Shown: one piece after another, positions 1-64,000 of the stretch | Layout: every line of letters begins with the position of its first letter | Position numbering within the stretch: position 1 is the stretch's first letter | Origin: a virus | DNA length: 64,000 nucleotides | Virus record (IMG/VR): IMGVR_UViG_3300020203_000404 | Location: 1 to 64,000 of that record | Direction: 5' to 3' (one strand) | Notes under the pieces: model-generated | What the model saw: the letters and a program-made list of their open reading frames with translations, nothing else | What the model was told of the DNA's origin: nothing | Databases searched by the model: none | Translations under genes and position numbers: made by a program

Positions 1-21
1 TCAACCGTCGGCTCAAAGTGA
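1..21 (+). CDS. 3' end of a hexapeptide-repeat (left-handed beta-helix) protein
   Basis: The window opens with the last six codons (S-T-V-G-S-K) and TGA of a gene identical in its 3' end to the complete paralogues that follow. The same TGA-ATTTTTGCTTGACA junction leads straight into the next promoter. It shows that the paralogue array continues upstream of the window. Confidence 0.85.
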   Translation, partial: STVGSK

Positions 22-28
22 TTTTTGC

Positions 29-56
29 TTGACAGACCGCGAGAATGATGTATCAT
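29..56 (+). promoter_or_regulatory. sigma-70 promoter, leaderless, for the first beta-helix gene
   Basis: TTGACA (29-34), a 16-nt spacer and TATCAT (51-56) are followed after six bases (TAAAAC) by the ATG at 63. A start site at the usual distance from the -10 box falls on or next to the A of the ATG, so the mRNA would have no 5' leader. No Shine-Dalgarno sequence exists. Confidence 0.8.
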
Positions 57-62
57 TAAAAC

Positions 63-398
63 ATGAAAACCATCACGCACACGAACCCGAACGGCAAGAC
101 CGTTCAAGTCAACGTCGGCGAGAACGTGACCATCGGCAAGAACGTGACCATCGCCAAGAACGTGACCATCGCCAAGAATTCGACTATCGGCGTCGGATCG
201 TACTGCGGCGTCGGATCGACCATCGGCGAGAACGTGACCATCGGCGAGAACGTGACCATCGCCAAGAACCCGTACATCAGCCGGGGTTCGACCGTCGGCG
301 ACGGCTCGTACATCGGCGAGGGTTCGCACATCGGCGAGAACGTGACCATCGACCGGGACGCGACCATCGCCCCCGGCTCAGCCGTCGGCTCAAAGTGA
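63..398 (+). CDS. hexapeptide-repeat left-handed beta-helix protein, copy 1 (15 units)
   Basis: The 111-residue product has the family's 20-residue N-terminal cap (MKTITHTNPNGKTVQVNVGE) and then 15 uninterrupted hexads of the form x-[VAS]-x-[IV]-[GADS]-x, ending APGSAVGSK. The pattern fits the I-G-x-x-[STAV]-x rule of the LpxA/LpxD-type left-handed beta-helix, with three hexads per turn predicting five turns. No catalytic histidine loop, enzyme domain, signal peptide or membrane segment is present. One unit contains a cysteine (GSYCGV). The ATG was chosen because the promoter lies immediately before it and the cap is shared by all paralogues. Function is unknown; a structural, decoy or ligand-binding role is inference only. 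Confidence 0.88.
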   Translation: MKTITHTNPNGKTVQVNVGENVTIGKNVTIAKNVTIAKNSTIGVGSYCGVGSTIGENVTIGENVTIAKNPYISRGSTVGDGSYIGEGSHIGENVTIDRDATIAPGSAVGSK

Positions 399-405
399 TT
401 TTTGC

Positions 406-433
406 TTGACAGACCGCGAGAATGATGTATCAT
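406..433 (+). promoter_or_regulatory. sigma-70 promoter, leaderless, beta-helix copy 2
   Basis: TTGACA (406-411), 16-nt spacer, TATCAT (428-433), six bases, then ATG at 440. The 45 bp from the preceding stop codon to this ATG are nearly identical between array members. Confidence 0.8.
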
Positions 434-439
434 TAAAAC

Positions 440-955
440 ATGAAAACCATCACGCACACGAACCCGAACGGCAAGACCGTTCAAGTCAACGTCGGCGAGC
501 ACGTGACCATCGGCCCGCACGCGACAATCGGCGATGACTCGACCATCGGCCCGCACTCGACAATCGGCGAGCACGCGAACATCGGCGAGGACTCGTACAT
601 CGGCGAGAACGTGACCATCGACGAGAACGCGATCGTCGGCGACGGCTCGTACATCGGCCCGCACTCGACCATCGGCGAGAACGCGACCATCGGCAAGAAC
701 GCGATCGTCAGCAAGAACTCGTACATCGGTGACGGCTCGTACATCGGCAAGGGCTCGAACATCTGCAAGAACGTGACCATCGTCTCGCACTCGACCATCG
801 GCAAGAACGTGACCATCGGCTCGTACTCGACTATCGGCTCGTACTCGACCATCGGCCAGAACGCGATCATCGGCGAGAACTCGTACATCGGCTGGAACGT
901 GACCATCGACGAGAACGCGACCATCGCCCCCGGCTCAATCGTCGGCTCAAAGTGA
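440..955 (+). CDS. hexapeptide-repeat left-handed beta-helix protein, copy 2 (25 units)
   Basis: This 171-residue paralogue carries the same N-terminal cap and 25 hexads, with units rich in histidine (EH, PH, SH) near the start. It shares a run of units (GSYIGK, GSNI, NVTI, HSTIGK, NVTIGS, YSTIG) with copy 7 at 5248, which points to exchange of blocks between genes. It ends APGSIVGSK. All units are in register, without the loops that interrupt the helix in acyltransferases. One cysteine is present (GSNICK). No enzymatic residue set is recognisable. Confidence 0.88.
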   Translation: MKTITHTNPNGKTVQVNVGEHVTIGPHATIGDDSTIGPHSTIGEHANIGEDSYIGENVTIDENAIVGDGSYIGPHSTIGENATIGKNAIVSKNSYIGDGSYIGKGSNICKNVTIVSHSTIGKNVTIGSYSTIGSYSTIGQNAIIGENSYIGWNVTIDENATIAPGSIVGSK

Positions 956-962
956 TTTTTGT

Positions 963-990
963 TTGACAGACCGCGAGAATGATGTATCAT
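963..990 (+). promoter_or_regulatory. sigma-70 promoter, leaderless, beta-helix copy 3
   Basis: TTGACA (963-968), 16-nt spacer and TATCAT (985-990), with the ATG at 997 six bases downstream. Confidence 0.8.
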
Positions 991-996
991 TAAAAC

Positions 997-1386
997 ATGA
1001 AAACCATCACGCACACGAACCCGAACGGCAAGACCGTTCAAGTCAACGTCGGCGAGAACGTGACCATCGACAAGAACGTGACCATCGGCGAGAACGTGAC
1101 CATCGGCAAGCACGCGAACATCGGCAAGCACGCGAACATCGGCGAGGATTCGTACATCGACGAGCACGTGACAATCGGCGAGCACGCGACCATCGGCGAG
1201 CACGCGACCATCGGCGAGCACGCGACCATCGGCGAATACGTGCTCATCTACGAGAACGTGACCATCGGCTGGAACGTGACCATCGACGAGAACGCGAACA
1301 TCGGCTGGAACGTGACCATCGACGAGAACGCGATCATCGACGAGAACGCGATCATCGCCCCCTGCTCAACCGTCGGCTCAAAGTGA
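997..1386 (+). CDS. hexapeptide-repeat left-handed beta-helix protein, copy 3 (18 units)
   Basis: The product has 129 residues: the shared cap and 18 hexads, which would make exactly six turns. It contains three consecutive identical HATIGE units and an alternation of GW-NVTIDE units near the C terminus, signatures of recent local unit duplication. The rare unit YVLIYE is related to YVLICE in the copies at 4727 and 6380. The end is APCSTVGSK, with a cysteine replacing the usual glycine. Function unknown. Confidence 0.88.
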   Translation: MKTITHTNPNGKTVQVNVGENVTIDKNVTIGENVTIGKHANIGKHANIGEDSYIDEHVTIGEHATIGEHATIGEHATIGEYVLIYENVTIGWNVTIDENANIGWNVTIDENAIIDENAIIAPCSTVGSK

Positions 1387-1393
1387 TTTTTGC

Positions 1394-1421
1394 TTGACGG
1401 GCCGCGAGAATGATGTATCAT
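1394..1421 (+). promoter_or_regulatory. sigma-70 promoter, leaderless, beta-helix copy 4
   Basis: TTGACG (1394-1399), 16-nt spacer, TATCAT (1416-1421), then TGAAGC and the ATG at 1428. The -35 box differs from its neighbours by one base. Confidence 0.78.
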
Positions 1422-1427
1422 TGAAGC

Positions 1428-2159
1428 ATGAAAACCATCACGCACACGAACCCGAACGGCAAGACCGTTCAAGTCAACGTCGGCGAGCACGTGACCATCG
1501 GCGAGCACGTGACCATCGGCGAGCACGCGACCATCGGCGAGGACTCGTACATCGGCTCGTACGCGACCATCGGCTCGTACGCGACCATCGGCGAGAACGT
1601 GACCATCGGCTCGTACTCGACCATCGGCGAGAACGTGACCATCGGCTCGTACTCGACCATCGGCGAGCACGCGACCATCGGCAAGAACGCGATCGTCAGC
1701 AAGAACTCGTACATCGGCCGGAGTTCGAACATCGGCGAGGACTCGTACATCGGCGAGTGCTCGTACATCGGCAGGAACGCGACCATCGGCAGGAACGCGA
1801 CCATCGGCCCGCACTCGACCATCGGCAGGAACGCGACCATCGGCGAATACGCGAACATCGTCGATGGTTCGCACGTCGGCTCGTACTCGACCATCGGCGA
1901 GAACGTGACCATCGGCGAGGACTCGTACATCGGCGAGAACGCGACCATCGGCAGGAACGCGATCATCGGCAAGAACGCGATCATCGGCAAGAACGCGATC
2001 ATCGGCAAGAACGCGATCATCGGCTCGTACTCGACCATCGGCGAGCACGTGACAATCGGCGAGAACGTGACCATCGGCTGGAACGTGACCATCGACGAGA
2101 ACGCGATCATCGACGAGAACGCGATCATCGCCCCCGGCTCAATCGTCGGCTCAAAGTGA
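1428..2159 (+). CDS. hexapeptide-repeat left-handed beta-helix protein, copy 4 (37 units, longest)
   Basis: At 243 residues this is the longest member in the window: the cap plus 37 hexads, about twelve turns. Visible tandem duplications include two HVTIGE, two YATIG and a run of four NAIIG units. The block NATIGE-YANIVD-GSHVGS-YSTIGE-NVTI recurs in copy 8 (5895), and NAIVSK-NSYIGR-SSNIG recurs in copy 7. Codons inside a given unit are nearly always the same, so the units seem to have spread by recombination rather than drift. No signal peptide or catalytic motif. Confidence 0.88.
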   Translation: MKTITHTNPNGKTVQVNVGEHVTIGEHVTIGEHATIGEDSYIGSYATIGSYATIGENVTIGSYSTIGENVTIGSYSTIGEHATIGKNAIVSKNSYIGRSSNIGEDSYIGECSYIGRNATIGRNATIGPHSTIGRNATIGEYANIVDGSHVGSYSTIGENVTIGEDSYIGENATIGRNAIIGKNAIIGKNAIIGKNAIIGSYSTIGEHVTIGENVTIGWNVTIDENAIIDENAIIAPGSIVGSK

Positions 2160-2166
2160 TTTTTGC

Positions 2167-2194
2167 TTGACAGACCGCGAGAATGATGTATCAT
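2167..2194 (+). promoter_or_regulatory. sigma-70 promoter, leaderless, beta-helix copy 5
   Basis: TTGACA (2167-2172), 16-nt spacer, TATCAT (2189-2194), TGAAAT, then ATG at 2201. Confidence 0.8.
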
Positions 2195-2200
2195 TGAAAT

Positions 2201-2629
2201 ATGAGTACCATCACACATGTGAACCCGAACGGCGAAACCGTTCAAGTCAGCGTCGGCGAGAACGTGACCATCGGCGAGAACGTGACCATCGGCAAGAACG
2301 CGATCATCGGCAAGAACGCGATCATCGGCAAGAACGTGACCATCGGCTGGAACGTGACCATCGGCTGGAACGTGACCATCGGCGAGAACGCGATCGTCAG
2401 CAAGAACGCGATCGTCAGCAAGAACGCGAACATCGGCGAGAACGCGAACATCGGCTCGTACTCGATCATCTGCCCGAACGCGATCATCGGCCAGAACGCG
2501 ATCATCGGCGAGAACTCGTACATCGGCTGGAACGTGACCATCGGCTCGTACTCGACCATCGGCGAGAACGCGATCATCGGCTATGGCGTAACCATCGACG
2601 AGGGCTCGACCATCGGCCCAGACGCCTGA
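2201..2629 (+). CDS. hexapeptide-repeat left-handed beta-helix protein, copy 5 (20 units, GPDA end)
   Basis: This 142-residue member belongs to a second cap type (MSTITHVNPNGETVQVSVGE) and ends GSTIGPDA instead of APGSIVGSK. The same two features recur together in copy 12 at 12918. It has 20 hexads, several in identical tandem pairs (GKNAII, GWNVTI, NAIVSK). The stop codon is followed not by another TTGACA promoter but by a hairpin series shared with the cassette elements further right, so this gene closes the first run of the array. Confidence 0.88.
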   Translation: MSTITHVNPNGETVQVSVGENVTIGENVTIGKNAIIGKNAIIGKNVTIGWNVTIGWNVTIGENAIVSKNAIVSKNANIGENANIGSYSIICPNAIIGQNAIIGENSYIGWNVTIGSYSTIGENAIIGYGVTIDEGSTIGPDA

Positions 2630-2637
2630 GGGGCGAC

Positions 2638-2691
2638 GGGGCGGCCCACGGGCTCGCCCCTTGCACGCTAAAAAAACGTGCATAGCTTAGG
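2638..2691 (+). repeat. partial copy of the intergenic hairpin element
   Basis: A GC hairpin with a four-base CACG loop (2638-2660) and the GCACG-CTAAAAAAA-CGTGC hairpin match the first two parts of the repeated element seen in full at 9396-9554. The large GC hairpin and the promoter are missing here, so this is a truncated copy. Confidence 0.65.
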
Positions 2692-2781
2692 GCTCTGGTC
2701 TTCGCCTAGATCCAAGGGACGCGATCCTGTGCCCCCTCTATTCTTTTTCAAGATTCTACTAGCCTTTCCTTGAAAATGAGG

Positions 2782-2807
2782 TAATCTAATGGTGTCCACA
2801 GTGGACA
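2782..2807 (+). promoter_or_regulatory. promoter -10 with a perfect palindromic operator
   Basis: A -10-like TAATCT (2782-2787) is followed at once by a perfect inverted repeat, TGTCCAC-A-GTGGACA (2793-2807). The palindrome covers the expected transcription start of the ribbon-helix-helix gene at 2837. That position and the two-fold symmetry suit an operator bound by the product (inference). Confidence 0.55.
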
Positions 2808-2836
2808 TCCGAAACAGCAACAGAAAGCACAACATC

Positions 2837-3028
2837 ATGTCGAACAGTACCGAAGTCAAGCGTGGCCGTGGTCGTCCCAAGTCTTTCCCGAATGCCGAGA
2901 CGCGAATGGCGGGTTTCAACCTGCCGGTCGCTACGCTAGAGAAGATCGTCGCGGCGGCTGCCAAGCGTGGCACCAACCAGAACACCCTTCTGGATCGTGC
3001 GGTGAATGCTTACCTCCGCAAGAGCTGA
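2837..3028 (+). CDS. ribbon-helix-helix DNA-binding protein with AT-hook-like N terminus
   Basis: The 63-residue product has an RGRGRP segment resembling an AT-hook (about residues 9-14), then a short beta strand (TRMAGFNLP) and two helices ending in a leucine/alanine-rich second helix. This is the layout of the Arc/CopG/MetJ ribbon-helix-helix fold, which binds operators as a dimer with the strand in the major groove. The ATG at 2837 was preferred over one at 2789, because the latter overlaps the promoter and operator and its extra residues lack family character. The palindrome in its own promoter suggests autorepression. A strong terminator follows. Confidence 0.65.
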   Translation: MSNSTEVKRGRGRPKSFPNAETRMAGFNLPVATLEKIVAAAAKRGTNQNTLLDRAVNAYLRKS

Positions 3029-3057
3029 GTCGCGGACGGGTCCGTGAGTACTGGAAA

Positions 3058-3092
3058 AGGCTAGGGAGAAATCCCTGGCCTCTTCCTTTTTC
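3058..3092 (+). terminator. rho-independent terminator after the RHH gene
   Basis: A 10-bp stem (AGGCTAGGGA paired with TCCCTGGCCT, one G-U) closes a GAAA tetraloop and is followed by a T-rich tract (CTTCCTTTTTC). Confidence 0.85.
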
Positions 3093-3109
3093 TGGGGTAC
3101 TATTCTCAC

Positions 3110-3463
3110 ATGCAAGTCAAAGTCTACTTCAATCTACACAAGCGAACGTGGTCTATTCTGCACAAGACTCCGAAGGGGTGGCGGCTGTGGGGTCACTCGC
3201 CGCGTGTGACGCTGGCAGGCGTGACGTGGAAGGTGAGCGAAGCGGGCCGTCAGCGTGTTCTTCGGGAGCGTCGCAAGAACGTCCACGCCTTCGGCATCGG
3301 TATCCTGCTCGACAATGAGAACGCTCCCGAAGGGGAGTTTCTGCCGGTGAAGTACAATCCCTACGAATCGGGTTTCTTTTGCGTGAACGGTACGCCTGTA
3401 CACGCAAGCCGGTTTGCAGTGTTCACGCCCGAAAGACGTGTTTTTGCTTGCCTAAATCCCTGA
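3110..3463 (+). CDS. conserved phage-type protein of unknown function (RVLRERRKNVHAF motif)
   Basis: A basic 117-residue protein with the central motif GRQRVLRERRKNVHAF (about residues 47-62) and a later YNPY motif. From memory, short phage and bacterial proteins with a similar VYFNLHK start and the same NVHAF motif exist, but their function is not known to me. A -10 box TACTAT (3098-3103) ends six bases before the ATG, so the message is predicted leaderless, while the -35 match (TGGCCT) is poor. The terminator just upstream isolates it from the preceding gene. Confidence 0.65.
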   Translation: MQVKVYFNLHKRTWSILHKTPKGWRLWGHSPRVTLAGVTWKVSEAGRQRVLRERRKNVHAFGIGILLDNENAPEGEFLPVKYNPYESGFFCVNGTPVHASRFAVFTPERRVFACLNP

Positions 3464-3481
3464 GGAAGATATACTGAGATA

Positions 3482-3778
3482 ATGAAGTACAGAATCGTCA
3501 AGCACGACAAGCTCAACTGGGCCATTCAAGAGTACCAAGAAGGTGGGGGGGAAATCTCTCGCGGTCCCTACGCCGGTCAGGCGATGCAAGAGAAGTGGAA
3601 GCCCGCCAAGGCGTTCTACCCTTCGCTGCAACGTGCAGCCCTGAACTTGCTCGACATGGCAGCGGGTGATACACTGGAAGCGGGCGAGGCTCAGGGCATC
3701 TTGGATGCCCTCAGGATCGCGGAAACGAGAGTCTTGGAAACGTTACGGGCTATGACACCCGAAGAGGTCGCACGATGA
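3482..3778 (+). CDS. small conserved phage protein, unknown function
   Basis: The 98-residue protein begins MKYRIVKHDKLNWAIQEYQEGG and contains a YPSLQRAALNLLDMAAGD helix. It resembles small phage proteins of the DUF5405 kind from memory, but this is tentative. Its promoter lies inside the 3' end of the preceding gene: TTGCCT (3448-3453), 16 nt, TATACT (3470-3475), then six bases to the ATG. Its stop overlaps the start of the next gene by four bases, so the two are coupled. Confidence 0.6.
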   Translation: MKYRIVKHDKLNWAIQEYQEGGGEISRGPYAGQAMQEKWKPAKAFYPSLQRAALNLLDMAAGDTLEAGEAQGILDALRIAETRVLETLRAMTPEEVAR

Positions 3779-4026
3779 GGTATCGCATCAATTGGACGGA
3801 ATCGGTAGGCTATTCTATCTACGTTCAGGCTGACTCGAAAGAAGAGGCGTTGACGAAGTTCCACGAGGGTGGTTACGAGGCCGACATGTCGCGTGCGTTC
3901 GAGAGTTTCTGCGAAATGCAGGAAGACGCGGAGGCCGAGGAATGCGACGGCTGCAACGGCACCGGCACCACGGGCGGCGGCCCTCCCGGTTCGGCCAGTC
4001 CGTGTGACTGCTGCAACGGTGCGTAA
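3775..4026 (+). CDS. DpnD/PcfM-like N-domain fused to a CxxCxGxG zinc-binding tail
   Basis: Residues 1-30 (MRYRINWTESVGYSIYVQAD with a following KEEAL) look like the short beta-alpha DpnD/PcfM-type domain. The C terminus has CDGCNGTGTTGG and then CDCC, a CxxCxGxG-style knuckle as in DnaJ zinc fingers, so zinc binding is likely. The gene overlaps the previous one by four bases (ATGA). A diverged copy of this gene, including the end of the upstream gene, was reused in the chimera at 13429. Function unknown. Confidence 0.55.
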   Translation: MRYRINWTESVGYSIYVQADSKEEALTKFHEGGYEADMSRAFESFCEMQEDAEAEECDGCNGTGTTGGGPPGSASPCDCCNGA

Positions 4027-4071
4027 CATTCTCTTGACTGCGTGCCATTGTCGCTATATGATAATAGCACT

Positions 4072-4164
4072 ATGGCACGCAAGAAGCACGATCTGCCCAA
4101 GGCTGTTCAGGACATAGCCGCAAAACCCGTTTCAAGGACCGCAAGAGGCAACAACAATGAATGA
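4072..4164 (+). CDS. 30-residue basic peptide
   Basis: A short frame (MARKKHDLPKAVQDIA...) starts nine bases after a TATGAT -10 box, with TTGACT (about 4034) 17 nt upstream of it, so it is the first start codon on a near-leaderless transcript. Its end overlaps the next gene by eight bases. It may be a true small protein or a leader that couples translation to the gene at 4157. Confidence 0.4.
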   Translation: MARKKHDLPKAVQDIAAKPVSRTARGNNNE

Positions 4165-4357
4165 GCGTGTTATCAATTTGCAATTCGACTCTGTCTGCGT
4201 CATCACAACTGAGCAATACGACGCTATCAAGCGTGATCTTGAAATACGTATAATGGTGGACAGTGCTCAGCCGGGGGACCATATCTTGGCACGGCTGTTA
4301 ATCAACGCGGAATATCGCTACCATGAAATCAAGATGCTAGAGAATGTCGTTGACTGA
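4157..4357 (+). CDS. small hypothetical protein
   Basis: A 66-residue acidic protein of mixed alpha/beta character with no motif that I recognise. It follows the 30-residue peptide with an 8-base overlap and has no clear Shine-Dalgarno site, so it is probably translated by coupling. The -35 box of the next gene's promoter overlaps its stop codon. Confidence 0.5.
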   Translation: MNERVINLQFDSVCVITTEQYDAIKRDLEIRIMVDSAQPGDHILARLLINAEYRYHEIKMLENVVD

Positions 4358-4378
4358 TAGCATTTTATGCGATAGAAT
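4350..4378 (+). promoter_or_regulatory. sigma-70 promoter, leaderless
   Basis: TTGACT (4350-4355), 17-nt spacer and TAGAAT (4373-4378), with the ATG at 4384 five bases later. An almost identical copy lies at 4617-4645. Confidence 0.75.
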
Positions 4379-4383
4379 AAAGC

Positions 4384-4620
4384 ATGAAGAACACAATCGA
4401 AAACCAGTGGCGATGGATGGACAGGCTCAAAGCGGGCACGAAGATCGTCACCAAGGGAGATACTTGGATTCTTCCCAAGTGGAAGAATAATCACCTTGGC
4501 ATCAAGTACGCCGAAAGCGTCTTCATCAACGTCAGCACGGGAGACCTGAAACACTATTCTAGGCTCACAGACTTGGAAAAGCCGCCCCGCATTGAGGGCC
4601 ACAGTTCGGTTTTCATTTGA
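4384..4620 (+). CDS. small hypothetical protein
   Basis: A 78-residue protein with two tryptophans close to the N terminus (QWRWMD) and a lysine-rich middle. No domain is recognised. It stands alone between two nearly identical promoters and is predicted to be read from a leaderless mRNA. The duplicated promoter downstream suggests that this gene and the broken one at 4654 arrived by a cassette duplication. Confidence 0.5.
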   Translation: MKNTIENQWRWMDRLKAGTKIVTKGDTWILPKWKNNHLGIKYAESVFINVSTGDLKHYSRLTDLEKPPRIEGHSSVFI

Positions 4621-4645
4621 CTGATAGCATGTTATGCGATAGAAT
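4617..4645 (+). promoter_or_regulatory. duplicate sigma-70 promoter before a broken gene
   Basis: TTGACT (4617-4622), 17-nt spacer and TAGAAT (4640-4645), matching the promoter at 4350 except for a few bases. It drives the gene start at 4654 and probably the beta-helix gene at 4727. Confidence 0.65.
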
Positions 4646-4653
4646 AAAACATC

Positions 4654-4726
4654 ATGAACACACAAACGACCGAAGTCTACAAGGATTGCTTGGGTTGCAA
4701 GTACTGTAATGATGTATCATCGAAAT
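4654..4726 (+). pseudogene. 5' fragment of a cysteine-containing gene fused to a beta-helix promoter
   Basis: An ATG follows the promoter at 4617 and encodes MNTQTTEVYKDCLGCKYC (C-x2-C-x2-C), then the DNA switches to the conserved sequence that normally surrounds the -10 box of beta-helix genes (TAATGATGTATCAT). The frame stays open but reads the beta-helix repeats out of frame as a basic Arg/Asp/His repeat, so the original gene is truncated. The recombination removed the usual TTGACA of the downstream gene. Confidence 0.6.
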
Positions 4727-5206
4727 ATGAGTACCATCACGCACACGAACCCGAACGGCAAGACCGTTCAAGTCAACGTCGGCGAGAACGTGACCATCGG
4801 CGAATACGTGCTCATCTGCGAGAACGCGACCATCGGCTCGCACTCGACCATCGGCTCGCACTCGACCATCGGCAGGAACGCGACCATCGGCTGGAACGCA
4901 ACCATCGGCGAGGACTCGTACATCGGCTCATACTCGATCATCGGCGAGAACGCAACCATCGGCTCGTACTCGTACATCGGCAAGTACGCGATCATCGGCA
5001 AGAACGCGACCATCGGCGAGAACGCGACCATCGGCGAGAACGCGACCATCGGCAAGAACGTGACCATCGGCTCGTACTCGACCGTCGGCAAGAACGCGAT
5101 CATCGGCGAGAACGCGAACATCGGCGAGAACTCGTACATCGTCCGGGACGCGATCGTCGGCCAGGACGCGACCATCGCCCACGGCTCAATCGTCGGCCTA
5201 AAGTGA
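4727..5206 (+). CDS. hexapeptide-repeat left-handed beta-helix protein, copy 6 (23 units)
   Basis: The start MSTITHTNPNGK at 4727 fits the family cap; the earlier in-frame ATG at 4709 adds residues found in no paralogue. It has 159 residues and 23 hexads. Its last units (NSYIVR-DAIVGQ-DATIA) are shared with copy 8, and YVLICE with copy 9. It keeps the -10 box (TATCAT) but the upstream fusion leaves no good -35 box at the right distance, so it may depend on the TTGACT promoter at 4617. It ends GSIVGLK. Confidence 0.85.
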   Translation: MSTITHTNPNGKTVQVNVGENVTIGEYVLICENATIGSHSTIGSHSTIGRNATIGWNATIGEDSYIGSYSIIGENATIGSYSYIGKYAIIGKNATIGENATIGENATIGKNVTIGSYSTVGKNAIIGENANIGENSYIVRDAIVGQDATIAHGSIVGLK

Positions 5207-5213
5207 TTTTTGC

Positions 5214-5241
5214 TTGACGAGCCGCGAGAATAATGTATAAT
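5214..5241 (+). promoter_or_regulatory. sigma-70 promoter, leaderless, beta-helix copy 7
   Basis: TTGACG (5214-5219), 16-nt spacer and a consensus TATAAT (5236-5241), six bases before the ATG at 5248. Confidence 0.8.
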
Positions 5242-5247
5242 TGAAGC

Positions 5248-5853
5248 ATGAAAACCATCACGCACACGAACCCGAACGGCAAGACCGTTCAAGTCAGCGT
5301 CGGCGAGAACGTGACCATCGGCAAGAACGCGAACATCAGCTGGAACGTGACCATCGGCTCGTACTCGACCATCGGCAAGAACGCGAACATCAGCTGGAAC
5401 GTGACCATCGGCTCGCACTCGACCATCGGCGAGCACGCGACCATCGGCAAGAACGCGATCGTCAGCAAGAACTCGTACATCGGCCGGAGTTCGAACATCG
5501 GTGACGGCTCGTACATCGGCAAGGGCTCGAACATCGGCAAGAACGTGACCATCTGCAAGAACGTGACCATCGTCTCGCACTCGACCATCGGCAAGAACGT
5601 GACCATCGGCTCGTACTCGACTATCGGCGAGCACGCGAACATCAGCGAGAACGCGATCATCGACTATGGCGTAACCATCGGCTCGTACGTGACCATCGAC
5701 TTGTACTCGTACATCGGCTCGCACTCGACCATCAGCTGGAACGTGACCATCAGCTGGAACGTGACCATCGGCGAGAACGTGACCATCGGCGAGAACGTGA
5801 CCATCGACCGGGACGCGACCATCGCCCCCGGCTCAATCGTCGGCTCAAAGTGA
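5248..5853 (+). CDS. hexapeptide-repeat left-handed beta-helix protein, copy 7 (30 units)
   Basis: A 201-residue member with exactly 30 hexads, equal to ten turns. It begins with a three-unit block (NVTIGK/NANISW/NVTIGS plus YSTIGK) that is repeated at once, so higher-order repeats of several units exist. Serine often replaces the glycine after isoleucine (ISW). It shares blocks with copies 2 and 4. Tryptophan units (WN) and tyrosine units (SY) would put aromatic side chains at the helix corners. Function unknown. Confidence 0.88.
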   Translation: MKTITHTNPNGKTVQVSVGENVTIGKNANISWNVTIGSYSTIGKNANISWNVTIGSHSTIGEHATIGKNAIVSKNSYIGRSSNIGDGSYIGKGSNIGKNVTICKNVTIVSHSTIGKNVTIGSYSTIGEHANISENAIIDYGVTIGSYVTIDLYSYIGSHSTISWNVTISWNVTIGENVTIGENVTIDRDATIAPGSIVGSK

Positions 5854-5860
5854 TTTTTGC

Positions 5861-5888
5861 TTGACAGACCGCGAGAATGATGTATCAT
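5861..5888 (+). promoter_or_regulatory. sigma-70 promoter, leaderless, beta-helix copy 8
   Basis: TTGACA (5861-5866), 16-nt spacer and TATCAT (5883-5888), six bases before the ATG at 5895. Confidence 0.8.
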
Positions 5889-5894
5889 TAAAAC

Positions 5895-6338
5895 ATGAAA
5901 ACCATCACGCACACGAACCCGAACGGCAAGACCGTTCAAGTCAGCGTCGGCGAGAACGTGACCATCGGCGAGAACGCGATCATCGGCGAGAACGTGACCA
6001 TCGGCGAGGACTCGTACATCGGCGAGAACGCGATCATCGGCCCGCACTCGACCATCGGCTCGCACTTGACTATCGGCAGGAACGCGACCATCGGCGAATA
6101 CGCGAACATCGTCGATGGTTCGCACGTCGGCTCGTACTCGACCATCGGCGAGAACGTGACCATCTACGAGAACGCGATCATCCGCGAGCACGCGACCATC
6201 GGCAAGAACGCGATCATCCGCGAGCACGCGAGCATCGGCAAGAACGCGACCATCGGCAAGAACTCGTACATCGTCCGGGACGCGATCGTCGGCCAGGACG
6301 CGACCATCGCCCCCGGCTCAATCGTCTGCTCAAAGTGA
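5895..6338 (+). CDS. hexapeptide-repeat left-handed beta-helix protein, copy 8 (21 units)
   Basis: A 147-residue member with 21 hexads (seven turns). Its centre reproduces a block of copy 4 (NATIGE-YANIVD-GSHVGS-YSTIGE) and its end a block of copy 6 (NSYIVR-DAIVGQ-DATIA), so it reads as a mosaic of two neighbours. Units with arginine at the second variable position (NAIIRE, twice) are special to this copy. It ends APGSIVCSK. Confidence 0.88.
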   Translation: MKTITHTNPNGKTVQVSVGENVTIGENAIIGENVTIGEDSYIGENAIIGPHSTIGSHLTIGRNATIGEYANIVDGSHVGSYSTIGENVTIYENAIIREHATIGKNAIIREHASIGKNATIGKNSYIVRDAIVGQDATIAPGSIVCSK

Positions 6339-6345
6339 TTTTTGC

Positions 6346-6373
6346 TTGACAGACCGCGAGAATAATGTATAAT
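6346..6373 (+). promoter_or_regulatory. sigma-70 promoter, leaderless, beta-helix copy 9
   Basis: TTGACA (6346-6351), 16-nt spacer and TATAAT (6368-6373), six bases before the ATG at 6380. Confidence 0.82.
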
Positions 6374-6379
6374 TGAAGC

Positions 6380-6715
6380 ATGAAAACAATCAAATACACG
6401 AACCCGAACGGCAAGACCGTTCTGGTCAGCGTCGGCAAGAACGCGATCATCGGCAAGAACGCGATCATCGGCGAGAACGTGACCATCGGCGAATACGTGC
6501 TCATCTGCGAGAACGTGACCATCGGCTCGAACGCAACCATCGGCTATGGCGTAACCATCTGCGAGAACGCGACCATCGCCGACGGCTCAACCGTCGGCGA
6601 GCACGCGACCATCGGCGAGCACGCGACCATCGGTAAGGACTCGTACATCGGCGAGCACGTGACCATCGGCGTCGGTTCGAACATCGGCGAGGGCTCGACC
6701 ATCGGCTTCGAGTGA
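6380..6715 (+). CDS. hexapeptide-repeat left-handed beta-helix protein, copy 9 (15 units)
   Basis: A 111-residue member with the slightly diverged cap MKTIKYTNPNGKTVLVSVGK and 15 hexads. It is the last of the contiguous array and has its own C terminus (GSTIGFE). The VLVSVG version of the cap is shared with copies 10 and 11, which sit among the cassette genes at 8.9 and 12.7 kb, so this copy may link the two groups. Confidence 0.88.
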   Translation: MKTIKYTNPNGKTVLVSVGKNAIIGKNAIIGENVTIGEYVLICENVTIGSNATIGYGVTICENATIADGSTVGEHATIGEHATIGKDSYIGEHVTIGVGSNIGEGSTIGFE

Positions 6716-6791
6716 CGCACGAGCTTGCCCTGTAGAGCCACACGCGGGTCTCGCGGTCTGTCAAGCCTTATTCGCAAGCATGGGGTCGATG

Positions 6792-6819
6792 GGGGGTCGT
6801 TTTAGACGGCCCTCTTTTT
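6792..6819 (+). terminator. rho-independent terminator
   Basis: A 9-bp G-rich stem with two G-U pairs (6792-6800 with 6806-6814) is followed by TTTTT. It would end transcription coming from the beta-helix array. Confidence 0.7.
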
Positions 6820-6950
6820 CTATTTCAAGCGTACTAGAAACGCATTTAAAATAATTCAGCGGTTCTGTCAAAACACTTACAGTACAAAGCTCGGCGATCT
6901 CTGGGATTTTCTTACACTTACTTACTGTCGAGCTAAAAATAACCGTGGCC

Positions 6951-7008
6951 GCCAGAACGGCAGCCGGAAAGATTTTCCTGCCAGAACGGCAGCCGGAAAG
7001 ATTTTCCT
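6951..7008. repeat. two tandem 29-bp repeats with internal palindromes
   Basis: Two identical units (6951-6979, 6980-7008) contain GCCG...CGGC and GGAAA...TTTCC dyads. The block, with the preceding GAGCTAAAA...CCGTGGCC, recurs at about 14561-14640. It does not code and could be a protein-binding iteron or operator. Confidence 0.7.
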
Positions 7009-7025
7009 GCTTGCCCCGTGGAGCC

Positions 7026-7123
7026 CTAGGGCGTTGCGTGCTGCTAGCACGCTCGCCCTAGATAGCTAAGCTAGGCACGTTTTTTTAGCGTGCAAGGGGC
7101 GAGCCCGTAGGCCGCCCCGCAGC
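7026..7123 (-). repeat. inverted copy of the intergenic hairpin element
   Basis: In reverse orientation this contains the CGTGC/GCACG hairpin and the GC hairpin found after cassette genes. Its large hairpin has a different sequence (outer CTAGGGCG/CGCCCTAG, inner GCGTGCT/AGCACGC, GCT loop) but the same two-stem architecture as the direct copies, which supports selection on structure. Confidence 0.65.
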
Positions 7124-7290
7124 CTTGTGCGTTACATGCCGGACGCCGCGACAATCACGACTAGGCCGGTTGCCACAGCTTTTTCAAGTTACTATTCGCC
7201 CTAGTAAGATAGCACACTATCGTTAGAATGCAAGCTGAAAAAAAAAGATTATTCACCTCGTCTTCCTGTCATTCCGTGGTATCATAGGGC

Positions 7291-7923
7291 ATGAATAACG
7301 CGACAACGTCCAGCCTAATGAGTATCGTAGGGGGGCTTTCCAAGCCCTCCAAGATGCCGGGATTCGGCTACGGGCTTTCGGCTCTCGATTGCAAGGTTGG
7401 CCGCCTACTCCGCAAGGTAGAAGGTTCAACGTGCGGATCGTGCTACGCTTTGAAAGGTAGGTATTCCTTTCCGAATGTGAAAAAAGCACACGCCCGTCGT
7501 CTGGAAAGCCTTTCCAATCCGCATTGGGAGGCTGCCATGACGGAACTTATTTCCCGCAAGGCGAAAAAGGTTCCGTTCTTCCGCTGGCACGATTCTGGCG
7601 ATCTCCAGAGCGTGGAACACCTTTCCATGCTCGTTAGGATCGCGAAAAACCTTCCGCAAGTGTCATTCTGGATTCCAACACGCGAAAACGTGATGGTGAA
7701 ACAATTTCTGAATCAGGGTAACACGTTCCCGGACAATTTTACCGTTCGCGTGTCGGCTCCTATGATCGGTCGCACCCCGGAAAAGATTGCCGGAACGGTT
7801 GGCTCCAGCGTGGAAGATTCTTCCGCTTTTCAATGTCCCTCTCCCAAGCAAGGCAATTCTTGCCAGGAATGTCGTTCCTGCTGGAATGGAAAGGTCGAAA
7901 ACGTTTCCTACTCGAAACACTGA
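7291..7923 (+). CDS. phage Gp88-like protein
   Basis: A 210-residue protein with an N-terminal CGSCYALKGRY motif (cysteines near residues 48 and 51), a conserved WHDSGDLQS stretch, an FWIPTRE motif and a C-terminal cysteine group (CPSPKQGNSCQECRSC). These match what I know of the phage 'gene product 88' family found in mycobacteriophages and many other phages. Its role is unknown, although the paired cysteines suggest metal or cluster binding. TATCAT ends five bases upstream of the ATG, so a leaderless start is again likely. Confidence 0.75.
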   Translation: MNNATTSSLMSIVGGLSKPSKMPGFGYGLSALDCKVGRLLRKVEGSTCGSCYALKGRYSFPNVKKAHARRLESLSNPHWEAAMTELISRKAKKVPFFRWHDSGDLQSVEHLSMLVRIAKNLPQVSFWIPTRENVMVKQFLNQGNTFPDNFTVRVSAPMIGRTPEKIAGTVGSSVEDSSAFQCPSPKQGNSCQECRSCWNGKVENVSYSKH

Positions 7924-8014
7924 TGAGGAATGTTCTTCCTACCTAATCGGAATCGTGCTATTTTTTCTCGGTGTCGCTCTACTGGGGCTCATCCTGAAAA
8001 ACTTTCGATCGTGA
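7886..8014 (+). CDS. possible small single-span membrane protein overlapping the Gp88-like gene
   Basis: An overlapping frame encodes 42 residues ending in a clear hydrophobic helix (YLIGIVLFFLGVALLGLIL) followed by KNFRS. The start lies within the last codons of the preceding gene and lacks a strong ribosome site, so expression is uncertain. The hydrophobic helix makes chance less likely than for a random frame. Confidence 0.35.
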   Translation: MERSKTFPTRNTDEECSSYLIGIVLFFLGVALLGLILKNFRS

Positions 8015-8206
8015 GCTAGCGGGCCGATACGCTAGCCTTCTCTGTACGGGCTGGAAACGGCCCGTCCCTGCATGTTAGACGCGAGCCTAAACCCTAAGCT
8101 ACGCGGGCGGGCGGAGAATCCGCCCTAGGCCCGCGTGGGGCCTCACGGGGCAGGCTCGACTTTTTGTTTTTTCCTCTTGCTTTTTCGAGCCTATAGGGTA
8201 TCATAT
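8015..8206 (+). repeat. intergenic promoter/stem-loop element, copy a
   Basis: In order: a hairpin GCTAGCG/CGCTAGC (8015-8036), a GAAA-loop hairpin ACGGGCTG/CGGCCCGT (8046-8065), the two-storey GC hairpin (8102-8135: CGCGGGC with GCCCGCG outside, GGGCGGA with TCCGCCC inside, GAA loop, TAG bulge), a T-tract, and a promoter with TTGCTT and TATCAT. The inverted repeat GGCTCGA/TCGAGCC spans the -35 area. Confidence 0.8.
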
Positions 8207-8208
8207 CA

Positions 8209-8268
8209 ATGTCCAAAGCAATTCGCCCAGGACACCTTTCGACACCTCAACAGGACAAGGTATCATGA
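8209..8268 (+). CDS. 19-residue leader peptide, translationally coupled
   Basis: The first ATG after the TATCAT -10 box opens a 19-codon frame (MSKAIRPGHLSTPQQDKVS). Its TGA overlaps the ATG of the next gene as ATGA. Ribosomes that load on this leaderless start could reinitiate on the downstream gene, which lacks its own strong Shine-Dalgarno site. Confidence 0.5.
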   Translation: MSKAIRPGHLSTPQQDKVS

Positions 8269-8648
8269 ATATCCCGACCGGTATTGAAGTCTCCCGCACG
8301 GAAGCCGCAACGCTCATTCGCAAGGCTCGTGGCATGGTTTCCGTGGTAGTTCGCAAGCGTTCGGACGGTTCGCTCCGTCGGATGAACGGTTTCGCCGCGT
8401 GCAATCTCAGCGACGCCGAACGGGCAGCAAACACGAACGGCACGGGAGCCGCGTTCGATCCGCTCGCCCATGATCTCATCCCATTCTACGAAATGGTTTC
8501 CCAGACGGTCAACGGTTTCCGCGTCGTGAACGGTAAGACGGTCGCCAGCAAGATCCGCCGCACGATCGGAAAGCAATTCCGGAACGTTGCGATCGAGGGT
8601 ATCCTGTCAATCCGCACGGCTGGAAAAACCTACACGGTCGCGGGCTGA
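8265..8648 (+). CDS. small phage protein, SH3-like beta-barrel candidate
   Basis: A 127-residue protein: an N-terminal helix (SRTEAATLIRKARG), a strand pair with KRSDGSLRRMNG, then a FYEMVSQTVNGFRVVNG segment. This order resembles small phage proteins that I recall as SH3-fold-like hypotheticals, but the assignment is weak. It follows the coupled leader peptide and ends just before an 11-bp hairpin that begins the next intergenic element. Confidence 0.55.
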   Translation: MNIPTGIEVSRTEAATLIRKARGMVSVVVRKRSDGSLRRMNGFAACNLSDAERAANTNGTGAAFDPLAHDLIPFYEMVSQTVNGFRVVNGKTVASKIRRTIGKQFRNVAIEGILSIRTAGKTYTVAG

Positions 8649-8656
8649 AAAGACTT

Positions 8657-8863
8657 CCGAGCGGCGACTAGGATTCGCCGCTCGGATACGCTAGCCTTCT
8701 CTGTACGGGCCTGAAACGGCCCGTCCCTGCATGCTAGACGCGAGCCTAAACCCTAAGCTACGCGGGCGGGCGGAGAATCCGCCCTAAGCCCGCGTGTGGC
8801 TTCACAAGGCAGGCTCGACTTTTTGTTTTTTCCTCTTGCTTTTTCGCACCGCTAGGGTATCCT
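8657..8863 (+). repeat. intergenic promoter/stem-loop element, copy b
   Basis: It starts with a perfect 11-bp hairpin (CCGAGCGGCGA/TCGCCGCTCGG, 8657-8685), then a GAAA-loop hairpin, the two-storey GC hairpin (8761-8794) and the promoter TTGCTT (8836-8841), 16 nt, TATCCT (8858-8863). Apart from its head it is nearly identical to copy a. Confidence 0.8.
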
Positions 8864-8868
8864 AAGAC

Positions 8869-9387
8869 ATGAATACCATCACGCACACGAACCCGAACGG
8901 CAAGACCGTTCTGGTCAGCGTCGGCGAGAACGTGACCGTCTGCAAGAACGTGACCATCGGCTCGTACTCGACCATCGGCTCGTACTCGACCATCGGCGAG
9001 AACGTGACCATCGGCCAGAACGCGATCATCGGCGAGAACGCGACCATCGGCTGGAACGTGACCATCGCCAAGAACCCGTACATCGGCAAGAACGCGAACA
9101 TCGGTGACGGCTCGACCATCGGCAAGAACGTGACCATCTCCAAGAACGTGACCATCGGCTCGTACTCGTACATCGGCAAGAACGCGACCATCGGCGAGAA
9201 CGCGAGCATCGGCAAGAACGCGAGCATCGGCAAGAACGCGACCATCGACCGGGACGCGACCATCGACCGGAACACGACCATCGGCAAGAACGCGAACATC
9301 GGCGAGAACGCGACCATCGACCGGGACACGACCATCGGCGAGAACGCGACCATCGACCGGGACACGACCATCGGCCCAGACGCCTGA
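8869..9387 (+). CDS. hexapeptide-repeat left-handed beta-helix protein, copy 10 (25 units)
   Basis: A 172-residue member located among unrelated cassette genes and driven by the cassette-type promoter (TATCCT, five bases, ATG) rather than the TTGACA promoter of the array. The cap is MNTITHTNPNGKTVLVSVGE; 25 hexads follow, many with aspartate-arginine corners (IDRDTTI, IDRDATI), and the end is GPDA. Three near-identical NATIDR-DTTIG pairs mark recent duplication at its 3' end. Confidence 0.87.
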   Translation: MNTITHTNPNGKTVLVSVGENVTVCKNVTIGSYSTIGSYSTIGENVTIGQNAIIGENATIGWNVTIAKNPYIGKNANIGDGSTIGKNVTISKNVTIGSYSYIGKNATIGENASIGKNASIGKNATIDRDATIDRNTTIGKNANIGENATIDRDTTIGENATIDRDTTIGPDA

Positions 9388-9395
9388 GGGGCGAC

Positions 9396-9554
9396 GGGGC
9401 GGCCCACGGGCTCGCCTCTTGCACGCTAAAAAAACGTGCCTAGCTTAGCTACGCGGGCGGGCGGAGAATCCGCCCTAGGTCCGCGTGGGGCTCTACAGGG
9501 CAGGCTCGACTTTTTGCTTTTTCTTCTTGCTTTTTCGAGCCTATAGGGTATCCT
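9396..9554 (+). repeat. intergenic promoter/stem-loop element, copy c
   Basis: A C(CACG)G-loop hairpin (9396-9417), GCACG-CTAAAAAAA-CGTGC (9421-9439), the two-storey GC hairpin (9452-9485, one C-to-T change kept paired as G-U), a T-tract and the promoter TTGCTT (9527-9532), 16 nt, TATCCT (9549-9554). Confidence 0.82.
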
Positions 9555-9559
9555 AAGAT

Positions 9560-9802
9560 ATGAAAACGAACGATCTCAAAAAGGGTACTCGCGTCCAGCT
9601 TCGCAACGGTTGGCATGCGACGATTGCCGACAACGCACGCGGAAACACGCGGATGGCCACGGTTGAGGGTCACTACACCGAAACGGGCTCAGTCTACTCT
9701 CACGATATCGTGCGGGCTCAGGTGGCAACCGGCCTAGTCACGATTGAGCACACCCCCGCTCAGGTGAAGCTCCGCAAGAATGTCGCGGCGTCCGGCGTGT
9801 AA
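9560..9802 (+). CDS. small KOW/SH3-like phage protein
   Basis: An 80-residue protein starting MKTNDLKKGTRVQLRNGWHATI. The 'KKGTRVxLRNGW' beta-hairpin start is typical of small SH3/KOW-like domains. The later SVYSHDIV and IEHTP motifs recall a small hypothetical family common in phages. Five bases separate the -10 box from the ATG, so a leaderless message is predicted. It is flanked on both sides by copies of the intergenic element, as a gene cassette would be. Confidence 0.6.
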   Translation: MKTNDLKKGTRVQLRNGWHATIADNARGNTRMATVEGHYTETGSVYSHDIVRAQVATGLVTIEHTPAQVKLRKNVAASGV

Positions 9803-9815
9803 CGTACAAGACTAC

Positions 9816-9975
9816 GGGGCGGGCCTACGGGCTCGCCTCTTGCACGCTAAAAAAACGTGCATAGCTTAGCTACGCGGGCGGGCGGAGAATCCGCCCTAGG
9901 TCCGCGTGGGGCTCCACGGGGCGAGCCTAGTTTTTTGTTTTTTCCTCTTGCTTTTTCGAGCCTATAGAGTATCAT
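9816..9975 (+). repeat. intergenic promoter/stem-loop element, copy d
   Basis: Same order as copy c: a C(TACG)G-loop hairpin, the A-rich-loop hairpin (9842-9860), the GC hairpin (9873-9906) and the promoter TTGCTT (9948-9953), 16 nt, TATCAT (9970-9975). Confidence 0.82.
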
Positions 9976-9981
9976 TCTGGC

Positions 9982-10518
9982 ATGAAAGCAATTCGCCAAA
10001 CGGCCCTTGTGGCCAAACTGAACGATATCAAGGGGGCGACGTTCGCGACCCTCATCACGGAAACGAATGCCCGTCTCAAGAAGACCGGCAATACTTTCGG
10101 GGACGTTCGCAAGGTATCGCGTGTCAACGTTACGCTAGGCTTCCAATACGAAGCAGCCGTCAACCGTCAACGCACGCGGGAAGGCTCGGAAGCTAACTTT
10201 GAAGCGGCTCCGCGTCAATGGGGCGAACGTATCGCCGGAACATTCCTCGTGCAGCACAAGGACCGGACATACCTTGAGTGCAAGGTGGAGCGTAGTATTT
10301 CGCACGTCTATCTCGATTCGACCGGGAAGGAATTGACCGACGAACAAGTCGCCCCTTTCCTTCCGGCAAAGAGTTCCAGCCGTCAGGATACCGAGAAGGA
10401 AATTCTCGTTCGCGACTACGCTCTCGATTCCATCCGTGGAATCTCTTTCAAGGGCGACAGTTTCCTCATCATGCAGGATAATCCTTCGCCGATCGCGGCT
10501 GAATTGCTGGCGGTCTAA
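9982..10518 (+). CDS. conserved phage protein with an AVNRQRxREG motif
   Basis: A 178-residue protein: a helical N terminus, the motif FQYEAAVNRQRTREGSEANFEA with RQWGERI (about residues 51-83), and a strand-rich C-terminal half. Similar 'NAVNRQR...R.WG' proteins are familiar from phages of several hosts, function unknown to me. The start is six bases from TATCAT. Downstream (about 10534-10560) only the first hairpin of the intergenic element remains. Confidence 0.6.
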   Translation: MKAIRQTALVAKLNDIKGATFATLITETNARLKKTGNTFGDVRKVSRVNVTLGFQYEAAVNRQRTREGSEANFEAAPRQWGERIAGTFLVQHKDRTYLECKVERSISHVYLDSTGKELTDEQVAPFLPAKSSSRQDTEKEILVRDYALDSIRGISFKGDSFLIMQDNPSPIAAELLAV

Positions 10519-10722
10519 TCGCTCACGAGGCTACGGGGCGGGCTCACGGGCTCGCCCCTTGCGTTCTCGTTCGCACGATAATGCGTTCATAGTACGCTTG
10601 AAATAGAAAAAGGCTTGACGAGCCGAGAGCGTATTAGAGCCTAAGGATATTCTCGCGAAATTCCCATTGCCTTTATCCGTCAACGTGGTACTATTCCAGC
10701 GTCCAAACGAAAGGGGCATACC

Positions 10723-11349
10723 ATGCGATTCAAATTCACCGCGAAAAAAGATTATGAAACGGGCGAAATCGGTTGGCAGGATTCGCGTATCCGCTCCCAC
10801 GTATACGGCCCGCTATCCGGTTCGATCGGTCTCGCCCACGATTGTCTTGAACACGCTGCGTTTGATAGCGTCGCGGATGAGATTGAAGCCCATGGGGCCA
10901 TGTACTGGATACGTTACGAAGGCGGATACAATATCGACATGGAAAGCTTTTCCAATGAGTGGACCAGCCTCGTGCAAGGTCTCGCAGAGGAGCCTTTTTT
11001 TCCTACTCCGCCGAAAACTCGCCCCCTGGAAGATTCGATCGAGGAAGATATTTCCACGATCATCGCAAACGGACGTGCCTTGTGCCTACGGGAGTTCCAT
11101 GAGGATTATGAGCGGACCGAGATTGAAAAGGTGGCAAACGTATTCCGGGCCTATTTCCGTCGCGGATACCGTAAGGCTACACGACGCTACAAGGGTCTAG
11201 CGGCGTGCAAGGTTGCGGGCTTATTCTCGGCCTTGGTGAGAGCCTTCGAAGGTCAACGAATCGAGTACAGGGGGCAGGAAATCACGGTCACGGTAAACTT
11301 GAAAACGCAACGGGTTACGGTAGAGGAAAACATTCCGGCAGAATGGTAG
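10723..11349 (+). CDS. hypothetical protein, 208 residues
   Basis: Not recognised. The N-terminal half is acidic with several aromatic residues; the C-terminal half has a basic helix (AYFRRGYRKATRRYKG) and a short beta region. Unlike its neighbours it has a real leader: a TACTAT -10 box about 30 bases upstream and a GAAAGGGG Shine-Dalgarno sequence at a normal distance. It therefore arrived with, or acquired, a different expression unit from the leaderless cassettes around it. Confidence 0.55.
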   Translation: MRFKFTAKKDYETGEIGWQDSRIRSHVYGPLSGSIGLAHDCLEHAAFDSVADEIEAHGAMYWIRYEGGYNIDMESFSNEWTSLVQGLAEEPFFPTPPKTRPLEDSIEEDISTIIANGRALCLREFHEDYERTEIEKVANVFRAYFRRGYRKATRRYKGLAACKVAGLFSALVRAFEGQRIEYRGQEITVTVNLKTQRVTVEENIPAEW

Positions 11350-11359
11350 AATATTCTCC

Positions 11360-11387
11360 TTGCTTTTTCGAGCCTATAGGGTATCCT
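11360..11387 (+). promoter_or_regulatory. cassette-type leaderless promoter without the hairpin part
   Basis: TTGCTT (11360-11365), 16 nt and TATCCT (11382-11387), five bases before the ATG at 11393. Only the promoter half of the intergenic element is present. Confidence 0.75.
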
Positions 11388-11392
11388 AAGGC

Positions 11393-11605
11393 ATGGAAAC
11401 GCAATTCAGTGACGACATGAACACGATCCGTGCGGACGACATGGACACGATCCGTGCGGACGAGATGGAAGAATATTCGTTCATCGCAAGCGAGGAACGT
11501 CGATACAAGGAAGAAAAGGCCGAATTCCACGGCGAGCTCGAAAGCCCGGAAGATATTGCCGAGTACGAGTCATGGCTGGATGGCAATGCTCTGGAATCGG
11601 TCTAG
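11393..11605 (+). CDS. small acidic protein with an internal repeat
   Basis: A 70-residue strongly acidic protein. The segment DDMNTIRA-DDMDTIRA-DEM near the N terminus is an eight-residue tandem repeat that is also repeated at DNA level. Its size and charge are like those of phage DNA-mimic inhibitors (for example anti-restriction proteins), but no sequence motif supports that. It is leaderless by the same promoter geometry as its neighbours. Confidence 0.5.
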   Translation: METQFSDDMNTIRADDMDTIRADEMEEYSFIASEERRYKEEKAEFHGELESPEDIAEYESWLDGNALESV

Positions 11606-11613
11606 GGGGTGAC

Positions 11614-11773
11614 GGGGCGGGCCTACGGGCTCGCCCCTTGCACGCTAAAAAAACGTGCCTAGCTTAGCTACGCGGGCGGGCGAAGAATCCGCCCTAGGCA
11701 CGCGTGGGGCTCCACGGGGCAAGCTCGACTTTTTTGCTTTTCCTCTTGCTTTTTCGAGCCTATAGGGTATCCT
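11614..11773 (+). repeat. intergenic promoter/stem-loop element, copy e
   Basis: Hairpin with a C(TACG)G loop, A-rich-loop hairpin (11640-11658), a GC hairpin with two disruptive changes (11671-11704) and the promoter TTGCTT (11746-11751), 16 nt, TATCCT (11768-11773). Confidence 0.8.
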
Positions 11774-11778
11774 AAGAC

Positions 11779-12006
11779 ATGGAAACGATGAATCTTCAAA
11801 GGAACGACTACAATCTCGCCGGTCTGATCGCCTCGGACTACCATTTGTTCGGCGAGCGGAACCGCTATATTCTCGCTGCGGTTCACACGCGGTTCGAAGA
11901 GGTTACTTGGATGGTATTCGACGCTGAACAAGCGGATGAGATTCTGGGGACGCCCAAGATCATCCGCCAAGATCGCACGCCGGAACTGGCAGTGAAGGGC
12001 CTCTAG
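11779..12006 (+). CDS. small hypothetical protein
   Basis: A 75-residue alpha/beta protein with no recognised motif. A leaderless start five bases after TATCCT is predicted, and a strong terminator lies directly behind the stop codon. It is a complete single-gene cassette with promoter, gene and terminator in 260 bp. Confidence 0.5.
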   Translation: METMNLQRNDYNLAGLIASDYHLFGERNRYILAAVHTRFEEVTWMVFDAEQADEILGTPKIIRQDRTPELAVKGL

Positions 12007-12016
12007 TAGGCTGCCC

Positions 12017-12056
12017 AAGGGCCGGAAACGGCCCTTCTGGGCCTTCCTTTTTTTTG
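12017..12056 (+). terminator. rho-independent terminator
   Basis: AAGGGCCG and CGGCCCTT form a perfect 8-bp stem around a GAAA loop (12017-12036), followed by a run of eight Ts. An identical terminator occurs at 13820. Confidence 0.88.
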
Positions 12057-12173
12057 TGCCTAGCTTAGCTACGCGGGCGGGCGGAGAATCCGCCCTAGGC
12101 CCGCGTGGGGCTCTACAAGGCAAGCCTAGTTTTTGCTTTTTTCTCTTGCTTTGTTTGTAGCAAGGGGTATCCT
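12057..12173 (+). repeat. intergenic promoter/stem-loop element, copy f
   Basis: The TAGCTTAGCTA spacer, the two-storey GC hairpin (12072-12105) and a promoter whose -10 box TATCCT lies at 12168-12173. The promoter spacer has diverged (GTTTGTAGCAAG). Confidence 0.75.
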
Positions 12174-12190
12174 AAACAACAAGGAGACTT

Positions 12191-12547
12191 ATGTATTTCA
12201 AGGAAATCGTAGGACATGTATTGTTAGAAATCTCGTTGAATGACAGAGAAATTATCCTCAAGACCGACAAGGCAACGGCTCGTCTTGAGGCGGTTGGTGA
12301 CTGCTGTTCGCAAGGCTGGATTGACGACCTTGCCGTTTCGGGCACGCTGCCATCCAAGATTGTCGGTATTGAGGACATGTGCCAGTCTTTCAACCTTGCC
12401 GATGACGATAAGAGGTTTGACGAAGGTGACATTGTTGTGGCATACGGTGCCAAGATCGTGACCGAAAATGGTCCGATCACCTTCAATGTCTGGAACAATA
12501 GCAATGGCTATTATGGTTCTGTGTTGTGTTTCTCGGCATCGTACTGA
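12191..12547 (+). CDS. DUF7448-like protein
   Basis: A 118-residue protein with the order strand-'VLLEISLNDREIILKTDKATARL'-'GDCCSQGWIDDLAVSG', which resembles a small widespread family with a DCCE/DCCS motif that I know as DUF7448. Its function is unknown. The start is set by a strong AAGGAG (12181-12186); the predicted leader is only about ten bases, so this is the one cassette gene with both a short leader and a Shine-Dalgarno site. Confidence 0.6.
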   Translation: MYFKEIVGHVLLEISLNDREIILKTDKATARLEAVGDCCSQGWIDDLAVSGTLPSKIVGIEDMCQSFNLADDDKRFDEGDIVVAYGAKIVTENGPITFNVWNNSNGYYGSVLCFSASY

Positions 12548-12555
12548 GGGGCGAC

Positions 12556-12715
12556 GGGGCGGGCCTGCGGGCTCGCCTCTAGCACGCTAAAAAAACGTGC
12601 CTAGCTTAGCTACGCGGGCGGGCGGAGAATCCGCCCTAGGCACGCGTGGGGCTCTACAGGGCAGGCTCGACTTTTTGTTTTTTCCTCTTGCTTTTTCGCA
12701 CCGCTAGGGTATCCT
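12556..12715 (+). repeat. intergenic promoter/stem-loop element, copy g
   Basis: Hairpin with a C(TGCG)G loop, A-rich-loop hairpin (12582-12600), GC hairpin with one outer mismatch (12613-12646) and the promoter TTGCTT (12688-12693), 16 nt, TATCCT (12710-12715). Confidence 0.8.
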
Positions 12716-12720
12716 AAGAC

Positions 12721-12876
12721 ATGAATACCATCACGCACACGAACCCGAACGGCAAGACCGTTCTGGTCAGCGTCGGCGAGAACGTGACCATCGGCTCGTA
12801 CTCGACCATCGGCGAGAACGTGACCATCGGCAAGAACGTGACCATCACCCCCGGCTCAATCGTCGGCTCAAAGTGA
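12721..12876 (+). CDS. hexapeptide-repeat beta-helix protein, copy 11 (5 units, minimal)
   Basis: A complete but very short member: 51 residues with the VLVSVGE cap, only five hexads and the usual SIVGSK end. Fewer than two turns could form, so it may be a deletion product that is no longer functional alone. It uses the cassette-type promoter, while its 3' flank is that of the array genes. It shows that recombination within the repeats contracts the genes as well as extending them. Confidence 0.75.
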   Translation: MNTITHTNPNGKTVLVSVGENVTIGSYSTIGENVTIGKNVTITPGSIVGSK

Positions 12877-12883
12877 TTTTTGC

Positions 12884-12911
12884 TTGACAGACCGCGAGAA
12901 TGATGTATCAT
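12884..12911 (+). promoter_or_regulatory. sigma-70 promoter, leaderless, beta-helix copy 12
   Basis: TTGACA (12884-12889), 16-nt spacer, TATCAT (12906-12911), six bases, ATG at 12918. This is the array-type promoter transplanted into the cassette region. Confidence 0.8.
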
Positions 12912-12917
12912 TGAAAT

Positions 12918-13256
12918 ATGAGTACCATCACACATGTGAACCCGGACGGAAAGACCGTTCTGGTCAACGTCGGCTCGAACGTAACCATCGGCTATGGCGT
13001 AACCATCTGCGAGAACGCGATCATCGGCTGGAACGTGACCATCGGCGAATACGCGAACATCGGCGAGAACTCGTACATCGGCTGGAACGCGACCATCGGC
13101 GAGAACGTGACCATCGGCTCGTGCTCGACTATCGGCTCGTACTCGACCATCGGCCAGAACGCGATCATCGGCGAGAACTCGTACATCGGCTGGAACGCGA
13201 CCATCGGCGAGAACGTGACCATCGACCGGGACACGACCATCGGCCCAGACGCTTGA
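12918..13256 (+). CDS. hexapeptide-repeat left-handed beta-helix protein, copy 12 (15 units, GPDA end)
   Basis: A 112-residue member with the cap MSTITHVNPDGKTVLVNVGS and the GPDA ending seen in copies 5 and 10. Fifteen hexads include the block GQNAII-GENSYI-GWN also found in copies 2 and 5. The cap begins with ACACATGTGAACCC as in copy 5, so 5 and 12 are the closest pair by both ends. Two cysteines occur at unit corners. Confidence 0.87.
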   Translation: MSTITHVNPDGKTVLVNVGSNVTIGYGVTICENAIIGWNVTIGEYANIGENSYIGWNATIGENVTIGSCSTIGSYSTIGQNAIIGENSYIGWNATIGENVTIDRDTTIGPDA

Positions 13257-13264
13257 GGGGCGAC

Positions 13265-13366
13265 GGGGCGGGCCTGCGGGCTCGCCTCTAGCACGCTAAA
13301 AAAACGTGCCTAGCTTAGCTACGCGGGCGGGCGGAGAATCCGCCCTAGGCCCGCGTGGGGCCTCAC
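13265..13366 (+). repeat. intergenic hairpin element, copy h (no promoter half)
   Basis: Hairpin with a C(TGCG)G loop, A-rich-loop hairpin (13291-13309) and the GC hairpin (13322-13355). The element then stops and a different promoter takes over at 13396. Confidence 0.75.
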
Positions 13367-13395
13367 AGGCGATTGTAACGCTAGTGTAAAACGGT

Positions 13396-13423
13396 TTGAC
13401 TCTAGGCTTTTTCGTGGTATACT
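13396..13423 (+). promoter_or_regulatory. sigma-70 promoter, leaderless
   Basis: TTGACT (13396-13401), 16-nt spacer and TATACT (13418-13423), five bases before the ATG at 13429. Confidence 0.75.
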
Positions 13424-13428
13424 CAATC

Positions 13429-13725
13429 ATGGAAAAGACGATCGAAGACACCCGAAGAGGTAGCACGATGAGGTATCGCATCAATTGGACGGAATCGGTA
13501 GGCTATTGTGCCTACGTTCAGGCTGACTCGAAAGAAGAGGCGTTGACGAAGTTCCACGAGGGTGGTTACGATGCCTCGCTCGATGGTTTCTGCGAAATGC
13601 ATGACGACGCGGAGGCCGAGGAAGATCCTGATAAGGAATGCGACGGCTGCAACGGCACCGGCACCACTGGCGGCGGCCCTCCCGGTTCGGCCCTCCTGGT
13701 GGAAAACGACAAGCCTGCCGAATGA
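13429..13725 (+). CDS. chimeric DpnD/PcfM-like protein, prematurely ended
   Basis: The 98-residue product joins three sources. A new leaderless start (MEKTIEDTRRGST) contains the end of the gene at 3482 read in another frame. A near copy of the 3775 gene follows (MRYRINWTESVGY...CDGCNGTGTTGG). A segment LLVENDKPAE then matches the middle of the gene at 15254. The second cysteine pair of the 3775 protein is lost. Where the 15254 gene has TGG (Trp), this copy has TGA, and the homologous tail continues in frame after it. Confidence 0.6.
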   Translation: MEKTIEDTRRGSTMRYRINWTESVGYCAYVQADSKEEALTKFHEGGYDASLDGFCEMHDDAEAEEDPDKECDGCNGTGTTGGGPPGSALLVENDKPAE

Positions 13726-13809
13726 GCGGACATGCGTCACGAATGCGAAACGTGGCTTGGAAGAATATTCGACATCGAGCTTTGCGACCTATTCGAGCGT
13801 AGCCCATAG
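13726..13809 (+). pseudogene. in-frame remnant after a Trp-to-stop change
   Basis: Directly after the TGA the same frame encodes 27 codons (ADMRHECETWLG...CDLFERSP) clearly related to the C terminus of the protein at 15254 (VDMRHECETWLG...ELLKRSLW). It is either a pseudogene tail or, less likely, reached by readthrough. Confidence 0.6.
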
Positions 13810-13819
13810 CGGGCTGCCC

Positions 13820-13858
13820 AAGGGCCGGAAACGGCCCTTCTGGGCCTTCCTTTTTTTT
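13820..13858 (+). terminator. rho-independent terminator
   Basis: The same AAGGGCCG/CGGCCCTT GAAA-loop hairpin (13820-13839) and T-run as at 12017. Confidence 0.88.
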
Positions 13859-13860
13859 GT

Positions 13861-13977
13861 GCCTAGCTTAGCTACGCGGGCGGGCGGAGAATCCGCCCTA
13901 GGCCCGCGTGGGGCTCCACGGGGCAAGCTCGACTTTTTTGCTTTTCCTCTTGCTTTTTCTTTTTCAAGCTATATAGT
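13861..13977 (+). repeat. intergenic promoter/stem-loop element, copy i
   Basis: The GC hairpin (13875-13908) is followed by the promoter TTGCTT (13950-13955), 16-nt spacer and TATAGT (13972-13977). The spacer carries CTTTTTCAAG. Confidence 0.78.
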
Positions 13978-13982
13978 AAAGC

Positions 13983-14408
13983 ATGAAATCACTACTCGAA
14001 AAAGCCATCCGCGTAGCATGCGAATCGCATGCGGGCCAAGTGGATAAGGGTGGGTTACCCTATATCCTACATCCACTTGCGGTTATGTTGAGTCTTCCAT
14101 CGTCGGACGTGAAAGGTCGCATCGTCGCCGTACTCCATGATGTTGTGGAGGACACAAGTACTACACTTGAAAAGCTCGCTGAGTGGCTGCCCTTCGATCT
14201 TCTTGAAGGCGTCGATGCCATGTCAAAGCGTCAAGGCGAGACTAACCGTGCCTATTGGATTCGCTGTAAGGCCAACGAAATCGCGGCACGGGTCAAGGTC
14301 GCTGACATGCTACATAATTCGAGCCCCGAGAGGCTAGCCTGTCTGAGCTACGCGGAGCAAGAATATCTTTCCAAGAAATATGGAGAGGCTCTTGTCTTTT
14401 TCAAGTAG
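13983..14408 (+). CDS. HD-domain hydrolase, MESH1/SpoT-hydrolase-like
   Basis: A 141-residue HD-superfamily protein. HAGQVDKGGLPYILHP (H30), the HD pair in AVLHDVVEDT (H52-D53, with E56-D57) and KVADMLHN (D108, N112) match in order and spacing the metal-binding and catalytic elements of the SpoT hydrolase domain and of small alarmone hydrolases such as MESH1. The expected reaction is removal of the 3'-pyrophosphate from (p)ppGpp, which would let the phage blunt the stringent response (inference). It is shorter than typical MESH1 (about 180 residues). It has a leaderless start, five bases after TATAGT. Confidence 0.7.
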   Translation: MKSLLEKAIRVACESHAGQVDKGGLPYILHPLAVMLSLPSSDVKGRIVAVLHDVVEDTSTTLEKLAEWLPFDLLEGVDAMSKRQGETNRAYWIRCKANEIAARVKVADMLHNSSPERLACLSYAEQEYLSKKYGEALVFFK

Positions 14409-14811
14409 TAAAACTGAACATGGGGGGCGGGCTACGCTCGCCCGAAAACGTTGCCCCTGCTATCTAACAACCTAAATGCGTGAGCCTAAAAGACCTACGC
14501 AAAAGCATGAAATAGCGTTCGCGTGAAATTGCTGGGAGTCTAGCCTAAAACACATACTGTGAGCTAAAATAACCGTGGCCGCCAAAACGGCAGCCGGAAA
14601 AATTTTCCCTGCCAAAACGGCAGCCGGAAAGATTTTCCCGCCGTGTAAGATCTATGTAAAATCCGAGTTTTTACACAATCGTTACGAAACGATTTCCGTT
14701 TCGAACCCGTAACGGTATATCTTTCCGTGTTGGAAAAGTATACTCGTTTGGCTATCCTTTCCAGTATACCCTACCCTTGGCCGATATCAATGTGAAAGCC
14801 TTTCCTATTGT
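14409..14811. other. 403-bp gene-free region with repeats and palindromes
   Basis: No gene is seen. It contains the second copy of the palindromic tandem repeats (14581-14640), a nested inverted repeat (GTTACG/CGTAAC around AAACG/CGTTT, about 14682-14716), and GTATAC elements near 14738-14776. It becomes AT-rich toward the right. It could be a regulatory hub or replication-related site; nothing here decides which. Confidence 0.5.
14581..14640. repeat. two tandem 30-bp palindromic repeats, second locus
   Basis: Units GCCAAAACGGCAGCCGG...TTTTCC at 14581-14610 and 14611-14640 match those at 6951-7008, again preceded by GAGCTAAAA...CCGTGGCC. Confidence 0.7.
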
Positions 14812-14877
14812 ATGGCAATTGTAAGGCTCGCGGATTGTGCCAACCGATCGACCAATAGTAGGGTACTATCGTATATC

Positions 14878-15120
14878 ATGGAATCGAGGGCACTAGAGAC
14901 TGAAATAGCCTTGGTGGAATACCTTGGAACGGAAACGTATCTGGCGACGATTATCTTCCTATCCTCAGACGTTGCTGGAAAAGTCTCAAGTAGTTACCTT
15001 TTCAAGCCGACACTACCCTATCGCAATAGTGCGACACTTCGGAGAACGTCACAACATGAAAAGTATCAAAGGCTCAGTCTCGCTTGCCTTGGAGCGTCTT
15101 CGGGTGATACTCGCAAATGA
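14878..15120 (+). CDS. possible hypothetical protein, 3' end overlapped by a duplicated leader
   Basis: From the ATG eight bases after TACTAT (14864-14869) an 80-residue frame runs to 15120. Its first 35 residues look protein-like (ETEIALVEYLGTETYLATIIFL), while its last third reads the leader and start of the gene at 15056. It may be a gene whose end was replaced when that leader was inserted. An in-frame ATG also exists at 14812. Confidence 0.3.
   Translation: MESRALETEIALVEYLGTETYLATIIFLSSDVAGKVSSSYLFKPTLPYRNSATLRRTSQHEKYQRLSLACLGASSGDTRK
14978..15055 (+). repeat. 78-bp leader/promoter repeat, copy 1
   Basis: GAAAAGTCTCAA...TAGTTACCTTTTCAAGCCGA...ACTACCCTATCGCAAT...TGCGACACTTC precedes the ATG at 15056. 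Almost the same 78 bp precede the ATG at 15595. TACCCT (about 15014) may be the -10 box; no good -35 box is visible. Confidence 0.65.
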
Positions 15121-15250
15121 TCCCGATAGGAAGGCTCGGCTGGAAGTCATGGCCGACAATATCCGTCGGAAGGCTATCGAGAATCCGCGTCGCATCGTGT
15201 CGGGTGATTCGCTGGAAAGCCTCCTCAATCTTGGCAAGGAAAAGGCGTAG
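15056..15250 (+). CDS. small helical hypothetical protein
   Basis: A 64-residue basic, helix-rich protein (MKSIKGSVSLALERLRVILANDPDRKARLE...). The ATG at 15056 is chosen because it follows the leader that is shared with the gene at 15595. No known motif. The next gene starts four bases after its stop, so the two probably form an operon. Confidence 0.5.
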   Translation: MKSIKGSVSLALERLRVILANDPDRKARLEVMADNIRRKAIENPRRIVSGDSLESLLNLGKEKA

Positions 15251-15253
15251 AAC

Positions 15254-15508
15254 ATGCAAACGATGATAGTCTGGAACGGCCTGCAAGTTAGAGCCGAAGT
15301 CGAAGTGGAAAAAGTTTCCTACTGGTTCGAGGCGGTGACGTGCCTGACCGACACGGCGTACGAAGTTGACGATGCGGAAGAATTTTCCGCCTTTCTCGTG
15401 CAGCATGACAAGCCTGCTGAATGGGTCGATATGCGTCACGAATGCGAAACGTGGCTAGGAACGTTCGAGGGCCAGCTATTCGAGCTACTCAAGCGTAGCC
15501 TATGGTAA
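15254..15508 (+). CDS. hypothetical protein, parent of the 13429 chimera tail
   Basis: An acidic 84-residue protein whose C-terminal half (HDKPAEWVDMRHECETWLG) is duplicated, with a stop codon in place of tryptophan, in the chimeric gene at 13429. Not recognised otherwise. It is directly downstream of the gene at 15056, and a repeated leader follows it. Confidence 0.5.
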   Translation: MQTMIVWNGLQVRAEVEVEKVSYWFEAVTCLTDTAYEVDDAEEFSAFLVQHDKPAEWVDMRHECETWLGTFEGQLFELLKRSLW

Positions 15509-15516
15509 GAAAAGTC

Positions 15517-15594
15517 TGAAAAGTCTCAACTAGTTACCTTTTCAAGCCGATACTACCCTATCGCAATCATGCGACACTTCAGAGGGACCGAATC
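15517..15594 (+). repeat. 78-bp leader/promoter repeat, copy 2
   Basis: Second copy of the leader at 14978-15055, with few substitutions and the same distance to the next ATG. Confidence 0.65.
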
Positions 15595-15684
15595 ATGACA
15601 CGCCAGTTTCGCACACTTTCCGTCATTCTTCTACTCGCAATCCCGGCCTACATGGTTGCGATTCTTATCGCTCGCTTCGCGTAA
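15595..15684 (+). CDS. 29-residue single-span membrane peptide
   Basis: MTRQFRT is followed by an uninterrupted hydrophobic helix (LSVILLLAIPAYMVAILIA) and RFA. The conserved leader directly upstream supports expression. Small phage peptides of this form can be toxins, holin-like or regulators of membrane proteins; none can be chosen from sequence. Confidence 0.5.
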   Translation: MTRQFRTLSVILLLAIPAYMVAILIARFA

Positions 15685-15691
15685 CTCTACC

Positions 15692-15913
15692 ATGAAAGTT
15701 TTTCCCAACATGTTTCTAACCGACGATGGCACGATGGACACCGTATTCGAATGCGGTGCGTGTCATGCGACGCTACGCTATCACGGTGAAGCCTTCGAAC
15801 GTGCCGACGATGGCACGCTCGTGAATCGGGACGACGTTATCGCGAGCGTCGCGAATGAGCACGATTGTGCAGATTGCATCGACACCGAATATTATTCCAA
15901 GTGGGAAGAATAA
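15692..15913 (+). CDS. small putative zinc-binding protein
   Basis: A 73-residue acidic protein with ECGACHA and CADC, a two-knuckle CxxC...CxxC arrangement compatible with one structural zinc. The ATG at 15692 follows the membrane peptide by seven bases; an upstream in-frame start at 15656 would overlap it. It is the last rightward gene before the leftward module. Confidence 0.5.
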   Translation: MKVFPNMFLTDDGTMDTVFECGACHATLRYHGEAFERADDGTLVNRDDVIASVANEHDCADCIDTEYYSKWEE

Positions 15914-16071
15914 TCTTCTCACACTGAAGAGTTTTCCACTCCCAGCCCATATGGCAGTCGATGCCATAATGGCGGGGAGGGGGTTTTTTCACGGTGGAAA
16001 ACTTTTCCGTTACCCGGTGAGGCGGCGGGGGGCTTTTCCACAGGGCGACGCACTTTTCAGAAGCTATCTCC

Positions 16072-17850
16072 TCAGGTCTTAGGCTGTGCGAGAGCCAGGA
16101 CCGCTTCCAAACAAGCTCCCCAACTCTTGTCGCTCATCGCACGCAAGTCCGCTAGCTTTGCTTCCCTACTTGAAGCGACGAACCAATGGCGTAAGGAAAC
16201 GTCCAACCATCCTACCCTGCGAGTACTCATGTATGTGAGTGCGAGCAGGTGATTCGTGTGTGCCGCATCGCCCCCCCCATTGCTGTTAGCCACGCTCACA
16301 GGTACGGGTACCGAGTTGACATGAGTCCAAATCCAATGCGGAGGCCCTTTTACGGTACCTTGCCAATACTCGTCATTAATTGATGGCATGTCAAGAATCG
16401 TTGTACAAACAGCCGTCAACTTTGCGGCAGGCGACTTTTTCAATTGTGTTTGTGCAGCATGGTATGCCATCCATACAAGCATTTCATGGAACGTCTGAAT
16501 TCCCGTCGTATTAGCTGGGAAGTAATCAGAATGGTAAGTTCCAACAATACCGTTAGGCATTACGGCCTCATCCATAAGGCTGACCATCTTTGAAAGCCAC
16601 GAAGTGCGATCAAATCCCATTCGATGCACCTGTGCCCCCAGATACAAGCTCCAAGCGAACCCTCTGTCAATCTCGGCCCCGTCATGCGGATTCAAGTTGA
16701 TCTGATATGCCATTGCATTAATCGACGGGGCCGTGTAACTCGGATCGTGAGGCACTGCGTCCTCACGATCCGAAAATTCTGTGAATCGCGTATTCTCAAA
16801 CAGCATCACAAGATCGTCGGCAATCATAGGGTCACGGGTATACTCCCAAACGGCTATGCCGTTTGAAGCGGCACGAATCATGTGAGCGGTGTCGATCGAG
16901 CGTACGTTCCACTCATCCGCATTCGTTGATGAGCCAGGATTGAATTGCGGATACTGTGCGTCTCCCCACTCCCCTCCAAGGAACGTAGAAAGATCGTTCT
17001 GCCCTTGCCAAAAACCCGGACCATTGATTTGCTGCACTGATGTATTGATGTCAAGGACGGTCAATTGACGGCCACGACCATCGAAGATGGCCACATTCAT
17101 GCGATCCATCCATCTATTGTGTTTAAAGCGGCGTAACAGTGTGTTACCGCGACATTGCTCATAACCGTGGTTTACGTCGATACCATTACCGCCGTGCGTA
17201 TACGCTGCCGACTCACCAGCACCCATGCGTGGACCAATACGTGGAGCTACGCTTTCCCAGCCGCCTTTTGGTTCACCTGTACGCCAAGCATTGACCCAAG
17301 CTTCATACTCGGCTAGCGAGCTAGCCTCGTAGTTTTGATTATCGACATTGGGCAAAAGAATCTTGCTCGGGCCATAGCTACCCTTAAGTGGCTGCCATTG
17401 ATGATCTTCTAAATCTTCCATTCTAAGCTTGATTGCCGCCAAGGCAATCAGCTCTGGACGGCAGACAGCGAAGCGTTGAGAAATAGTGGCACGCGGCAAG
17501 AAGCTGAGGATGTCGCCAGTGTGCAATGTCAGTGTAGGTGTAATCTCACCATCCTCAGTGACAATCACATTGCCGTGGGGAGCGGTAATGCGAAGCGAGT
17601 CATAACGAACGATGCCATGCCACATCCACTTTCCAGCGGCGTCACGTTCAAGCGTACCATTATTGATTCGCAAAGAGCAAAGAGCAACGCCTTCGGTGTT
17701 TTCGGTATAGACGTGAGCACCCATAAGTGCGGGCTGGCCGGAACACACAAAGCGATTGTATTTCTTGCCATTACCAAGAGGCAAAACGCAAGAGAAGTCG
17801 CCACTATCGACGACTCCCATCACAATAGTCAAGCTAGGTTGCTTACGCAT
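16072..17850 (-). CDS. large protein of unknown function, helical-toroid-like C-terminal half
   Basis: A 592-residue protein with an N-terminal beta-rich region (about 1-150) and a longer helical part with repeated aromatic segments (NGIAVWEYT, AWSLYLGAQ, EMLVWMAYHAAQ, HWFVASS). This recalls alpha/alpha-toroid enzymes such as glycosidases and lyases, but no catalytic signature is secure. It has no signal peptide. It is the last gene of a coupled operon: its ATG overlaps the stop of the small membrane protein. It could be a virion, depolymerase or lysis-associated protein. Confidence 0.55.
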   Translation of the reverse strand: MRKQPSLTIVMGVVDSGDFSCVLPLGNGKKYNRFVCSGQPALMGAHVYTENTEGVALCSLRINNGTLERDAAGKWMWHGIVRYDSLRITAPHGNVIVTEDGEITPTLTLHTGDILSFLPRATISQRFAVCRPELIALAAIKLRMEDLEDHQWQPLKGSYGPSKILLPNVDNQNYEASSLAEYEAWVNAWRTGEPKGGWESVAPRIGPRMGAGESAAYTHGGNGIDVNHGYEQCRGNTLLRRFKHNRWMDRMNVAIFDGRGRQLTVLDINTSVQQINGPGFWQGQNDLSTFLGGEWGDAQYPQFNPGSSTNADEWNVRSIDTAHMIRAASNGIAVWEYTRDPMIADDLVMLFENTRFTEFSDREDAVPHDPSYTAPSINAMAYQINLNPHDGAEIDRGFAWSLYLGAQVHRMGFDRTSWLSKMVSLMDEAVMPNGIVGTYHSDYFPANTTGIQTFHEMLVWMAYHAAQTQLKKSPAAKLTAVCTTILDMPSINDEYWQGTVKGPPHWIWTHVNSVPVPVSVANSNGGGDAAHTNHLLALTYMSTRRVGWLDVSLRHWFVASSREAKLADLRAMSDKSWGACLEAVLALAQPKT

Positions 17851-18100
17851 ATTTTTTCTTCTTTTTCAAGAAAACTCCGATATATGATCCGAAAAACAAA
17901 CCAACTAAGTACGGTACAGCGTGCTGCCAGTCATGCACAATCTCAATTGTAGCAAATAGACCGACTGCGGCAGTAGCCATACCCCAGAAGCCAGCACGAA
18001 TCGGCCATTCCTTTTCGACGGCACTCATCCAGAGTACCCAGATAACATCTAGGCCGACGCCGACAAAAAAGAGCCACCAATGTACTTCCGTCCAATTCAT
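17843..18100 (-). CDS. small three-span membrane protein, holin-like
   Basis: An 85-residue protein with about three hydrophobic segments (WWLFFVGVGLDVIWVLWM; AGFWGMATAAVGLFATI; VPYLVGLFFGSYIGVFL) and a lysine-rich C terminus (KKKKKYA). Size and topology fit a class I holin, and it lies next to a C39-like peptidase, but holin function is not provable from sequence. It is coupled to both neighbours by short overlaps. Confidence 0.5.
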   Translation of the reverse strand: MNWTEVHWWLFFVGVGLDVIWVLWMSAVEKEWPIRAGFWGMATAAVGLFATIEIVHDWQHAVPYLVGLFFGSYIGVFLKKKKKYA

Positions 18101-18609
18101 GTGCTTAGCTTCCTCTGAATGTTTTGCAACTGTCGAATCAATGCTTGTACTTTATGCTTACTTTGTCCAGTCACAATAAGAAACCAACGAGTTGAGGATT
18201 CGCGTTCCTCGATTTTCCAAACGCCAAGGAAAAAAGGGATCCCATATTTGACGATTGTGCCAGTAAAGGGGTCACTCAAAATAACGTCCATGTCGTCATA
18301 GCCGGTCACTATCATATAATGGCCGATGCCGTCTTTCATGACGACATGGACGATTGGCAGTTGGTGTTTCGCCAACGCTTTTTTAAGCTTATTGAAATTC
18401 CCATGATCACTTTGTTTAAAATTAAACCCAAGGATCTTCAAGCCATGCTCAAAGTCACTCGTGCCGTTCTCGGTAGTACCAAGAACAACAGCCAATTCAC
18501 GATCGGTAAAATCCAAGCCAAACTGATAGTATAGAGCCGTCCTAAGGCTCGCTGGGCCGCAACTCCAGCGGGTATGTTGCTTGAATGGTTTTACGTCATG
18601 AATGGTCAT
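18097..18609 (-). CDS. C39-like cysteine peptidase
   Basis: A 170-residue protein with WSCGPASLRTAL (nucleophile C17), GHYMIVTGYDD (H97) and SDP (D113), the Cys-His-Asp set in the order of the papain-like C39 fold. Bacteriocin-processing C39 domains cut after double glycine and are fused to transporters; free-standing ones have other roles, including wall or peptide cleavage. Its four-base overlap with the release-factor gene and with the membrane protein indicates joint expression. An endolysin-like role is possible but unproven. Confidence 0.7.
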   Translation of the reverse strand: MTIHDVKPFKQHTRWSCGPASLRTALYYQFGLDFTDRELAVVLGTTENGTSDFEHGLKILGFNFKQSDHGNFNKLKKALAKHQLPIVHVVMKDGIGHYMIVTGYDDMDVILSDPFTGTIVKYGIPFFLGVWKIEERESSTRWFLIVTGQSKHKVQALIRQLQNIQRKLST

Positions 18610-19317
18610 TTCAGCAATTCAAACCTACCCCTACCAATTACATCTTCAACCCTATTAGTCTTAATACCTGTTCTGTGATCCACGGCTCGCTGGTCGATAA
18701 AGTTGTAAGTTCTAATCTTTTCTGTGCGACCACCGTTGCCAACCTGTTGTCGCTTAGCTGCTGCGGCCTTAGCGTTTACCCCCGCCACTTTTTCTTTTTC
18801 AAGTCTTGCTGTGAGAATCTTGAGTGCGAGCCGCTTATTGGAGTGCTGCTCCCTCCCATCAATAGTTACGCTAATACCAGTCGGATCGTGTCGGGCAACA
18901 ACACAAGATTCTGTTTTATTGCGATGTTGACCACCAGGACCGCTTCCCCTCTTAGTCATTATAGTCACTTCGCTCATATTGAGCTTAGTGACTAAAGCTT
19001 CCGAAGCCAGTTGCGTCACAGCGACCGTTACGATTGAGGTCTGTCGCCTCCCCCGTTTTTCCGTAGGTGGGACTCGCTGTACGCAATGTTTGCCAGCTTC
19101 GGCAGCAAAGAGACTGGCTGCGTTCGTTCCGCTAAAAACCAGCGATATCTTCCCCAAGCTCCAATCTTCGTTTTCAAGCTTGCAACCATTGCTGTTTGCA
19201 TATTTAACATAGGCCAATCCAAGATTCTCGCAGAACAACTTAGAGTCTGTTCCGCCCTCACCGGCTTGGATCTCAAAGACAGACGGCGTGCGATCCGTCA
19301 ACGTATGAAGTTTTCAT
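18606..19317 (-). CDS. phage peptide-chain release factor, probable +1 programmed frameshift
   Basis: The main frame encodes a class-I release factor without the N-terminal helical domain. It has the EIQAGEGG start of domain 2, VQRVPPTEKRGRRQTS whose PxT tripeptide is the RF1-type stop-codon reader (UAA/UAG), and GSGPGGQHRNKT whose GGQ loop triggers peptide release. In that frame the only start is a TTG (19301) directly behind an in-frame TGA. In the other frame an ATG at 19317 opens 14 codons (MKTSYVDGSHAVCL) ending in CTT-TGA (19278-19273), the same sequence at which bacterial RF2 mRNAs shift +1. A shift there continues exactly into EIQAGEGG and gives 236 residues. No Shine-Dalgarno-like enhancer before CTT is evident. 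Confidence 0.7.
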
Positions 19318-19355
19318 AATGTTATCTCACTAGTATGTAGCCATCGCGGCAATGT

Positions 19356-19384
19356 ATAGTAACACATAAAGCGGCCACGGTCAA
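19356..19384 (-). promoter_or_regulatory. sigma-70 promoter for the release-factor operon
   Basis: On the reverse strand TTGACC (19384-19379), a 17-nt spacer and TACTAT (19361-19356) precede the ATG at 19317, leaving a leader of about 30 nt. Confidence 0.7.
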
Positions 19385-19392
19385 TAGATTTT

Positions 19393-19956
19393 TCAGAATG
19401 AGTAGCCAAGCGTGAACATAAATAGGTTGCTATCCGTGGGCGGTTCGTTAACCCAGATGTCTTCGTCTTCGCCCCAGAACGTACGTCGATACATGATACC
19501 ACACGTATAGTGTTCGTCAAACAGAAAATTCAGTCCCGTTTGTGCATAAGGCGAGTACGCCACGCTACGATCGGAAAACTCTCCCGCATACGTAACGTCT
19601 ACTTTTGTTTTAAGGGCGGTAGCAGAGAGCCCACCACTTACGTACACTTGAAAAGAATCGCCAAGCATGAAGTTCTTTCGCATACCGATAGAAAGTTCTT
19701 CAATGTGTGACTTGGTGTAATTCACGGGACGATTCACGTACTGATCGTCCCGTGAAGTGTCGTCGCTAATAATCAGTGAGAATTCTGGTCCGAATCCTTC
19801 TTGTCCAGCTAGGTGAGCCTGGATACCGACCGCAACTTGTTGGTCCGTTTGTTCCCAACTTTCACGACTATCAAAGTCACGTACACCGGCCATCAAATCA
19901 ACGTGAGGTTGATTAATGCTACAAGAAGTGAAAAGAAGAGCAAGTAAAAATTTCAT
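19393..19956 (-). CDS. outer-membrane beta-barrel-like lipoprotein
   Basis: A 187-residue protein with a short signal sequence ending LLFTSC, a plausible lipobox although phenylalanine at -3 is unusual. Alternating amphipathic strands (DLMAGV, VAVGIQAHL, SLIISD, IEELSIGM, VYVSGGL, TGLNFLFD, MFTLGYSF) follow, with a C-terminal phenylalanine as in outer-membrane barrels. About eight strands would fit an OmpA/OmpX-size barrel. A phage might use it to alter the host surface or exclude superinfecting phages (inference). It is coupled to the deaminase by ATGA. Confidence 0.6.
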   Translation of the reverse strand: MKFLLALLFTSCSINQPHVDLMAGVRDFDSRESWEQTDQQVAVGIQAHLAGQEGFGPEFSLIISDDTSRDDQYVNRPVNYTKSHIEELSIGMRKNFMLGDSFQVYVSGGLSATALKTKVDVTYAGEFSDRSVAYSPYAQTGLNFLFDEHYTCGIMYRRTFWGEDEDIWVNEPPTDSNLFMFTLGYSF

Positions 19957-20396
19957 ATGATTGTCTCAGGATTAAAGATGTTAATAAGCTTGTCTACCAC
20001 AATCCCCGCTTTGCGTAATAAGGCGAGCCCTTCGGCGAGCCTATATTCTTCGTCGTACACTACTCGCTTGATACCGGCCTGAATAATCATCTTGCTACAT
20101 TCGTAGCATGGGGAGCAGGTGACATACAGAGTAGCATCCTGCGAGCTATTTGTTGATTTAGCAATTTTCGCGATAGCATTCGACTCGGCGTGCAAGACCT
20201 CGGGCTTTGTAACTAAACCATCATCGGTTTCACATTGATTATCTGCACCGCCATAAGTGCCGTTGCATCCCTCGGCAATAATGTGACTATTGGCCACCAT
20301 AATGGCCCCAACCTTCTTACGTTCCGCATAACTTAGAGCCGCTATGGCTCTAGCACAATGCATATACGCTTCATCCAGTTTTCTTTGTGTCGCCAT
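19953..20396 (-). CDS. dCMP deaminase (zinc-dependent)
   Basis: A 147-residue cytidine/deoxycytidylate deaminase. H69-A-E71 supplies one zinc ligand and the catalytic glutamate, and PCYEC (C97, C100) supplies the other two ligands. CNGTYGGADNQCE in the N-terminal half fits the dCMP/ComEB subgroup. It converts dCMP to dUMP, feeding dTMP synthesis in infected cells. It overlaps the preceding gene by 26 bases and the lipoprotein gene by four, so it is part of the leftward operon. Confidence 0.88.
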   Translation of the reverse strand: MATQRKLDEAYMHCARAIAALSYAERKKVGAIMVANSHIIAEGCNGTYGGADNQCETDDGLVTKPEVLHAESNAIAKIAKSTNSSQDATLYVTCSPCYECSKMIIQAGIKRVVYDEEYRLAEGLALLRKAGIVVDKLINIFNPETII

Positions 20397-20868
20397 GATA
20401 TTTAATCTTTATATTAACGGCTGCGTCGCTAATTCGCTTAAAAATAACTGCTGGAGGCGTTTCTGTGGGTTCATGATGTACTACAAACAATTCGTTTGCC
20501 GCTTCATTCATTAACTTATTCGCTTCATGCATCTTAGTCAAAGCAACTTGAATTTTGATACATGCACGCAGATATTCTAGTTTAGCCTTGACTTGATTAA
20601 AAGACTCTTGTAGTCCATTCTTAGTCAATTCAATGTCTCGTCTCGTAACGGTAGCTTGCGGCTCATCTATCATCAGATACTCGCCGTGTGTACTAGTTGG
20701 ATGACAATACGATATCAAAGCATCATTAATGTCTTCGGCATCAATAGCGACACCACTAAACTTATGAATGGCGAGATCAAATTCATGTGCGGCAAACTGC
20801 TCAAGACATTCCTCATCAATGAATTCTAATTCGTCTTTTGTTGACGTGTAAACATAAAACCTCATCAT
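20371..20868 (-). CDS. hypothetical protein, 165 residues
   Basis: An acidic, helix-rich protein with a long predicted helix (about 85-125) and no motif that I recognise. Its end overlaps the dCMP deaminase start and its ATG overlaps the stop of the 96-residue gene, where GGGAGG serves as ribosome site. Function unknown. Confidence 0.55.
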   Translation of the reverse strand: MMRFYVYTSTKDELEFIDEECLEQFAAHEFDLAIHKFSGVAIDAEDINDALISYCHPTSTHGEYLMIDEPQATVTRRDIELTKNGLQESFNQVKAKLEYLRACIKIQVALTKMHEANKLMNEAANELFVVHHEPTETPPAVIFKRISDAAVNIKIKYHGDTKKTG

Positions 20869-21155
20869 ACCCTCCCTAACTTAATGAGAATAGTGAGTAA
20901 CTCGTGTAACCGAATTTCAATCTCGTTCTGTTCTGTCGGACGTAGTTTTTGTGTGGCGAGACGCTTGATATGTTCTGCTGCTCGCACATCAATTGTTTTA
21001 ATAGCCGTGTTCGTTTGAGCCTGTTCATTCCATCCATTAAGTAATGTCGTAGCAACACTTAATGCAAGTCCAAGTTCGGGACGACTGGCCATAAGCAATT
21101 CAAGGCCAGTCTTGATCGCGGGATTATTTAGTACGTCATTAAGTGTATCAGTCAT
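20865..21155 (-). CDS. hypothetical protein, 96 residues
   Basis: A mostly helical protein (MTDTLNDVLNNPAIKTGLELLMASRPELGLAL...). The glycine/alanine-rich helix in the first half is reminiscent of small phage-encoded membrane-proximal proteins, but it is not hydrophobic enough to call a membrane span with confidence. It lies between two unknown genes of the same operon. Confidence 0.5.
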   Translation of the reverse strand: MTDTLNDVLNNPAIKTGLELLMASRPELGLALSVATTLLNGWNEQAQTNTAIKTIDVRAAEHIKRLATQKLRPTEQNEIEIRLHELLTILIKLGRV

Positions 21156-21156
21156 A

Positions 21157-21402
21157 CTAGGAACATACCCTAAAAGTCAGCTCTAGTCCACGAGAAGTTT
21201 CTACATATCCTACACGGACGTTGATTAAACAGTCTTGATTATTCGTCAAGCGAGAACGCACAACCGCCGCGAGCAAAGGCTTCGCAGTGTTAATAGCGGC
21301 TTGCTGAGCCAAGTTAGCATTCTCGCCATTGATGACTCGGCTGCTACGGATCTTACCATTCTTGATTGTAAACTCAGTTACATACTTAATATTTACTCGC
21401 AT
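21157..21402 (-). CDS. hypothetical protein, 81 residues
   Basis: A basic alpha/beta protein (MRVNIKYVTEFTIKNGKIRSSRVINGE...). One base separates its stop from the next gene's start. No recognised domain. Confidence 0.5.
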   Translation of the reverse strand: MRVNIKYVTEFTIKNGKIRSSRVINGENANLAQQAAINTAKPLLAAVVRSRLTNNQDCLINVRVGYVETSRGLELTFRVCS

Positions 21403-21415
21403 ACTTGATGATACC

Positions 21416-22096
21416 TCATTTACAATGACTTGTCAACTGGAAACAGTCATTGCGGCCAACTTCTTGCAAACCCCGAAAATTTTTCCATGCTAGCGTTGCC
21501 TCTAATTTCGTCAATTTCGAAGACTTGTTTCTGTTGCCTACAACCGGAAACATGATTAGCTCACGAGCGTCAAACTCCGCAGGAATCATGTAAGAGCCAG
21601 TAGACCCTATCTGAGCACCTATATTCAAAAAATGCGGCAAACCAAAAACGTGTCCTAGTTCATGTAGAGCGACGACGTGAGCCATTTCAGCATCTAGCTC
21701 CAAGGTCATACGATCTAGTGCTAATAAGTTTTGACCCCAATCCCAAAAGCCAAGTATTTCAAATGGTTGATTGTATGGTGGGGCATGGATGTCCACAATG
21801 CGAACCCGAATGACGCCACGTTGATTGGCCATCGAATCCAGATTGAATGGAAAGGTTGCCGGTGGCTCCAAGAAAACCGCACACTCAATTGGTAGTACGT
21901 CAGCCCATTCACCAAGAGCGTTCTGAAATGCTTGACTTGTTACTGGGGCTTGAGCGATTTCCTGTGTAAAGAGAACAAAATTGACACGCACAAGATATTC
22001 AGGTAACGCCGTAGATAGAATTTTTGGCTCGGCTTTTTGGGATGTGGTACATGCCATCATCAAAATGACAAACAGTCCAACCATTAACTTACTCAT
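21416..22096 (-). CDS. zinc metallopeptidase lipoprotein (matrixin-like)
   Basis: The start at 22096 (MSKLMVGLFVILMMACTTS) is preferred over one two codons earlier because GGGAGG then sits seven bases upstream. A hydrophobic signal ends MMAC, consistent with lipid attachment. HELGHVFGLPH (residues 145-155) is the extended HExxHxxGxxH zinc site of metzincins. A DxxG-like turn upstream and an FDARELIMFP segment, where a Met-turn would lie, follow the matrixin order. Of 226 residues about 200 would be exposed at the cell envelope. A phage-encoded envelope protease is unusual; possible roles are receptor removal or exclusion (inference). Confidence 0.7.
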   Translation of the reverse strand: MSKLMVGLFVILMMACTTSQKAEPKILSTALPEYLVRVNFVLFTQEIAQAPVTSQAFQNALGEWADVLPIECAVFLEPPATFPFNLDSMANQRGVIRVRIVDIHAPPYNQPFEILGFWDWGQNLLALDRMTLELDAEMAHVVALHELGHVFGLPHFLNIGAQIGSTGSYMIPAEFDARELIMFPVVGNRNKSSKLTKLEATLAWKNFRGLQEVGRNDCFQLTSHCK

Positions 22097-22137
22097 GCCC
22101 ATGCCTCCCGTTGAAAGTGTCCCATTGCAAGAACCAC

Positions 22138-22333
22138 GTTAGATTAAACTAACGTTAGCACGGGAGGCGGCTTGAAAAGAGGAAAATAACAGTTAGCCTA
22201 TATTAGCTACTGATGCCGTGACAACATGTTAGCTCATATAGCTGGTCACACTCGGCTTCGCCTAGCGTTATCACAGCCTTGCTGTTTTATGCTTACATGG
22301 TTTTGGCGGTTTGGTAAGTAAAATCGTGGATTT
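22138..22333 (+). repeat. element A, inverted copy at 55221-55417
   Basis: About 195 bp match the reverse complement of 55221-55417 with few differences. Included are the CGTTAG hairpin, a CTCGGCTTCGCCTAG stretch and the ACAGC-CTT-GCTGT hairpin. The match resumes at 22474-22517, which is the start of the next gene. Confidence 0.75.
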
Positions 22334-22356
22334 ATTTACCACTTGTGTAGATGCCC

Positions 22357-22463
22357 ACGCCTCCCGTTGAGAGCAGGAACTATGTTAGGTTAGCACGGGG
22401 CGGCTTAAAAAGAGGGAATATCAGTTAGCCCATGTATTAACTAGTGATGCCGCGACAAGACAT
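22357..22463 (+). repeat. element B, diverged direct repeat of element A's first half
   Basis: GCCTCCCGTTGAGAG, TTAGCACGGGG, GGCTTAAAAAGAGGGAATATCAGTTAGCC and TGATGCCGCGACAA parallel 22103-22228 in order and spacing, with many substitutions. Confidence 0.6.
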
Positions 22464-22478
22464 TGGTTTTACAAGAAA

Positions 22479-22754
22479 ATGGAAATTAGATTAGTAACTA
22501 CTGAAGAGTTGGCAACTCTTGAAGGGTCGTTACCGGATAACGCTCTGGTAATGGCTTTCAAGATGGTGGCATTTGGCCCCAACACATTGGCCGAGGCAGA
22601 ACGATGCGGACCAAAAATTTGTGAAATTGCCGCCCAACAGCCCATGTTTTTCATTATTGGTGAGTCACCAGAAGGGTTGAGGCAGACCATGCATAACCTC
22701 GTTGACCGCTTTTGTAACACAAGTGAAGGTAAGAACAATGAATCAACGCATTAG
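22479..22754 (+). CDS. hypothetical protein at the head of the late operon
   Basis: A 91-residue mixed alpha/beta protein, not recognised. Its first 14 codons and upstream sequence are repeated, inverted and with ATA in place of the ATG, at 55181-55220, so a part of this gene has been duplicated. Its end overlaps the next gene. Confidence 0.55.
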   Translation: MEIRLVTTEELATLEGSLPDNALVMAFKMVAFGPNTLAEAERCGPKICEIAAQQPMFFIIGESPEGLRQTMHNLVDRFCNTSEGKNNESTH

Positions 22755-23034
22755 TCGTAATAAAGATAACAACAATAACCTCGATTTTGTATCCATCAAC
22801 ACTGGCGGACACACCGCTCGTCACGCTCCAAACGAAGATCCACAAGTGCAGGTACCTCAAAAAATCACTGGCGAACTGAAGCCGGAAGTGCCACTGGGCG
22901 TCGCCAAAGCTTCACCTAATTTCAAGCCCATTACTCCTCCTGCTAAAGCAACGGACAAGACGGACGAAAAGAAGATTATTTCCGAAAACTCAACGACGGT
23001 TACGGATAGCGAAAAGACCAACGAGAAGGAATGA
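22738..23034 (+). CDS. low-complexity hydrophilic protein, 98 residues
   Basis: A polar, proline- and lysine-rich protein without predicted structure (NKDNNNNLDF; ITPPAKATDKTDEKK). The ATG at 22738 follows GGTAAG, and the stop overlaps the next start as ATGA. It is probably disordered; function unknown. Confidence 0.5.
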   Translation: MNQRISRNKDNNNNLDFVSINTGGHTARHAPNEDPQVQVPQKITGELKPEVPLGVAKASPNFKPITPPAKATDKTDEKKIISENSTTVTDSEKTNEKE

Positions 23035-23621
23035 CTTTTGTAGTCGCTAGTAGCGGTACCCTAGCTTACAGTGACATCAGCGACATCGTTGAGGCATTGA
23101 TTAACACCGAGGGCAGACGATATCCTATTCCTGGCTATGATCATAAAGATATAGCTCAGGAAGTTAGGATTGAGTGTCTTCGTATTTTGCCGTTTTTTGA
23201 TTCTAATCGTATTGGCCCTTCGCCATACAAGTATTTGCAGACATGCGTGCGTAACTTCTTGTATAATATGCGTAGAGGTATTTGGGTACCAAATAACCCA
23301 CCATGTGTTCGTTGTCCATTGTGGGATCACATAAGACGAACATGTACCATAGATGAAATAGGATGTGATAAGATCGTGCAGTACAGAGAAAATATGGCGA
23401 CGAAGGCCGACTTACGTAGACCCTCGTCCTTTGAAGGCGACATACTAGATAATCGCCAGGATGAACTAATTGATGCCATGCTACTAGATCAGAGCATTCG
23501 CGGCGTACTGCCACCTCGTCTTCTTCCTTTTTATGATAAGATGCTGGTCGGAGAAAAGATATCCGCCAGAACCAAACGAGAGATTCGTTTGATTGTGACG
23601 GAGATTATTAACAATGCCTAA
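23031..23621 (+). CDS. divergent sigma-factor-like protein with a Cys4 cluster (candidate late sigma)
   Basis: Residues 36-82 (DHKDIAQEVRIECLRILPFFD...YKYLQTCVRNFLYNMRR) have the pattern of sigma-70 region 2: an acidic 'D-I-x-Q-E-v-r' helix, then a helix with aromatic residues and YNMRR for -10 recognition. A cysteine cluster follows (C92, C95, C105, C112) that could bind zinc. The C-terminal helices (DAMLLDQSIRGVLPPRLLPFYDKML...) could stand for region 4. I recall similar short proteins in other large phages near structural genes. Its place ahead of the terminase genes suits a late-gene regulator, by analogy with T4 gp55. Confidence 0.55.
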   Translation: MTFVVASSGTLAYSDISDIVEALINTEGRRYPIPGYDHKDIAQEVRIECLRILPFFDSNRIGPSPYKYLQTCVRNFLYNMRRGIWVPNNPPCVRCPLWDHIRRTCTIDEIGCDKIVQYRENMATKADLRRPSSFEGDILDNRQDELIDAMLLDQSIRGVLPPRLLPFYDKMLVGEKISARTKREIRLIVTEIINNA

Positions 23622-24378
23622 GGTGTTCCCTCAAGAAGAGAAAGACCTTGTTATTCAACTTTCCAAGCAAGGCAATACTTACGTTGACATCGCCAAGATG
23701 ATGGGAGAAAAATTTCCATACTCTTGGAATAGTAAGACCGCTGCTCGTTCTGTGGCTCGCATCCTTAAAGGCAAGAATGACGATAGCGATGACGAAAAGA
23801 CTCTAGACGAGATGACACGCGATGAGCGTGCCACTTTTATTGAAAATAAGCTACAGAACACGCCACGCTTTAAGTTGGCGTTCCGCAACTTCAATGATGA
23901 AGAACGAGAAGTGTTCGTTGAGGAGTATATTAGCGTTATTAAGTCAACTGAGAGTTTGACAGAAGTAGAAGAACAGGCTTTGTTTGCTTCTGTGCTAGAA
24001 CTTGTTCTTGCTTTTCAAGCTCTTGCACGAAAAGAACGAGAAGAAAGATTATTTGAGCGTTCTCAAGGCGGCGAAATTCAAGAAAACGATCCTCAGTATC
24101 GTCGTTTTGTTGATGAGAGATATCATAAAGAATACAACGCTCATATGAAGCTGTACCAACAGGGTATGGAGCAATTGAAGATGAGTCGTTCACAGCGTCT
24201 CCAGGCTGTGCGTTCGCAGAAGCAAACGCTTGTCGATCTGGCACAGGAACTTTCGTCACGTAACGCTCAAGCAGAAGTAGCAGAAGAAGTTGAGCGTCTT
24301 TCTAAGGCCAAGGATTCGGAATTAAAGAAAATGATTGAGAGTGGTCACATTTACGGTATCTTCGAGGACTACACATGA
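23614..24378 (+). CDS. probable terminase small subunit
   Basis: A 254-residue protein: an N-terminal helix-turn-helix-like segment (EEKDLVIQLSKQGNTYVDIAKMM, with a recognition-like helix KTAARSVARIL), an acidic linker, and long helices to the C terminus. DNA-binding head plus helical oligomerisation part fits a small terminase that recognises packaging sites. Its location three genes behind the sigma-like protein and upstream of the large terminase agrees. It overlaps both neighbours by 4-8 bases. Confidence 0.5.
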   Translation: MPKVFPQEEKDLVIQLSKQGNTYVDIAKMMGEKFPYSWNSKTAARSVARILKGKNDDSDDEKTLDEMTRDERATFIENKLQNTPRFKLAFRNFNDEEREVFVEEYISVIKSTESLTEVEEQALFASVLELVLAFQALARKEREERLFERSQGGEIQENDPQYRRFVDERYHKEYNAHMKLYQQGMEQLKMSRSQRLQAVRSQKQTLVDLAQELSSRNAQAEVAEEVERLSKAKDSELKKMIESGHIYGIFEDYT

Positions 24379-25319
24379 AGATTGCTATGCTGTATGCATC
24401 ATGGGAGAATTTTGGAGAAATTTGGTCTACTCCAATGGGCGTCAAGCAAGAATTCATTTCTCGTGGGCACGAAGTAAAGGCTTTTAACCTTTATCATGCG
24501 GATGGTGACTTCTTGCCTAAGCGTAAGGAACGTTCATATTCAAATGACTCTATCAATCGTTTGATGTCTGAAGTTCGTAACGGTATCTATAAGCCTGATG
24601 TCATTTTGCTCATGGACTATGGTCCATGGGATGCGATGCAATTTGATAAACAATACTTTCCAGGCGTCGTTTTGATTAATGAAGCTGGTGACGAACCTCA
24701 GTCACACCGTATGATGTGGCCAAAGGGACCAAGGGTACATGCGGTACTTTCTCCTGATTGGCAATGTGTGGAGCACTACAGGCAGTTTGGTATCATGGCT
24801 GAACACTGGACGCATCACGCAGATGAGCGACTCTTTTATCCCCGTCCCGAAACCAAGGAAGAGTTTGATTGTGTTACAACTTGTGGTCCAAGAGGCAATG
24901 GCTTGACAGAGGTTGTTAAAGCTGCTCTTGGACCACAATTTAGTAACGAACGTTATTTCTATGGTGAAGATCACGCCAAGCGTTTGTGTATGGGCAAGAT
25001 TGTCTTCCAGTGTTCACAGTACAAAGAGATCACTCGTCGCATTTTTGAAGGCATGGCCTGCGGCAAATTGGTGATCACTGATCGTCTTCCATTAGAGACT
25101 AAATTGCATGAGCTTTTTGTTGATGGAACCGACATAGTGTATTATGATTCAGCGGAGGATGCTATCGAGAAGATTATACATTACGCCTCTAATGATGTAG
25201 AACGTATTCGTATTGCTACGAATGGCTACAATAAAGTAATGGCACGTCATACCGTTAAGCGACGAGTGGACGTGTTTGAAGAAGTGGTTAAAATAATTCA
25301 GAAAGACATGATTATATGA
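24375..25319 (+). CDS. glycosyltransferase, GT-B fold
   Basis: A 314-residue protein with two Rossmann-like halves. The C-terminal part IFEGMACGKLVITDRLPLETKLHELFVDGTDIVYY matches the donor-binding region of CgeB/GT4-type transferases, where an E in 'EGMACGK' contacts the nucleotide sugar. An ATGA overlap joins it to both neighbours. A second, GT-A type transferase lies 1.8 kb on, so the phage probably glycosylates a virion protein or DNA; the acceptor is unknown. Confidence 0.75.
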   Translation: MKIAMLYASWENFGEIWSTPMGVKQEFISRGHEVKAFNLYHADGDFLPKRKERSYSNDSINRLMSEVRNGIYKPDVILLMDYGPWDAMQFDKQYFPGVVLINEAGDEPQSHRMMWPKGPRVHAVLSPDWQCVEHYRQFGIMAEHWTHHADERLFYPRPETKEEFDCVTTCGPRGNGLTEVVKAALGPQFSNERYFYGEDHAKRLCMGKIVFQCSQYKEITRRIFEGMACGKLVITDRLPLETKLHELFVDGTDIVYYDSAEDAIEKIIHYASNDVERIRIATNGYNKVMARHTVKRRVDVFEEVVKIIQKDMII

Positions 25320-25897
25320 AAAGATTTCTTGTAAGCTTGATTGTTGCTCTTCCCCTAGCGTTTGGTGTTATTGCGTTCACGGCACCGTCCACGACGCAGA
25401 CTGGTCCGCCAGTGCCCGGACCCACTAATCTATACTGTGATAAGAAGCCATCTAACTTTTCTGTACCGGAAGTGGTCTGTCCATCAGATGGATACTACAC
25501 CGTTGACATTGTTTGCGTCTCTGCTTGCGATGATACATATCGTGCAAAAATGGTTGAGATTTACAACAGTGCATGTCGTCAGTATGATGACGCGGACATG
25601 GACTACAGGCTTTGTACGCGATTGGCTATCCACGCATACGACGCTTGTTTTGCGGCGTCAACGACACTAGTAGAACTTGAAGCGTGTCGTGACACGCTCA
25701 CGAGTGGTATGGAAACTTGTGCCGCAACTCGTGCTTCTGTGCGTGCTGGTATTGCCGCCAACGTTGGTGCTGGCAGTAGTGCCGCAGCCTCAGCATTCCA
25801 GGAATGTGCCGCTAAGTGCTGCAAGAAGGTTGGTGAATTGGGCGGCGATAGCAATGGTGGAAAGATTGGTGGTCAAGGCGTTCGACATGAAGATTGA
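25316..25897 (+). CDS. secreted cysteine-rich protein
   Basis: A signal peptide (MKRFLVSLIVALPLAFGVIAFTAPS) is followed by about 170 residues with roughly a dozen cysteines, including pairs in helical settings (CRQYDDADMDYRLC; CAAKCCKKV). Disulfide-stapled helices in the periplasm or outside the cell are likely. The C terminus is glycine-rich. Not recognised; it stands between a glycosyltransferase and a GroES-like gene. Confidence 0.55.
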   Translation: MKRFLVSLIVALPLAFGVIAFTAPSTTQTGPPVPGPTNLYCDKKPSNFSVPEVVCPSDGYYTVDIVCVSACDDTYRAKMVEIYNSACRQYDDADMDYRLCTRLAIHAYDACFAASTTLVELEACRDTLTSGMETCAATRASVRAGIAANVGAGSSAAASAFQECAAKCCKKVGELGGDSNGGKIGGQGVRHED

Positions 25898-26174
25898 ACC
25901 TCGCAATGACTATGTGCTTGTGCAGACAGACGCCAAGCAGGAAAAGACACGAGGCGGCATCCTTCTGCCTGAGCGTGCTCAGGAAGATCGTATAGAGGCT
26001 GTTGTGTTAGCCGTGGGTTCGGGCGGCGTAACGTCAAATGGCGTTCGCGTTCCAATCGACCTCACTGTCAATGACCGTGTTCTGATTCACCAGTTTTCTG
26101 GTAATGAAGTCGGAAACAAAGACGATCGCTTGTTCCTCGTAAGACAGGACTGCGTGCTCGGCAAGTTATCATGA
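25887..26174 (+). CDS. GroES-like co-chaperonin
   Basis: A 95-residue Cpn10-fold protein: MKIEPRNDYVLVQ, then KTRGGILLPER (residues 20-30, the mobile-loop region that ends in the hydrophobic tripeptide contacting GroEL), VVLAVGSGG and DRVLIHQFSGNEV. Phage T4 gp31 and similar proteins replace host GroES to fold the large capsid protein, and the same role is likely here. The ATG at 25887 overlaps the end of the previous gene. A four-base overlap links it to the next. Confidence 0.82.
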   Translation: MKIEPRNDYVLVQTDAKQEKTRGGILLPERAQEDRIEAVVLAVGSGGVTSNGVRVPIDLTVNDRVLIHQFSGNEVGNKDDRLFLVRQDCVLGKLS

Positions 26175-26980
26175 CCTCTAGCGACAGACATTTGATGAAT
26201 GGCGAACCCCGATGGGACTATGGCGTGCAACGCTACAAGTCCCATCGGGACGTTTTCTTTGAGCCGGGATTGATCTCAATTCTGTTCTTGGCCTGCGGTC
26301 GTCATGATGTAACAAAAAGATGTCTACTCGCGACAGTAGATTCTGTCGCTCGCAGTCCATTGGAAGTAGAATGGATCTTCATTGAAAACGGTCAATGTGA
26401 ACAGAATTATAAGCTATTTCAAGAGATTAATCTTGAAAGAAAAGTAATAGTGCGTCAACGTAACTACGGTATTAACCAAGGTCTGAATCAAGCATGGGGA
26501 TTGTCGCGTGGTGAGTTTTGTCTTATTCACGAAAATGATTGGGAGGTTCGCCAGAACGTGGACTTCTTGTCGATTGCTCACGACATCATGCAAGAACAAC
26601 CTGATGTTGGTGTATTGCAATTGAGAGCAGTTTACGACCCATGTGAAAACTGGGGCCTTGGCGAACCAAAATATTTGCCATGGTCATGCAGTAATGAAAT
26701 GCTTGAGAAGGCGAATGTACGTCTATGGCCTGAGAGTACGCAAACCGGCCATCATTATCAGATCGCCAATTTCCCTAATGGGTTTAATAATAACCCAGTT
26801 ATCATTAGAAAAAGTCTGTATCGAGAGTGTGGACCATATCCCGAAGCGGACTTAGGATGCGACCCCCGCCACGGTGAGACTGAATATCAGGAACGTGTGG
26901 CGAAAACCGGGTGTGCGACTGCACACATTGGTATTGAACTTTTCTATCATTGTGGTCATATGACCACGAAAGCGAACTAA
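26171..26980 (+). CDS. glycosyltransferase family 2-like (GT-A)
   Basis: A 269-residue protein with the nucleotide-sugar fold signature ISILFLACGRHDVTKRCLLATVDSV, a QRNYGINQGLNQAW segment and LIHENDWEV, where the acidic END stands for the metal-binding DXD. The second half (NNPVIIRKSLYRECGPYPE) is typical of GT2 acceptor regions. It probably works with the GT-B enzyme upstream; substrate unknown. Confidence 0.72.
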   Translation: MTSSDRHLMNGEPRWDYGVQRYKSHRDVFFEPGLISILFLACGRHDVTKRCLLATVDSVARSPLEVEWIFIENGQCEQNYKLFQEINLERKVIVRQRNYGINQGLNQAWGLSRGEFCLIHENDWEVRQNVDFLSIAHDIMQEQPDVGVLQLRAVYDPCENWGLGEPKYLPWSCSNEMLEKANVRLWPESTQTGHHYQIANFPNGFNNNPVIIRKSLYRECGPYPEADLGCDPRHGETEYQERVAKTGCATAHIGIELFYHCGHMTTKAN

Positions 26981-26981
26981 T

Positions 26982-27197
26982 ATGAATGTAAAACAAGGCG
27001 ATCTTGTCAATGTTAATGGCGTTGAGTCCATCTTGGAAACGTCATGGGGACAAGGCAAGCACAAGATTTTCAAGCTAGTTGATGGCCGTCAAATTGCCGA
27101 TCTTGACAAGCTTATTGCTTCTGGTCAGGCGACTATTGTAGCGGCACCAATTCAGTTGGTAGCCGAAGATAAGCCTAAGAAGACATGGAATTCGTGA
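26982..27197 (+). CDS. small hypothetical protein
   Basis: A 71-residue protein starting with an SH3-like strand pattern (KQGDLVNVNGVESILETSW). No firm assignment. It overlaps the ERCC4 gene by 13 bases. Confidence 0.5.
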   Translation: MNVKQGDLVNVNGVESILETSWGQGKHKIFKLVDGRQIADLDKLIASGQATIVAAPIQLVAEDKPKKTWNS

Positions 27198-27688
27198 AGT
27201 CTGATCTACCTAAGCTTCCGACTCTTGTAGTTGATACGCGAGAGCGAATTCCTTTCGACTATGAGGGCGAAGAGGAATTTGAAGCTATTGTTCACGAGAA
27301 GTTAGATGCCGGTGACTATTCCTTAAAAGGAATGGAGCACATTATCGTCATTGAGCGAAAAGCAACCGCTGATGAGCTATTCAATAACTTCACGCAGAAC
27401 AAAGATCGTATTTATGCGGAGTTTGAGCGTTTGCGTAATCACAAGATCAAGATTATCATGATTGAACAGTCCTGTGAAGATATTTGTAATCCACGCAATT
27501 ATTATGTGAATAAGAAGGGCATCAATAAGGCAAGTGTGAATATGCCCGTTGCTGTTGTAGCTGCCAATCTTAACACATTAATGTTAGAGTATGAAGCTCA
27601 AGTCATCTTTGCGGGCTCTAAAGCCCGCAGCATGACGAAGAACATTTTGCTTGCTGCATATAAATTGTACAGACAAGGTAGATTGTAA
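27185..27688 (+). CDS. ERCC4-domain nuclease
   Basis: A 167-residue single-domain nuclease with VDTRER (D17-E20), DAGDYS (D41-D44) and IERK (56-59), the V-D-x-R-E...GDY...ERK core of the XPF/ERCC4/Mus81 family. Such enzymes cut branched or flapped DNA with a divalent metal. In phages, stand-alone forms act in recombination or in resolving replicative DNA before packaging. It ends on the ATG of the terminase, which supports a link to packaging. Confidence 0.8.
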   Translation: MEFVKSDLPKLPTLVVDTRERIPFDYEGEEEFEAIVHEKLDAGDYSLKGMEHIIVIERKATADELFNNFTQNKDRIYAEFERLRNHKIKIIMIEQSCEDICNPRNYYVNKKGINKASVNMPVAVVAANLNTLMLEYEAQVIFAGSKARSMTKNILLAAYKLYRQGRL

Positions 27689-29730
27689 TGGGACTGTCTG
27701 CTGGTCAGATTAGACGCTTGAGCGGCTCCGTGTGGAGCACGACATTCAAACGCGAAGATATCATGCGTATCTTCGATGAGTGCGGCCCGGCACAATCCGT
27801 GTACCACATGGCCAACTTTAACTTGGCGTGGTTTGTACAGAAGGTCTTTTGTAACCAACAAGGTAAACCCTTGAAGCTACTTGCGTTTCAGCAAGTGATG
27901 CTTCAAATGTTGTGGTCCAAGAAGTTTCCTATGATTCTTGCCACTCGTGGTGCAGGTAAAACATTTATTCTAGCCCTTTACGCTTTGCTCAGAGCTATCT
28001 TGATACCTGGATCAAAGATTGTTATTTGTGGTGCTGGCTTCCGTCAAGCCAAGTTGGTATTCAAGTATATTGAACAGTTATACGAAGCTTCGCCGTTAAT
28101 CAAAGAAGCTCTAGAGCAGTGGGGTGGTCCGAAGTATGGATCGGACATGGCTACGCTTCGTGTTGGCCTATCTGTGATTCAAGCTATTCCTATCGGTGAT
28201 GGCGAAAAGATTAGAGGTATTCGTGCAACATGTTTGATCGCCGATGAGTTTGCGTCGATCCCAGAAGAAATCTTTGATATCGTTATTGCTCCGTTTACTG
28301 CCGTACATGCAAACCCCGAAGAGCGTGCCGCTAATGCCGCGTTCGTGAATCGTTTGATTAGCCTTGGAGCACCAGAAGAACTGGTCAGTGCGATTCGTAG
28401 TACACAGGGATTCGGTAACCAGATCGTTGTGTCTGGCACACCATCGTACAAACATAATCACTTTTTCAAGCGTTATGGCGTGTACAAGATGTTTATTCAA
28501 TCGAAGGGTGATGTTAAAAATCTCAAGAGGGCTTTGGAAGAAAAACATCTTGCGGCTACTGGACGTACACAAGATATCACGGAAGATGACTTGAAGAACG
28601 CTGAGAAGACGTGGCGTCATTACGCCATCTATCAGCTTCCTTACACCGCCTTGCCAGAAAACTTCCTAGACGAAGACAACATTCGCTCTGACCGTGCTGC
28701 ATTTCCAAGACATCGTTTTGCGATGGAGTACTTGGCTCAGTTTCCAGACGATACGGACGGCTTCATTAGGCGATCGTGGGTTGAAAACTCTACACCCAAA
28801 GCTCCAAATGAAGAGCCGATTTATTGCGAATTGTATGGCGACCCTCGTGCTGTTTATGTAATGGGTATTGACCCTGCTCGTTTTAATGATAACCTTGGTG
28901 TTGTCATCTTGAAGTTGACAGCTCGTGGAAAAGAGATGGTTTATTGTAATGCATGGGACAAAACCGAATTTGGTGTGTCTGCTCAAAAGATTCGCGAAAT
29001 TGTGAAACGCTTCAACGTCTCTTATATTGCTATAGATACTGGTGGCGGTGGCGAACCTATTCGTGAATGGCTATGCAAGAAGACAGATGATGTACAACCG
29101 GAAGACTTCATTTGGGTAATTCCTGATCAAATGGAGAAGTTTACAGGTGATAAGTCTGGTATGGGTGCTCCGGGCAAGAAGATCCTTGAAATGGTGGATT
29201 TTACGACTACCTGGATTTCTCAATCTGCTCACGGCGTTGCCTCGGACGTGGAACAGTGCAATATCTTGTTCCCTCACCGTGCTGATGAAGCTAGGGTCTA
29301 CGATCAGTACGCTCGTCACTTTGGTGTATCTGATGTCTCGGATAGTGAAAAAGAACGTCTCCAGCAAGATATTTGGGGCGTGGACGACTGGGATGCTGAA
29401 CGTGCCACGAAATCTTATGGCGAAAAGTTTGTACCTCGTATGGGTGCGATGCAACATATTAATGAATGCATCAATGAGATGTGTGCTATCATGCGTTCAG
29501 TTAGTCCCAAGGGAACAGAAAGTTTTGAACTACCTAAACTTTCCGAGCAGCCAGAAGGTCTTGACATGAGACGCCGTGACCGTTGGTCCGCTCTTATGTT
29601 AGCTAATTATGCCGCTAAGGTTTTCATGGGTACAGGACATAAACCCAGACAGGGCACGCCCAAGACACGTACTCAAGCTGGTCGTGGATATACAAGTCGT
29701 AGTCGCCGTCGTGGGTCCGTAGGTTACTGA
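27688..29730 (+). CDS. terminase large subunit
   Basis: A 680-residue packaging motor. Walker A ATRGAGKT (85-92), Walker B CLIADE (182-187), a motif III-like VSGTPS, then a C-terminal RNase H-like nuclease beginning at VMGIDPARFND (about 390) with AIDTGGGG (about 450) and later acidic residues. The basic C-terminal tail (RGYTSRSRRRGS) may contact DNA. It is somewhat longer than typical T4-type subunits (about 610). The gene closes with TGA and is followed by a candidate late promoter. Confidence 0.88.
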   Translation: MGLSAGQIRRLSGSVWSTTFKREDIMRIFDECGPAQSVYHMANFNLAWFVQKVFCNQQGKPLKLLAFQQVMLQMLWSKKFPMILATRGAGKTFILALYALLRAILIPGSKIVICGAGFRQAKLVFKYIEQLYEASPLIKEALEQWGGPKYGSDMATLRVGLSVIQAIPIGDGEKIRGIRATCLIADEFASIPEEIFDIVIAPFTAVHANPEERAANAAFVNRLISLGAPEELVSAIRSTQGFGNQIVVSGTPSYKHNHFFKRYGVYKMFIQSKGDVKNLKRALEEKHLAATGRTQDITEDDLKNAEKTWRHYAIYQLPYTALPENFLDEDNIRSDRAAFPRHRFAMEYLAQFPDDTDGFIRRSWVENSTPKAPNEEPIYCELYGDPRAVYVMGIDPARFNDNLGVVILKLTARGKEMVYCNAWDKTEFGVSAQKIREIVKRFNVSYIAIDTGGGGEPIREWLCKKTDDVQPEDFIWVIPDQMEKFTGDKSGMGAPGKKILEMVDFTTTWISQSAHGVASDVEQCNILFPHRADEARVYDQYARHFGVSDVSDSEKERLQQDIWGVDDWDAERATKSYGEKFVPRMGAMQHINECINEMCAIMRSVSPKGTESFELPKLSEQPEGLDMRRRDRWSALMLANYAAKVFMGTGHKPRQGTPKTRTQAGRGYTSRSRRRGSVGY

Positions 29731-29731
29731 G

Positions 29732-29744
29732 TCTTAGTGTAATC
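29732..29744 (+). promoter_or_regulatory. candidate late promoter motif before the portal gene
   Basis: TCTTAGTGTAATC matches the recurrent AGTTTAGTGTAWTC motif of the late region. A short hairpin (ATTGT/ACAAT) follows. The portal ATG is 38 bp downstream. Confidence 0.5.
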
Positions 29745-29782
29745 AATTGTGCCGCGATACAATCGGCCCCTAGGTACTTCAA

Positions 29783-32239
29783 ATGGCAAAACGTACAACA
29801 TCAGCTCGCAATGTAACGCCCAGTAGAGCTTCGCCTCAAGCTATGTTAGCCGCTACCGAACGTTCAAACGCTCGTGCTGCTCGTCAAAAAACAGAGGGAT
29901 ACTTCTATGGTAACATGGGAGATAGTATTGAGCGTCGCCACAGTGGTTTAGACGGCTCGCCTTTTGGTGGTTTTGGCAACGGCAGCGATGTTGGTCAGGG
30001 CACAATGGGTGCTGGCTCATCTTGGAATGCCCAAGGCTTTGGTAACTACTTTGGTACCGGCCTTCTTAATGGCTTTGGTCGCATGTCTGGAGGAGCCGCT
30101 GGCGGTGCGTCAGGTGGCTTTACATATTTAAAGCGTTTCTCTTCGAACGCTGCTTTCAATCATAACATCATCGCTCAATGTCACATGGCCTATCTTGGCT
30201 ATGGTATTGTTCGCAATATTGTAGATCTATATGCCGACTTCGCCACCGAAGGTGTAGAAATTGAGCATGCCGACGCTTCTGTGCGAAATTTCTACCGTAC
30301 GTGGGCTCGTAAGATTGGCCTTGAAGAGCGTTGTCATAACATGTTTCTCAATCTGTTCGTTTCAGGACAGACGTTTGTGCATCGTCGTTGGGCCACTCTT
30401 GATGAAGGCTCTAAGAGAGCAATGAAACGTTCAGAGGCTTCCGAGAATATTGGCGACACTCTGATCGTGCGTGGTAAGACACGAGATACTTCAATTGAAG
30501 CTCGCGAAAATGATTTCATTGATTGGTTCCTTTCGAAGAAGGGTAACGAATATATCAGTGATCTTACAAAGGCAGACAAGAAGGTCGTTGGCGATGCACC
30601 GCCCTCTGCAAGCGAAGAGGGGTTACCACAGAATACTTCCAAGCAGATTCCGTGGGGCTATACGTTTCTGAATCCGCTTCAAATGGAGATGCGAGGTCGC
30701 AAGATTCGTGGTGACTCATACTGGGTCATGGCCCTAGATAAGCGTGACGCCCTTGATGTAGCTCGCGGCCTTGGCATGCGAAGTTCTCAGGATTTGGGGA
30801 CGACCGAAGTGAATATCCCTCGTGAGTTTCTCACTCGCATGAATTCATATCAAGGCCCCGGTTCTGGTTATTCTGCCGAGATCAAGCTTACAAAAGAAGA
30901 GTTGAGTGTCGTTCAGGCACCCGGTAAGTTTGATTGGTTTGACTGGGCCGTACCGTTTGTCTACCCGGCTCTACAAGCCTTGTACTTCAAGGACTGTCTA
31001 CGCTCGATGGAAATTCGTGCATGTCAGTCTATCATTAATGCTGTTTTCTTGTATAAGCTTGGTAATCTCAAAGAAGGTTTTCCAGCAGAAGATGAACACT
31101 TTGAGCGTCTAGCAGACATGTTGCAGATGCCTGGATCGGTCATGAATATTCTATGGAATGATCAGATTTCAGCCGAAGTGATTCAACCAAAAGTTGAAGG
31201 TATTTTTGACATTGACAAGCACAAGTCGGCTGATCACGATATCATGACCGCACTAGGCGTTCCTGAAGTCTTGATTGGTGGTGGCGGTGGAGGTTTTTCG
31301 AATTCGTTCATTGCGGTATCGACCGTATTAGAACGTCTTGAATCCTATCGTAATCAAGTTAAAGACTGGCTCATGGGAGAAATGAAGATCGTCGCTGATG
31401 CGATGGGATTCCAAAAACTACCCACTATTAGATTTGGCAGAACAAGTCTTCAAGATGAGAAGGCTTATCAAGCTTTCGTCACTGGTCTTTATGACCGTAA
31501 CATTTTGTCTGCCGATACACTTCTTCGTCAAGCTGACACAACTGTTGATACAGAGGTGGCTAAGCTAAAGGAAGAAAACAATCTTCGTGAACAGGGCGTT
31601 CTTGAAATGCGTGGACCGTTTGTCAAGCCAGATAACAAGGACGGCGTTCCTCAGCCACCGCCAAAGCCGGTCGCACCAACAGGTATTGACGGCAAGAAGA
31701 CTCCAAGAACACCCAATGGTCGTCCCGCTGGAACGCCAACTGGCCCGACTGGAAAACAAGACAATCCTCGCAAGCCCAAGGGACTGGGAATTGCCAAGCT
31801 TTCGAAGCTATTAGAGTTGCACGATGAACTTTCTGAGCATGGTCGTTCTATCTTGGCTCGCCTAGAAGAATTCGTCGGCGACAGATATCTTCAAACAAAA
31901 GCAAAAGATAATCCTAATCTTAAGCATTTAAAGCAACTCAAGCTCGAAGAGCGTGAACGCTTGGAACAGATGATTTACAATGTGTTTAGTCACATGCCCG
32001 CTCCTGATAGCGATTCTCCGCTGAGCGACGATTTTATTGTAAACATGTTGCGTTCTGACGCCGCTGAGACAGTTAAGGTAGATGTACTTAATATCTATAC
32101 TGACAAGGTTGCTCAGTATAGCAAGTCGTTTGGTAAAACTCCTACTCGCGAGATGCGACGCCAGTTTATGGTGTCTGCTTGGACTCAAAAAGCAATCAAA
32201 CAACACGTAGCACAAAAACCTGATGCACTGAGAGTATAG
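29783..32239 (+). CDS. portal protein
   Basis: An 818-residue protein. After a glycine-rich N terminus it has the DUF1073-like sequence order of large portals: IVRNIVDLYADFATEGVEIEH, NVMFLNLFVSGQ-like core, MRGRKIRGDSYWVMALDKR and VLIGGGGGGFSNSFIAVSTVLERLESYRNQVKDWL. A C-terminal extension (about 620-818), proline-rich and then helical, is beyond the usual portal core. The dodecameric portal sits at the head vertex and takes DNA from the terminase encoded next to it. Confidence 0.78.
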   Translation: MAKRTTSARNVTPSRASPQAMLAATERSNARAARQKTEGYFYGNMGDSIERRHSGLDGSPFGGFGNGSDVGQGTMGAGSSWNAQGFGNYFGTGLLNGFGRMSGGAAGGASGGFTYLKRFSSNAAFNHNIIAQCHMAYLGYGIVRNIVDLYADFATEGVEIEHADASVRNFYRTWARKIGLEERCHNMFLNLFVSGQTFVHRRWATLDEGSKRAMKRSEASENIGDTLIVRGKTRDTSIEARENDFIDWFLSKKGNEYISDLTKADKKVVGDAPPSASEEGLPQNTSKQIPWGYTFLNPLQMEMRGRKIRGDSYWVMALDKRDALDVARGLGMRSSQDLGTTEVNIPREFLTRMNSYQGPGSGYSAEIKLTKEELSVVQAPGKFDWFDWAVPFVYPALQALYFKDCLRSMEIRACQSIINAVFLYKLGNLKEGFPAEDEHFERLADMLQMPGSVMNILWNDQISAEVIQPKVEGIFDIDKHKSADHDIMTALGVPEVLIGGGGGGFSNSFIAVSTVLERLESYRNQVKDWLMGEMKIVADAMGFQKLPTIRFGRTSLQDEKAYQAFVTGLYDRNILSADTLLRQADTTVDTEVAKLKEENNLREQGVLEMRGPFVKPDNKDGVPQPPPKPVAPTGIDGKKTPRTPNGRPAGTPTGPTGKQDNPRKPKGLGIAKLSKLLELHDELSEHGRSILARLEEFVGDRYLQTKAKDNPNLKHLKQLKLEERERLEQMIYNVFSHMPAPDSDSPLSDDFIVNMLRSDAAETVKVDVLNIYTDKVAQYSKSFGKTPTREMRRQFMVSAWTQKAIKQHVAQKPDALRV

Positions 32240-32329
32240 TTTTAGCGTATTGTACATTACGGACAAAGTTACTGTCGGTGTTGTCCCAGCACACAGCACG
32301 AAGAACATTAGCTATTCTAAGGATAAACA

Positions 32330-33100
32330 ATGAATTACGAGCAAGCATTCCGCAATATGGCCAAATCTCTGAATGTCGAAGATGTGAAACCAGATCAAAT
32401 CGGTCAGACGCCCGAGTCTCGCCCGCGTCAGGTTTACGTACCTTCTGATTCGATCACAGAAGGTTTTATTAGTGGTAGTATTGCTGGTCAGGTGTCGCCT
32501 AGACTGTTAGACAAGAAGGATCATTTTCCAGTCTTTACAGAAACTCAAGCACGTTCCAGTATGTCACGAGCAATGCAGTTGACAGAAGTTCCTGTCTGGT
32601 ATAGCGGCAACATGGATGATCTTCGAAGAGAGGTCTATATGGGGATTGCCAAGGTCCATCCTGATCTTGTAGACATTGAAGTTAATGTTCCCGCGTCACG
32701 TATTGTTGCCCTGTCAGACGGCATGACACCAGCCGAACAGAGCAAGAAGTCTATTGACAATCCAGCCGACGTTCAGAAGACTTTGGTTCCTGGCGTCAAG
32801 CGTCCAACCATCACGACCGCCGACGTTTTGAAAGTGTGTGAGAATGACGACATGCGTGTTGCAATTGCTGGCAAACTTCTAGAATGCATCGAAAGTCAAG
32901 AAGCTGATATTGCTGGTGCCAAGAAGATGGCTCAAGTGCTTTTAAAGAAGGGCTTGAGTTCCGAGGAGTTCGATTTGCTTAGCACTTACTTGCAAAGTGA
33001 TATTTTGCGTGAAATGATGTACAATTCAAAGTCTAACGCATCGACGGAAGTACGTCGTCGTGTCCTTCTAGACCGTTTGAAGCCAGAAAACAAAAACTAA
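32330..33100 (+). CDS. structural-cluster protein of unknown function
   Basis: A 256-residue mostly helical protein between portal and protease genes, with AAGGAT before the ATG. A weaker late motif (TTTTAGCGTATTG, 32240-32252) and a GGACAA/TTGTCC stem precede it. It could be a head-internal or neck-associated protein. No family is recognised. Confidence 0.5.
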   Translation: MNYEQAFRNMAKSLNVEDVKPDQIGQTPESRPRQVYVPSDSITEGFISGSIAGQVSPRLLDKKDHFPVFTETQARSSMSRAMQLTEVPVWYSGNMDDLRREVYMGIAKVHPDLVDIEVNVPASRIVALSDGMTPAEQSKKSIDNPADVQKTLVPGVKRPTITTADVLKVCENDDMRVAIAGKLLECIESQEADIAGAKKMAQVLLKKGLSSEEFDLLSTYLQSDILREMMYNSKSNASTEVRRRVLLDRLKPENKN

Positions 33101-33101
33101 A

Positions 33102-33341
33102 ATGTCAGCTCCTCTAAATTCTGGATTCAGAAACAATATTAACGTGATGCAGCTTCGTTCTAGTGGAACGAGTTTGCAACGTGTGACCGATCGTACTATC
33201 GGCAACATCACTTCGCTTGCGACAGATCCGCCCTCTCCTCCGGGACTGGAACGCACTGTTATTAGCACGAATGTAGATACTGATGGCGGCGTTGCTCACG
33301 ACAATCAAACAACTGTAGAATTCACAGAAGGTGGCAACTAA
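33102..33341 (+). CDS. small structural-cluster protein
   Basis: A 79-residue polar protein, one base after the preceding stop codon and overlapping the histidine-rich gene. No motif is recognised. Confidence 0.45.
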   Translation: MSAPLNSGFRNNINVMQLRSSGTSLQRVTDRTIGNITSLATDPPSPPGLERTVISTNVDTDGGVAHDNQTTVEFTEGGN

Positions 33342-33751
33342 TGTGGAAGCGTGAATATTTGTCCCGCAATCGCGGACTGCAAGCTGATATATTCAGCGAC
33401 GCAATGAAGGCCGCTGGTGCAAGTCCCGTCATTGCCGACACCCATTATTCCATTTTTAAGCCAAAGAATGTGCCCGCTTGGAATCATCGTCCAGCGATGC
33501 CAGCAGAAGAAGCTCTTTATATGGGTACGCACATTCATGCGGAATCTAATCCTCTTGGATTACATACTCACGTTAAGGGTGGTAAATTAACTGGTGGACA
33601 TAGCCACGGACCTCAAAATCGTTTTGGCGGACATCATCACAAAAAAGGTGCAATTGAAATGTCTGTTTCGATTGACGGTTCGCACGTTCACGAGGATGGT
33701 CGTAATTACCCGAACGGTGATCACGAGCACCGCCCTGAGAATTTTGGGTGA
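33341..33751 (+). CDS. histidine-rich protein
   Basis: A 136-residue protein whose second half is packed with histidines (GTHIHAES, LHTHVKGGKLTGGHSHGPQ, GGHHHKKG, GSHVHEDG, GDHEHRPE). The repeated HxH spacing suggests metal-stabilised strands, as seen in the tips of phage fibres and in some phage head proteins. It is located between portal and protease, so a virion role is likely but unproven. Confidence 0.5.
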   Translation: MWKREYLSRNRGLQADIFSDAMKAAGASPVIADTHYSIFKPKNVPAWNHRPAMPAEEALYMGTHIHAESNPLGLHTHVKGGKLTGGHSHGPQNRFGGHHHKKGAIEMSVSIDGSHVHEDGRNYPNGDHEHRPENFG

Positions 33752-33783
33752 GTCTAACCGACTTTTAGTTTATTGGTTATGGG

Positions 33784-35658
33784 ATGAAATACAAAACCCA
33801 GTTATATTCGAAAGCGACGCTTCTCAAGCCTCAGACTGATAAGTTTAAGTCTGTTGCTTCGTCGCTAAAGGATAAGTACGGCTTTGATCTAAAGCCGCAA
33901 ATGGATCTTTTGTATCTTGAATCGTGTCTTGTTTCCGCTGGCATTCGAGCTGGTGTTAACGATAACGATGACATCTTCACTCGTGAAGAGTGTTGGGCTG
34001 CTCGTCATACGCCTGTATTGAAGCCCTTTAATTGGCAGCATCAGGACAAGGATATTGTTGGGGTCATTTATACGGTTCAAGCCCGTGATCTCAATGGAAA
34101 CGTTCTTGATATTCATGACGAGAATGTACCAGAAAACGACTTCGATCTTTGGACGGAGGCCGTTATCTTCCGCTTGATTCATCCAGAACGTGCCCGCGAG
34201 GTTGAAGCTCGTGCGAAGGCAAATGATCTGTTTGTTTCTATGGAAGCTTGGTTTGACGATTACAGCTATGGACTGTACGGCAGTAATGGACTGTCTAAAA
34301 TCGTCGCCCGTAATGAGAAAACCTCTTTTCTTGATAAGCACTTGCGTGCTGCCGGGGGAGTAGGAAAATATTATGATCCTGAGTTGGGTCAAGATATGCG
34401 AATTGGTCGCGTTTTACGTTCTATTACGTTTGGCGGATGTGGTTTGGTTGACCACCCAGCAAATAAGCGTTCTGTTATCACATCTGTTGATGTGATGTCA
34501 AGCGTAGCTGAGCAAGATCAGATTGAACTATTTCTGCAACAACTAATGGAATCAGAAGCAAATCCCTCACAGGAGTTAGCCGTAATGAATACACAAGCAA
34601 ATGTAAATCAGCCTAATGTTGAGACGGCTATCGAATCCGTACTCGACAAGCGTGATCAGGTAGCTGCAAAGGCAGCCGCAGAGAAGGCATTGCAGGCCCG
34701 TGTAACTACAGCAGAAGTAACGAGCAAAGAACTCGAAGCTAAGAATGCTGAGTTGAACAAGGCCCTCGAAGTCAAGAGCCAAGAAGTCCAGTCTTTGAAC
34801 GATCAAACTGCCGCGTACGACGCTGCTGTTAAGAAGTTGGTCGAAGAGCATGTGACTGCTGGTGCGACGAATGACGTACCGCCTGAGATCTCTAAGATCG
34901 ACTTGGCGAAGACTGGTGCGGACGCTTTCGCTGCAAAGATAGCTTGGATTTCGCAATCGCGTGCATCTCTCGCCGCCCGTGCCGCTCGTGCTGATGAGCT
35001 TGAAGCCAAGCTTGCCGAAGCGGAACTAGTCGTGCGTGAACAGGACGTTCGTTCACTCCTGAGTGATGTAATGTCAGAAGAAGCAGTTGAAGCTTTTGTT
35101 GCTCATGCTACCAAGCTCGATAATGACGGTTACTTGCAGTGGCGTGACATGCAGGAACTAATGGTCATTGAGGTTGCGAAAGCAGCGACGACATACACAG
35201 AAGATGAAGATGCTCCTGTCGCCAAGAAGGGCAAGATGCCGTTCCCGCCCAAGAAGGGTAAGGAAGCTAAGGCTGCCAATCCTTTTAAGGTTCTTCTAGA
35301 AAAGTATCATTCAGAGAGTACTGCCAATCCCGACACAAGTGTCGTGACTAATGGCGATCCTCTGATCAACTTCCCAGCCGGTACTGGCATCAACAGTGGT
35401 GTCAACTCTGGGCAGTTAAAGAATCCTCGTTTCAAGATCGCTGGTGGTGCTGCCGGGAACGATCCTTCGAAGGTGCTGGAAACAGCTAAGCCTAAGAATG
35501 GCGTTTCTCTTGCCGGTGCTTCTCAAGCTGGTGACGATGGAGAAGCCGTTAACCCATTCCGCGTTCTCGCGAGCTTGGTAACGGATTCTAAGCAAGAGAG
35601 TGAAGATAATGAAATCCAGCCTAAGGCTCAAAAGCCCGGCTTTAACCCAATTCAGTAA
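33784..35658 (+). CDS. prohead protease-scaffold fusion
   Basis: The 624-residue product has an N-terminal protease-like part (about 1-240): EECWAARHTPVLKPFNWQH, LFVSMEAWFDDY with the candidate serine, and FGGCGLVDHPANKRS. Distances resemble phage prohead proteases, although a complete catalytic triad cannot be fixed by eye. A long helical, alanine/glutamate-rich segment (about 275-430) and a charged C terminus are typical of scaffolds. An internal ATG at 34585 with AGGAG before it probably makes the scaffold part alone. A weak late motif (33763-33776) precedes the gene. Confidence 0.65.
   Translation: MKYKTQLYSKATLLKPQTDKFKSVASSLKDKYGFDLKPQMDLLYLESCLVSAGIRAGVNDNDDIFTREECWAARHTPVLKPFNWQHQDKDIVGVIYTVQARDLNGNVLDIHDENVPENDFDLWTEAVIFRLIHPERAREVEARAKANDLFVSMEAWFDDYSYGLYGSNGLSKIVARNEKTSFLDKHLRAAGGVGKYYDPELGQDMRIGRVLRSITFGGCGLVDHPANKRSVITSVDVMSSVAEQDQIELFLQQLMESEANPSQELAVMNTQANVNQPNVETAIESVLDKRDQVAAKAAAEKALQARVTTAEVTSKELEAKNAELNKALEVKSQEVQSLNDQTAAYDAAVKKLVEEHVTAGATNDVPPEISKIDLAKTGADAFAAKIAWISQSRASLAARAARADELEAKLAEAELVVREQDVRSLLSDVMSEEAVEAFVAHATKLDNDGYLQWRDMQELMVIEVAKAATTYTEDEDAPVAKKGKMPFPPKKGKEAKAANPFKVLLEKYHSESTANPDTSVVTNGDPLINFPAGTGINSGVNSGQLKNPRFKIAGGAAGNDPSKVLETAKPKNGVSLAGASQAGDDGEAVNPFRVLASLVTDSKQESEDNEIQPKAQKPGFNPIQ
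34585..35658 (+). CDS. nested scaffolding protein, internal start in the protease gene
   Basis: An in-frame ATG (MNTQANVNQPNVETAIESV) lies nine bases behind AGGAG, exactly at the change from the protease-like part to the coiled-coil part. The 357-residue product would be free scaffold, as with Nu3 inside C of phage lambda. The coiled coil covers about residues 15-90 of this product. Confidence 0.6.
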   Translation: MNTQANVNQPNVETAIESVLDKRDQVAAKAAAEKALQARVTTAEVTSKELEAKNAELNKALEVKSQEVQSLNDQTAAYDAAVKKLVEEHVTAGATNDVPPEISKIDLAKTGADAFAAKIAWISQSRASLAARAARADELEAKLAEAELVVREQDVRSLLSDVMSEEAVEAFVAHATKLDNDGYLQWRDMQELMVIEVAKAATTYTEDEDAPVAKKGKMPFPPKKGKEAKAANPFKVLLEKYHSESTANPDTSVVTNGDPLINFPAGTGINSGVNSGQLKNPRFKIAGGAAGNDPSKVLETAKPKNGVSLAGASQAGDDGEAVNPFRVLASLVTDSKQESEDNEIQPKAQKPGFNPIQ

Positions 35659-35671
35659 GAGGAGAGTAAAC

Positions 35672-36157
35672 ATGGCACTACAACCTAGTCGTCAAGTTTT
35701 CCAGACATACGTAGGAGGTACGTCATCTGGCGTCGCTGAACGTGGTGGAATCATGTCGTTCGTTCCCGGTGTTGCTGGGCTTGTAGCCTATGCTAACGCG
35801 GCTGCCGTTTCCGGTCAGCTTGTCCAACCGCTCGGTATTCTTTTGGATGACGTTGAAAACCTCAACTACTATAATCATCCTGAATACCGTCAGCGTAACG
35901 TTGTGCCTCAGGGCAGCGTTGTGGGCATCTGCACGGAAGGTGAGTTTTGGACTGACTTTGTGGAAGCGACTGGTCCGGGAGCAATCTCGGTCGGCACGTA
36001 CGCCCCAGGTGATGTCCTTTACCTCGCCGACAACGGACAGGTATCGCGTAACAACGGAACGTTCAACAATGGTACTACTGCTAAGCGTTTTGTAGTTGGT
36101 AAGGCCCTGTCTGCCCGTGGCAGCGACGGATTCCTACAAGTCCGTATTGATCTCTGA
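35672..36157 (+). CDS. head decoration protein
   Basis: A 161-residue beta-rich protein directly upstream of the capsid gene, with GAGGAG as ribosome site. It shares its order of motifs with the protein at 39715 (GILLDDVENLN/GLQLNDIENVN; IVGICTEGEFWTDF/IVGVATKGDFLTDW; DGFLQVRIDL/PGFIKVRVDM), so the two are paralogues. Position and glycine-rich strands fit a capsid-surface (gpD-like) role. Confidence 0.6.
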   Translation: MALQPSRQVFQTYVGGTSSGVAERGGIMSFVPGVAGLVAYANAAAVSGQLVQPLGILLDDVENLNYYNHPEYRQRNVVPQGSVVGICTEGEFWTDFVEATGPGAISVGTYAPGDVLYLADNGQVSRNNGTFNNGTTAKRFVVGKALSARGSDGFLQVRIDL

Positions 36158-36171
36158 TAAGGAGCACAGAC

Positions 36172-37209
36172 ATGAATTTCCAACGTTATCCGCAAGAAGC
36201 AATTGATGCACTACGTGCCACGGCTCACGCCGATAGTGAAGTACGTGCAAGAGCCCAGAAGGCGTTCGCCGCTGAATTGCAGTGGCCGCTCCGTCAGGGC
36301 GTGTTTGATCGTGACAACCTAGGTGGTATTTACGAGAAGCAAGTTCTCGCACCGGGTGCCCAGGCCAACTATCCTCTCGACTTCGTGAAGCCGGGCGATG
36401 AAGATCAATTCATTGCCTTCGCGATGCCGAAGCAGGGTCGTGTTCCTGAGCGTCACATTGAAGGCGACGAGCTGTGGGTTCCGACCTTCCAGATCGCCAA
36501 TTCGATTGACTGGTCATTGAAGTACGCAAAGGAAGCACGTTTCGACGTGATCATGCGTGCGATCCGTGTGTACGAAGCTGGCTTCGTCCGCAAGATCAAC
36601 AGTGACGGTTGGCGTACGATCCTTGGTGCGGCTGATGGCCGTGGCATGGTCGTGACGGCAAACGGATCTGCTCCGTTCACGGGCTCGACGCTCATTCCGA
36701 CTGCGGCTGCTGGACAGTTCACGAAGGAACTGATCAGCCGTATGAAGACGGCGATGACTCGTGGTGCAGGCGGCAACGGTAACAGCGGTCGTCTGACCGA
36801 CGTTTACCTGTCGATGGAAGCAATGGAAGACATTCGTGGGTGGGACGTGGATGAAATCGACGAGTTCACTCGTCGTGAGATCTTCGTTTCGAAAGAGTAC
36901 GGCCTAGCTCAGATCTATGGCGTTGTTCTGCACGAAATGACCGAGTTCGGCGAAGGTCAGGAATACGAGAACTTCGTTAAGACGACTCTTGGTCGTGCCC
37001 ACCAGACGGTCAACTCTGTCACTCTGAAAGAGTTCGCCATTGGTTTGGACCTGAGCACGATGGACTCATTCGTGATGCCGATTCGTGAAGAGTTGCAGAC
37101 CTATGAAGACCCGGCCCTCTATCGCGAGCAGCGTGCGGGCATCTTCGGATGGATGGAGCACGGCTTCGCCGTTCTCGATCCACGGAGGGTATTAATTGGA
37201 GAGTTTTGA
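36172..37209 (+). CDS. major capsid protein, HK97 fold
   Basis: A 345-residue protein with a helical N arm, GGIYEKQVLAPGAQANYPLDFVKPGDED, a central VYEAGFVRKINSDGWRTILGAA and a DVYLSMEAMEDIRGWDVDEIDE P-domain-like segment, the pattern of phage capsid subunits related to HK97. AAGGAG lies eight bases before the ATG. Codon choice is more GC-rich and uniform than in neighbours, as expected for a highly expressed gene. A strong terminator follows. Confidence 0.75.
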   Translation: MNFQRYPQEAIDALRATAHADSEVRARAQKAFAAELQWPLRQGVFDRDNLGGIYEKQVLAPGAQANYPLDFVKPGDEDQFIAFAMPKQGRVPERHIEGDELWVPTFQIANSIDWSLKYAKEARFDVIMRAIRVYEAGFVRKINSDGWRTILGAADGRGMVVTANGSAPFTGSTLIPTAAAGQFTKELISRMKTAMTRGAGGNGNSGRLTDVYLSMEAMEDIRGWDVDEIDEFTRREIFVSKEYGLAQIYGVVLHEMTEFGEGQEYENFVKTTLGRAHQTVNSVTLKEFAIGLDLSTMDSFVMPIREELQTYEDPALYREQRAGIFGWMEHGFAVLDPRRVLIGEF

Positions 37210-37245
37210 TCGGTTAATTCTGATCTTCTCCGAGTAATACTCATG

Positions 37246-37258
37246 AGTTAGTGTACTC
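37246..37258 (+). promoter_or_regulatory. late promoter motif overlapping a terminator stem
   Basis: AGTTAGTGTACTC matches the late motif. Its last bases form the left arm of the terminator stem that follows. Confidence 0.4.
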
Positions 37259-37294
37259 CCTGATGGGCAATCCTCATCAGGGAGTTTTCTTTTT
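37255..37294 (+). terminator. rho-independent terminator after the capsid gene
   Basis: ACTCCCTGATG (37255-37265) pairs perfectly with CATCAGGGAGT (37275-37285), followed by TTTTCTTTTT. The ATG of the HNH gene lies directly behind the T-tract. Confidence 0.88.
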
Positions 37295-37295
37295 A

Positions 37296-38090
37296 ATGGA
37301 TGATCAAGTAATAGAACTTTACAAGCAGTGTGGTAATGGTGGATTAGTAGCTAAGCAATTAGGCTTAACTAACTACAAGGTGTATGCTATTCTTAGAAAG
37401 AATGGTATAGAGCCTAAAAAGGTTGGTGGTAAAGAAAAAGCAACCATTGAACAGATGACACAAGCTTATAATAATGGCCTGTCTTGTACTCAAGTTGCTA
37501 GACAATTTGGACTTACCTCTCCTTCTGTTGTAGAGCGTTTGCAAAATGCTGGTATACAGCTACGCTCTAAACAAGAAGCTTTAGAGTTATGTGGACACAC
37601 TAAGATTAAACGTTCTGACGAACAGAAGGTTATTGATTTGTATGAGGAAGGCTTATCATATAGAGATATAGCATGTTTGTATGATAGTACCACCAGATGT
37701 GTAGAGAGGGTTCTTAAAAAACACAGTATTGAACCACGCGATAATTTTGGTTCTAACAACCCAGCCTGGAAAGGCGGTAAAGTTCCTCTCAATAAGCTGA
37801 TTCGTAATTCGCAAAAGTACACAGATTTTGTTAAGCATATTATGGCGTCTCGTGATTATACTTGTGAGTTGACTGGTCAACGCGGTAATCGACTAAACGT
37901 ACACCACATCAAACCATTCTCACAACTTGTTGATGAATTTATGATTAGATATGGTCATATTTCTGATCGCGAACAACTGATGACCACAATTGAAACTTAT
38001 ACACCTTTTTGGGAAGAATCGAACGTGTTATTGGTCACAGAAGAAGAGCACAAAAAGATACACTCTAGTGTATTATCTAAGGGGGTTTAA
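37296..38090 (+). CDS. HNH homing endonuclease with helix-turn-helix repeats
   Basis: The ATG at 37296 is used because upstream in-frame starts lie in the terminator. The 264-residue protein has three helix-turn-helix-like units (IELYKQCGNGGLVAKQLGL; MTQAYNNGLSCTQVARQFGL; IDLYEEGLSYRDIACLYD) and then an HNH nuclease (about 185-260: CELTGQRGNRLNVHHIKPFSQL...NVLLVTEEEHKKIH; H203-H204 the metal-binding/catalytic pair). The base composition is clearly more AT-rich than the flanking structural genes, as expected for a mobile homing endonuclease between capsid and connector genes. Confidence 0.82.
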   Translation: MDDQVIELYKQCGNGGLVAKQLGLTNYKVYAILRKNGIEPKKVGGKEKATIEQMTQAYNNGLSCTQVARQFGLTSPSVVERLQNAGIQLRSKQEALELCGHTKIKRSDEQKVIDLYEEGLSYRDIACLYDSTTRCVERVLKKHSIEPRDNFGSNNPAWKGGKVPLNKLIRNSQKYTDFVKHIMASRDYTCELTGQRGNRLNVHHIKPFSQLVDEFMIRYGHISDREQLMTTIETYTPFWEESNVLLVTEEEHKKIHSSVLSKGV

Positions 38091-38962
38091 TGGCCAACGA
38101 AACAAAAATTCTCACTGTCGGTCAAGCTGCATCAGCCCTAGACATCTTTCTATCCGCTAACGGTGCTCCTGTTAGTGGACAATATGTAGGGTTTAGGCTA
38201 TTTGACGCTGCTAATGCTTCCGCCGTTAGCGGCGTTGCACTTAATCCTGAACTAGGACATTATACTGGTTCTGGCTTAATTCCCCCTGGTTATCAACTAG
38301 GCAGTTGGCATATTGATTGGACGATCGTTACGCAGACAAATTCAGTAGTCTTTGCAAGCGAACCATTTCAAGTCCAAGATGTATTAGTTTCTATTGGCTT
38401 TGCACCGCCAACAGATAAGACATCGACAATCTATGATGCTGTACGTATTGACATTGGCGATCCCGAAGGTCATATATTTGATGATAACTTTTTGCAGCAT
38501 GTGCTTGTAAAAGCTGTTCGTAGACTGAATCAAGCTTTGGGGCTTTCGCGAACATCTAGACCTCAAGGAATCCCCGGTGGATTTGGTGGTCCTAAGATCC
38601 AGGTCGCTGAACTTACAGTCGATGTTGAGGCTGGTACTATTGAGCCTAACAATGATGAATTGTGCGACTTGATCATTCTTCAAATGGAATACATCATTGT
38701 CACTGCTGAGACATCTGCACTCAAGAGACTTGGAGCGACTTTTGCTTCTGGTCCATTTGCAACTGTTGTAGGTGGCGTTGGCAATGAAGGCATTTCAGTA
38801 ACAAATGCCGACGGCGTGACAGTCAACATTAGTACTGGTCGTTTACAGTTCCGTACGACACTTCAACGTTTGGACGTTGAGACACGTAAGGAAGAACTTG
38901 AAACAGCAATTAAGCGTTTCCTGGGAAGAATGACGGGTTCAATGGGTAAGATGATTTATTAA
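38090..38962 (+). CDS. head-tail connector/adaptor protein
   Basis: A 290-residue protein: a beta-rich N-terminal domain (about 1-100, glycine-rich, Ig-like) and a helical part (DAVRIDIGDPEGHIFDDNFLQHVLVKAVRRLNQAL), which resembles the helical bundle of gp6/gp15-type adaptors. It overlaps the HNH stop by one base. Location between capsid and tail genes supports the assignment. Confidence 0.55.
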   Translation: MANETKILTVGQAASALDIFLSANGAPVSGQYVGFRLFDAANASAVSGVALNPELGHYTGSGLIPPGYQLGSWHIDWTIVTQTNSVVFASEPFQVQDVLVSIGFAPPTDKTSTIYDAVRIDIGDPEGHIFDDNFLQHVLVKAVRRLNQALGLSRTSRPQGIPGGFGGPKIQVAELTVDVEAGTIEPNNDELCDLIILQMEYIIVTAETSALKRLGATFASGPFATVVGGVGNEGISVTNADGVTVNISTGRLQFRTTLQRLDVETRKEELETAIKRFLGRMTGSMGKMIY

Positions 38963-39399
38963 TGTCTAACAAGAATTGCAAGTATTGTGATGTGATTTTT
39001 ACTGCTAAAAATCAGCGGTCCTTATACTGTTCTGTGAAGTGCAAAAATAAATTGAAATCTGAAACAATCATGGCTAAACGTCGTGATAACCCGGAAAGAA
39101 AAACAGAAAATCAACGTAAATATTACCAAGACCATTGGTTTGAATTTCAAGCACGAAATTTTGCCCGTAGAGATCGTACCTTATCTGCTGATCTTGTACG
39201 TGAAGTCATGGAGAACGACAACTACACATGTCAATACTGTCATAAGCGTGGTGGTAAATTGACGATTGATCATCAACTACCAGTTTCGCGTGGTGGCACT
39301 GATGATCGTAAAAATCTTTGCACTGCTTGTCATCGCTGCAACTGTCGCAAAGGAGCTAAAACCGTCTCTGAATTTCAGGAGTATTTGACACGATGCTAG
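38962..39399 (+). CDS. HNH endonuclease
   Basis: A 145-residue protein with an N-terminal zinc knuckle (CKYCDVIF...LYCSVKCKNK) and a typical HNH module (about 88-135): NYTCQYCHKRGGKLTIDHQLPVSRGGTDDRKNLCTACHRCNCRKG, with D-H, N and H in order and two CxxC pairs for zinc. It is likely a homing endonuclease; AT-rich like the one at 37296. The next gene starts inside its last codons. Confidence 0.85.
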   Translation: MSNKNCKYCDVIFTAKNQRSLYCSVKCKNKLKSETIMAKRRDNPERKTENQRKYYQDHWFEFQARNFARRDRTLSADLVREVMENDNYTCQYCHKRGGKLTIDHQLPVSRGGTDDRKNLCTACHRCNCRKGAKTVSEFQEYLTRC

Positions 39400-39731
39400 T
39401 TCATTGCAAAACCCCCCGTGGTGTACTGTACATCAATAACGAACCTGTCTACGGCAGAGAAGATATGCACGATCCAGTTGATGTACCTTTTCAAGTCTAT
39501 GAAAAGTACAAAGATGCACTTGAAGACGCTACATATCGCGAGGGCTATCTTCGTGATAAGTTCGGATGGAATCAAGGTGAGATTGCGTTCACATATAGCG
39601 AATTGAAATGGCTGCCTGAAAATACACTTCGTAAAATCGCCAAAGGAATTGGAACGAGCGTCAAGAGAACCACTAAGAAGCAATTAGTACAAGATATTAC
39701 ACGAGCCCTTAGAAATGTCATTAAGACCTGA
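39393..39731 (+). CDS. hypothetical protein with a SAP/Rho-N-like end
   Basis: A 112-residue protein. The last 35 residues (SELKWLPENTLRKIAKGIGTSVKRTTKKQLVQDI) have the helix-extended-helix pattern of SAP-type domains (L-x2-IA...G...K...L). The gene overlaps both neighbours, so it sits inside the connector operon. A head-to-tail role is possible. Confidence 0.45.
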   Translation: MLVHCKTPRGVLYINNEPVYGREDMHDPVDVPFQVYEKYKDALEDATYREGYLRDKFGWNQGEIAFTYSELKWLPENTLRKIAKGIGTSVKRTTKKQLVQDITRALRNVIKT

Positions 39732-40287
39732 TCGTCAGACTCAGCAAGTCAACATTAATTTTCCTTGTCCATACACTCAGGAACGTGGTGGTGTTTTGGG
39801 TTGGGCTCGGGCTTCTGGCATGTACTACGTTGAGTATGCTTTTAATCCTAGTGGTGTACATATTGCTGGTTTACAACTCAATGATATTGAGAATGTCAAC
39901 ATGACTCGTCAACCGTTTCAGCAGTACATTCGTAATATCGACATTCCATTCGCCATAGTTGGAGTTGCCACTAAAGGTGATTTTTTGACTGACTGGATAT
40001 ATCCAGTTGGAGCTATCAATCAAGGAGATATCGCATACGCTGGTCCAAGCGGCATGATCACGAACTCGTCAACTTTCGGAGGCGAAGTGATTGGCAAGTT
40101 CATTGGCGTTTTGATTCCCGAGCCGCACTGGGTAACTTTGCGTGGTATGGGATTCTCTCGTCAATACATCGACACCTCTAAGCATTCCAAGCCACTGATC
40201 TGGGAGAATAATCCAGCGGACGCTATTCGTTTAGCTACGCCGGGCTTTATCAAGGTTCGCGTTGATATGGGAGCTAGCCTAAAATAA
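39715..40287 (+). CDS. paralogue of the head decoration protein
   Basis: A 190-residue protein with the same motif order as the gene at 35672 and about 30 residues more, inserted before the C terminus (HWVTLRGMGFSRQYIDTSKHSK). Both have QGxVxxG/GDIAYAGPSG-type turns. It may decorate another position of the virion. The stop is followed two bases later by the next ATG. Confidence 0.55.
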   Translation: MSLRPDRQTQQVNINFPCPYTQERGGVLGWARASGMYYVEYAFNPSGVHIAGLQLNDIENVNMTRQPFQQYIRNIDIPFAIVGVATKGDFLTDWIYPVGAINQGDIAYAGPSGMITNSSTFGGEVIGKFIGVLIPEPHWVTLRGMGFSRQYIDTSKHSKPLIWENNPADAIRLATPGFIKVRVDMGASLK

Positions 40288-40826
40288 TGATCAATCTTAC
40301 TCCTAATCAAGACTTCTCGACGGCAAGCGGCATCATCAATACTGGCTTCATGGAGTCCGTCTATCACTCGTTTATGAGTGAGGCGTTCGTTGATTTGGGT
40401 CGTCCAGTGACCTTTCATTTGCCGCCGATCAAAGAACAAGACGTGCAGACTCAATCGCAGCCCGCACCTCAACAATTTAATCCTTTCTTTTCAAGGGTGC
40501 CTGTGCCCAATACTAACACTCGTGGTACAGGCGTCAAAGTCACGCCACGCGACGTAACGTACAAAGCTCAGATCGTAGTTGGTCCGCTCAAGAACGATTT
40601 GCGTTTAACTGGCATGGGTTGGCTCGATAATAATGAAGCTATGATTACTGTTGTAGTTGAAGCACTAGAACATGTTTTAGCTGCACTTGCTGTTTCTATT
40701 GAAGGACGAAGATATACAGTTGTCGAAACTCGTCCTATAGGATTTTCTGTTCGTAGATATCTAATGGTCAAGCTACGTGAAGTACAAGAATCGCAGCCGC
40801 CGTCAACAAACTTAACGGTGGGATAA
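40287..40826 (+). CDS. neck or head-completion protein candidate
   Basis: A 179-residue protein with a proline/glutamine-rich loop (QTQSQPAPQQF) between an N-terminal helix and a beta-rich C-terminal half. No family is recognised. Its position between connector and tail genes suggests head closure or neck. Confidence 0.45.
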   Translation: MINLTPNQDFSTASGIINTGFMESVYHSFMSEAFVDLGRPVTFHLPPIKEQDVQTQSQPAPQQFNPFFSRVPVPNTNTRGTGVKVTPRDVTYKAQIVVGPLKNDLRLTGMGWLDNNEAMITVVVEALEHVLAALAVSIEGRRYTVVETRPIGFSVRRYLMVKLREVQESQPPSTNLTVG

Positions 40827-40853
40827 AGAAGTGCAGTATACGAAAGGCAACTA

Positions 40854-41879
40854 ATGGGACTTGAGTATAAATTACGAAGTCTTTTGAAGCTCAATCTCAA
40901 ATTGTTCTTGGATATGCATTTTCTGAGAGAATCTTCTTTCATTAATGTAGCATCTGGTCAATTATTTTATGATAATTCCGATATGAGCGTTCTGCTGCCT
41001 GACACTACAGCAAATGACACGTTATTTGGTCTGTCAGATGGACAAGTATGGCAATCGCCATTCAGACAATTTGTCTACGAATCTGGCGTTCCTCTTGACG
41101 GTACGAATGTTGGCACTTCTCCCGTAGTTGTTTCCGGCGTCTATATTGAGGGTGCTTTTAGACGAACGAACGATCCTCAATTTGGCCATACAATCGACTT
41201 TATCAATGGTCGCGTGATCTTCAATTCGCCGCAGTCTCTTAATTTACAAGTCAATGCAGAATATTCCGCACGTCAAGTACGCGTCGGTTTTGAGCATGAC
41301 TTCAATCAACAGTTCAGCAAAGGATATCTTGAAAGCAAGTACGGTACGAATCCATTAACGTCAATGCAACTAGTGTATCCTTCTGGAATATTCCAACCAT
41401 TTCCAGCCGTCTTCATTGAAGTAGACAATCGTACAATGACGCCGTACGAGCTTGGTAACCGCAGTGCTATTATCAAGGACAAGGTTATTCTGCATATCTG
41501 GGCATTGGATGATTTGCAACGAGATAATATCGTAGATATCTTGACTTCGCAGTGGCGTAAGGCCATTCCGATAATCAACTTCAACCGTGCTCCATTACCG
41601 CTCTCAGGGATTTACAACACTCTATCTCCTGAGTATGTGCCATATCAGGAAATGCTCAGAAATAACAAGTTAATTACTACTGTTGGTTCTGGCGTGCCAG
41701 TTATTTATACTGCCTATATCACCGATATTGAAGCCAACAACATTAATGTGGCTCAAGAGTACGAACGTGCTATTGTAACGTACGAAATTGACGTGTACTT
41801 GAATGCCCCAACCACGCCCCTAGGTAGTTACTTTGGGCCTATTTCGACGATCCCGACCATTGAAGGGCCGATCTTCTAG
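40854..41879 (+). CDS. tail-proximal structural protein (completion/terminator candidate)
   Basis: A 341-residue mixed-fold protein directly before the tail-tube operon. The second half (VILHIWALDDLQRDNIVDILTSQWRKAIPIINFN) has the strand-helix-strand character of tail-terminator-like proteins that evaluate small domains on the tube end, but the length is well beyond that family. The assignment relies mostly on position. It ends in TAG, and the late motif starts two bases on. Confidence 0.45.
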   Translation: MGLEYKLRSLLKLNLKLFLDMHFLRESSFINVASGQLFYDNSDMSVLLPDTTANDTLFGLSDGQVWQSPFRQFVYESGVPLDGTNVGTSPVVVSGVYIEGAFRRTNDPQFGHTIDFINGRVIFNSPQSLNLQVNAEYSARQVRVGFEHDFNQQFSKGYLESKYGTNPLTSMQLVYPSGIFQPFPAVFIEVDNRTMTPYELGNRSAIIKDKVILHIWALDDLQRDNIVDILTSQWRKAIPIINFNRAPLPLSGIYNTLSPEYVPYQEMLRNNKLITTVGSGVPVIYTAYITDIEANNINVAQEYERAIVTYEIDVYLNAPTTPLGSYFGPISTIPTIEGPIF

Positions 41880-41880
41880 T

Positions 41881-41892
41881 TTAGTGTAATCT
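41881..41892 (+). promoter_or_regulatory. late promoter motif before the tail-tube gene
   Basis: TTTAGTGTAATC, followed by CTACTGATGAG. The 80-bp leader has an AGCGAC/GTCGCT stem, a CTTTGCAAAG palindrome, and CCCTA-TACG-TAGGG, which overlaps the GGGAGG ribosome site of the gene at 41973. Confidence 0.5.
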
Positions 41893-41972
41893 ACTGATGA
41901 GAAAGCGACTAAGGTACCACTGTCGCTAATCGTAACTTTGCAAAGTACCCTATACGTAGGGAGGAATGAAAC

Positions 41973-43379
41973 ATGACGAACAACAGAGTCTTCTGGGCAA
42001 TTGAGCAGCTTGCTTTAAAGGCAAACTCTTCACCCGCTACAAGCGGCGTGGCTGCTTTTAATGCCCGTAACTATGCTACAGGTGCTCTTGCATCGGGCAT
42101 AAACGAAGTGGGAGCACTATGGGAAGTGCCCCGTGGCGTACAAAGTGCCGGTATGAGCACGAAGTTTAATCTACAACAGGTTTTCCAAATTGGTCAGATT
42201 GAGCTTTACGAATATTCAGAACGTCAACCTGACATCGAAATGACAATTTCGAAGTGTGTTGATGGAACTAAGCCGTTGTTCTTGATGGTGACTGATCCGG
42301 CTGGCACGGACATCACTTCTAAGACGGCGAACTTCCGTGTTGACGTTGCCTTCCAAATTTTCCCAGATACGAAGTTCCGTGCAACTGGTAAGCCTGTGTC
42401 GATTTGCACTGGCTCTGGTATGTATCTGTCGAGCATCTCGTACACCTATCCGATTGATGGCTTCGTAACAGAAGACATCACGTTGGTTGGCAACGATAAG
42501 ATTTGGGGATCTTTCATCAACGTATCTGGCGTCACTGCCGGTAACGGCGGAACAGAATCACTTCTTTTGTTCCCGACTCCTGGCTTCAACGGCAACGTAG
42601 ATCCGAATGCCCCCGCTGGCGGACCCTCTGGTGTCTTTGGTCACGACGGTAACACGTCCCCACTTCTTGAGGGTGGAGCGTTTGAAACTGCCGGTGGTGC
42701 TGACAGATTCGGTGTTATTGTGGTTGGTTCTGGTGTAGCTCGTCGTGAAGAAGTGGACATCAGTCACTCGATCTTGCCGCGAGACATTCCGGGTATCATC
42801 ACGCCTAATATTTCGGGTATCAATGCTGCATATGTCAATGGTGGCTTTGGTTCTCAGGGGCCTGGAACTGCTTCTAACTTCACTCAGTTGATTACTAACG
42901 CGAATACGGATTACATTGCGGAACACATTCAGACGATCACCGTGTCCTTCTCGATTGCCCGCAAGGACATTTTCGAGCTTGGTAGCAAGCGTCCGTTCGT
43001 GAAAGTGCCGGAATATCCTCTCGAAGCAACGGCCAGCATCGCCGTTATCACCGCTCAGGGTGACCTAGTGGATGCAACGTCGCAGATCGACTGCGGGCCT
43101 GATAACACAAGAGAAAGCAACACAATCATCATCCGTACTTGCGACGGTCTCCAGGTTGACCTGGGTGACTCGAACCGCTTGACGGGCGTTGAGGTTGCTG
43201 GTGGCGAAGCTGGTGGTGACAACATGACTGTCACGTACAACTACTCAAGCTTCAACAACTTCTACGTGTCGCATGACTTCTTCCAGCCGAACCACCGCGT
43301 GGTGATCTTCGGAACGGGCAGAAGTCGCTTCAACGTAGGCAAGCCGCCGTTCTTGAGAAGCGACATCGGTCTCTTCTGA
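41973..43379 (+). CDS. major tail tube protein candidate
   Basis: A 468-residue, beta-rich protein without cysteine clusters, in the position before the tail chaperones and tape measure where the tube (or sheath) gene lies. Strand-rich N-terminal third (LQQVFQIGQIELYEYSERQPDIEMTISK) and a later IQTITVSFSIARKD segment suit a tube fold with added domains. A sheath would usually be accompanied by a separate small tube gene, which is not seen. GGGAGG is the ribosome site and may be masked by the leader hairpin. Confidence 0.55.
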   Translation: MTNNRVFWAIEQLALKANSSPATSGVAAFNARNYATGALASGINEVGALWEVPRGVQSAGMSTKFNLQQVFQIGQIELYEYSERQPDIEMTISKCVDGTKPLFLMVTDPAGTDITSKTANFRVDVAFQIFPDTKFRATGKPVSICTGSGMYLSSISYTYPIDGFVTEDITLVGNDKIWGSFINVSGVTAGNGGTESLLLFPTPGFNGNVDPNAPAGGPSGVFGHDGNTSPLLEGGAFETAGGADRFGVIVVGSGVARREEVDISHSILPRDIPGIITPNISGINAAYVNGGFGSQGPGTASNFTQLITNANTDYIAEHIQTITVSFSIARKDIFELGSKRPFVKVPEYPLEATASIAVITAQGDLVDATSQIDCGPDNTRESNTIIIRTCDGLQVDLGDSNRLTGVEVAGGEAGGDNMTVTYNYSSFNNFYVSHDFFQPNHRVVIFGTGRSRFNVGKPPFLRSDIGLF

Positions 43380-43497
43380 TATCCGTTGGTGGGCCGTGAT
43401 AGGAGCAGGGGGTAAGGTCTGTCACGGTCCACTGACTTACAATTTGATCAAGGTGCAAGGCTCCCGCTAGGCGGGTGGTTTAGGAATGGAGAACATG

Positions 43498-43525
43498 GGA
43501 TGCACCAAAAGTGCGTCCCTTTTTC
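43498..43525 (+). terminator. rho-independent terminator
   Basis: GGGATGCAC pairs with GTGCGTCCC (one T-G), loop CAAAA, followed by TTTTT. The start codon of the next gene (43528) lies three bases behind. A second stem (GGGCCGTGA/TCACGGTCC) is found at about 43391-43430. Confidence 0.8.
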
Positions 43526-43527
43526 GT

Positions 43528-44721
43528 ATGTCGGTACAGGAAAAAATTCAGCAGATTCTTTGGGATAAACGCTATTTGTGTATTCCCGAAGAATATACTC
43601 AGTCGGGCATTGAATATGTTCTAATCAAGGACATGACGATAGAGGATCGCAACATCTATGCTTTCGTGCAGCGTCGCGAATTAGCATTAGCTCGTAAGCA
43701 GGGTGTCCAGACGGAAGTCGAACTATTATCTGCTGCAAAGGTCGTTGGACTATGGACTGCGGAAGATGATCTCGTGATCGCCAAAGCGGATGAGCACATC
43801 GAGTTTCTTGAGGCCGAAAAAAAGGCACAACGATTCTTAGCACGTAAAAAATCCCTCCAAGTCCAGATTGACGCTACGCTCGAAAAGAAACGAGTCACGC
43901 AATCTAAGCGTAACGAGTACTTCATTAATAGTGCGGAGTACTATGCGAGCGAGATAGCCGCCAACACTCTTGTGCGTCGTGTCGCCCATAACTTAGATGG
44001 CACGGTACTGTGGCCCACAGACGCATCTTTCCTCTTTTCAAAGCAACATCATCCTAGCTTTGTTATTTATATCACGAATGCAGTACTGTCCGAAGGCATT
44101 CTGCCTATCGACGAAATTCGTGAAGTTGCTCGTTATCCAGAGTGGCGTTTAACGTGGGTCTTGCAGCGTGAAAACTTACATGCTGTTTTTAATCGCTCTG
44201 TTGGTGACTTGACTATCAATCAAAAACTCCTTATTTATTGGAGTCGCATTTATGATTCTGCATTCGAATCTGCTGAGCCCCCCTCATCAGACATTGTAAA
44301 TGATGATGACAAATTTGATGCATGGCTAGCTAATCGTGAACTTGCCAGTAAAGAGTCGCATGACACAAAGCGTCTTGGAGCGAAAGATCATAATGAGAGA
44401 ATGCAGGTACTTGATGGCGAATACAGTCAAACCTGTAATTGTGGTGCGAAAGCCAAGAACGTTGGCAAGGGACTTGGTGAGCGTACACAACATAGTGTGG
44501 CTTGTCCATGGGGTACATTCCGTCGATACACAGTACAAGAACGTGAACAGATTGCACGACAAATCTATTCCCGTAATTCAGATCGCGTGAGAACTATTAT
44601 TGAGAATGAACAACAGACCGTGATTGCTAAGGGTGAAGTTGAAGAACATCATCTACGTGGTACAAAGACACGCCACATGTTAGGCATGAAAACGGACATA
44701 GTGTCTATGCATAAAAAATGA
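43528..44721 (+). CDS. tail-chaperone-position protein, large paralogue
   Basis: A 397-residue protein. Earlier in-frame starts (43486) lie in the terminator, so MSVQEKIQQ is used. The first 180 residues are related to the protein at 45269: GLWTAEDDLVIAKADEHIEFLEAE versus GMWTDEDDRVMREEVANLAILQME, followed in both by a long charged helix and a Y-x-NSAE segment. The C-terminal part has CNCGAKAKNVGK and a charged end. Tube-to-tape-measure location suggests tail-assembly chaperone function. Confidence 0.5.
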   Translation: MSVQEKIQQILWDKRYLCIPEEYTQSGIEYVLIKDMTIEDRNIYAFVQRRELALARKQGVQTEVELLSAAKVVGLWTAEDDLVIAKADEHIEFLEAEKKAQRFLARKKSLQVQIDATLEKKRVTQSKRNEYFINSAEYYASEIAANTLVRRVAHNLDGTVLWPTDASFLFSKQHHPSFVIYITNAVLSEGILPIDEIREVARYPEWRLTWVLQRENLHAVFNRSVGDLTINQKLLIYWSRIYDSAFESAEPPSSDIVNDDDKFDAWLANRELASKESHDTKRLGAKDHNERMQVLDGEYSQTCNCGAKAKNVGKGLGERTQHSVACPWGTFRRYTVQEREQIARQIYSRNSDRVRTIIENEQQTVIAKGEVEEHHLRGTKTRHMLGMKTDIVSMHKK

Positions 44722-45272
44722 AAAAGCAAAATCAATCACTAGATCAGTTAAGTAAAAGTCTAGATCGTAGATCTCGTCACTTGATGGTGCAGACCTTACA
44801 GAGATTTGAAGACTCTTTTCCAGACGTAGACAACACACGTCAAGGACAGGTTTTTAAAGCCGATCTTCGCAATATGTTTAATGATGTCATGCGTGCCCAA
44901 AGGGACGAATTAAACGATTATGAAGTTGAGTATCGTCCTCTACGAATGACAGATAATGGAACTTTAGCTATGACTCAATCTTTCATGCAGACGGTGCAGA
45001 AGGTTGAATTTGGCTCTAGAGGTTCTATACCATTCATGAAAATCTATTCTAGTACCGAGTACTCTCGTGTCTTAGACGCAATTCGTATCGAGTTTGATGC
45101 TGGCGTTCTACATTACAACACACCCCAAGAAGTGATATTAGAAGTCGTTGGTGCTCATGATTGCGTTAGTGTACTAAATGTCATGGACCGATACCGTCTT
45201 CATGAGAAGACGGGATTGATCTATCGTGAATGGCGGAGCAAGGTTGTTAAAGTATATCAGGAGCAAGGATGA
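44718..45272 (+). CDS. tail-region protein, 184 residues
   Basis: A basic N terminus (MKKQNQSLDQLSKSLDRRSRHLMVQTL) precedes an alpha/beta part. It overlaps each neighbour by four bases, so the three proteins of this cluster are translationally coupled. No family recognised. Confidence 0.5.
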   Translation: MKKQNQSLDQLSKSLDRRSRHLMVQTLQRFEDSFPDVDNTRQGQVFKADLRNMFNDVMRAQRDELNDYEVEYRPLRMTDNGTLAMTQSFMQTVQKVEFGSRGSIPFMKIYSSTEYSRVLDAIRIEFDAGVLHYNTPQEVILEVVGAHDCVSVLNVMDRYRLHEKTGLIYREWRSKVVKVYQEQG

Positions 45273-46015
45273 TCACGGAGAGAGCATTTCGAGCGGTAGA
45301 CCGCTTTGGGGCACAAATGGACTTTACGGTCTCTACCCCCACACTAGCGATTGAAAATGAAGGCGATCGTCAGTATCGTATTGCCTATAGTCAATCTTTA
45401 ACACAAGGCGTCTTTCCACGCAACAAGATGCGTGAAGTGATGCGTTCACATGGTATGTGGACTGATGAAGATGACCGTGTTATGCGTGAAGAGGTAGCTA
45501 ACTTAGCTATTTTGCAAATGGAGCTTGAACAAGCTCAACTCAAAGGTAAGCACGAGCAATGTCTTGAAGCTGCAAAAAAGATGCGTAAGCATCGTTATCG
45601 CATGTGGGAACTTTTCATGATTCAGCAGAGCGTGTATATGAATTCTGCCGAAGGTATTGCCGAGCTTGTTAAAGCCGAAGCTATCATGGCGGCATGCACT
45701 ATGATTAAAGCTACTGGTCAACGTTATTGGGCAACGTACACTGACTTTGTTCGTGAACGTGACGAGAGCACACAATCAACTGTTTACATTAAAGCGGTAG
45801 AAGTACAGAATGGTCTATTGCTTGAAATGCGTGACACGATCGAAGAAGGTCATCCAGAGAACAGATATCTCAAGGACGCAAAACAAGCAATGTTTGATCG
45901 TGACATTGAGGAACGTGTAGAAGCAGAGCTTGCATCACGCAAGCAGAAGGCATTAGAGCAAGCCGATGACAATGGGACTGGATTGGACAATCGAGCTGAT
46001 CAACCCTCTGAATAA
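45269..46015 (+). CDS. tail-chaperone-position protein, small paralogue
   Basis: A 248-residue, highly charged helical protein related to the N-terminal part of the 43528 product (shared GMWTDEDD helix and NSAEGIAELVKAEAIM versus NSAEYYASEIAANTLV). Paralogous helical proteins between tube and tape measure are reminiscent of gpG/gpGT-type chaperones, but here they are separate genes, not a frameshift pair. Confidence 0.5.
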   Translation: MITERAFRAVDRFGAQMDFTVSTPTLAIENEGDRQYRIAYSQSLTQGVFPRNKMREVMRSHGMWTDEDDRVMREEVANLAILQMELEQAQLKGKHEQCLEAAKKMRKHRYRMWELFMIQQSVYMNSAEGIAELVKAEAIMAACTMIKATGQRYWATYTDFVRERDESTQSTVYIKAVEVQNGLLLEMRDTIEEGHPENRYLKDAKQAMFDRDIEERVEAELASRKQKALEQADDNGTGLDNRADQPSE

Positions 46016-46622
46016 GCTAACGATTCACGCCGATAGAGCGTGGGCACGCAGCATGCAAGAGATTGATCAGTGGATGCGAAGAGAACTTATTCCTGCCATG
46101 GTTTATGGTGGAATGGGTATCGTCGGCATTGCACAAACAGATTTCTATCGGTATGTTACTAGTGCTCGTGGCCTTAGTGAACTTGGTATCGAAGCGTCGG
46201 AACCGCCCAAGCTTTTGAGGGCTTATGCTACTACGGCTTTCAAAATAGTAGTAGGCAAAAATCAAATGATTTTACAGTTTGGTAATTATGCTAAACTGAA
46301 AGCCGCAACGCCACATCCAGCAAATGGTACTGGCAATCTTCATATCGACTCATGGTTAGAATGGGTTAAAGGCAAGGAAGTCAACAGAGGTTTTGTTCCG
46401 CGTTCCAAGCTTGATAAGAACGCATCGAAATCAATTCGTTTGGGAGAGCCGCTTGGTGGCCTAATGCTTCCTCGTGGAGCATATGGTAGCGTAGGGTTGT
46501 GGCGATTTCCAGCACAACTAAAAAGCTATGAACAACAATGGGTGACACAGAATATCGCCGTGATTCAAGAGTTGATCACTAAAAAGATGTTATCCGTCTT
46601 TATTACGAAGTTGGTGACGTAA
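45966..46622 (+). CDS. tail-region protein, 218 residues
   Basis: An alpha/beta protein that overlaps the previous gene by 50 bases; a second start two codons in (45972) is equally possible. LGGLMLPRGAYGSVGLWRFPAQLKSYEQQW is a distinctive aromatic segment. Its stop overlaps the tape-measure ATG. A role in tail completion is likely by position only. Confidence 0.5.
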   Translation: MTMGLDWTIELINPLNKLTIHADRAWARSMQEIDQWMRRELIPAMVYGGMGIVGIAQTDFYRYVTSARGLSELGIEASEPPKLLRAYATTAFKIVVGKNQMILQFGNYAKLKAATPHPANGTGNLHIDSWLEWVKGKEVNRGFVPRSKLDKNASKSIRLGEPLGGLMLPRGAYGSVGLWRFPAQLKSYEQQWVTQNIAVIQELITKKMLSVFITKLVT

Positions 46623-49600
46623 TGAGCAACAGACTAGAACTCGAAGCAATCTTAAAATTTGTTGGCGTTAAGATTAATGCCAATGTATTCAGTAACATTA
46701 GTCGTGCGGCTGCCGGTATGCCTGGGCCTGTACAGCAATTCAATCGTAACTTACATCAGAGCGTTGATGCCGCCAATAATGTTAATCGTTCTATTCGTGG
46801 CGTTAATTCTCAGTTGAGTGGTAGTGAAAAAGCGGCTCGTTTGTTCCTTCAGCGTATGGCTCAGTTTGCTATTCTGTTGCCGACGTTCGCCACTTTAAAT
46901 AAGAGTATTCAGGGTGGTGTGCAGTTCTTATTTGAATTTGATGCAATCATCAAGGATATCATTCGTACCGATATTGGTTCGATGACTGGTAAGTTTGATG
47001 AGATTGCTAAAAGTGCTTTTGCATTGTCTAAAGAATTTGGAAGTAGTGCGATTGTCGCGGCAGAAACAATCAAGACATATGTGCAGGCTGGTAATAGTCT
47101 AAAAGAAGCTAATGAGTTAGCTCGTTTGTCAATTCTTGCTACAAAAGCATCTACCCTAGACGCTGCTCAAGCTGTTGAGTTTTTACTTTCTGCTAGTAAG
47201 CAGTTCGGACTTGAGGGTGAAGCTCTCGCTAATTCTCTTGACGCTCTTGTAAAAGCGGAAGACTTGACCGCTCTTGAAGCTCGTGATATTGCCGACGCTT
47301 TTAAAACTGGCGGTAACTCTCTTGCTGTATTTGGCAAGGATATTAATGACTCAATCGGTTTGATTTCTGCTTTGCGTGAACAAACACGTAAGTCAGGTAA
47401 TGAAATTGGTACGTTCTTTAAGACGTTACAGACACGTATCTTTGCTGCTGGCGAATCACGTTCGGCAGTTGAAGGTCTTCGCGTCTCTGTTCAAAATTTT
47501 GATGGTACTCTACGTCCCACGCTTGCTGTTTTGAATGATTTGAAGAAGGCATTTTTTGGCGTAGAGGGCGGTGCCAAGGGATTATCTGAGGCAGAACAAG
47601 CTAATGCGGCTAAGGCTATTGCTGGCGTACGTCAGTTTGAAGAATTGATTGGTACTCTAAAGTCTCTTGATCGTGCTAATGAGATTGCTGCCGAATCGGC
47701 TAATGCGGCAGGTGCAGCACGTCAAAAGGAAGCGGTTGATGCAACCAAGCTTCAACGTCGCTTGGACGAATTGATTGCTGCTGGACAAGAATTGGCACAG
47801 TCTCTTGGTAATGCGGGTTCTACTGATTTTTTCAAGAATTCTTTAAAGGGCGTGACCAGCCTTGTGGAAGGTATAACCGAGATTGTTAATCTTCTTGATA
47901 AATTCAAAGTTCCCATCTTGCCGATTTTAGCTCCTCTTGCTATCAAAGGTCTTGATACCGTTTTTGGTCTTGGGTTGATGGGTGGTGGCAAGGGTGGCAA
48001 GGGTGGAAGTCCTGGTGGACGCGGAGGCGGAGGCGGAGGAGGTCCGCCTGGATTAAACACTGCTGATCTTGCTGCCAATACTGCTGCATTAAGGCAGTTA
48101 ACTGGCGTGATTTCAGAGCTTGTGCAACATATTAAAATGGCATCTGGTGCCTACAGCAATCAAGCAGCCGCATCGCAGTTGGCTATTGCGGCAACCAATG
48201 TACAAACAAAGACCATGGAGGTGCAAGCCGGAGTCACACGAGAAGCGACATCTGCTACGCAATCGTTTACGCAACGCATGAAGGCGGCTTTCACCACTCG
48301 GATTGGCGGCGGTACAGGCAGGAGCATTAGAGGTACTGATAGCGTCAAAAATTTTGCCATTTTTGCTGGGTTGACGATTGCCGGTTCGGCAGTTACGTCC
48401 GGTCTTAATCATCTTGCTGATAACCTTGGATCACGAAGTCCTGTTGCTTCGTCATTAACTAAAACAACAAGTGCTGCTGCACAAATGGGAATTCAATTTG
48501 CTGCCTTCGGACCACTAGCCGCTGGAGTTGCGGCTGCGTTTGGAGCACTTATTGACGTTGGATTGCGTTTTGCTGATAATATTGGAGATATGAACGACGC
48601 CTCTAAAGAGAACCTTCAGCTAAGGGTAGATAGTGTTAAAGAGACTGCTGGTCTCAAGACGGTTGGTAGATCTTCGGAAGCTACTGCCGCATTCGGCAAT
48701 GCATTGGAAGGTCGAGCTAAGCAAAACATTAACTACTCTCAAGCTTTCAAGTTAATATTTGATAGTATGGATACTGGTACAAAGAAGCTGATTGGTAGTT
48801 CGGCTGCACTTAAAGAAGTGTATTTGACGAATAGTCGTGTTATCAATACAACAGTAACAGATTCATTTACTGGTGCTTCAAAGGTCGTTTCAAGTTACGT
48901 TAAGGGTGCTGGTGCCGATCTAATTAAGCAGTGGGCTTTTCAAGAAAGCGGAGCTATTCAGAATCAAGAAGCTCTTGATCTATTGCGTGCATCGTATGAT
49001 TCAACTGGTAATAGTACATTAGTTTATCGTGATCAGCAAGACCTGATTGAACAAGCTTATGGTAGACTGGCCGTCGGTGCTGCTGAGGCCGCTAAGCAAG
49101 TTGAATTTTTAAGATTAACGTTTGAAGATATGAAGGATCTGCAAAGTCTTATCGCGTCTGCTCAAGACGTGAATTCTATTAATCGTGACATTTTGAATCA
49201 ATCAAAGAAGCCAGAAGACTTGGCACAGGGTATTGACGAACTATCTCAGACATCTAAAAACGCCACGTCAGATCTGGCCAATGCTCAAAAGGCTTTTGAA
49301 GATCTACTATCTACATTACAAGTTGCTGGTGCCGACATATCACAATTAGGTGCTTTTTCAAGCATGGAAGAGACCAAAAAGTTTATCGGTGACATTGGTG
49401 CATTACTTTCAAAGCCCAATAATGGTGCTGCAATCGCAAGTTTTCTTGGCGATAAAGACATGACGGACTCGCAGAAGAATTTTGCAAAAGAGTATATCAA
49501 TATTGAAAAAGATCGCATTAAGGCTACTTTGACAGCCAAAGAAGCTGAGGCTGCCTTTAGCAGCGAAGCATATAAGCGTAATCTAGAAGAGACAAGGGCT

Positions 49601-51997
49601 CAAAAAGAAGCCACCGTCCAGGCTGCCGATTCACTTGGCAAGTTCCGTTCGGCACTGGCTAGGGTAGGAGCCCAGGCCGCCGCCAGTGGTGATATTGATC
49701 TCACTGGAGCAATCTCAGGTCTCAAGAGTGAAGATGTGCGAAAGGCTTTGGCTGGCGGTACAGATCTTCCTAAGGTCTTGCAAGAAGTGATTGCGTCTAC
49801 TTTCGTGAATGGAGTAAAGAGAGCCGAAACAGATCTTTCACAGGTTGCCGATGAATTGGCGGCTTCACTTGCCCCCATTACAAATAGAATGCAAGAGCTT
49901 CGCGACGAAATAGCCGCTCTTGGAGACGTTACTGCGAACACAGAGAAGGCGTCTAAGAAGGCTGAACTACAGCAAGAGCTTGCCGCTAAGGCACTTGAAA
50001 AGCAAAATGTAAAGCAGGATGCCTTCGTAAAGAGTCTTGAAGGTTTGCAGAAGCTGACGACTGAAGATAAGAAGTCACAAGAAGAAGCTGCAAAAGCAGA
50101 GGCTGAACGTATCAAGAAGACTCAAGCTCTCACTGATACCACAAGAGGATTCGCCAACTCTATTGATGATGTTAACAGAAGCTTTGAAGAATTCTCGAAG
50201 CAACGCATCGACAATCTTGCAGGGAAGCAGGCCGGTGCCTATGATGAAGTGAAGTCCGCTCAACAGGGCGTCATCAGTGCTACGGCAGACTTGTCGAATG
50301 TATATGTCGAGTATATTTCAGCTATCATCCAAGTTAACGGCGTTATTGCCGAAGCTAAAATTAAGTCCAATCTACTTGGTCGCGACATTGGTATGCTGAA
50401 CGGCAGCATTGTTTCTTTTCAAGATAAGCTTGGTTCTCTCGATAACGCATTCACAAGCGTTCTCGACGATGCCAACATGAAACTAGAACAACGAATTGGT
50501 CTAGAGAGACAACTTGCAGAACAGACTCTATCGTTCTTGCAGCAAGCTCAAGATCAAATCACGAGTGCTGGTATCAACATCTTTGGACAATCAGCTCAAG
50601 AGAATCAGGGGCTCCAAAAGGGCATTGCGGGCTTGACCTATGTAGCTGAGAAGCTCGGCGGATCATTCCAGAACTTCCTGGGAATGGACTCACAGGAGAT
50701 TGCCGGTCTATCGCAAGAGCTACTCAACTTACCAGTTGATTTCCGCAAACAACTCCTTGACGCCCTATCATTCCTTCCAGGCTCTACCTCGATTGGTGGC
50801 TTTAGTGCCGATCAATTGAAGCAAGCTATTGGACAAGTTGGTGCGGGCGTAGCTCCAGAAGAAGGTTTACCAGCCATCTCTGAACTCACCGCTCAGCAAG
50901 TGGAGCAACTTAAGATCCTAGGACAGCTTACTATGGAAGAGGCTAAGCTGCAACTTAGTCAGGTCTTAACTGCACAGAAGCAGCTTGAAAAAGCTCAAGA
51001 GCAATTGGATATTTCCAAGCTTCAAGAAGAGCGTGCTCGTGAAGGATTTGAAATTGTACGTCTAGCGGTACTTGATGAAATGGCGGTTATAGACCAAGCC
51101 AATATAGAGCGTCGTGAACTATTGCAGAAGGTGATTGAAGCTGATAATGCTAATTCATTACACGGGATTGATACACAAGCTCAGTTGTTTGCTGATCAAA
51201 ACAGAGTTTTTGGTGAAGTTGGAGACGCTGTTGTTGCTGGTGTAGCACAAGCTGTTAATGCTAAAATTGCTATGATTGAAGCTAGAACATCGTTTGATAA
51301 CTTGAATCAAGCAGAGAACCTTAGTAATCAGGCTAATGGATTTATCCCGAATTTCGCTAATGGAAACTTGTCTCCTGGCGAAGCTGCCGGTATTTTGCGT
51401 GCAGCGGCTCGTGAAAAGAAGATGATGCCGAATGGTGCCAACTTGGCTATTGCCAATGACCACGAAGCTATTATTCCGATGTACAAAAACTTTGCTGGTG
51501 GTAACGATCAAGGTAGTTCAATTGCTGCTAGCGTCAATAGTATTCGTACAATTGATCAAACTATGGTTGCTGCGATTGCTCGTTCTGTTCAAGGTACACT
51601 TTCGCAAATTACAACAAACAGTGGTAGTGAGCAATCTCTTGACAAGATTGCCGGATTGTTAGTAGATCTCAATACAAGCATTGGACAAGTGCGTGATTCA
51701 AGTATTGCTATTAAGACGAACACGGCTGGTCTTGCTGCTACTACTGGTAGCAGAACGACTGGTGCTCCGTCTACTGCTGGTGGACAAGAAATCAACATCA
51801 ATCTACAGACAAATCAACAAAGCACTGTGCAAATTACTGGACTTGAGAACTTGCGTGATCAATTGAGAGCGGCATTGTCTGAGACAACAGATAGACAAGT
51901 TGCCAAGCAGATTGAAGCATTGATGGTACAACTTGACCCTGTGTTCCAAGCATTGAATGAACGTGGTATTGTCAACTCGTTCGGGCAGTCGAGATAA
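46622..51997 (+). CDS. tail tape measure protein
   Basis: At 1791 residues this is the longest gene in the window. It has long helices with heptad-like repeats (about 1-430 and 800-1480), a glycine-rich linker (GGKGGKGGSPGGRGG, about 455), and hydrophobic stretches near 575-640 (FAIFAGLTIAGSAVTSGL; GPLAAGVAAAFGALIDVGL). The ANGFIPNFANG motif near 1570 is frequent in phage tape measures. The product sets tail length; helix length of this size would fit a tail of some hundreds of nanometres. The next gene starts three bases after the stop. Confidence 0.9.
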   Translation: MSNRLELEAILKFVGVKINANVFSNISRAAAGMPGPVQQFNRNLHQSVDAANNVNRSIRGVNSQLSGSEKAARLFLQRMAQFAILLPTFATLNKSIQGGVQFLFEFDAIIKDIIRTDIGSMTGKFDEIAKSAFALSKEFGSSAIVAAETIKTYVQAGNSLKEANELARLSILATKASTLDAAQAVEFLLSASKQFGLEGEALANSLDALVKAEDLTALEARDIADAFKTGGNSLAVFGKDINDSIGLISALREQTRKSGNEIGTFFKTLQTRIFAAGESRSAVEGLRVSVQNFDGTLRPTLAVLNDLKKAFFGVEGGAKGLSEAEQANAAKAIAGVRQFEELIGTLKSLDRANEIAAESANAAGAARQKEAVDATKLQRRLDELIAAGQELAQSLGNAGSTDFFKNSLKGVTSLVEGITEIVNLLDKFKVPILPILAPLAIKGLDTVFGLGLMGGGKGGKGGSPGGRGGGGGGGPPGLNTADLAANTAALRQLTGVISELVQHIKMASGAYSNQAAASQLAIAATNVQTKTMEVQAGVTREATSATQSFTQRMKAAFTTRIGGGTGRSIRGTDSVKNFAIFAGLTIAGSAVTSGLNHLADNLGSRSPVASSLTKTTSAAAQMGIQFAAFGPLAAGVAAAFGALIDVGLRFADNIGDMNDASKENLQLRVDSVKETAGLKTVGRSSEATAAFGNALEGRAKQNINYSQAFKLIFDSMDTGTKKLIGSSAALKEVYLTNSRVINTTVTDSFTGASKVVSSYVKGAGADLIKQWAFQESGAIQNQEALDLLRASYDSTGNSTLVYRDQQDLIEQAYGRLAVGAAEAAKQVEFLRLTFEDMKDLQSLIASAQDVNSINRDILNQSKKPEDLAQGIDELSQTSKNATSDLANAQKAFEDLLSTLQVAGADISQLGAFSSMEETKKFIGDIGALLSKPNNGAAIASFLGDKDMTDSQKNFAKEYINIEKDRIKATLTAKEAEAAFSSEAYKRNLEETRAQKEATVQAADSLGKFRSALARVGAQAAASGDIDLTGAISGLKSEDVRKALAGGTDLPKVLQEVIASTFVNGVKRAETDLSQVADELAASLAPITNRMQELRDEIAALGDVTANTEKASKKAELQQELAAKALEKQNVKQDAFVKSLEGLQKLTTEDKKSQEEAAKAEAERIKKTQALTDTTRGFANSIDDVNRSFEEFSKQRIDNLAGKQAGAYDEVKSAQQGVISATADLSNVYVEYISAIIQVNGVIAEAKIKSNLLGRDIGMLNGSIVSFQDKLGSLDNAFTSVLDDANMKLEQRIGLERQLAEQTLSFLQQAQDQITSAGINIFGQSAQENQGLQKGIAGLTYVAEKLGGSFQNFLGMDSQEIAGLSQELLNLPVDFRKQLLDALSFLPGSTSIGGFSADQLKQAIGQVGAGVAPEEGLPAISELTAQQVEQLKILGQLTMEEAKLQLSQVLTAQKQLEKAQEQLDISKLQEERAREGFEIVRLAVLDEMAVIDQANIERRELLQKVIEADNANSLHGIDTQAQLFADQNRVFGEVGDAVVAGVAQAVNAKIAMIEARTSFDNLNQAENLSNQANGFIPNFANGNLSPGEAAGILRAAAREKKMMPNGANLAIANDHEAIIPMYKNFAGGNDQGSSIAASVNSIRTIDQTMVAAIARSVQGTLSQITTNSGSEQSLDKIAGLLVDLNTSIGQVRDSSIAIKTNTAGLAATTGSRTTGAPSTAGGQEININLQTNQQSTVQITGLENLRDQLRAALSETTDRQVAKQIEALMVQLDPVFQALNERGIVNSFGQSR

Positions 51998-51999
51998 TC

Positions 52000-53517
52000 A
52001 TGGCCGACCTAATCTCTATCGTTACTCAACCACCGCAGTCAGCGGTTGAAGTCTTCTACAATGGACAGAAGATTGTACCCGCTCCGTTTATTGATTGGAC
52101 GGTCGAATCACAGTTCCGAAATGATGGAACTCGTGTATCCAATGTTAATAGATTGACGTTGACGGGCACCACGCTTATTGTACCTTCGGGTAGTTATGAG
52201 CAGATGTATCTTAAGCAGCAAGCATTACGCGATGTTTTCTCTGAGGATTATCAAGACTTCGTAATTCTTGCTGGCCCCGGCAATAAGACCTTGCCACTTG
52301 GAGCAATCATTGCTTCTGGTTTACGTCCTCGTATTAACAGTATCAATATCGCACCTGATACTCAAGTACAAAGATTTGACTGGACGATCGAGATGCAGGA
52401 TCTCGTTGCCGCTTCCGGTGTAAGTGGCATCACTTCTAGTCTTAGCAATCAGTGGTCTTTTCGTGAAGATCAAGATACATGCACTCTTCGTGTAACTCAC
52501 CAAGTAAATGCTGAGGGGCCTGAAAACGAACCAGATAAGTTTGCACAAGCTATGGCTGCCGTTAAGCCATTACTTGGTATTGACAAACTTCCTCTAGATA
52601 TTCCATACTTTGCTCAACCAAACTTCTCTGGTTTGTTTGGTATGACACATCCATCACTTCTTGGTGGTGGACCCGTTTTCGAGGTTTCTGTTCAGCGTGA
52701 AGAAGTGGCGGACATTGCCAATGGTAGCTATTCTGTTACCGAACAGTTCACAATTGTAAGTGGTGTACCATTTTACTTCACTTCTAAGACAGAATCTTTT
52801 CAAGAAGATGCTAATGGAATTGCCGAAGTAACGATCGCTGGTTCCGTACAGGGACTTGGACGCACTCTCACTCCTTTGGACGCAGAGGGTGGCGTAGGTT
52901 ACTTTAGAGCAGCATCTGGATTTGCTAATTATGTTCGTCCTCAACTTCCATGGACTGCCTCTGGCGTTTACATACGTTTCAAGAGCGGTAGTGGTGGTGC
53001 TGGCGGTAGCGGGCTTGCTCTCAATAACCCGACGGCGTTTTCGATCTCGCAGAATAAGTGTCGTGGGTCGATTGACTTCTCGATTACATACACTGATAAT
53101 CCAAACGCTAATTTGCCAAGTGGTATTGCTAGTAAGACATCAAATGTAAATATTGTTGAAGGTACAAGAGTGCAAGTTAGTCACTCTATTCCGTTTCGTC
53201 GTCTTGGTAGCATTATCCAAGACATCAAGACGACTACAGATGGCAGCATTAACATTCAGTGTCAGGCTGTTGCTAAAAATACTGGTAACAACACAATAGA
53301 CACTAATTTGGCAATTGCATTTGTGCAAAATGAAATCAATAGACTCAAAGACATTTATGCCAACACTGCGAATTTTGTTACGTTGCGAATTACGGGCCTA
53401 AATCAACAGACGAGCGACATTGAGCGTAGCTGCAATGTTACTCTTGAATACGCTTTTACGATTGATCTTGCGACAGTACAAGCGGTTGGATCTACAATCA
53501 CGCTAAGGACTTTGTGA
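52000..53517 (+). CDS. distal tail/baseplate protein
   Basis: A 505-residue beta-rich protein directly behind the tape measure, the usual place of the distal tail or hub-associated protein. It has two related halves, each with an F-x-W-T-x-E-type strand (FIDWTVESQF; RFDWTIEMQD) and long strand-rich stretches. An S-G-rich loop (SGSGGAGGSGLAL) lies near residue 330. No enzymatic motif. Confidence 0.55.
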   Translation: MADLISIVTQPPQSAVEVFYNGQKIVPAPFIDWTVESQFRNDGTRVSNVNRLTLTGTTLIVPSGSYEQMYLKQQALRDVFSEDYQDFVILAGPGNKTLPLGAIIASGLRPRINSINIAPDTQVQRFDWTIEMQDLVAASGVSGITSSLSNQWSFREDQDTCTLRVTHQVNAEGPENEPDKFAQAMAAVKPLLGIDKLPLDIPYFAQPNFSGLFGMTHPSLLGGGPVFEVSVQREEVADIANGSYSVTEQFTIVSGVPFYFTSKTESFQEDANGIAEVTIAGSVQGLGRTLTPLDAEGGVGYFRAASGFANYVRPQLPWTASGVYIRFKSGSGGAGGSGLALNNPTAFSISQNKCRGSIDFSITYTDNPNANLPSGIASKTSNVNIVEGTRVQVSHSIPFRRLGSIIQDIKTTTDGSINIQCQAVAKNTGNNTIDTNLAIAFVQNEINRLKDIYANTANFVTLRITGLNQQTSDIERSCNVTLEYAFTIDLATVQAVGSTITLRTL

Positions 53518-53518
53518 C

Positions 53519-54079
53519 ATGGTTAATTTCCCCGCCCTGGAATGGATTCAGCAAAGTCTCGTGATTGATCCTTCTGGCTTCCGTCAATTGAAGCAGCCAG
53601 TCAAGGGTTTTATTCGTAACGTAGATACCGGGGCTGGTGGCGTACTAGATTTCGGCAGCATTAATACAACGGGTTCTGGTGCGATTAGCAATACGCTACT
53701 CGTTTATCCTCGTATCTCATATATGGGTGATGCGAGTGGCGTTTACAACATGCGTTTCTTCTTGACTAACGCATCTGCATTCACTGCTGGTGCATACAGA
53801 TTCTTGGAACAGAAGAGTATGCATTTCGTGCCAAATCTTGCCCTGGATTCAAGTGCGAATAACACACCCAGTAATGTACCAACAAATACTAACTTATCGG
53901 GAACTATTCAGACGCCGAATTGGCAATCTGGTCAGCCATGGATGAGTGGTGTTTTGGACGCGGATGTAGGTCAGTATGTTTACTTGGCTGTAGAAGCCGG
54001 TGTCAGTGTACCGATTGGAACCAAGGGCGGTGCCGGTGCGGGCACATTTAGATACAGACTACTCTATGATTTCTCCTGA
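53519..54079 (+). CDS. virion surface or baseplate protein, 186 residues
   Basis: A strand-rich protein whose last 30 residues (YVYLAVEAGVSVPIGTKGGAGAGTFRYRLLYDFS) correspond to the end of the 54230 product (FVYLNLILPIGFPLGSFGVCGSGLLRFGLVFNY). The middle segments also agree (YNMRFFLTNASAFTAGAYRF versus SDLSLFLINDSALRAGVWSG). The two are duplicated genes. Function unknown. Confidence 0.5.
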   Translation: MVNFPALEWIQQSLVIDPSGFRQLKQPVKGFIRNVDTGAGGVLDFGSINTTGSGAISNTLLVYPRISYMGDASGVYNMRFFLTNASAFTAGAYRFLEQKSMHFVPNLALDSSANNTPSNVPTNTNLSGTIQTPNWQSGQPWMSGVLDADVGQYVYLAVEAGVSVPIGTKGGAGAGTFRYRLLYDFS

Positions 54080-54251
54080 TCAAGATATCACACTCAAGAA
54101 GGTTGGCGAATCGGAAGACCAAGCTCTACCGATCGGTATCTATCTTGTTACATTTGGTGACAAGGCGGTGTTTGTGCGTCGCTTTGCTGGACGTTTTATG
54201 CCTGTGTCTACAAAGGAACAAGATGAGCTATGTCAACAATTTCGCCTCTAA
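54066..54251 (+). CDS. small baseplate-region protein
   Basis: A 61-residue protein (MISPDQDITLKKVGESEDQALPIGIYLVTFGDKAVFVRRFAGRF...) that starts inside the last codons of the previous gene. A compact beta-rich fold is likely. It overlaps the following gene by 22 bases. Confidence 0.5.
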   Translation: MISPDQDITLKKVGESEDQALPIGIYLVTFGDKAVFVRRFAGRFMPVSTKEQDELCQQFRL

Positions 54252-54871
54252 TCCGCGTCTTCGCTTGGGACGTTGCTGAGATAGCCAGTCCGGTCGGTAG
54301 TCGTACCGTGCCGGGCGGCTCATTTGCTTTCAAGCACATGGTCTCGTCTGGCTGCATGACGGCAGATCCATTGAATCCTGCAACGACATCTGGAGTGCTA
54401 CTTTTCGAGGGTACAAAGTTTGACCTTACGAATTTGCCGCCTCCACCGCATTTGGCTTCTAAGCCAGCTTGCTTAACTTTTAATCTTGCGAATAGTGGCG
54501 TTGCTGTATCCGACCTGAGTTTGTTCTTGATTAACGACTCCGCCCTAAGGGCGGGCGTTTGGAGCGGTGCTGGATCGGGTATTGTTCAAATAATGCAAGG
54601 TGGATCAAGCTGGCTATACAATCTGTCTATGCCGTCAGGCTCAAGTCCAGTCTTGACCACAAGCATTCCAAGCATTCCAAATGTACGTCGTCAAGACGGT
54701 ACAGCGGCACTCGCTGCACAGGACGATCTCAATTCGTCTGAGTTTGTATACCTAAACCTCATATTACCGATTGGCTTTCCACTTGGTAGCTTTGGAGTAT
54801 GTGGATCTGGCTTATTGAGATTCGGGTTAGTGTTTAATTATTGGCCTAATGACTACCTTCTATCTTTTTAG
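54230..54871 (+). CDS. virion surface or baseplate protein, 213 residues, paralogue of 53519
   Basis: A beta-rich protein duplicated from the gene at 53519 (see the shared LFLIND/FFLTNA and C-terminal strand). It contains a proline-rich turn (LPPPPHLASKP). Its TAG stop is part of the downstream late promoter motif. Confidence 0.5.
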   Translation: MSTISPLIRVFAWDVAEIASPVGSRTVPGGSFAFKHMVSSGCMTADPLNPATTSGVLLFEGTKFDLTNLPPPPHLASKPACLTFNLANSGVAVSDLSLFLINDSALRAGVWSGAGSGIVQIMQGGSSWLYNLSMPSGSSPVLTTSIPSIPNVRRQDGTAALAAQDDLNSSEFVYLNLILPIGFPLGSFGVCGSGLLRFGLVFNYWPNDYLLSF

Positions 54872-54878
54872 TGTATTC
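54865..54878 (+). promoter_or_regulatory. late promoter motif with palindromes downstream
   Basis: TTTTTAGTGTATTC is followed by a 7-bp hairpin (TAGTGGG/CCCACTA, 54881-54901) and by the perfect palindrome TCAAAC-GTTTGA (54903-54914), upstream of the gene at 54937. Confidence 0.5.
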
Positions 54879-54936
54879 CATAGTGGGTCAAGAGCCCACT
54901 AGTCAAACGTTTGATTTCTTAGAAGGGGGCCATAAC

Positions 54937-55122
54937 ATGGCAACTGTCAATTTTACAAGTAGCAAGAACAACGCTAACTTTGTGTCGTGGACACTCGGAA
55001 CGAAGTTAGAAAGGCTTTCTGATCGTGATGGCGTTACGGTAACCCGTGGCGGTCTGATCAGTGTTATCAGCAACCTCGGCGTCGGCGTCACTGCGGCCAA
55101 TCCTTTCACTATCCTTGGATGA
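54937..55122 (+). CDS. small protein, 61 residues
   Basis: The ATG at 54937 follows AGAAGGGGG. The product MATVNFTSSKNNANFVSWTLGTKLERLSDRDGVTV... is polar and strand-rich. A monocistronic unit with its own late motif and terminator suggests high-level expression, as for a decoration or fibre-associated protein. Confidence 0.55.
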   Translation: MATVNFTSSKNNANFVSWTLGTKLERLSDRDGVTVTRGGLISVISNLGVGVTAANPFTILG

Positions 55123-55145
55123 GTGAAAATCGCTGACTGCCAAGG

Positions 55146-55178
55146 CAAAGCCCGCTTATGCGGGCTTTGTCGTTTTTT
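55146..55178 (+). terminator. rho-independent terminator
   Basis: CAAAGCCCGC and GCGGGCTTTG form a perfect 10-bp stem around TTAT, followed by TCGTTTTTT. Confidence 0.92.
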
Positions 55179-55180
55179 GC

Positions 55181-55417
55181 CAACTCTTCAGTAGTTACTA
55201 ATATAATTTCTATTTTCTGGTAAATCCATGATTTTACTTGCCAAAACGCCAAAACCATGTAAGCATAAAACAGCAAGGCTGTGATAACGCTAGGCGAAGC
55301 CGAGTGTGACCAGCTATATGAGCTAACATGTTGTCACGGCATCAGTAGCTAATATAGGCCAACTGATATTTTCCTCTTTTCAAGCCGCCTCCCGTGCTAA
55401 CGTTAGTTTGATCTAAC
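55181..55417 (-). repeat. element C, inverted copy of element A plus a decayed gene start
   Basis: Read on the reverse strand it equals 22138-22333 with few changes, then continues as the first 14 codons of the gene at 22479, in which the ATG has become ATA and the frame is lost after GAGTTGGCA. The left half of the A stem (GCCTCCCGT) is missing. Confidence 0.75.
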
Positions 55418-55521
55418 ATGGCTCTTGCGAGTGGATCCTTGTTGATATCGCTTGAAAATGAAGAAAGATAGGGTGTTGCGAAGGCGGGCCAATGGCCACC
55501 GCCACCAGTTCTTCTTTTTCA

Positions 55522-55535
55522 AGTTTAGTGTATTC
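55522..55535 (+). promoter_or_regulatory. late promoter motif before the fibre operon
   Basis: AGTTTAGTGTATTC, directly preceded by CTTTTTCA. The next gene starts at a GTG 52 bases on. Confidence 0.5.
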
Positions 55536-55586
55536 ATGACATGGGGCATAGCGTTTCGCTTAGCCTTTGGTGTAAGGGGATATACA

Positions 55587-55742
55587 GTGACTAAGACATG
55601 TTGTAAGCTTAAAAAGGCTAAGATTGAGTTCTATGGCAATAGAACCAAGAGTGACGGCTTGTCAATGTCATGTAGCAAAATGCTACGTCAAGCATATACT
55701 GCTGATAAATTGGAGCAGCTACATGCCTACGGCGTCATTTGA
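55587..55742 (+). CDS. small protein with GTG start, 51 residues
   Basis: AAGGGG lies eight bases before a GTG that opens a 51-residue basic protein with three cysteines (VTKTCCKLKKAKIEFYGNRT...). Earlier in-frame starts would lie in the promoter motif. It overlaps the next gene by 20 bases. Not recognised. Confidence 0.45.
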   Translation: MTKTCCKLKKAKIEFYGNRTKSDGLSMSCSKMLRQAYTADKLEQLHAYGVI

Positions 55743-56187
55743 ATACGAAGGTGATGTTGGCACCTTAACAGTAGTCACGCACTTTGACGCTACGCACGTC
55801 ATTAGCTGCACCAAGCATGACGGCGAGCTTTTCCGTCTAGGCGGAACTGCCGTGAATGAAGTCGCGGTCCATGAAGGCGTCATCCTCAACATTACCCTTT
55901 CTACTTTTCGAGCGTTTGCATCTAACGGCCAGACCTTTGAAGGCCGTGGTGTACTATCTCCAGAAAACTGGAGCGATGCTGATCTGCACTGCTACGTGCA
56001 TGAACATTATCCGCTTGATATGGAAGGCAAAGAGCCTGAGTGGTTCGTTGCCAGCCGTCCACTTCAAAACGCCCATCACATTTTCGTGAACCTGGACGTG
56101 CTTGATGGTGGCGGAAATTTGATTAAGAGATATAGAATGTCTCCATTTACTGGAAAACATGTAGTATTGGAGTACGTCAATGGTTAA
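55723..56187 (+). CDS. hypothetical protein before the fibre gene
   Basis: The ATG at 55723 has GGAG upstream (MPTASFEYEGDVG...). The 154-residue product is beta-rich with several histidines and tryptophans, like small carbohydrate- or fibre-associated proteins, but no domain is recognised. It overlaps the fibre gene by eight bases. Confidence 0.5.
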   Translation: MPTASFEYEGDVGTLTVVTHFDATHVISCTKHDGELFRLGGTAVNEVAVHEGVILNITLSTFRAFASNGQTFEGRGVLSPENWSDADLHCYVHEHYPLDMEGKEPEWFVASRPLQNAHHIFVNLDVLDGGGNLIKRYRMSPFTGKHVVLEYVNG

Positions 56188-59100
56188 TTTCCTAAATGAT
56201 GGATCATTGATTGGATTTTGGCCGCTTAATGAACCTAGTGGCTCTCCTATTTTCCTGAACTACTCTCCAGCACGTTCGAGAGCACCTAGCGGCATTTCGT
56301 TTGACTTCCACGTTGCTGTAGCTGATACAGTTGACGACGAAGAAGTCAAGTCGGTTTGGCCCGGTACGACTACAGTCTTTAATCCTGAGTCTGGCGTCAA
56401 TTACAATGGTTACATGGTTCAGGGCTATTGGAGGCTTGGTGCGGACTCTTCTCCGTATAGCAGATATCTTGTTCTTGGAAATGGTTGTTCGCAAGTTTGT
56501 GAACAGACACTATCGAGTAACGTAGCACAGAGTGGTATTACTGTTGGTATTTGGGTATATCCAAATAGCGATGGTTATTTGAATTATTATGCTGATGCGT
56601 TACCAGGATCATTCAACGGAGAAACGGAAGGTGCTCGTTGCCACACGTTGTTTACACAAAAACAACATGCCACTCTTGGTGGTTGGCAGATTGGTGTATC
56701 TGGTGCCACTAACAATGGTGCCCAATTCAATTCTTTTTCAAGCAATAGACAATTGACAGCGTATGCAAGCATTGAAAGAAATACTGCCGCCCCAACTGTT
56801 CTAAGTACTCCTATTGAATCTGGTTGCTATACTCACCTGACATTTACGTTTCGTTACATTAATGGTACGGCAGATCAGATTGTCCTTTACAAGAACGGAC
56901 GTGTTGCGGCCAGCGGGACCAGTAACACTGGTGCTGGTGGTGCCAGTGCTACTACTCTTGCTAATACAAATCTTATTGGACGTGCTCTTGCTATTGGCGG
57001 TGGAGACGACGCCAATGTCGGTTCAAGTGACTATGGCGGAACGTGTGGATGGAACCATCTAGTGTCTGGAGCGTATGTTTTCAGACGTGTGTTGAATGAG
57101 GGTGAAATTCTAGACCTTCATGTTGGGGCTACACTTCAGCCACTAGAGGGTAATATAAAGCAACCCATTAGGGTTGAGTTGACAGACGATAAACTTTTAG
57201 CTTATTATCCATTCCGTTCCGTGGGTTGGCCCGACGTTTCAAAGAATCATAGAGCACTGATTGGCACCCAAGACGAAGGATCGCTATCTTACTACATTTC
57301 TGTTCCTGGCCCATTTAAGGGTGGCGGAATGTTGATGAATGGAACGTCACAAGCCGAGTCGGTGGTAGCAACAAGTGGATTGATCTATGATATGATCAAT
57401 TCAAGAAGCTGGACTTTGAGCGTTGTTGCTGGACCAGTAAATGGTTTGGGCCGTGACGACAACATGATCTTTTCTATGGGATCAGTATCTGCCTCTACCG
57501 CTGGTGCTCCGGCGGCAATTACTACTTCGACATTTGGTATGGCATTAACAGAAATGTCGTCACCAAATAGAATTCGTCTATCTGTATATCCGCTTGGTGA
57601 TATTACTGCTTCCGTTTTTAATATTGATTCAGCAACCAGTGGTTATTACAATAGCGTCCCATGTAATTACGCCGTTGCATATGACGATAGCACAAAAGGT
57701 ATTGCACTATACGTTGATGGCCATGTACAAGGCAGTGGAACACTGGAACACTCATTGTCCGATCAGCTACTCAGACTAGCGGGTAGTGGCTACCCATTAA
57801 TGTTTGCAAATGGTATTGCAAACACGATAGCTGACGCAAATGATCCTGGCATACTCACCGCTGGTGGTCGAGATTTATATTTTGGACCTATTCTTGTAAT
57901 GGGCAGAGCTATGCTGCCAGAAGAATTGATGTACGTTGCTCAAAGCGGTATTAATACGACATCCACTTGGCGTACGCCGTATGATTCTAGATTGATGGGT
58001 TACTGGCCTTGTTCTGATTTCAAGCTCGATGATGTTATTGTTGAGGATCGTGCTAGAGTATGGAATGAGTTTCCCGGTAATCTGTTACGTGGTGATACTA
58101 CTACTAAGTGGGCGGCATACTATGCTTTGAATCAACGGACTAATCAGTTTGGTACGCGTATTACACCACCTCAGCTTGCCAGCTATGGCACACTTGGCAT
58201 TACATCTGGTATTTTTGGAGTACATGGCTTAAGTGCGGGTACGGCAAATGTTACCGATGCTGGTGCAGCAAGATCTTCTATTGCTAATTTTAGTCAACGT
58301 TACAAACCCGTCAACGTAGCATCTAATATTCAGTGCCAGAACGTTCTTGGTGATTTTTTGATTGGTTACGAAGTCACTCCAAGCGGAAATATTCCACTAA
58401 CTCCATTTGGTTTGACTGGTGATAACGTGAAGTTTGAATTCAATTCAACACTAAGCGTGTATGGTAACCAAGCCGGTAGTTCAGCCAATGGCGAGCTTCG
58501 CTCATTCTTAACGACTGTAGATGCGGCACAAGGTTCTGGCGTGTCGATTGTGTTTGCGTCACGTACTGGTACATTCAATGCTGCCAATTATGTTGGACTG
58601 GTATCTGGCGTGGTACCATATGGTGTACCAACGAAGATCCTCTTCCATTCAAAGATGGATGCTCCATACAATGTGAATGGTGATACTGCTGGTTCAACGC
58701 CTCTAACTATTACGTTGTGGATTAATGGCGTGCCGGTACAGCGTCGTCGTATGACTGCTGCTACCGCTCGTATCTGGACGCCGAACGCCCCTAACGCAAC
58801 CACCGATGATTTCTTGTTACAGTTTGGTGGCGAAGCCGGTAACGACGTACTTACGACGCAGATCTCTAGAGATGGTGGTCTGGGCGAATTGTACATGCGT
58901 GAGATTTTTCTCATGCGTGGAATATTTGATCAAAATGAAGTTGAGGCGTTAGCTGTCAGTGGTATTCAGAATCCAACAATCACCGGATACACCCCAACGC
59001 TTTCAAAGACACAAGTGACCGTTTTCGATTCTAATTTGCAAGGGTATTGGAGATTCAATGGACTAGCGGGTGGAGGATCAGGTACAACCGATTTGAGCTT

Positions 59101-60979
59101 CAAGTCGAATCACTTAGATCCATTGAGTGAACAAAAGAATAGAGCAGGAGGATCTACACAATCTTCGCGTTCGTTTAAGTTTTTGCCCGGACCATTGAAG
59201 GATTCTGATCTACTTATACAATGTAGTGGATTGACATATGGTACTGCTGGTGCTGGTGCCGCTTCAATTACGCCGCCGTTTGCTGTTTCTGGCGTAGAGT
59301 TTGATAGTCCTCAAAATGGTTTCTCGGTTGGCTTCTTGATGTCTCGTAGAGTAGGCACGACAGCAAGTACGGCTAATCCAATGCTTGTTTATGGTTTACT
59401 TGGCTCTAATGTAATTTCCAGCACAACAACAAATTTTAATCGTGGCTGGGCAATTCTTTCTGACGATAACAATAACATCAAAATGGTTATGTCAGTTGGA
59501 GGTGGCGGATACTATGACAACTCTAGTAGTGCCGCACAGTCTGGACAGATAGTCTGTGGTACGTTTAATACTGATTCAATTTACGAGGACAATAGACGCT
59601 TCAATAATTACTTATTTGGTAATATAAAGCCAGCTAGTCTTGACTACTGGAGTCACTATTGCTGGACATACACGCCAACATCCAAAGAATTGGTGTGCTA
59701 TATAAATGGACAAGAGGTAGATCGCAAGGCAACAAAGGTCGCTGTTGATCCGCTAAATGGCGGTCCTCCGTCTGGATTGAATCCTATCGTGCCAGTAAAT
59801 CCTGCCGCACGCATGATTACTTTCTTGACGCATCAGAATGCTAATCCATGGGACTTTAGTGCATCTAATCTTTTAGATGGAGACGGTATCATTACCGACG
59901 TATTCTACTTCTCTCGTGCCATTACAGAACCAGAAGTCAGATACATTTCTCAGAATGGTATTGATGGTGCTGATGGCACTCTTGTTAGCGGCGTCATCGG
60001 CGGTTACATTCTAGGATCTGAATTGGTATCGGGAATCATCGGTGGTTATAATATAGGTCAGGACACTGGTTCGGGAATCATCGGTGGTTATGGCTTTAGT
60101 GCTCTGGATGTGTCCGGTGTCATCGGTGGTTATGGCTTTAGTGCTCTGGATGTGTCCGGTGTCATTGGTGGTTATGTCCGTGGCCTATATACCGTTTCAG
60201 GCATTCTTGGCGGATACATTTATAGTACCGACCAAGCTAGCGGTATCATTGGCGGTTTTGTGATTGGTGGCTTGGTCGCTAACATGCAGTTTGATGGCGG
60301 CTTTACTGTTCAAGCCTTTGCAGCCAAAGACTTCGACTCACAGATCGTTCTTCGCAAAAATACCAATGCAGACTTTGATGCTAAGCTTGTTGTCTTTCAA
60401 GCTGAAACTGGTCCGGTAGTTGATATTGTTATTCCCCAAAAAACTGTTAGTGGCGTTACTGCACCATTTAACCAATACTTTATTGGTGCCGCATCTGGTA
60501 CTCAAGGCAAGTCGATCGTGCAAACACGCTGGACATTCGGTGACTTGACGCCTTCTGTATCAGTTTCCGTAAGTGGTGCCGGTTACTACCCTGTCCAGCA
60601 TTACTATGCTGGTAGCGGTTTCTTCATCGCCAAGTTTGAAGCGATTGACTCAAACGGTATCCATGGTTCGGCTACACGTATCATCAATGCGGCTTCTGGC
60701 ATCAGCCCAGTTATCATCAGCGTGTCTGGTGTGCCTCGTTCTGGTAACGCAGCCTTGACTGTGGACTTCACAACGACTGTAGATGGCTTGCCGCCTGGAG
60801 TTGCAATCAACGCCAGCTTGTTGAGCTTTGACGACGGACAATCGACGATCACCTTCAACCCAACTCACGTCTATACTGAGCCGGGCCAGTATCGCCCAGT
60901 ATGGTGTATTAGAGACAGCAGGGGTGTATATTGGTGTGATAGCTTGGAAGCCGGTAACGATTTCTTGAAAGAGATCTAG
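56180..60979 (+). CDS. large fibre protein with LamG-like and PKD-like domains
   Basis: The 1599 residues contain at least four concanavalin/LamG-type sandwiches. Each starts with a Y/F-W-PL-x-x-G/S motif (LIGFWPLNEPSG; LLAYYPFRSVGW; LMGYWPCSDF; LQGYWRFNGLAGG) and includes a 'LYKNGRVAASGT' or 'YVDGHVQGSGT' hairpin. Then comes a glycine repeat of SG[VI]IGGY units (about 1275-1370) and two PKD-like modules (WTFGDLTPSVSVSVSGAGYYPVQHYY; LSFDDGQSTITFNPTHVY). Such proteins bind sugars on the host surface, so it is a good receptor-binding candidate. Confidence 0.72.
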   Translation: MVNFLNDGSLIGFWPLNEPSGSPIFLNYSPARSRAPSGISFDFHVAVADTVDDEEVKSVWPGTTTVFNPESGVNYNGYMVQGYWRLGADSSPYSRYLVLGNGCSQVCEQTLSSNVAQSGITVGIWVYPNSDGYLNYYADALPGSFNGETEGARCHTLFTQKQHATLGGWQIGVSGATNNGAQFNSFSSNRQLTAYASIERNTAAPTVLSTPIESGCYTHLTFTFRYINGTADQIVLYKNGRVAASGTSNTGAGGASATTLANTNLIGRALAIGGGDDANVGSSDYGGTCGWNHLVSGAYVFRRVLNEGEILDLHVGATLQPLEGNIKQPIRVELTDDKLLAYYPFRSVGWPDVSKNHRALIGTQDEGSLSYYISVPGPFKGGGMLMNGTSQAESVVATSGLIYDMINSRSWTLSVVAGPVNGLGRDDNMIFSMGSVSASTAGAPAAITTSTFGMALTEMSSPNRIRLSVYPLGDITASVFNIDSATSGYYNSVPCNYAVAYDDSTKGIALYVDGHVQGSGTLEHSLSDQLLRLAGSGYPLMFANGIANTIADANDPGILTAGGRDLYFGPILVMGRAMLPEELMYVAQSGINTTSTWRTPYDSRLMGYWPCSDFKLDDVIVEDRARVWNEFPGNLLRGDTTTKWAAYYALNQRTNQFGTRITPPQLASYGTLGITSGIFGVHGLSAGTANVTDAGAARSSIANFSQRYKPVNVASNIQCQNVLGDFLIGYEVTPSGNIPLTPFGLTGDNVKFEFNSTLSVYGNQAGSSANGELRSFLTTVDAAQGSGVSIVFASRTGTFNAANYVGLVSGVVPYGVPTKILFHSKMDAPYNVNGDTAGSTPLTITLWINGVPVQRRRMTAATARIWTPNAPNATTDDFLLQFGGEAGNDVLTTQISRDGGLGELYMREIFLMRGIFDQNEVEALAVSGIQNPTITGYTPTLSKTQVTVFDSNLQGYWRFNGLAGGGSGTTDLSFKSNHLDPLSEQKNRAGGSTQSSRSFKFLPGPLKDSDLLIQCSGLTYGTAGAGAASITPPFAVSGVEFDSPQNGFSVGFLMSRRVGTTASTANPMLVYGLLGSNVISSTTTNFNRGWAILSDDNNNIKMVMSVGGGGYYDNSSSAAQSGQIVCGTFNTDSIYEDNRRFNNYLFGNIKPASLDYWSHYCWTYTPTSKELVCYINGQEVDRKATKVAVDPLNGGPPSGLNPIVPVNPAARMITFLTHQNANPWDFSASNLLDGDGIITDVFYFSRAITEPEVRYISQNGIDGADGTLVSGVIGGYILGSELVSGIIGGYNIGQDTGSGIIGGYGFSALDVSGVIGGYGFSALDVSGVIGGYVRGLYTVSGILGGYIYSTDQASGIIGGFVIGGLVANMQFDGGFTVQAFAAKDFDSQIVLRKNTNADFDAKLVVFQAETGPVVDIVIPQKTVSGVTAPFNQYFIGAASGTQGKSIVQTRWTFGDLTPSVSVSVSGAGYYPVQHYYAGSGFFIAKFEAIDSNGIHGSATRIINAASGISPVIISVSGVPRSGNAALTVDFTTTVDGLPPGVAINASLLSFDDGQSTITFNPTHVYTEPGQYRPVWCIRDSRGVYWCDSLEAGNDFLKEI

Positions 60980-60981
60980 AG

Positions 60982-63900
60982 ATGAATATTCTAGTGTCAG
61001 ATGGTATTGTAGTCAGCGGCGTGGGAGTGCCGCTGAATGGCGTTGCGTTCCCTTCTGGTCAGTTTGGATTTGGTGTACCGGGTTCTAAACTCGCTGCCTT
61101 CTTATCGTCAGCAAATGCTGCGTTTGGTTTCAATGTCACGCCTCATAATTTACAAACAGAATGGGTACCAGTTGGGCCTTCTGAAACTTTTCATGGAGCT
61201 AGTGGACAGTTACCTGAAATTGGCAAACCAATGGAAGTGTTCATTGGTGACTTCTATTTCCGTGGAAGTGTAGTTCATTCGGATTATACGACTGGTATGG
61301 GAGGAACTGTCGTCAGCGTCACTCTTGAAGACGATCGTCGTAATTTGCGTCGTGTCAAAATTCATACGGAAGATCTTGGACAAAGTGTTCCAAGCGGAGT
61401 GGTTTCCGTCGCAAGAGCATTTCGTATTTTGAATGGTCTTGAAGACATTAATGGTAATCCATCGGAACCGCTTGTAAAAGAATATGATCGTATTTTGCAA
61501 TTTGGTGGCACGTACGACCAAATCTTGGCTGCAATCGACCTCACCTATAACGAAGGCAATTTATCTGTTCCGGTCTCTATTCTTCCAACTGTAGAACATA
61601 TCGAGAAGAACATTGGCGGTACAATCACAGCTATACGTTTTCAGTTCAACCTTGATCCCTTAGATGATGTATTATCACGTATTCTTTTAGATACTGGTTA
61701 CGACTGGTACTGGAATATGGACGCTCAGCGTGTAGCCCTCGTCAACAAGAAGGTTCAGTTTGATATCAGTGAAGCTGAAATTCTGAACTTGGTGTCGCAA
61801 TTTGGTAGCCAGTCTGGCTTAAACGAAACTAAGCAACTTGGCTTTGGTCATGACGTTGTGCCGGATCCTACACGTTTTCGTGTTCTTGGCGGTCACCAAG
61901 AAGGCTTCATTAATTCTGAATTACTTAGTCCGATTGACGGAATGGAAACGTCCGCACTTGATGGGAATGTTGTGTTCTCAAAAGCTTGGGACAAGTTGAG
62001 CGTTGGCTTTTATGATGCCGATGGATACTTTCGTACGTACATGCCCACTGAGAAAGAGTTACAGCTTGCACTTGCTGGTATTGAGCAATGGACGTACTAC
62101 AAAATCTATCAAACGCCTAGCGGCACGGCTAATCCACCGGGGTATGGCTTTCCGCCTGACAATGGTTCTATTGCCGCTCAAAATTCATCGTTCCAAAGTC
62201 GCTTAGATCCGAACATGCCGCTCGCCGGTATTGCTACTGGTGCAGCCGAATCTGGTCTACGAGTGATCAGTAATCGTAGAGATCAAGAGCAAAACTGGGT
62301 TATTGCATTCTACAATAGAATTCGTGACCATGCTTCGCGTCACTATGGTCGTTCGTACGTGGTTGAAGGACTACTATATAATCAAGCTTCTGGCTTGTTT
62401 CAGCTTGTTGACGCTGCCTGGGCGAACGTTGAAAATCAAGTACAAGGCTATTCGCTGTCCGCCTCTGGCACCGTGACTACGAGTGGCGTATTCGTTGAAG
62501 ACTACGAGATTAATCGCGGTCTCGGACCTGTGAGCCCATTCGTGACCGAAGACTTTAGGGTGCGTGCGTATTGCGTGCTGCCACAAAGCACTGTGTATGG
62601 TCCACTTGGAGATGACAATCCAGCGAGCTTTGCCAATTGGACAGAAGACGCACCGCCATTTAATCCAAGTGGTGATGGCAGACACTATATTCCCGTGACA
62701 TTGCAAGACGTTGGAGATCGTGTAATAGATCCGCACAGCGAAGCAGATCTTTACGGTTTCGAGTCATATCCCAAGGGAACATTACTGTGTCAATTGCCGA
62801 TTAATGCTGGTCCATCTGGCGGCATTGTCAATGACGGCATTATCTTTAACTTGGCGACGATGTTGACTACTATCAACAAGTTGACTGGTTCTGGACTACT
62901 AGACATTATTAATCCATCTCAGGTATTGAATGTGTACGACGCACTTTCTGGCGTCGCAATTCCCGTACAGTCTCGTCTTCGTTATGGACAAACATATCCA
63001 AGTCAGTGGGTTTTGGGCGATCTTCATTATGAACGTCACGAAGATATACAGCTAGACGATCAGTTTGTTCCGTGGGCATTCTCTCCCGAGGGCAATCAAA
63101 CGTCACTGGCTATTATGACAGATCGTGCTATTCGTCGCGTAGAAGGCAAGATTGTTCCCAAGTCTTCTTCTCGTTATGCTGACTTCCAGCAAGTTGGACT
63201 CCCGCTCTTGTCGTTTGATGCATTTGCGGAACAAAACATTGGTCCTTCTGGACTGTACGGTGAAATTTCGCACGGCGTCAGTGAACTCAATATCAGTTTT
63301 GGCATCGACGGCTTCGTTACACGTTACAAGATTCAGTCGTATTATCCTAAGTTTGGTCGCGATGCCCCGCTTGGCGAGCGAGTTCGTGCCCAACTCAATG
63401 GCATTCTGAATCCGATCGACTTTGCCGACTTGGCACTACTTGATCCCAATCCAGGTAGAGCCAGCAATACCACGTTGCCGGGCGATACATTTGTACCGCC
63501 GATCTTCTTTGACTCTGAGCAGAACGCCGTTCGTGTAACGATTACCGAAGTCAACAACATTTTCTCTCTTTCAAGCATACCTGGAACGGAAGTCGATGAA
63601 CGCTATCGTGGTATCGACCAGCAGGCTTACGTGAAGCCACCATTGGCTCTTAGCTCTTCGAATATCGACTTCCGTGAAGGGGCAATTTGTATTGATGGAT
63701 TCTTAAACATTGATGATAAAGCCGTATATCACACCGATAACTTCCAATTGCCAGATGGCAATACCATTCTACGTTACTTTACGCAAGGTCGCCCCTTTGC
63801 TAATGGTACTATTGTTCAGATCGAGCGTGTGAATCCAAGCAACACAGCCAACTATGACGTGACATTTGTAGGGGGCACTGGATCTAGAGCGATCTTCAAT

Positions 63901-64000
63901 CTGCCAGTCTTGAATGGCACCGTCCAAGTTGGAGCTAAGACTACGCTGGCTGCACAGGGGAATGCCAAAGTCACTCCTGGTGATACTATTGGTACTATCT
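60982..64000 (+). CDS. baseplate/tail hub protein, incomplete at the window end
   Basis: The frame from the ATG at 60982, three bases after the fibre stop, stays open for more than 1000 codons to the end of the window. The N-terminal 150 residues (GKPMEVFIGDFYFRGSV... LEDDRRNLRRVKIHTEDLG) look like a hub-type beta domain. Further on the protein is strand-rich with aromatic segments and no enzyme motif. Length and order after the fibre gene suit a central baseplate or tail-tip protein. Confidence 0.6.
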   Translation, partial: MNILVSDGIVVSGVGVPLNGVAFPSGQFGFGVPGSKLAAFLSSANAAFGFNVTPHNLQTEWVPVGPSETFHGASGQLPEIGKPMEVFIGDFYFRGSVVHSDYTTGMGGTVVSVTLEDDRRNLRRVKIHTEDLGQSVPSGVVSVARAFRILNGLEDINGNPSEPLVKEYDRILQFGGTYDQILAAIDLTYNEGNLSVPVSILPTVEHIEKNIGGTITAIRFQFNLDPLDDVLSRILLDTGYDWYWNMDAQRVALVNKKVQFDISEAEILNLVSQFGSQSGLNETKQLGFGHDVVPDPTRFRVLGGHQEGFINSELLSPIDGMETSALDGNVVFSKAWDKLSVGFYDADGYFRTYMPTEKELQLALAGIEQWTYYKIYQTPSGTANPPGYGFPPDNGSIAAQNSSFQSRLDPNMPLAGIATGAAESGLRVISNRRDQEQNWVIAFYNRIRDHASRHYGRSYVVEGLLYNQASGLFQLVDAAWANVENQVQGYSLSASGTVTTSGVFVEDYEINRGLGPVSPFVTEDFRVRAYCVLPQSTVYGPLGDDNPASFANWTEDAPPFNPSGDGRHYIPVTLQDVGDRVIDPHSEADLYGFESYPKGTLLCQLPINAGPSGGIVNDGIIFNLATMLTTINKLTGSGLLDIINPSQVLNVYDALSGVAIPVQSRLRYGQTYPSQWVLGDLHYERHEDIQLDDQFVPWAFSPEGNQTSLAIMTDRAIRRVEGKIVPKSSSRYADFQQVGLPLLSFDAFAEQNIGPSGLYGEISHGVSELNISFGIDGFVTRYKIQSYYPKFGRDAPLGERVRAQLNGILNPIDFADLALLDPNPGRASNTTLPGDTFVPPIFFDSEQNAVRVTITEVNNIFSLSSIPGTEVDERYRGIDQQAYVKPPLALSSSNIDFREGAICIDGFLNIDDKAVYHTDNFQLPDGNTILRYFTQGRPFANGTIVQIERVNPSNTANYDVTFVGGTGSRAIFNLPVLNGTVQVGAKTTLAAQGNAKVTPGDTIGTI

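Follow-up and report, generated by a model that had tools for sequence, protein, structure and literature searches.

Promoter and hairpin elements bordering single small genes in a variable array of an uncultured large phage

The stretch of DNA that we analyzed (the window) comprises 64,000 nt of the contig G000, which represents a 151.8-kb tailed phage. Among phage records, the best matches to the TerL of G000 were those of Slash-like Bacillus phages, at 24% identity, and no T4-type record was among the best 12 TerL matches listed. Judged by this protein, the phage carrying the elements described here appears to belong outside the T4-type phages. ARAGORN found no tRNA and Rfam had no match within the window. 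The region of interest is bounded on its left by a GP88-family gene (7291–7923; Pfam GP88, 3e-28; all features are on the plus strand unless stated otherwise), a conserved anchor with a homologue in seven of the eight relatives searched, which belong to a set of nine related contigs taken from IMG/VR. A variable gene array was observed 3' of GP88 in those relatives whose contigs are long enough to show it. A close relative, G001, starts just past the array, its first base corresponding to position 15854 of G000.

The G000 array begins with a cassette gene for a 127-aa protein of array family F1 (8265–8648; weak phrog_2267). This is followed by genes for a hexapeptide-repeat (left-handed beta-helix) protein of 172 aa (8869–9387; Pfam Hexapep, 2e-37) and an 80-aa protein of no family (9560–9802), each with a predicted leaderless promoter. 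Next are a 178-aa member of family F2 (9982–10518), whose homologues lie beside other genes in the arrays of G006, G008 and G009, a 208-aa gene (10723–11349; phrog_7111) at which no leaderless promoter was recognized, and cassette genes of 70 aa (11393–11605), 75 aa (11779–12006) and 118 aa (12191–12547; DUF7448, phrog_2650). Two hexapeptide-repeat genes (12721–12876 and 12918–13256), again with a predicted leaderless promoter each, precede a 98-aa gene of family F7 (13429–13725), whose start region is 93% identical to 3745–3882, and a gene for an HD-domain phosphohydrolase (13983–14408; phrog_990, 3e-41) with homologues in G007 and G006.

These genes are parted by nine direct copies, E1–E9, of an element of about 170–200 bp (8014–13987), the number that an earlier note on this DNA had given. 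Each copy is built of three parts: a 3'-end hairpin module that varies between copies, a two-storey core hairpin of 53 nt that is near-invariant, and a sigma70-type promoter. E1 (8014–8216) has a 5' module with a ACGGGCTGGAAACGGCCCGT hairpin, then the core hairpin and a TTGCTT/TATCAT promoter, and it has a leader, since the gene start lies ~50 nt downstream. E2 (8674–8874) has its homologue in the sole close copy in G002 (5433–5602). A UNCG/YNCG hairpin together with GCACG-CTAAAAAAA-CGTGC, which the earlier note ascribed to the element at large, was found in E3 (9388–9563; YNCG hairpin, GCACG/CGTGC hairpin, core hairpin and promoter), E4 (9806–9985), E5 (11603–11783), E7 (12547–12724) and E8 (13256–13435; hairpins as in E7). 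In E6 (12005–12194) and E9 (13808–13987) its place is taken by a GNRA hairpin, GGGCCG-GAAA-CGGCCC, with a T8 run, and in E1 and E2 by a third hairpin type. Likewise, the TTGCTT/TATCCT promoter proposed for the element does not extend to E8, which has an unrelated TTGACT-16-TATACT promoter, or to E6 and E9, whose promoters have diverged (in E6 a short AGGAG-containing leader follows; in E9, after the core hairpin, TTGCTT/TATAGT). Most intervals do hold a single gene, as had been stated, although E4–E5 holds three and E7–E8 two.

Additional, incomplete copies were observed outside this series. Those already named at 2638, 7026 and 10534 were as described: hairpins A and B only at 2638–2690, 3' of a hexapeptide-repeat gene; an inverted element at 7019–7125 (minus strand) whose two-storey hairpin is made of other bases; and hairpin A only at 10534–10563, past the stop codon of the gene starting at 9982. 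To these we add an inverted right-hand fragment (6720–6751, minus strand) and a promoter-only copy (11354–11392, TTGCTT-16-TATCCT-5-ATG). A covariance model trained on E1–E9 and the G002 copy was used to search 1.31 Mb. It recovered E1–E9 at E values of 1e-17 to 1e-19, as expected by construction for training sequences. Its other hits were the G002 copy, one copy in G005 (E 2e-4) and some weak ones, which include the inverted copy (7019–7071, minus strand; 18.7 bits). G005, G006 and G008 yielded few elements of exactly this sequence type. The annotated phage collection gave no match to the element, and IMG/VR gave no match to the exact G000 core and six loci on five contigs for a degenerate core.

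That many near-identical palindromic copies exist, some of them partial or inverted, and that the phage has an OrfB/TnpB-type gene, would suit a small mobile repeat (REP- or MITE-like, or of IS605 type) that had itself inserted between genes. However, the copies hold one position, past a stop codon and with the promoter abutting the next start codon, and their modules have been exchanged rather than inserted whole. A Y1 transposase was not found in the contig by profile (PF01797), and on this basis the REP/RAYT and IS200/IS605-type reading was rejected. We consider a mobile repeat very improbable.

The position of the promoters relative to start codons is a further feature of the array. Across the nine genomes there were 304 strong promoter matches, 220 of which have an open-frame ATG within 100 nt, and in 101 of those 220 the gap from the end of the −10 box to the ATG is 5–6 nt; in shuffled sequence no promoter had this gap. 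A −10 end about 5–7 nt before the start codon, as expected of leaderless sigma70 promoters, is thus found in these genomes. In G000 such promoters were present at 19 of the 23 early-arm genes listed versus none of the 83 genes at 23–110 kb. From their sequence, the array promoters are predicted to be leaderless and of sigma70 type, with messages starting at the first codon; their expression may be early. In some promoters, the −35 box lies inside the loop of a perfect 10–13-bp palindrome, with a −10 box present in 11 of 11 cases. Over all array promoters 12 stems of at least 7 bp were observed, versus at most 8 with permuted 5' regions and spacers. Among E1–E9, pairing around the −35 box (GGCTCGA/TCGAGCC, loop ~25 nt) occurs only in E1, E3 and E5, and we do not claim a general link between the palindromes and these elements. 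The leaderless promoters, the −35-loop palindromes and the mosaicism described below all go beyond the earlier note.

The array hairpins are also distinctive. In the 55 nt past array stop codons the mean folding energy was −19.0 kcal/mol, versus −10.1 and −8.7 kcal/mol after other genes, and UNCG or GNRA loops made up 15 of 24 tetraloop hairpins at array genes versus 1 of 21 in control genes. These hairpins may therefore act in RNA. Their activity as terminators is doubtful outside E6 and E9, because most are without a U-tract: TTTT occurs within 55 nt of the stop codon in 7 of 45 array genes, and among E1–E9 only E6 and E9 have a T-run immediately 3' of the hairpin. The suggestion that differences between copies keep pairing held for a G-U at one pair in two elements, whereas three cells of the comparison break pairing and no pair of the core hairpin has a compensatory change across the elements. 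The case for pairing conserved by covariation is consequently weak. RNAalifold found almost no consensus structure in 12 G009 elements.

Comparison of the copies revealed that the elements are mosaics of one another, to which assembly chimeras may contribute. The PHI test supported this (p<0.001), with p<2e-4 over the nine G000 elements and p<0.007 in G009; the test cannot separate conversion tracts from exchange of flanks. As exact repeats of 125, 105 and 95 nt are shared between elements, chimeras of short-read assembly could account for some of the apparent mosaicism and could put cassettes of G000 in the wrong place. In the extreme case, reads of several cassettes or strains would have been joined through identical core stretches and the whole G000 pattern would be an artefact, and the start of G001 just past the array looks as if assembly had failed there. 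Against this, G009, a separate assembly, has the same pattern, the leaderless spacing and the hairpin statistics are independent of order, and in G002, where only one close copy exists and the junction cannot have arisen in this way, gene content is different all the same. An assembly origin is in our opinion improbable.

Comparisons between phages revealed changes in gene content at the junctions. In G002, the E2 homologue follows the same gene (F1, next to GP88) but the next gene differs from that in G000; the F1 gene and the whole element are included in the alignment (8316–8875 of G000 to 5040–5602 of G002), which breaks off at the start codon. Further alignments of the same G002 element, to several of the other elements of G000, end at points between 39 nt before and 6 nt past the start codon. 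DNA similarity between F2 genes starts upstream of the gene start by 3 nt (G000/G009), 13 nt (G000/G008) or 45 nt (G008/G009), and one G007/G009 match extends over the 80 nt 5' of a start codon and stops 3 nt into the gene. Overall, similarity between phages often ends at promoters or start codons. Intergenic DNA diverges faster than genes, which alone would stop alignments near start codons. The slot after GP88 mostly holds differing genes in the relatives, with 175 singletons versus 24 families and local changes of order. Conserved gene order in relatives and elements free of breakpoints, which the earlier note would have taken as evidence against gene movement, were thus not what we found. 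In this group of large uncultured phages, one site in the genome carries a series of small genes whose composition changes rapidly. Shuffling is not free, however, since order is partly kept between some relatives (F8–F9; F20, F21 and F3 in G007 and G009).

This partial order in G007 and G009 would also be expected if the elements were ordinary shared regulatory repeats, a 3' hairpin and a promoter copied and homogenized by gene conversion within one early region, while the genes changed by other routes. Regulation alone explains the promoter spacing and the post-stop hairpins, and PHI is blind to the difference between conversion tracts and flank exchange. Such repeats account less well for a G002 junction with the same element, the same left gene and another right gene, or for F2, which in G000, G006, G008 and G009 lies behind unrelated upstream DNA and becomes similar at, or within, the gene or its promoter. 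We regard this explanation as fairly unlikely.

We propose instead, with a probability of roughly three in four, that the elements are junctions between the single-gene cassettes of an array whose place beside GP88 is fixed, and that they are open to recombinational gene exchange. The proposal builds on the repeated anatomy, the leaderless spacing, the differences in gene content found at the junctions of related phages and the mosaicism between junctions. Each junction would combine an RNA hairpin ending the upstream message with a strong promoter of host (sigma70) type, its −10 box ending 5–6 nt before the next start, so that most cassettes would be self-contained: a leaderless promoter, one small gene and a 3' hairpin. 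Given the likeness of the junctions, any two could recombine homologously, so that the enclosed gene is inserted, removed or swapped while its expression is kept, and such recombination may be the cause of the changes in gene content. RecA and SSB genes are present in the phage, and its own RecA and SSB would probably carry out this step.

A row of single small genes parted by structured repeats is also reminiscent of integron arrays with site-specific recombination, and an inverted copy that retains the two-stem design with other bases would be compatible with one. Typical integron cassettes have no promoter of their own for each gene, in contrast to the cassettes here, and the profile for tyrosine integrases (PF00589) found none in the contig, which is possibly incomplete, while 14 of 14 control genomes were positive. 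The integron reading was therefore rejected, and we consider it extremely improbable.

More tentatively, the leaderless, hairpin-bounded cassette format might represent a gene-exchange standard with a second form of junction, in which promoter and hairpin are merged in the perfect 10–13-bp palindrome; we think this possible but doubtful. The loop would hold the −35 box and the 3' arm would fill the spacer ahead of the −10 box. As the arm sequences vary widely, the palindrome would be kept for its structure. If true, a single compact part would both terminate the upstream message and initiate the following one.

A gene swapped at a junction would stay expressed because the shared element supplies all that a gene requires ahead of its start codon, and single genes could thus pass between phages and remain switched on. 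The arrays may also serve as metagenome markers for new small accessory, possibly anti-host, genes.

Similar layouts have been described in other viruses. In Cluster K mycobacteriophages, the SAS/ESAS repeats are short sequences by start codons of various gene families, about half with an upstream inverted repeat, and the authors considered the repeat a translation or protein-binding site with little support for an mRNA hairpin (PMC3203893). The 13-bp SAS motif is at chance level in the window (one match with 2 mismatches versus 0.64 expected), and identity with SAS/ESAS was rejected. In the haloarchaeal virus HGTV-1, a promoter-like box and an inverted repeat precede most genes of one arm and were likened to PeSLs (PMC3950731). 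HGTV-1 differs in having an archaeal TATA-type promoter and host, and its likeness to the elements here is one of layout. The PeSL elements of T4-type phages, to which the earlier note assigned the arrangement, were reportedly described by Arbiol et al. in 2010 and Comeau et al. in 2014. According to a secondary account, they combine an early promoter with a stem-loop, lie between small variable genes and are densely spaced in regions of gene shuffling (PMC4503421). Promoter and stem-loop forming one unit between small genes, and gene content that differs between relatives at the elements (as in G002), were both found here, and the correspondence to PeSLs is supported as an analogy. It holds only as such because the phage is not T4-type, given its TerL (24% identity, no T4-type record among the 12 listed). 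The elements here differ from PeSLs in their make-up (170–200 bp, a near-invariant core and as many as three hairpin modules) and possibly in the placement of their promoters for leaderless messages. By this analogy, the elements appear to be a variant of the promoter/stem-loop shuffling already known in T4-type phages, in a lineage outside that type. This would extend such shuffling to an unrelated lineage of uncultured large phages, and its occurrence in both suggests that it is a general way of exchanging single accessory genes.

All nine direct copies of the hairpin and promoter element that the earlier note had placed at 8015-13977, flanking single genes, were present (E1-E9, spanning 8014-13987), as were its partial or inverted copies at 2638, 7026 and 10534, and further partial or inverted copies were observed at 6720 and 11354. 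A tandem motif close to GCCGCCARAACGGCAGCCGGAAAGATTTTCC lies on both sides of the array (window 6950-7012 and 14570-14640). Each element ends 3' in a promoter, TTGCTT-16-TATCCT in most copies, and begins with one of three alternative hairpin modules. The UNCG/YNCG hairpin followed by GCACG-CTAAAAAAA-CGTGC, previously ascribed to the element as a whole, was found in E3, E4, E5, E7 and E8, but E1 and E2 have a GAAA hairpin instead, and E6 and E9 have a distinct GAAA hairpin followed by T8. The 53-nt core between these parts had a mean per-column conservation of 95% across the nine G000 copies and one copy in the related contig G002. A covariance model built from these ten copies gave one further good match, in the related contig G005 (E 2e-4), in 1.31 Mb of G000 and related phages. 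The proposal that differences between copies keep pairing held in part, as 98% of core cells pair and two elements have G-C changed to G-U; however, three cells are unpaired, there were no two-sided changes, and a shuffle control was uninformative because the sequences hardly vary. A two-storey hairpin is indeed preserved, with other bases, in the inverted copy at 7026.

Comparison of the elements revealed that every combination of left module, core variant and right part is represented; GGTCC or GGCAC, for instance, is joined to CTCT or CTCC in all four ways across E3 (9388-9563), E4 (9806-9985), E5 (11603-11783) and E7 (12547-12724). The PHI test gave p<2e-4 for the nine G000 elements, 0.0003-0.01 for core and promoter alone, and p up to 0.006 for the elements of the related contig G009. 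Assembly chimeras may add to the mosaicism in G000, since exact repeats between its elements reach 125 nt. Comparisons of the G002 junction and of protein family F2 are independent of gene order in G000. Similarity between G002 and G000 spans the F1 gene (8265-8648) and E2 (8674-8874), and ends at the start codon. The gene that follows in G002 is a homologue of window 15254-15508, in place of the hexapeptide gene (8869-9387), and the next gene along, a kinase, has its homologue at 125.4 kb of G000, on the opposite strand. Similarity began 3, 13 and 45 nt upstream of the F2 start (9982-10518 in G000) in three phage pairs, and one G007/G009 match was limited to 80 nt upstream of two start codons. 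In families F5, F11 and F12, which lie outside the array and served as controls, upstream similarity extended 271-277 nt in three of nine pairs. This contrast is not clean and is only suggestive, as the controls reach far upstream in just those pairs and intergenic DNA diverges faster than genes.

The relatives, nine IMG/VR contigs (G001-G009), were found by TerL and core searches. Simple gene calling in the arrays and the stretches beyond gave 24 multi-member families and 175 singletons, counts that take in some non-array and some spurious frames. Order was conserved in part, at the left end (GP88, F8, F9, F1) and for F20, F21 and F3 in G007 and G009; F2 precedes F3 in G009 and follows it in G006, and F7, F13 and F14 were present twice or in altered order. 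The GP88 gene (7291-7923) was present in 7/8 relatives searched, with G003, a 7.8-kb fragment, left out; the G001 contig starts just 3' of the array and that of G004 ends shortly after GP88. G000 has some 20 hexapeptide-repeat (left-handed beta-helix) paralogues, which show 18-nt periodicity and have one leaderless promoter each (window 1-6715, 8869-9387, 12721-13256; contig 133762-140405, minus strand, and 151396). They had no DNA match among the relatives searched, a remarkable expansion in one phage. The gene starts at 3745-3882 and 13438-13575 are 93% identical, and the pair is a recent cassette-gene copy. The 13429 gene is followed by a short frame (13732-13809) similar to the C-terminal end of the 15254-15508 gene product (62-64% over 24-39 aa), as if this frame were a gene end remaining from an exchange.

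In G000, the -10 box ends 5-6 nt upstream of the start codon in 19/23 listed early-arm genes versus 0/83 genes at 23-110 kb. Across nine genomes, this gap was found for 101 of 220 strong promoter matches with an open-frame ATG within 100 nt, and shuffled sequence gave none. Based on this gap and the usual distance from -10 box to transcription start, the predicted message 5' ends should lie at the ATG or about one base from it. E1 (8014-8216) and E6 (12005-12194) are exceptions whose promoters have a leader.

A putative second type of junction consists of perfect 9-13 bp palindromes in which the loop contains the -35 box and the promoter spacer contains the 3' arm. In an exploratory analysis of palindromes first noticed from folds, 704/6355 TTGAC/TTGCNT sites in nine genomes were followed at 15-18 nt by a loose match to a -10 box; the fraction was 11/11, at a spacing of 16-17 nt, for sites enclosed as the loop between perfectly palindromic arms of at least 10 bp. 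Most of these promoters have an ATG 5-9 nt further on. Palindromes of 9-13 bp with this layout occur in G005 (40700, 36788, 17307(-), 3677(-)), G007 (19751, 21278, 14266), G009 (84614, 61663(-)), G004 (135534), G002 (147725) and the G000 contig (125851(-)). That the arm sequences differ makes a single repressor site unlikely.

The 55 nt 3' of array-gene stops, pooled from several phages, had a mean fold of -19.0 kcal/mol (mean z -1.6) versus -10.1 and -8.7 (z -0.4 and -0.2) after other genes, all from G000. UNCG or GNRA loops accounted for 15 of the 24 array tetraloop hairpins versus 1 of 21 in these controls. Such extra-stable RNA tetraloops point to a probable RNA role for the post-stop hairpins. 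U-tracts were rare after array hairpins, and thus classical intrinsic termination best fits E6 and E9 (13808-13987); for the remaining hairpins, a role in protecting or defining 3' ends is possible.

The G000 contig encodes a terminase, a portal, RecA, SSB and an OrfB/TnpB protein, and has a weak match to a major head protein; profile searches of the contig found no tyrosine integrase or Y1 transposase. RecA and SSB are encoded at 64-151 kb, as are a PolC-type polymerase, two sigma-70 region 2 proteins, NAPRTase, GDP-mannose dehydratase and several glycosyltransferases. The nearest records to its TerL are Slash-like Bacillus phages, at 24% identity, and the phage is therefore not T4-type. The best overall reading of the element is a terminal hairpin and leaderless promoter junction that enables exchange of single-gene cassettes. 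The earlier identification with the promoter-early stem-loop (PeSL) cassettes of T4-type phages is apt as an analogy: going by a second-hand description of PeSLs (PMC4503421), the E1-E9 junctions would work in a like manner, but they fall outside that group by descent. The PeSL kind is known from T4-type phages; what is new is E1-E9 as a variant of that kind.

What the first reader, a model, noticed from the sequence alone, without database searches (positions are those of the whole stretch)
13429..13809. Three-part chimeric gene with a Trp-to-TGA stop
The gene joins the end of the 3482 gene (shifted frame), the 3775 gene and the second half of the 15254 gene, the only clear mosaic at protein level. 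At the codon TGG of the parent it has TGA, yet the frame stays open and similar for 27 more codons. Either decay has just begun or TGA is sometimes read through.
Basis: seen in the sequence. Interest (0 to 1): 0.5.

Follow-up and report, generated by a model that had tools for sequence, protein, structure and literature searches.

The report
Patchwork phage gene with dead tail
A small phage gene was stitched together from pieces of other genes and probably now ends at an ordinary stop codon, leaving an unread remnant behind; it sits in a region where related phages seem to swap small genes between shared spacer and promoter pieces.

Summary
Frame 13429-13809 is open except for TGA at 13723-13725, then 27 codons to TAG. 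Its DNA joins the end of gene 3482 (20-40 bases), most of gene 3775 and the end of a 15254-like gene. It is not the only protein-level mosaic: in related phages the same first domain stands alone or is fused to another module.

Read-through is not supported. TGA is the commonest stop among 68 window genes (39). Ten tRNAs were seen, none with a UCA anticodon. Changes after the TGA fit no constraint (small sample). The first domain is complete before the TGA.

New context: promoters here lie 5-7 bases before start codons, 20 times in 16 kb against 0.13 in shuffles, and likewise in four related phages. This predicts leaderless mRNAs and supports the start at 13429. Repeated spacers flank the gene; at one matching site a relative has a different gene behind the same spacer. 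Best reading: a product of cassette and domain shuffling whose tail is a relic.

The parts
13257..13369 (+). upstream spacer copy, shared by several cassettes
   Evidence: 92% identical to 11606-11718; 13254-13369 is 97% identical to 12545-12660
13396..13423 (+). promoter TTGACT-16-TATACT, ends 5 bases before ATG 13429
   Evidence: 10 of 12 consensus matches, TG before the second hexamer; 3 promoter-like sites in 13200-14450 against 0.6 in shuffles; geometry as in the other cassettes
13429..13467 (+). 13-codon N-terminal extension if translation starts at 13429; partly the 3' end of gene 3482 in another frame, holding a Shine-Dalgarno-like GAAGAGG before ATG 13468
13468..13611 (+). complete RINW domain (name used here); model strand-strand-helix-strand
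   Evidence: homology to 3775 and to genes in G005, G006, G007; fold of 3775, low confidence
13636..13692 (+). first half of the two-cysteine-pair module (ECDGCNGTGTTGGGPPGSA); second pair lost at the junction
   Evidence: 98% DNA identity to 3938-3996; whole module in 3775 and in G004
13687..13722 (+). 15254-like segment before the stop
13723..13725 (+). TGA where 15254 has TGG and its relative in G002 has W
13726..13809 (+). 27-codon tail remnant, ending in TAG
   Evidence: corresponds to the C-terminal helix of a low-confidence model of 15254
13812..13856 (+). intrinsic terminator
   Evidence: RNA fold of 13807-13862 -26.8 kcal/mol, z -2.05, 9 of 200 shuffles as good, then T8; terminator-like scan hits
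13859..13959 (+). downstream spacer copy leading to the promoter of gene 13983
   Evidence: 92-98% identical to the copies at 9436, 9857, 11655 and 12597
3482..3778 (+). gene whose 3' end resembles the extension
   Evidence: relatives in G002 and G006
3775..4026 (+). paralogue of the body: RINW domain plus both cysteine pairs
15254..15508 (+). paralogue of the tail

Best explanation
The gene is a product of cassette and domain shuffling in the small-gene region of a tailed phage. A body copied from, or overwritten by, gene 3775 was joined in frame to the end of an older 15254-type gene, between two copies of a repeated spacer. Transcription likely starts at or next to ATG 13429, giving a leaderless mRNA; a second in-frame start with a Shine-Dalgarno-like sequence lies at 13468. 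Translation ends at the TGA, giving a 98- or 85-residue protein with a complete first domain, half of the cysteine module and 12 residues of 15254-like tail. The 27 codons after the TGA are a relic. Shown: the pieces, the frame, the promoter geometry, the spacers, the stop usage. Inferred: leaderless start, expression, order of events, function of the first domain alone.
For: Pieces and in-frame junction. The first domain alone is a 56-residue frame in G006, so the part before the TGA can stand by itself. TGA ends 39 of 68 hand-picked window genes, the chimera included. Ten tRNAs seen by Rfam or ARAGORN, none with a UCA anticodon. F against 15254: before the TGA pS 0.71, pN 0.11; after it pS 0.28, pN 0.19; the part after fits no constraint (p 0.76), the part before does not (p 0.007). 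W stands at this place in 15254 and in G002. Promoter-to-ATG distance of 5-7 bases 20 times in 16 kb against 0.13 in shuffles. Same spacer, different gene behind it in G002. Promoter and terminator present.
Against: The direct contrast between the parts before and after the TGA is not significant (Fisher p 0.09-0.12, fractional counts rounded), and only one close homologue of the tail was found. By codon position alone the contrast is weaker still (p 0.41). F against 3775 shows 9 nonsynonymous and 1 synonymous codon changes: no sign of purifying selection on the body, although the indels within it keep the frame. No RNA or protein data. No second copy of this gene was found in viral contigs (very near records may be left out there) or in the seven related records, so its spread and age are unknown. 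The 20 promoters are not independent: by eye 15 belong to two repeated families.
Confidence: 0.6

Rival explanations
1. The whole gene is a non-functional by-product of recombination, not only its tail.
For: Half the cysteine module is lost, the tail is cut, and the body shows more nonsynonymous than synonymous change against 3775. A nearby joint at 4617-4727 gives an out-of-frame fusion, so failed joints occur.
Against: Frame kept through the junctions and the indels of the body; complete first domain; intact-looking promoter and terminator.
Confidence: 0.27
2. The TGA is sometimes read through, making a 126-residue fusion.
For: The frame stays open for 27 codons and ends just before a terminator; D/E, E/Q and F/L changes in the tail are mild.
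Against: TGA is the commonest stop; no UCA-anticodon tRNA among ten; neutral-looking changes after it; last W codon also a stop. A long open stretch after a stop is not rare: 11 of 68 genes, the chimera included, have 27 or more open codons, at least one of them because the next gene lies in the same frame.
Confidence: 0.04
3. The TGA is a sequencing or assembly error.
For: A single-base difference in one virus record.
Against: No homopolymer at the site; the tail looks relaxed and its end also differs.
Confidence: 0.05
4. The tail is made as a separate 25-residue peptide by re-initiation at ATG 13732, six bases after the TGA.
For: An in-frame ATG follows the stop closely; the tail corresponds to one predicted helix (low confidence).
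Against: No clear Shine-Dalgarno sequence by eye; neutral-looking changes.
Confidence: 0.04

Closest known systems
Modular mosaicism of tailed phages, with exchange at repeats (Cluster O mycobacteriophages, PMC4351075, passages seen)
   Same: Small genes gained or lost between short repeats; joints at repeated intergenic sequence.
   Different: Here a repeated spacer leads into a leaderless-type promoter, and joints also fall inside genes at module borders.
Leaderless phage transcripts (phage phiYS40 of Thermus, PMC3594737, passages seen; promoters PL1, PR2 and PL2 of phage Corndog, PMC4351075, passages)
   Same: Transcript start at, or predicted at, the start codon.
   Different: Here the geometry recurs at 65 places in regions of this phage and four relatives (some chance ones included); it is predicted only from sequence.
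Two-cysteine-pair modules of the DnaJ CxxCxGxG type (type recalled; weak hits below cut-off to DnaJ and Anti-TRAP models for the G004 relative)
   Same: Gene 3775 and the G004 gene have two CxxC pairs.
   Different: This gene keeps only the first pair.

Membership tests
Programmed or tolerated UGA read-through gene | coding constraint continues past the stop | tested here: not met
   changes after the TGA fit no constraint (p 0.76), small sample
Programmed or tolerated UGA read-through gene | a phage UGA-reading tRNA, or rare use of UGA as stop | tested here: not met
   ten tRNAs, none with UCA; TGA in 39 of 68 genes; host tRNAs unknown
Programmed or tolerated UGA read-through gene | extended protein detected | not testable with these tools
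   no proteomics
Leaderless mRNA gene | -10 element 5-7 bases before the start codon | tested here: met
Leaderless mRNA gene | transcript 5' end at the start codon | not testable with these tools
   no RNA data
DnaJ-type two-cysteine-pair zinc module | two CxxC pairs | tested here: not met
   only CDGC kept; 3775 has CDGC and CDCC
Chimeric gene made by recombination of paralogues | segments matching different genes, joined in one frame | tested here: met
Pseudogene | no selection on, and no product from, the whole gene | tested here: inconclusive
   tail relaxed, body undecided

The most novel reading that the evidence does not exclude
This phage group keeps a gene nursery: repeated spacers that lead into a leaderless-type promoter let any captured fragment that begins near ATG be expressed at once, without a ribosome-binding site, so domain fragments are shuffled into new small genes, perhaps against the host. 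The chimeric gene is one such trial product caught in the act.
Probability: 0.22. Interest if true: 0.68.

Novelty: new variant of a known kind. Interest (0 to 1): 0.38.

Why it matters
How phages make new small genes is poorly known. Here the parts, the joints, the promoter and the spacer are visible in one record, and related phages show the same modules in other combinations. If the promoters do give leaderless mRNAs, a fragment needs no ribosome-binding site to become a gene, which would make gene birth by shuffling easy and testable. The TGA itself is ordinary.

Tried and rejected
Read-through by a phage suppressor tRNA: 8 Rfam tRNA matches in the whole record; ARAGORN found none in the window and 9 in the two stretches taken, which miss one Rfam match; that one (record 136876-136949) has the loop TTTGCAT, read by eye as anticodon TGC, and is confirmed as a tRNA. 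Together ten tRNAs, none with UCA; one has a predicted four-base anticodon. ARAGORN was not run on the rest of the record.

Relatives in named phages: DNA at 'distant' setting gave no match; in protein mode 3775, the G004 gene and the G007 gene gave none, and the terminase gave 30 records, all under 60% identity. 3775 in plasmids: none. RINW alignment in genome contigs: 162 pattern matches, none confirmed. Close relatives in viral contigs by single protein: none confirmed; by exact 24-base pattern: none. A 99%-terminase relative (G001) does not cover the place: its contig begins at window 15854. Pfam, PHROGs and NCBIfam gave no confident family for the chimera, 3775 or 15254. Structure models were poor (mean pLDDT 59.3 and 55.6), so no fold search was run. 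The idea that the 3482 piece is only a leader carrying a Shine-Dalgarno sequence was weakened by the promoter geometry but not excluded; both starts are in frame. Six paper searches listed papers on leaderless phage transcripts; no title or abstract start listed there describes this arrangement, and only passages of four papers were opened.

Rows dropped: in the all-against-all protein comparison only ATG-started frames of 45 residues or more were used, and frames rich in hexapeptide-type repeats were dropped before the count (401 kept); some antisense repeats remained. For G004 only the 2.7 kb locus L013 was included. The 68 genes for the stop counts were picked by hand from frames.

Full report
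What was checked. The window is bases 1-64000 of a 151,810-base virus record. The frame 13429-13809 reads 98 residues, TGA, 27 residues, TAG. Names used here: F is the finding, A is gene 3775, B is gene 15254; 'RINW' and 'YTGL' are names given here to two recurring segments.

The pieces. F matches A over 13438-13575 (93%) and 13634-13692 (98%), with in-frame indels between. Upstream of ATG 13468 about 20 bases match the end of gene 3482 with one difference, and a weaker match runs to 13427 with a 2-base gap. From 13686 F matches B, 76% over 122 columns. Both parents share TTC-GCC at the joint, and both frames agree. From 13812 the DNA matches the terminator and spacer behind gene 11779 (93%). 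A search of the whole record with 13230-14000 found 14 places, itself included, all of them in the first 16 kb.

Ages differ. F and A are close (pS 0.05, pN 0.07), F and B far apart (before the TGA pS 0.71). F keeps SALL, as G002 does, where B has SAFL. So the tail probably did not come recently from B itself. The simplest history, which is inference, is an older B-type gene whose front was replaced by A.

The TGA. W stands at this place in B and in its G002 relative, so the stop is the derived state. TGA ends 39 of 68 hand-picked window genes, F included; TAA 19, TAG 10. The Rfam tRNA model found 8 tRNAs in the record. ARAGORN found none in the window and 9 in the two stretches that hold the Rfam matches; with one Rfam match that ARAGORN missed there are ten, none with a UCA anticodon. 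Of the 26 aligned codons after the TGA, changes fit no constraint (4.5 synonymous, 11.5 nonsynonymous; p 0.76), while the 12 before it show constraint (6 and 3; p 0.007). The contrast between the two is not significant by itself (Fisher p 0.09-0.12; by codon position p 0.41). The last W of B is a stop in F as well. Together these favour an ordinary stop and an unread relic.

The first domain survives. The model of A, of low confidence, has strand-strand-helix-strand in residues 2-48 and nothing after (mean pLDDT 55.6). In G006 the domain is a frame of 56 residues by itself. In G005 and G007 it is fused to a YTGL segment, and in G004 a YTGL segment is fused to the two-cysteine-pair module of A (G004 residues 45-73 are 76% identical to A 55-83; G004 2-45 are 45% identical to 72-115 of the G005 protein). 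So F is one of several combinations of the same modules, and 'the only clear mosaic' does not hold for the group. The first domain was found in 3 of 7 related records and the cysteine module in one more; a relative of B in 1 of 7. A profile search of viral contigs added one more record with the first domain.

Start and promoter. TTGACT-16-TATACT ends 5 bases before ATG 13429. The same geometry is general here. In the first 16 kb, 20 ATGs that open frames of 50 codons or more lie 5-7 bases behind a TTGnnn-N15..18-TAnnnT element, against a mean of 0.13 (maximum 1) in 30 dinucleotide shuffles; the other 38 distances from 0 to 40 together hold 16. The other 48 kb have 4 against 0.7 (maximum 3). 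The regions taken from four relatives have 8 (G002), 14 (G005), 14 (G007) and 9 (G006), each against 0.17 or less, with 7, 13, 21 and 20 at the other distances. The copies within the window are not independent, since by eye 15 of the 20 belong to two repeated promoter families, and at least one of the 20 (ATG 10877) and one of the G002 sites are probably chance. Standard spacing (recalled) puts the transcript start at or next to the A of these ATGs, so leaderless mRNAs are predicted. This supports 13429 as a start. ATG 13468, with GAAGAGG 7 bases before it, remains possible; in G002 the B relative likewise has a leaderless-type ATG 24 bases before an in-frame ATG. Not all genes follow the rule: gene 12191 has a 16-to-20-base leader with AAGGAG.

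Spacers. A 39-base spacer core occurs 7 times in the window with at most one mismatch (none with two to six), all between 9436 and 13897; F lies between two copies. In the 12.9 kb taken from G002 the spacer stands once in full, with partial matches at 6469-6507 and 6833-6878. There it lies between the relative of gene 8265 and the B relative; in the window the matching place has the spacer followed by a hexapeptide-repeat gene at 8869, and gene plus spacer align in one piece (8316-8875 with 5040-5602, 72%). The same slot thus holds different genes in two phages whose terminases are 90% identical. This is the best direct support for exchange at the spacer; it is one site.

What is known. Leaderless transcripts are known in Thermus phage phiYS40 (PMC3594737, passages) and predicted for a few promoters of mycobacteriophage Corndog (PMC4351075, passages); the AR9 paper says phage transcripts are often leaderless (PMC5312081, passages). 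Gain and loss of small genes between repeats is described for Cluster O phages. The listings of six paper searches showed no array of spacer-plus-leaderless-promoter cassettes; that is not proof of absence.

Verdict. The TGA is most likely an ordinary stop. The wider arrangement is the more interesting part, and its mechanism is inferred, not shown.

Noticed in passing
window 63-6715, 8869-9387, 12721-13256: Twelve copies of a hexapeptide-repeat gene (18-base repeats) with variable repeat number, 9 of them with the same TTGACA/G promoter and 2 with the TTGCTT one; no such repeats by a motif count in the regions taken from four related phages.
   Followed up: partly
window 4617-4727: A second joint: a copy of the promoter and start of gene 4384 runs into the front of a hexapeptide gene, giving an out-of-frame fusion.
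   Followed up: partly
window 18609-19301 (-): Release-factor-like gene without the first domain, closest to RF1 models but below their cut-off, with RVPPTEKRGRRQTS where RF1 has its PxT motif (motif recalled).
   Followed up: partly
L023:5473-5550 (-), record 136772-136849: tRNA gene with a predicted four-base anticodon (gtat); also an Rfam tRNA match.
   Followed up: partly
window 13983-14408: HD-domain hydrolase gene (Pfam HD_4, PHROG 990) right behind the chimera, with its own leaderless-type promoter.
   Followed up: no
window 55177-55430 and 22390-22464: A stretch of relative G001 (7383-7639) matches the window at 55177-55430 on the other strand, and its part 7413-7490 also matches 22390-22464.
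   Followed up: no
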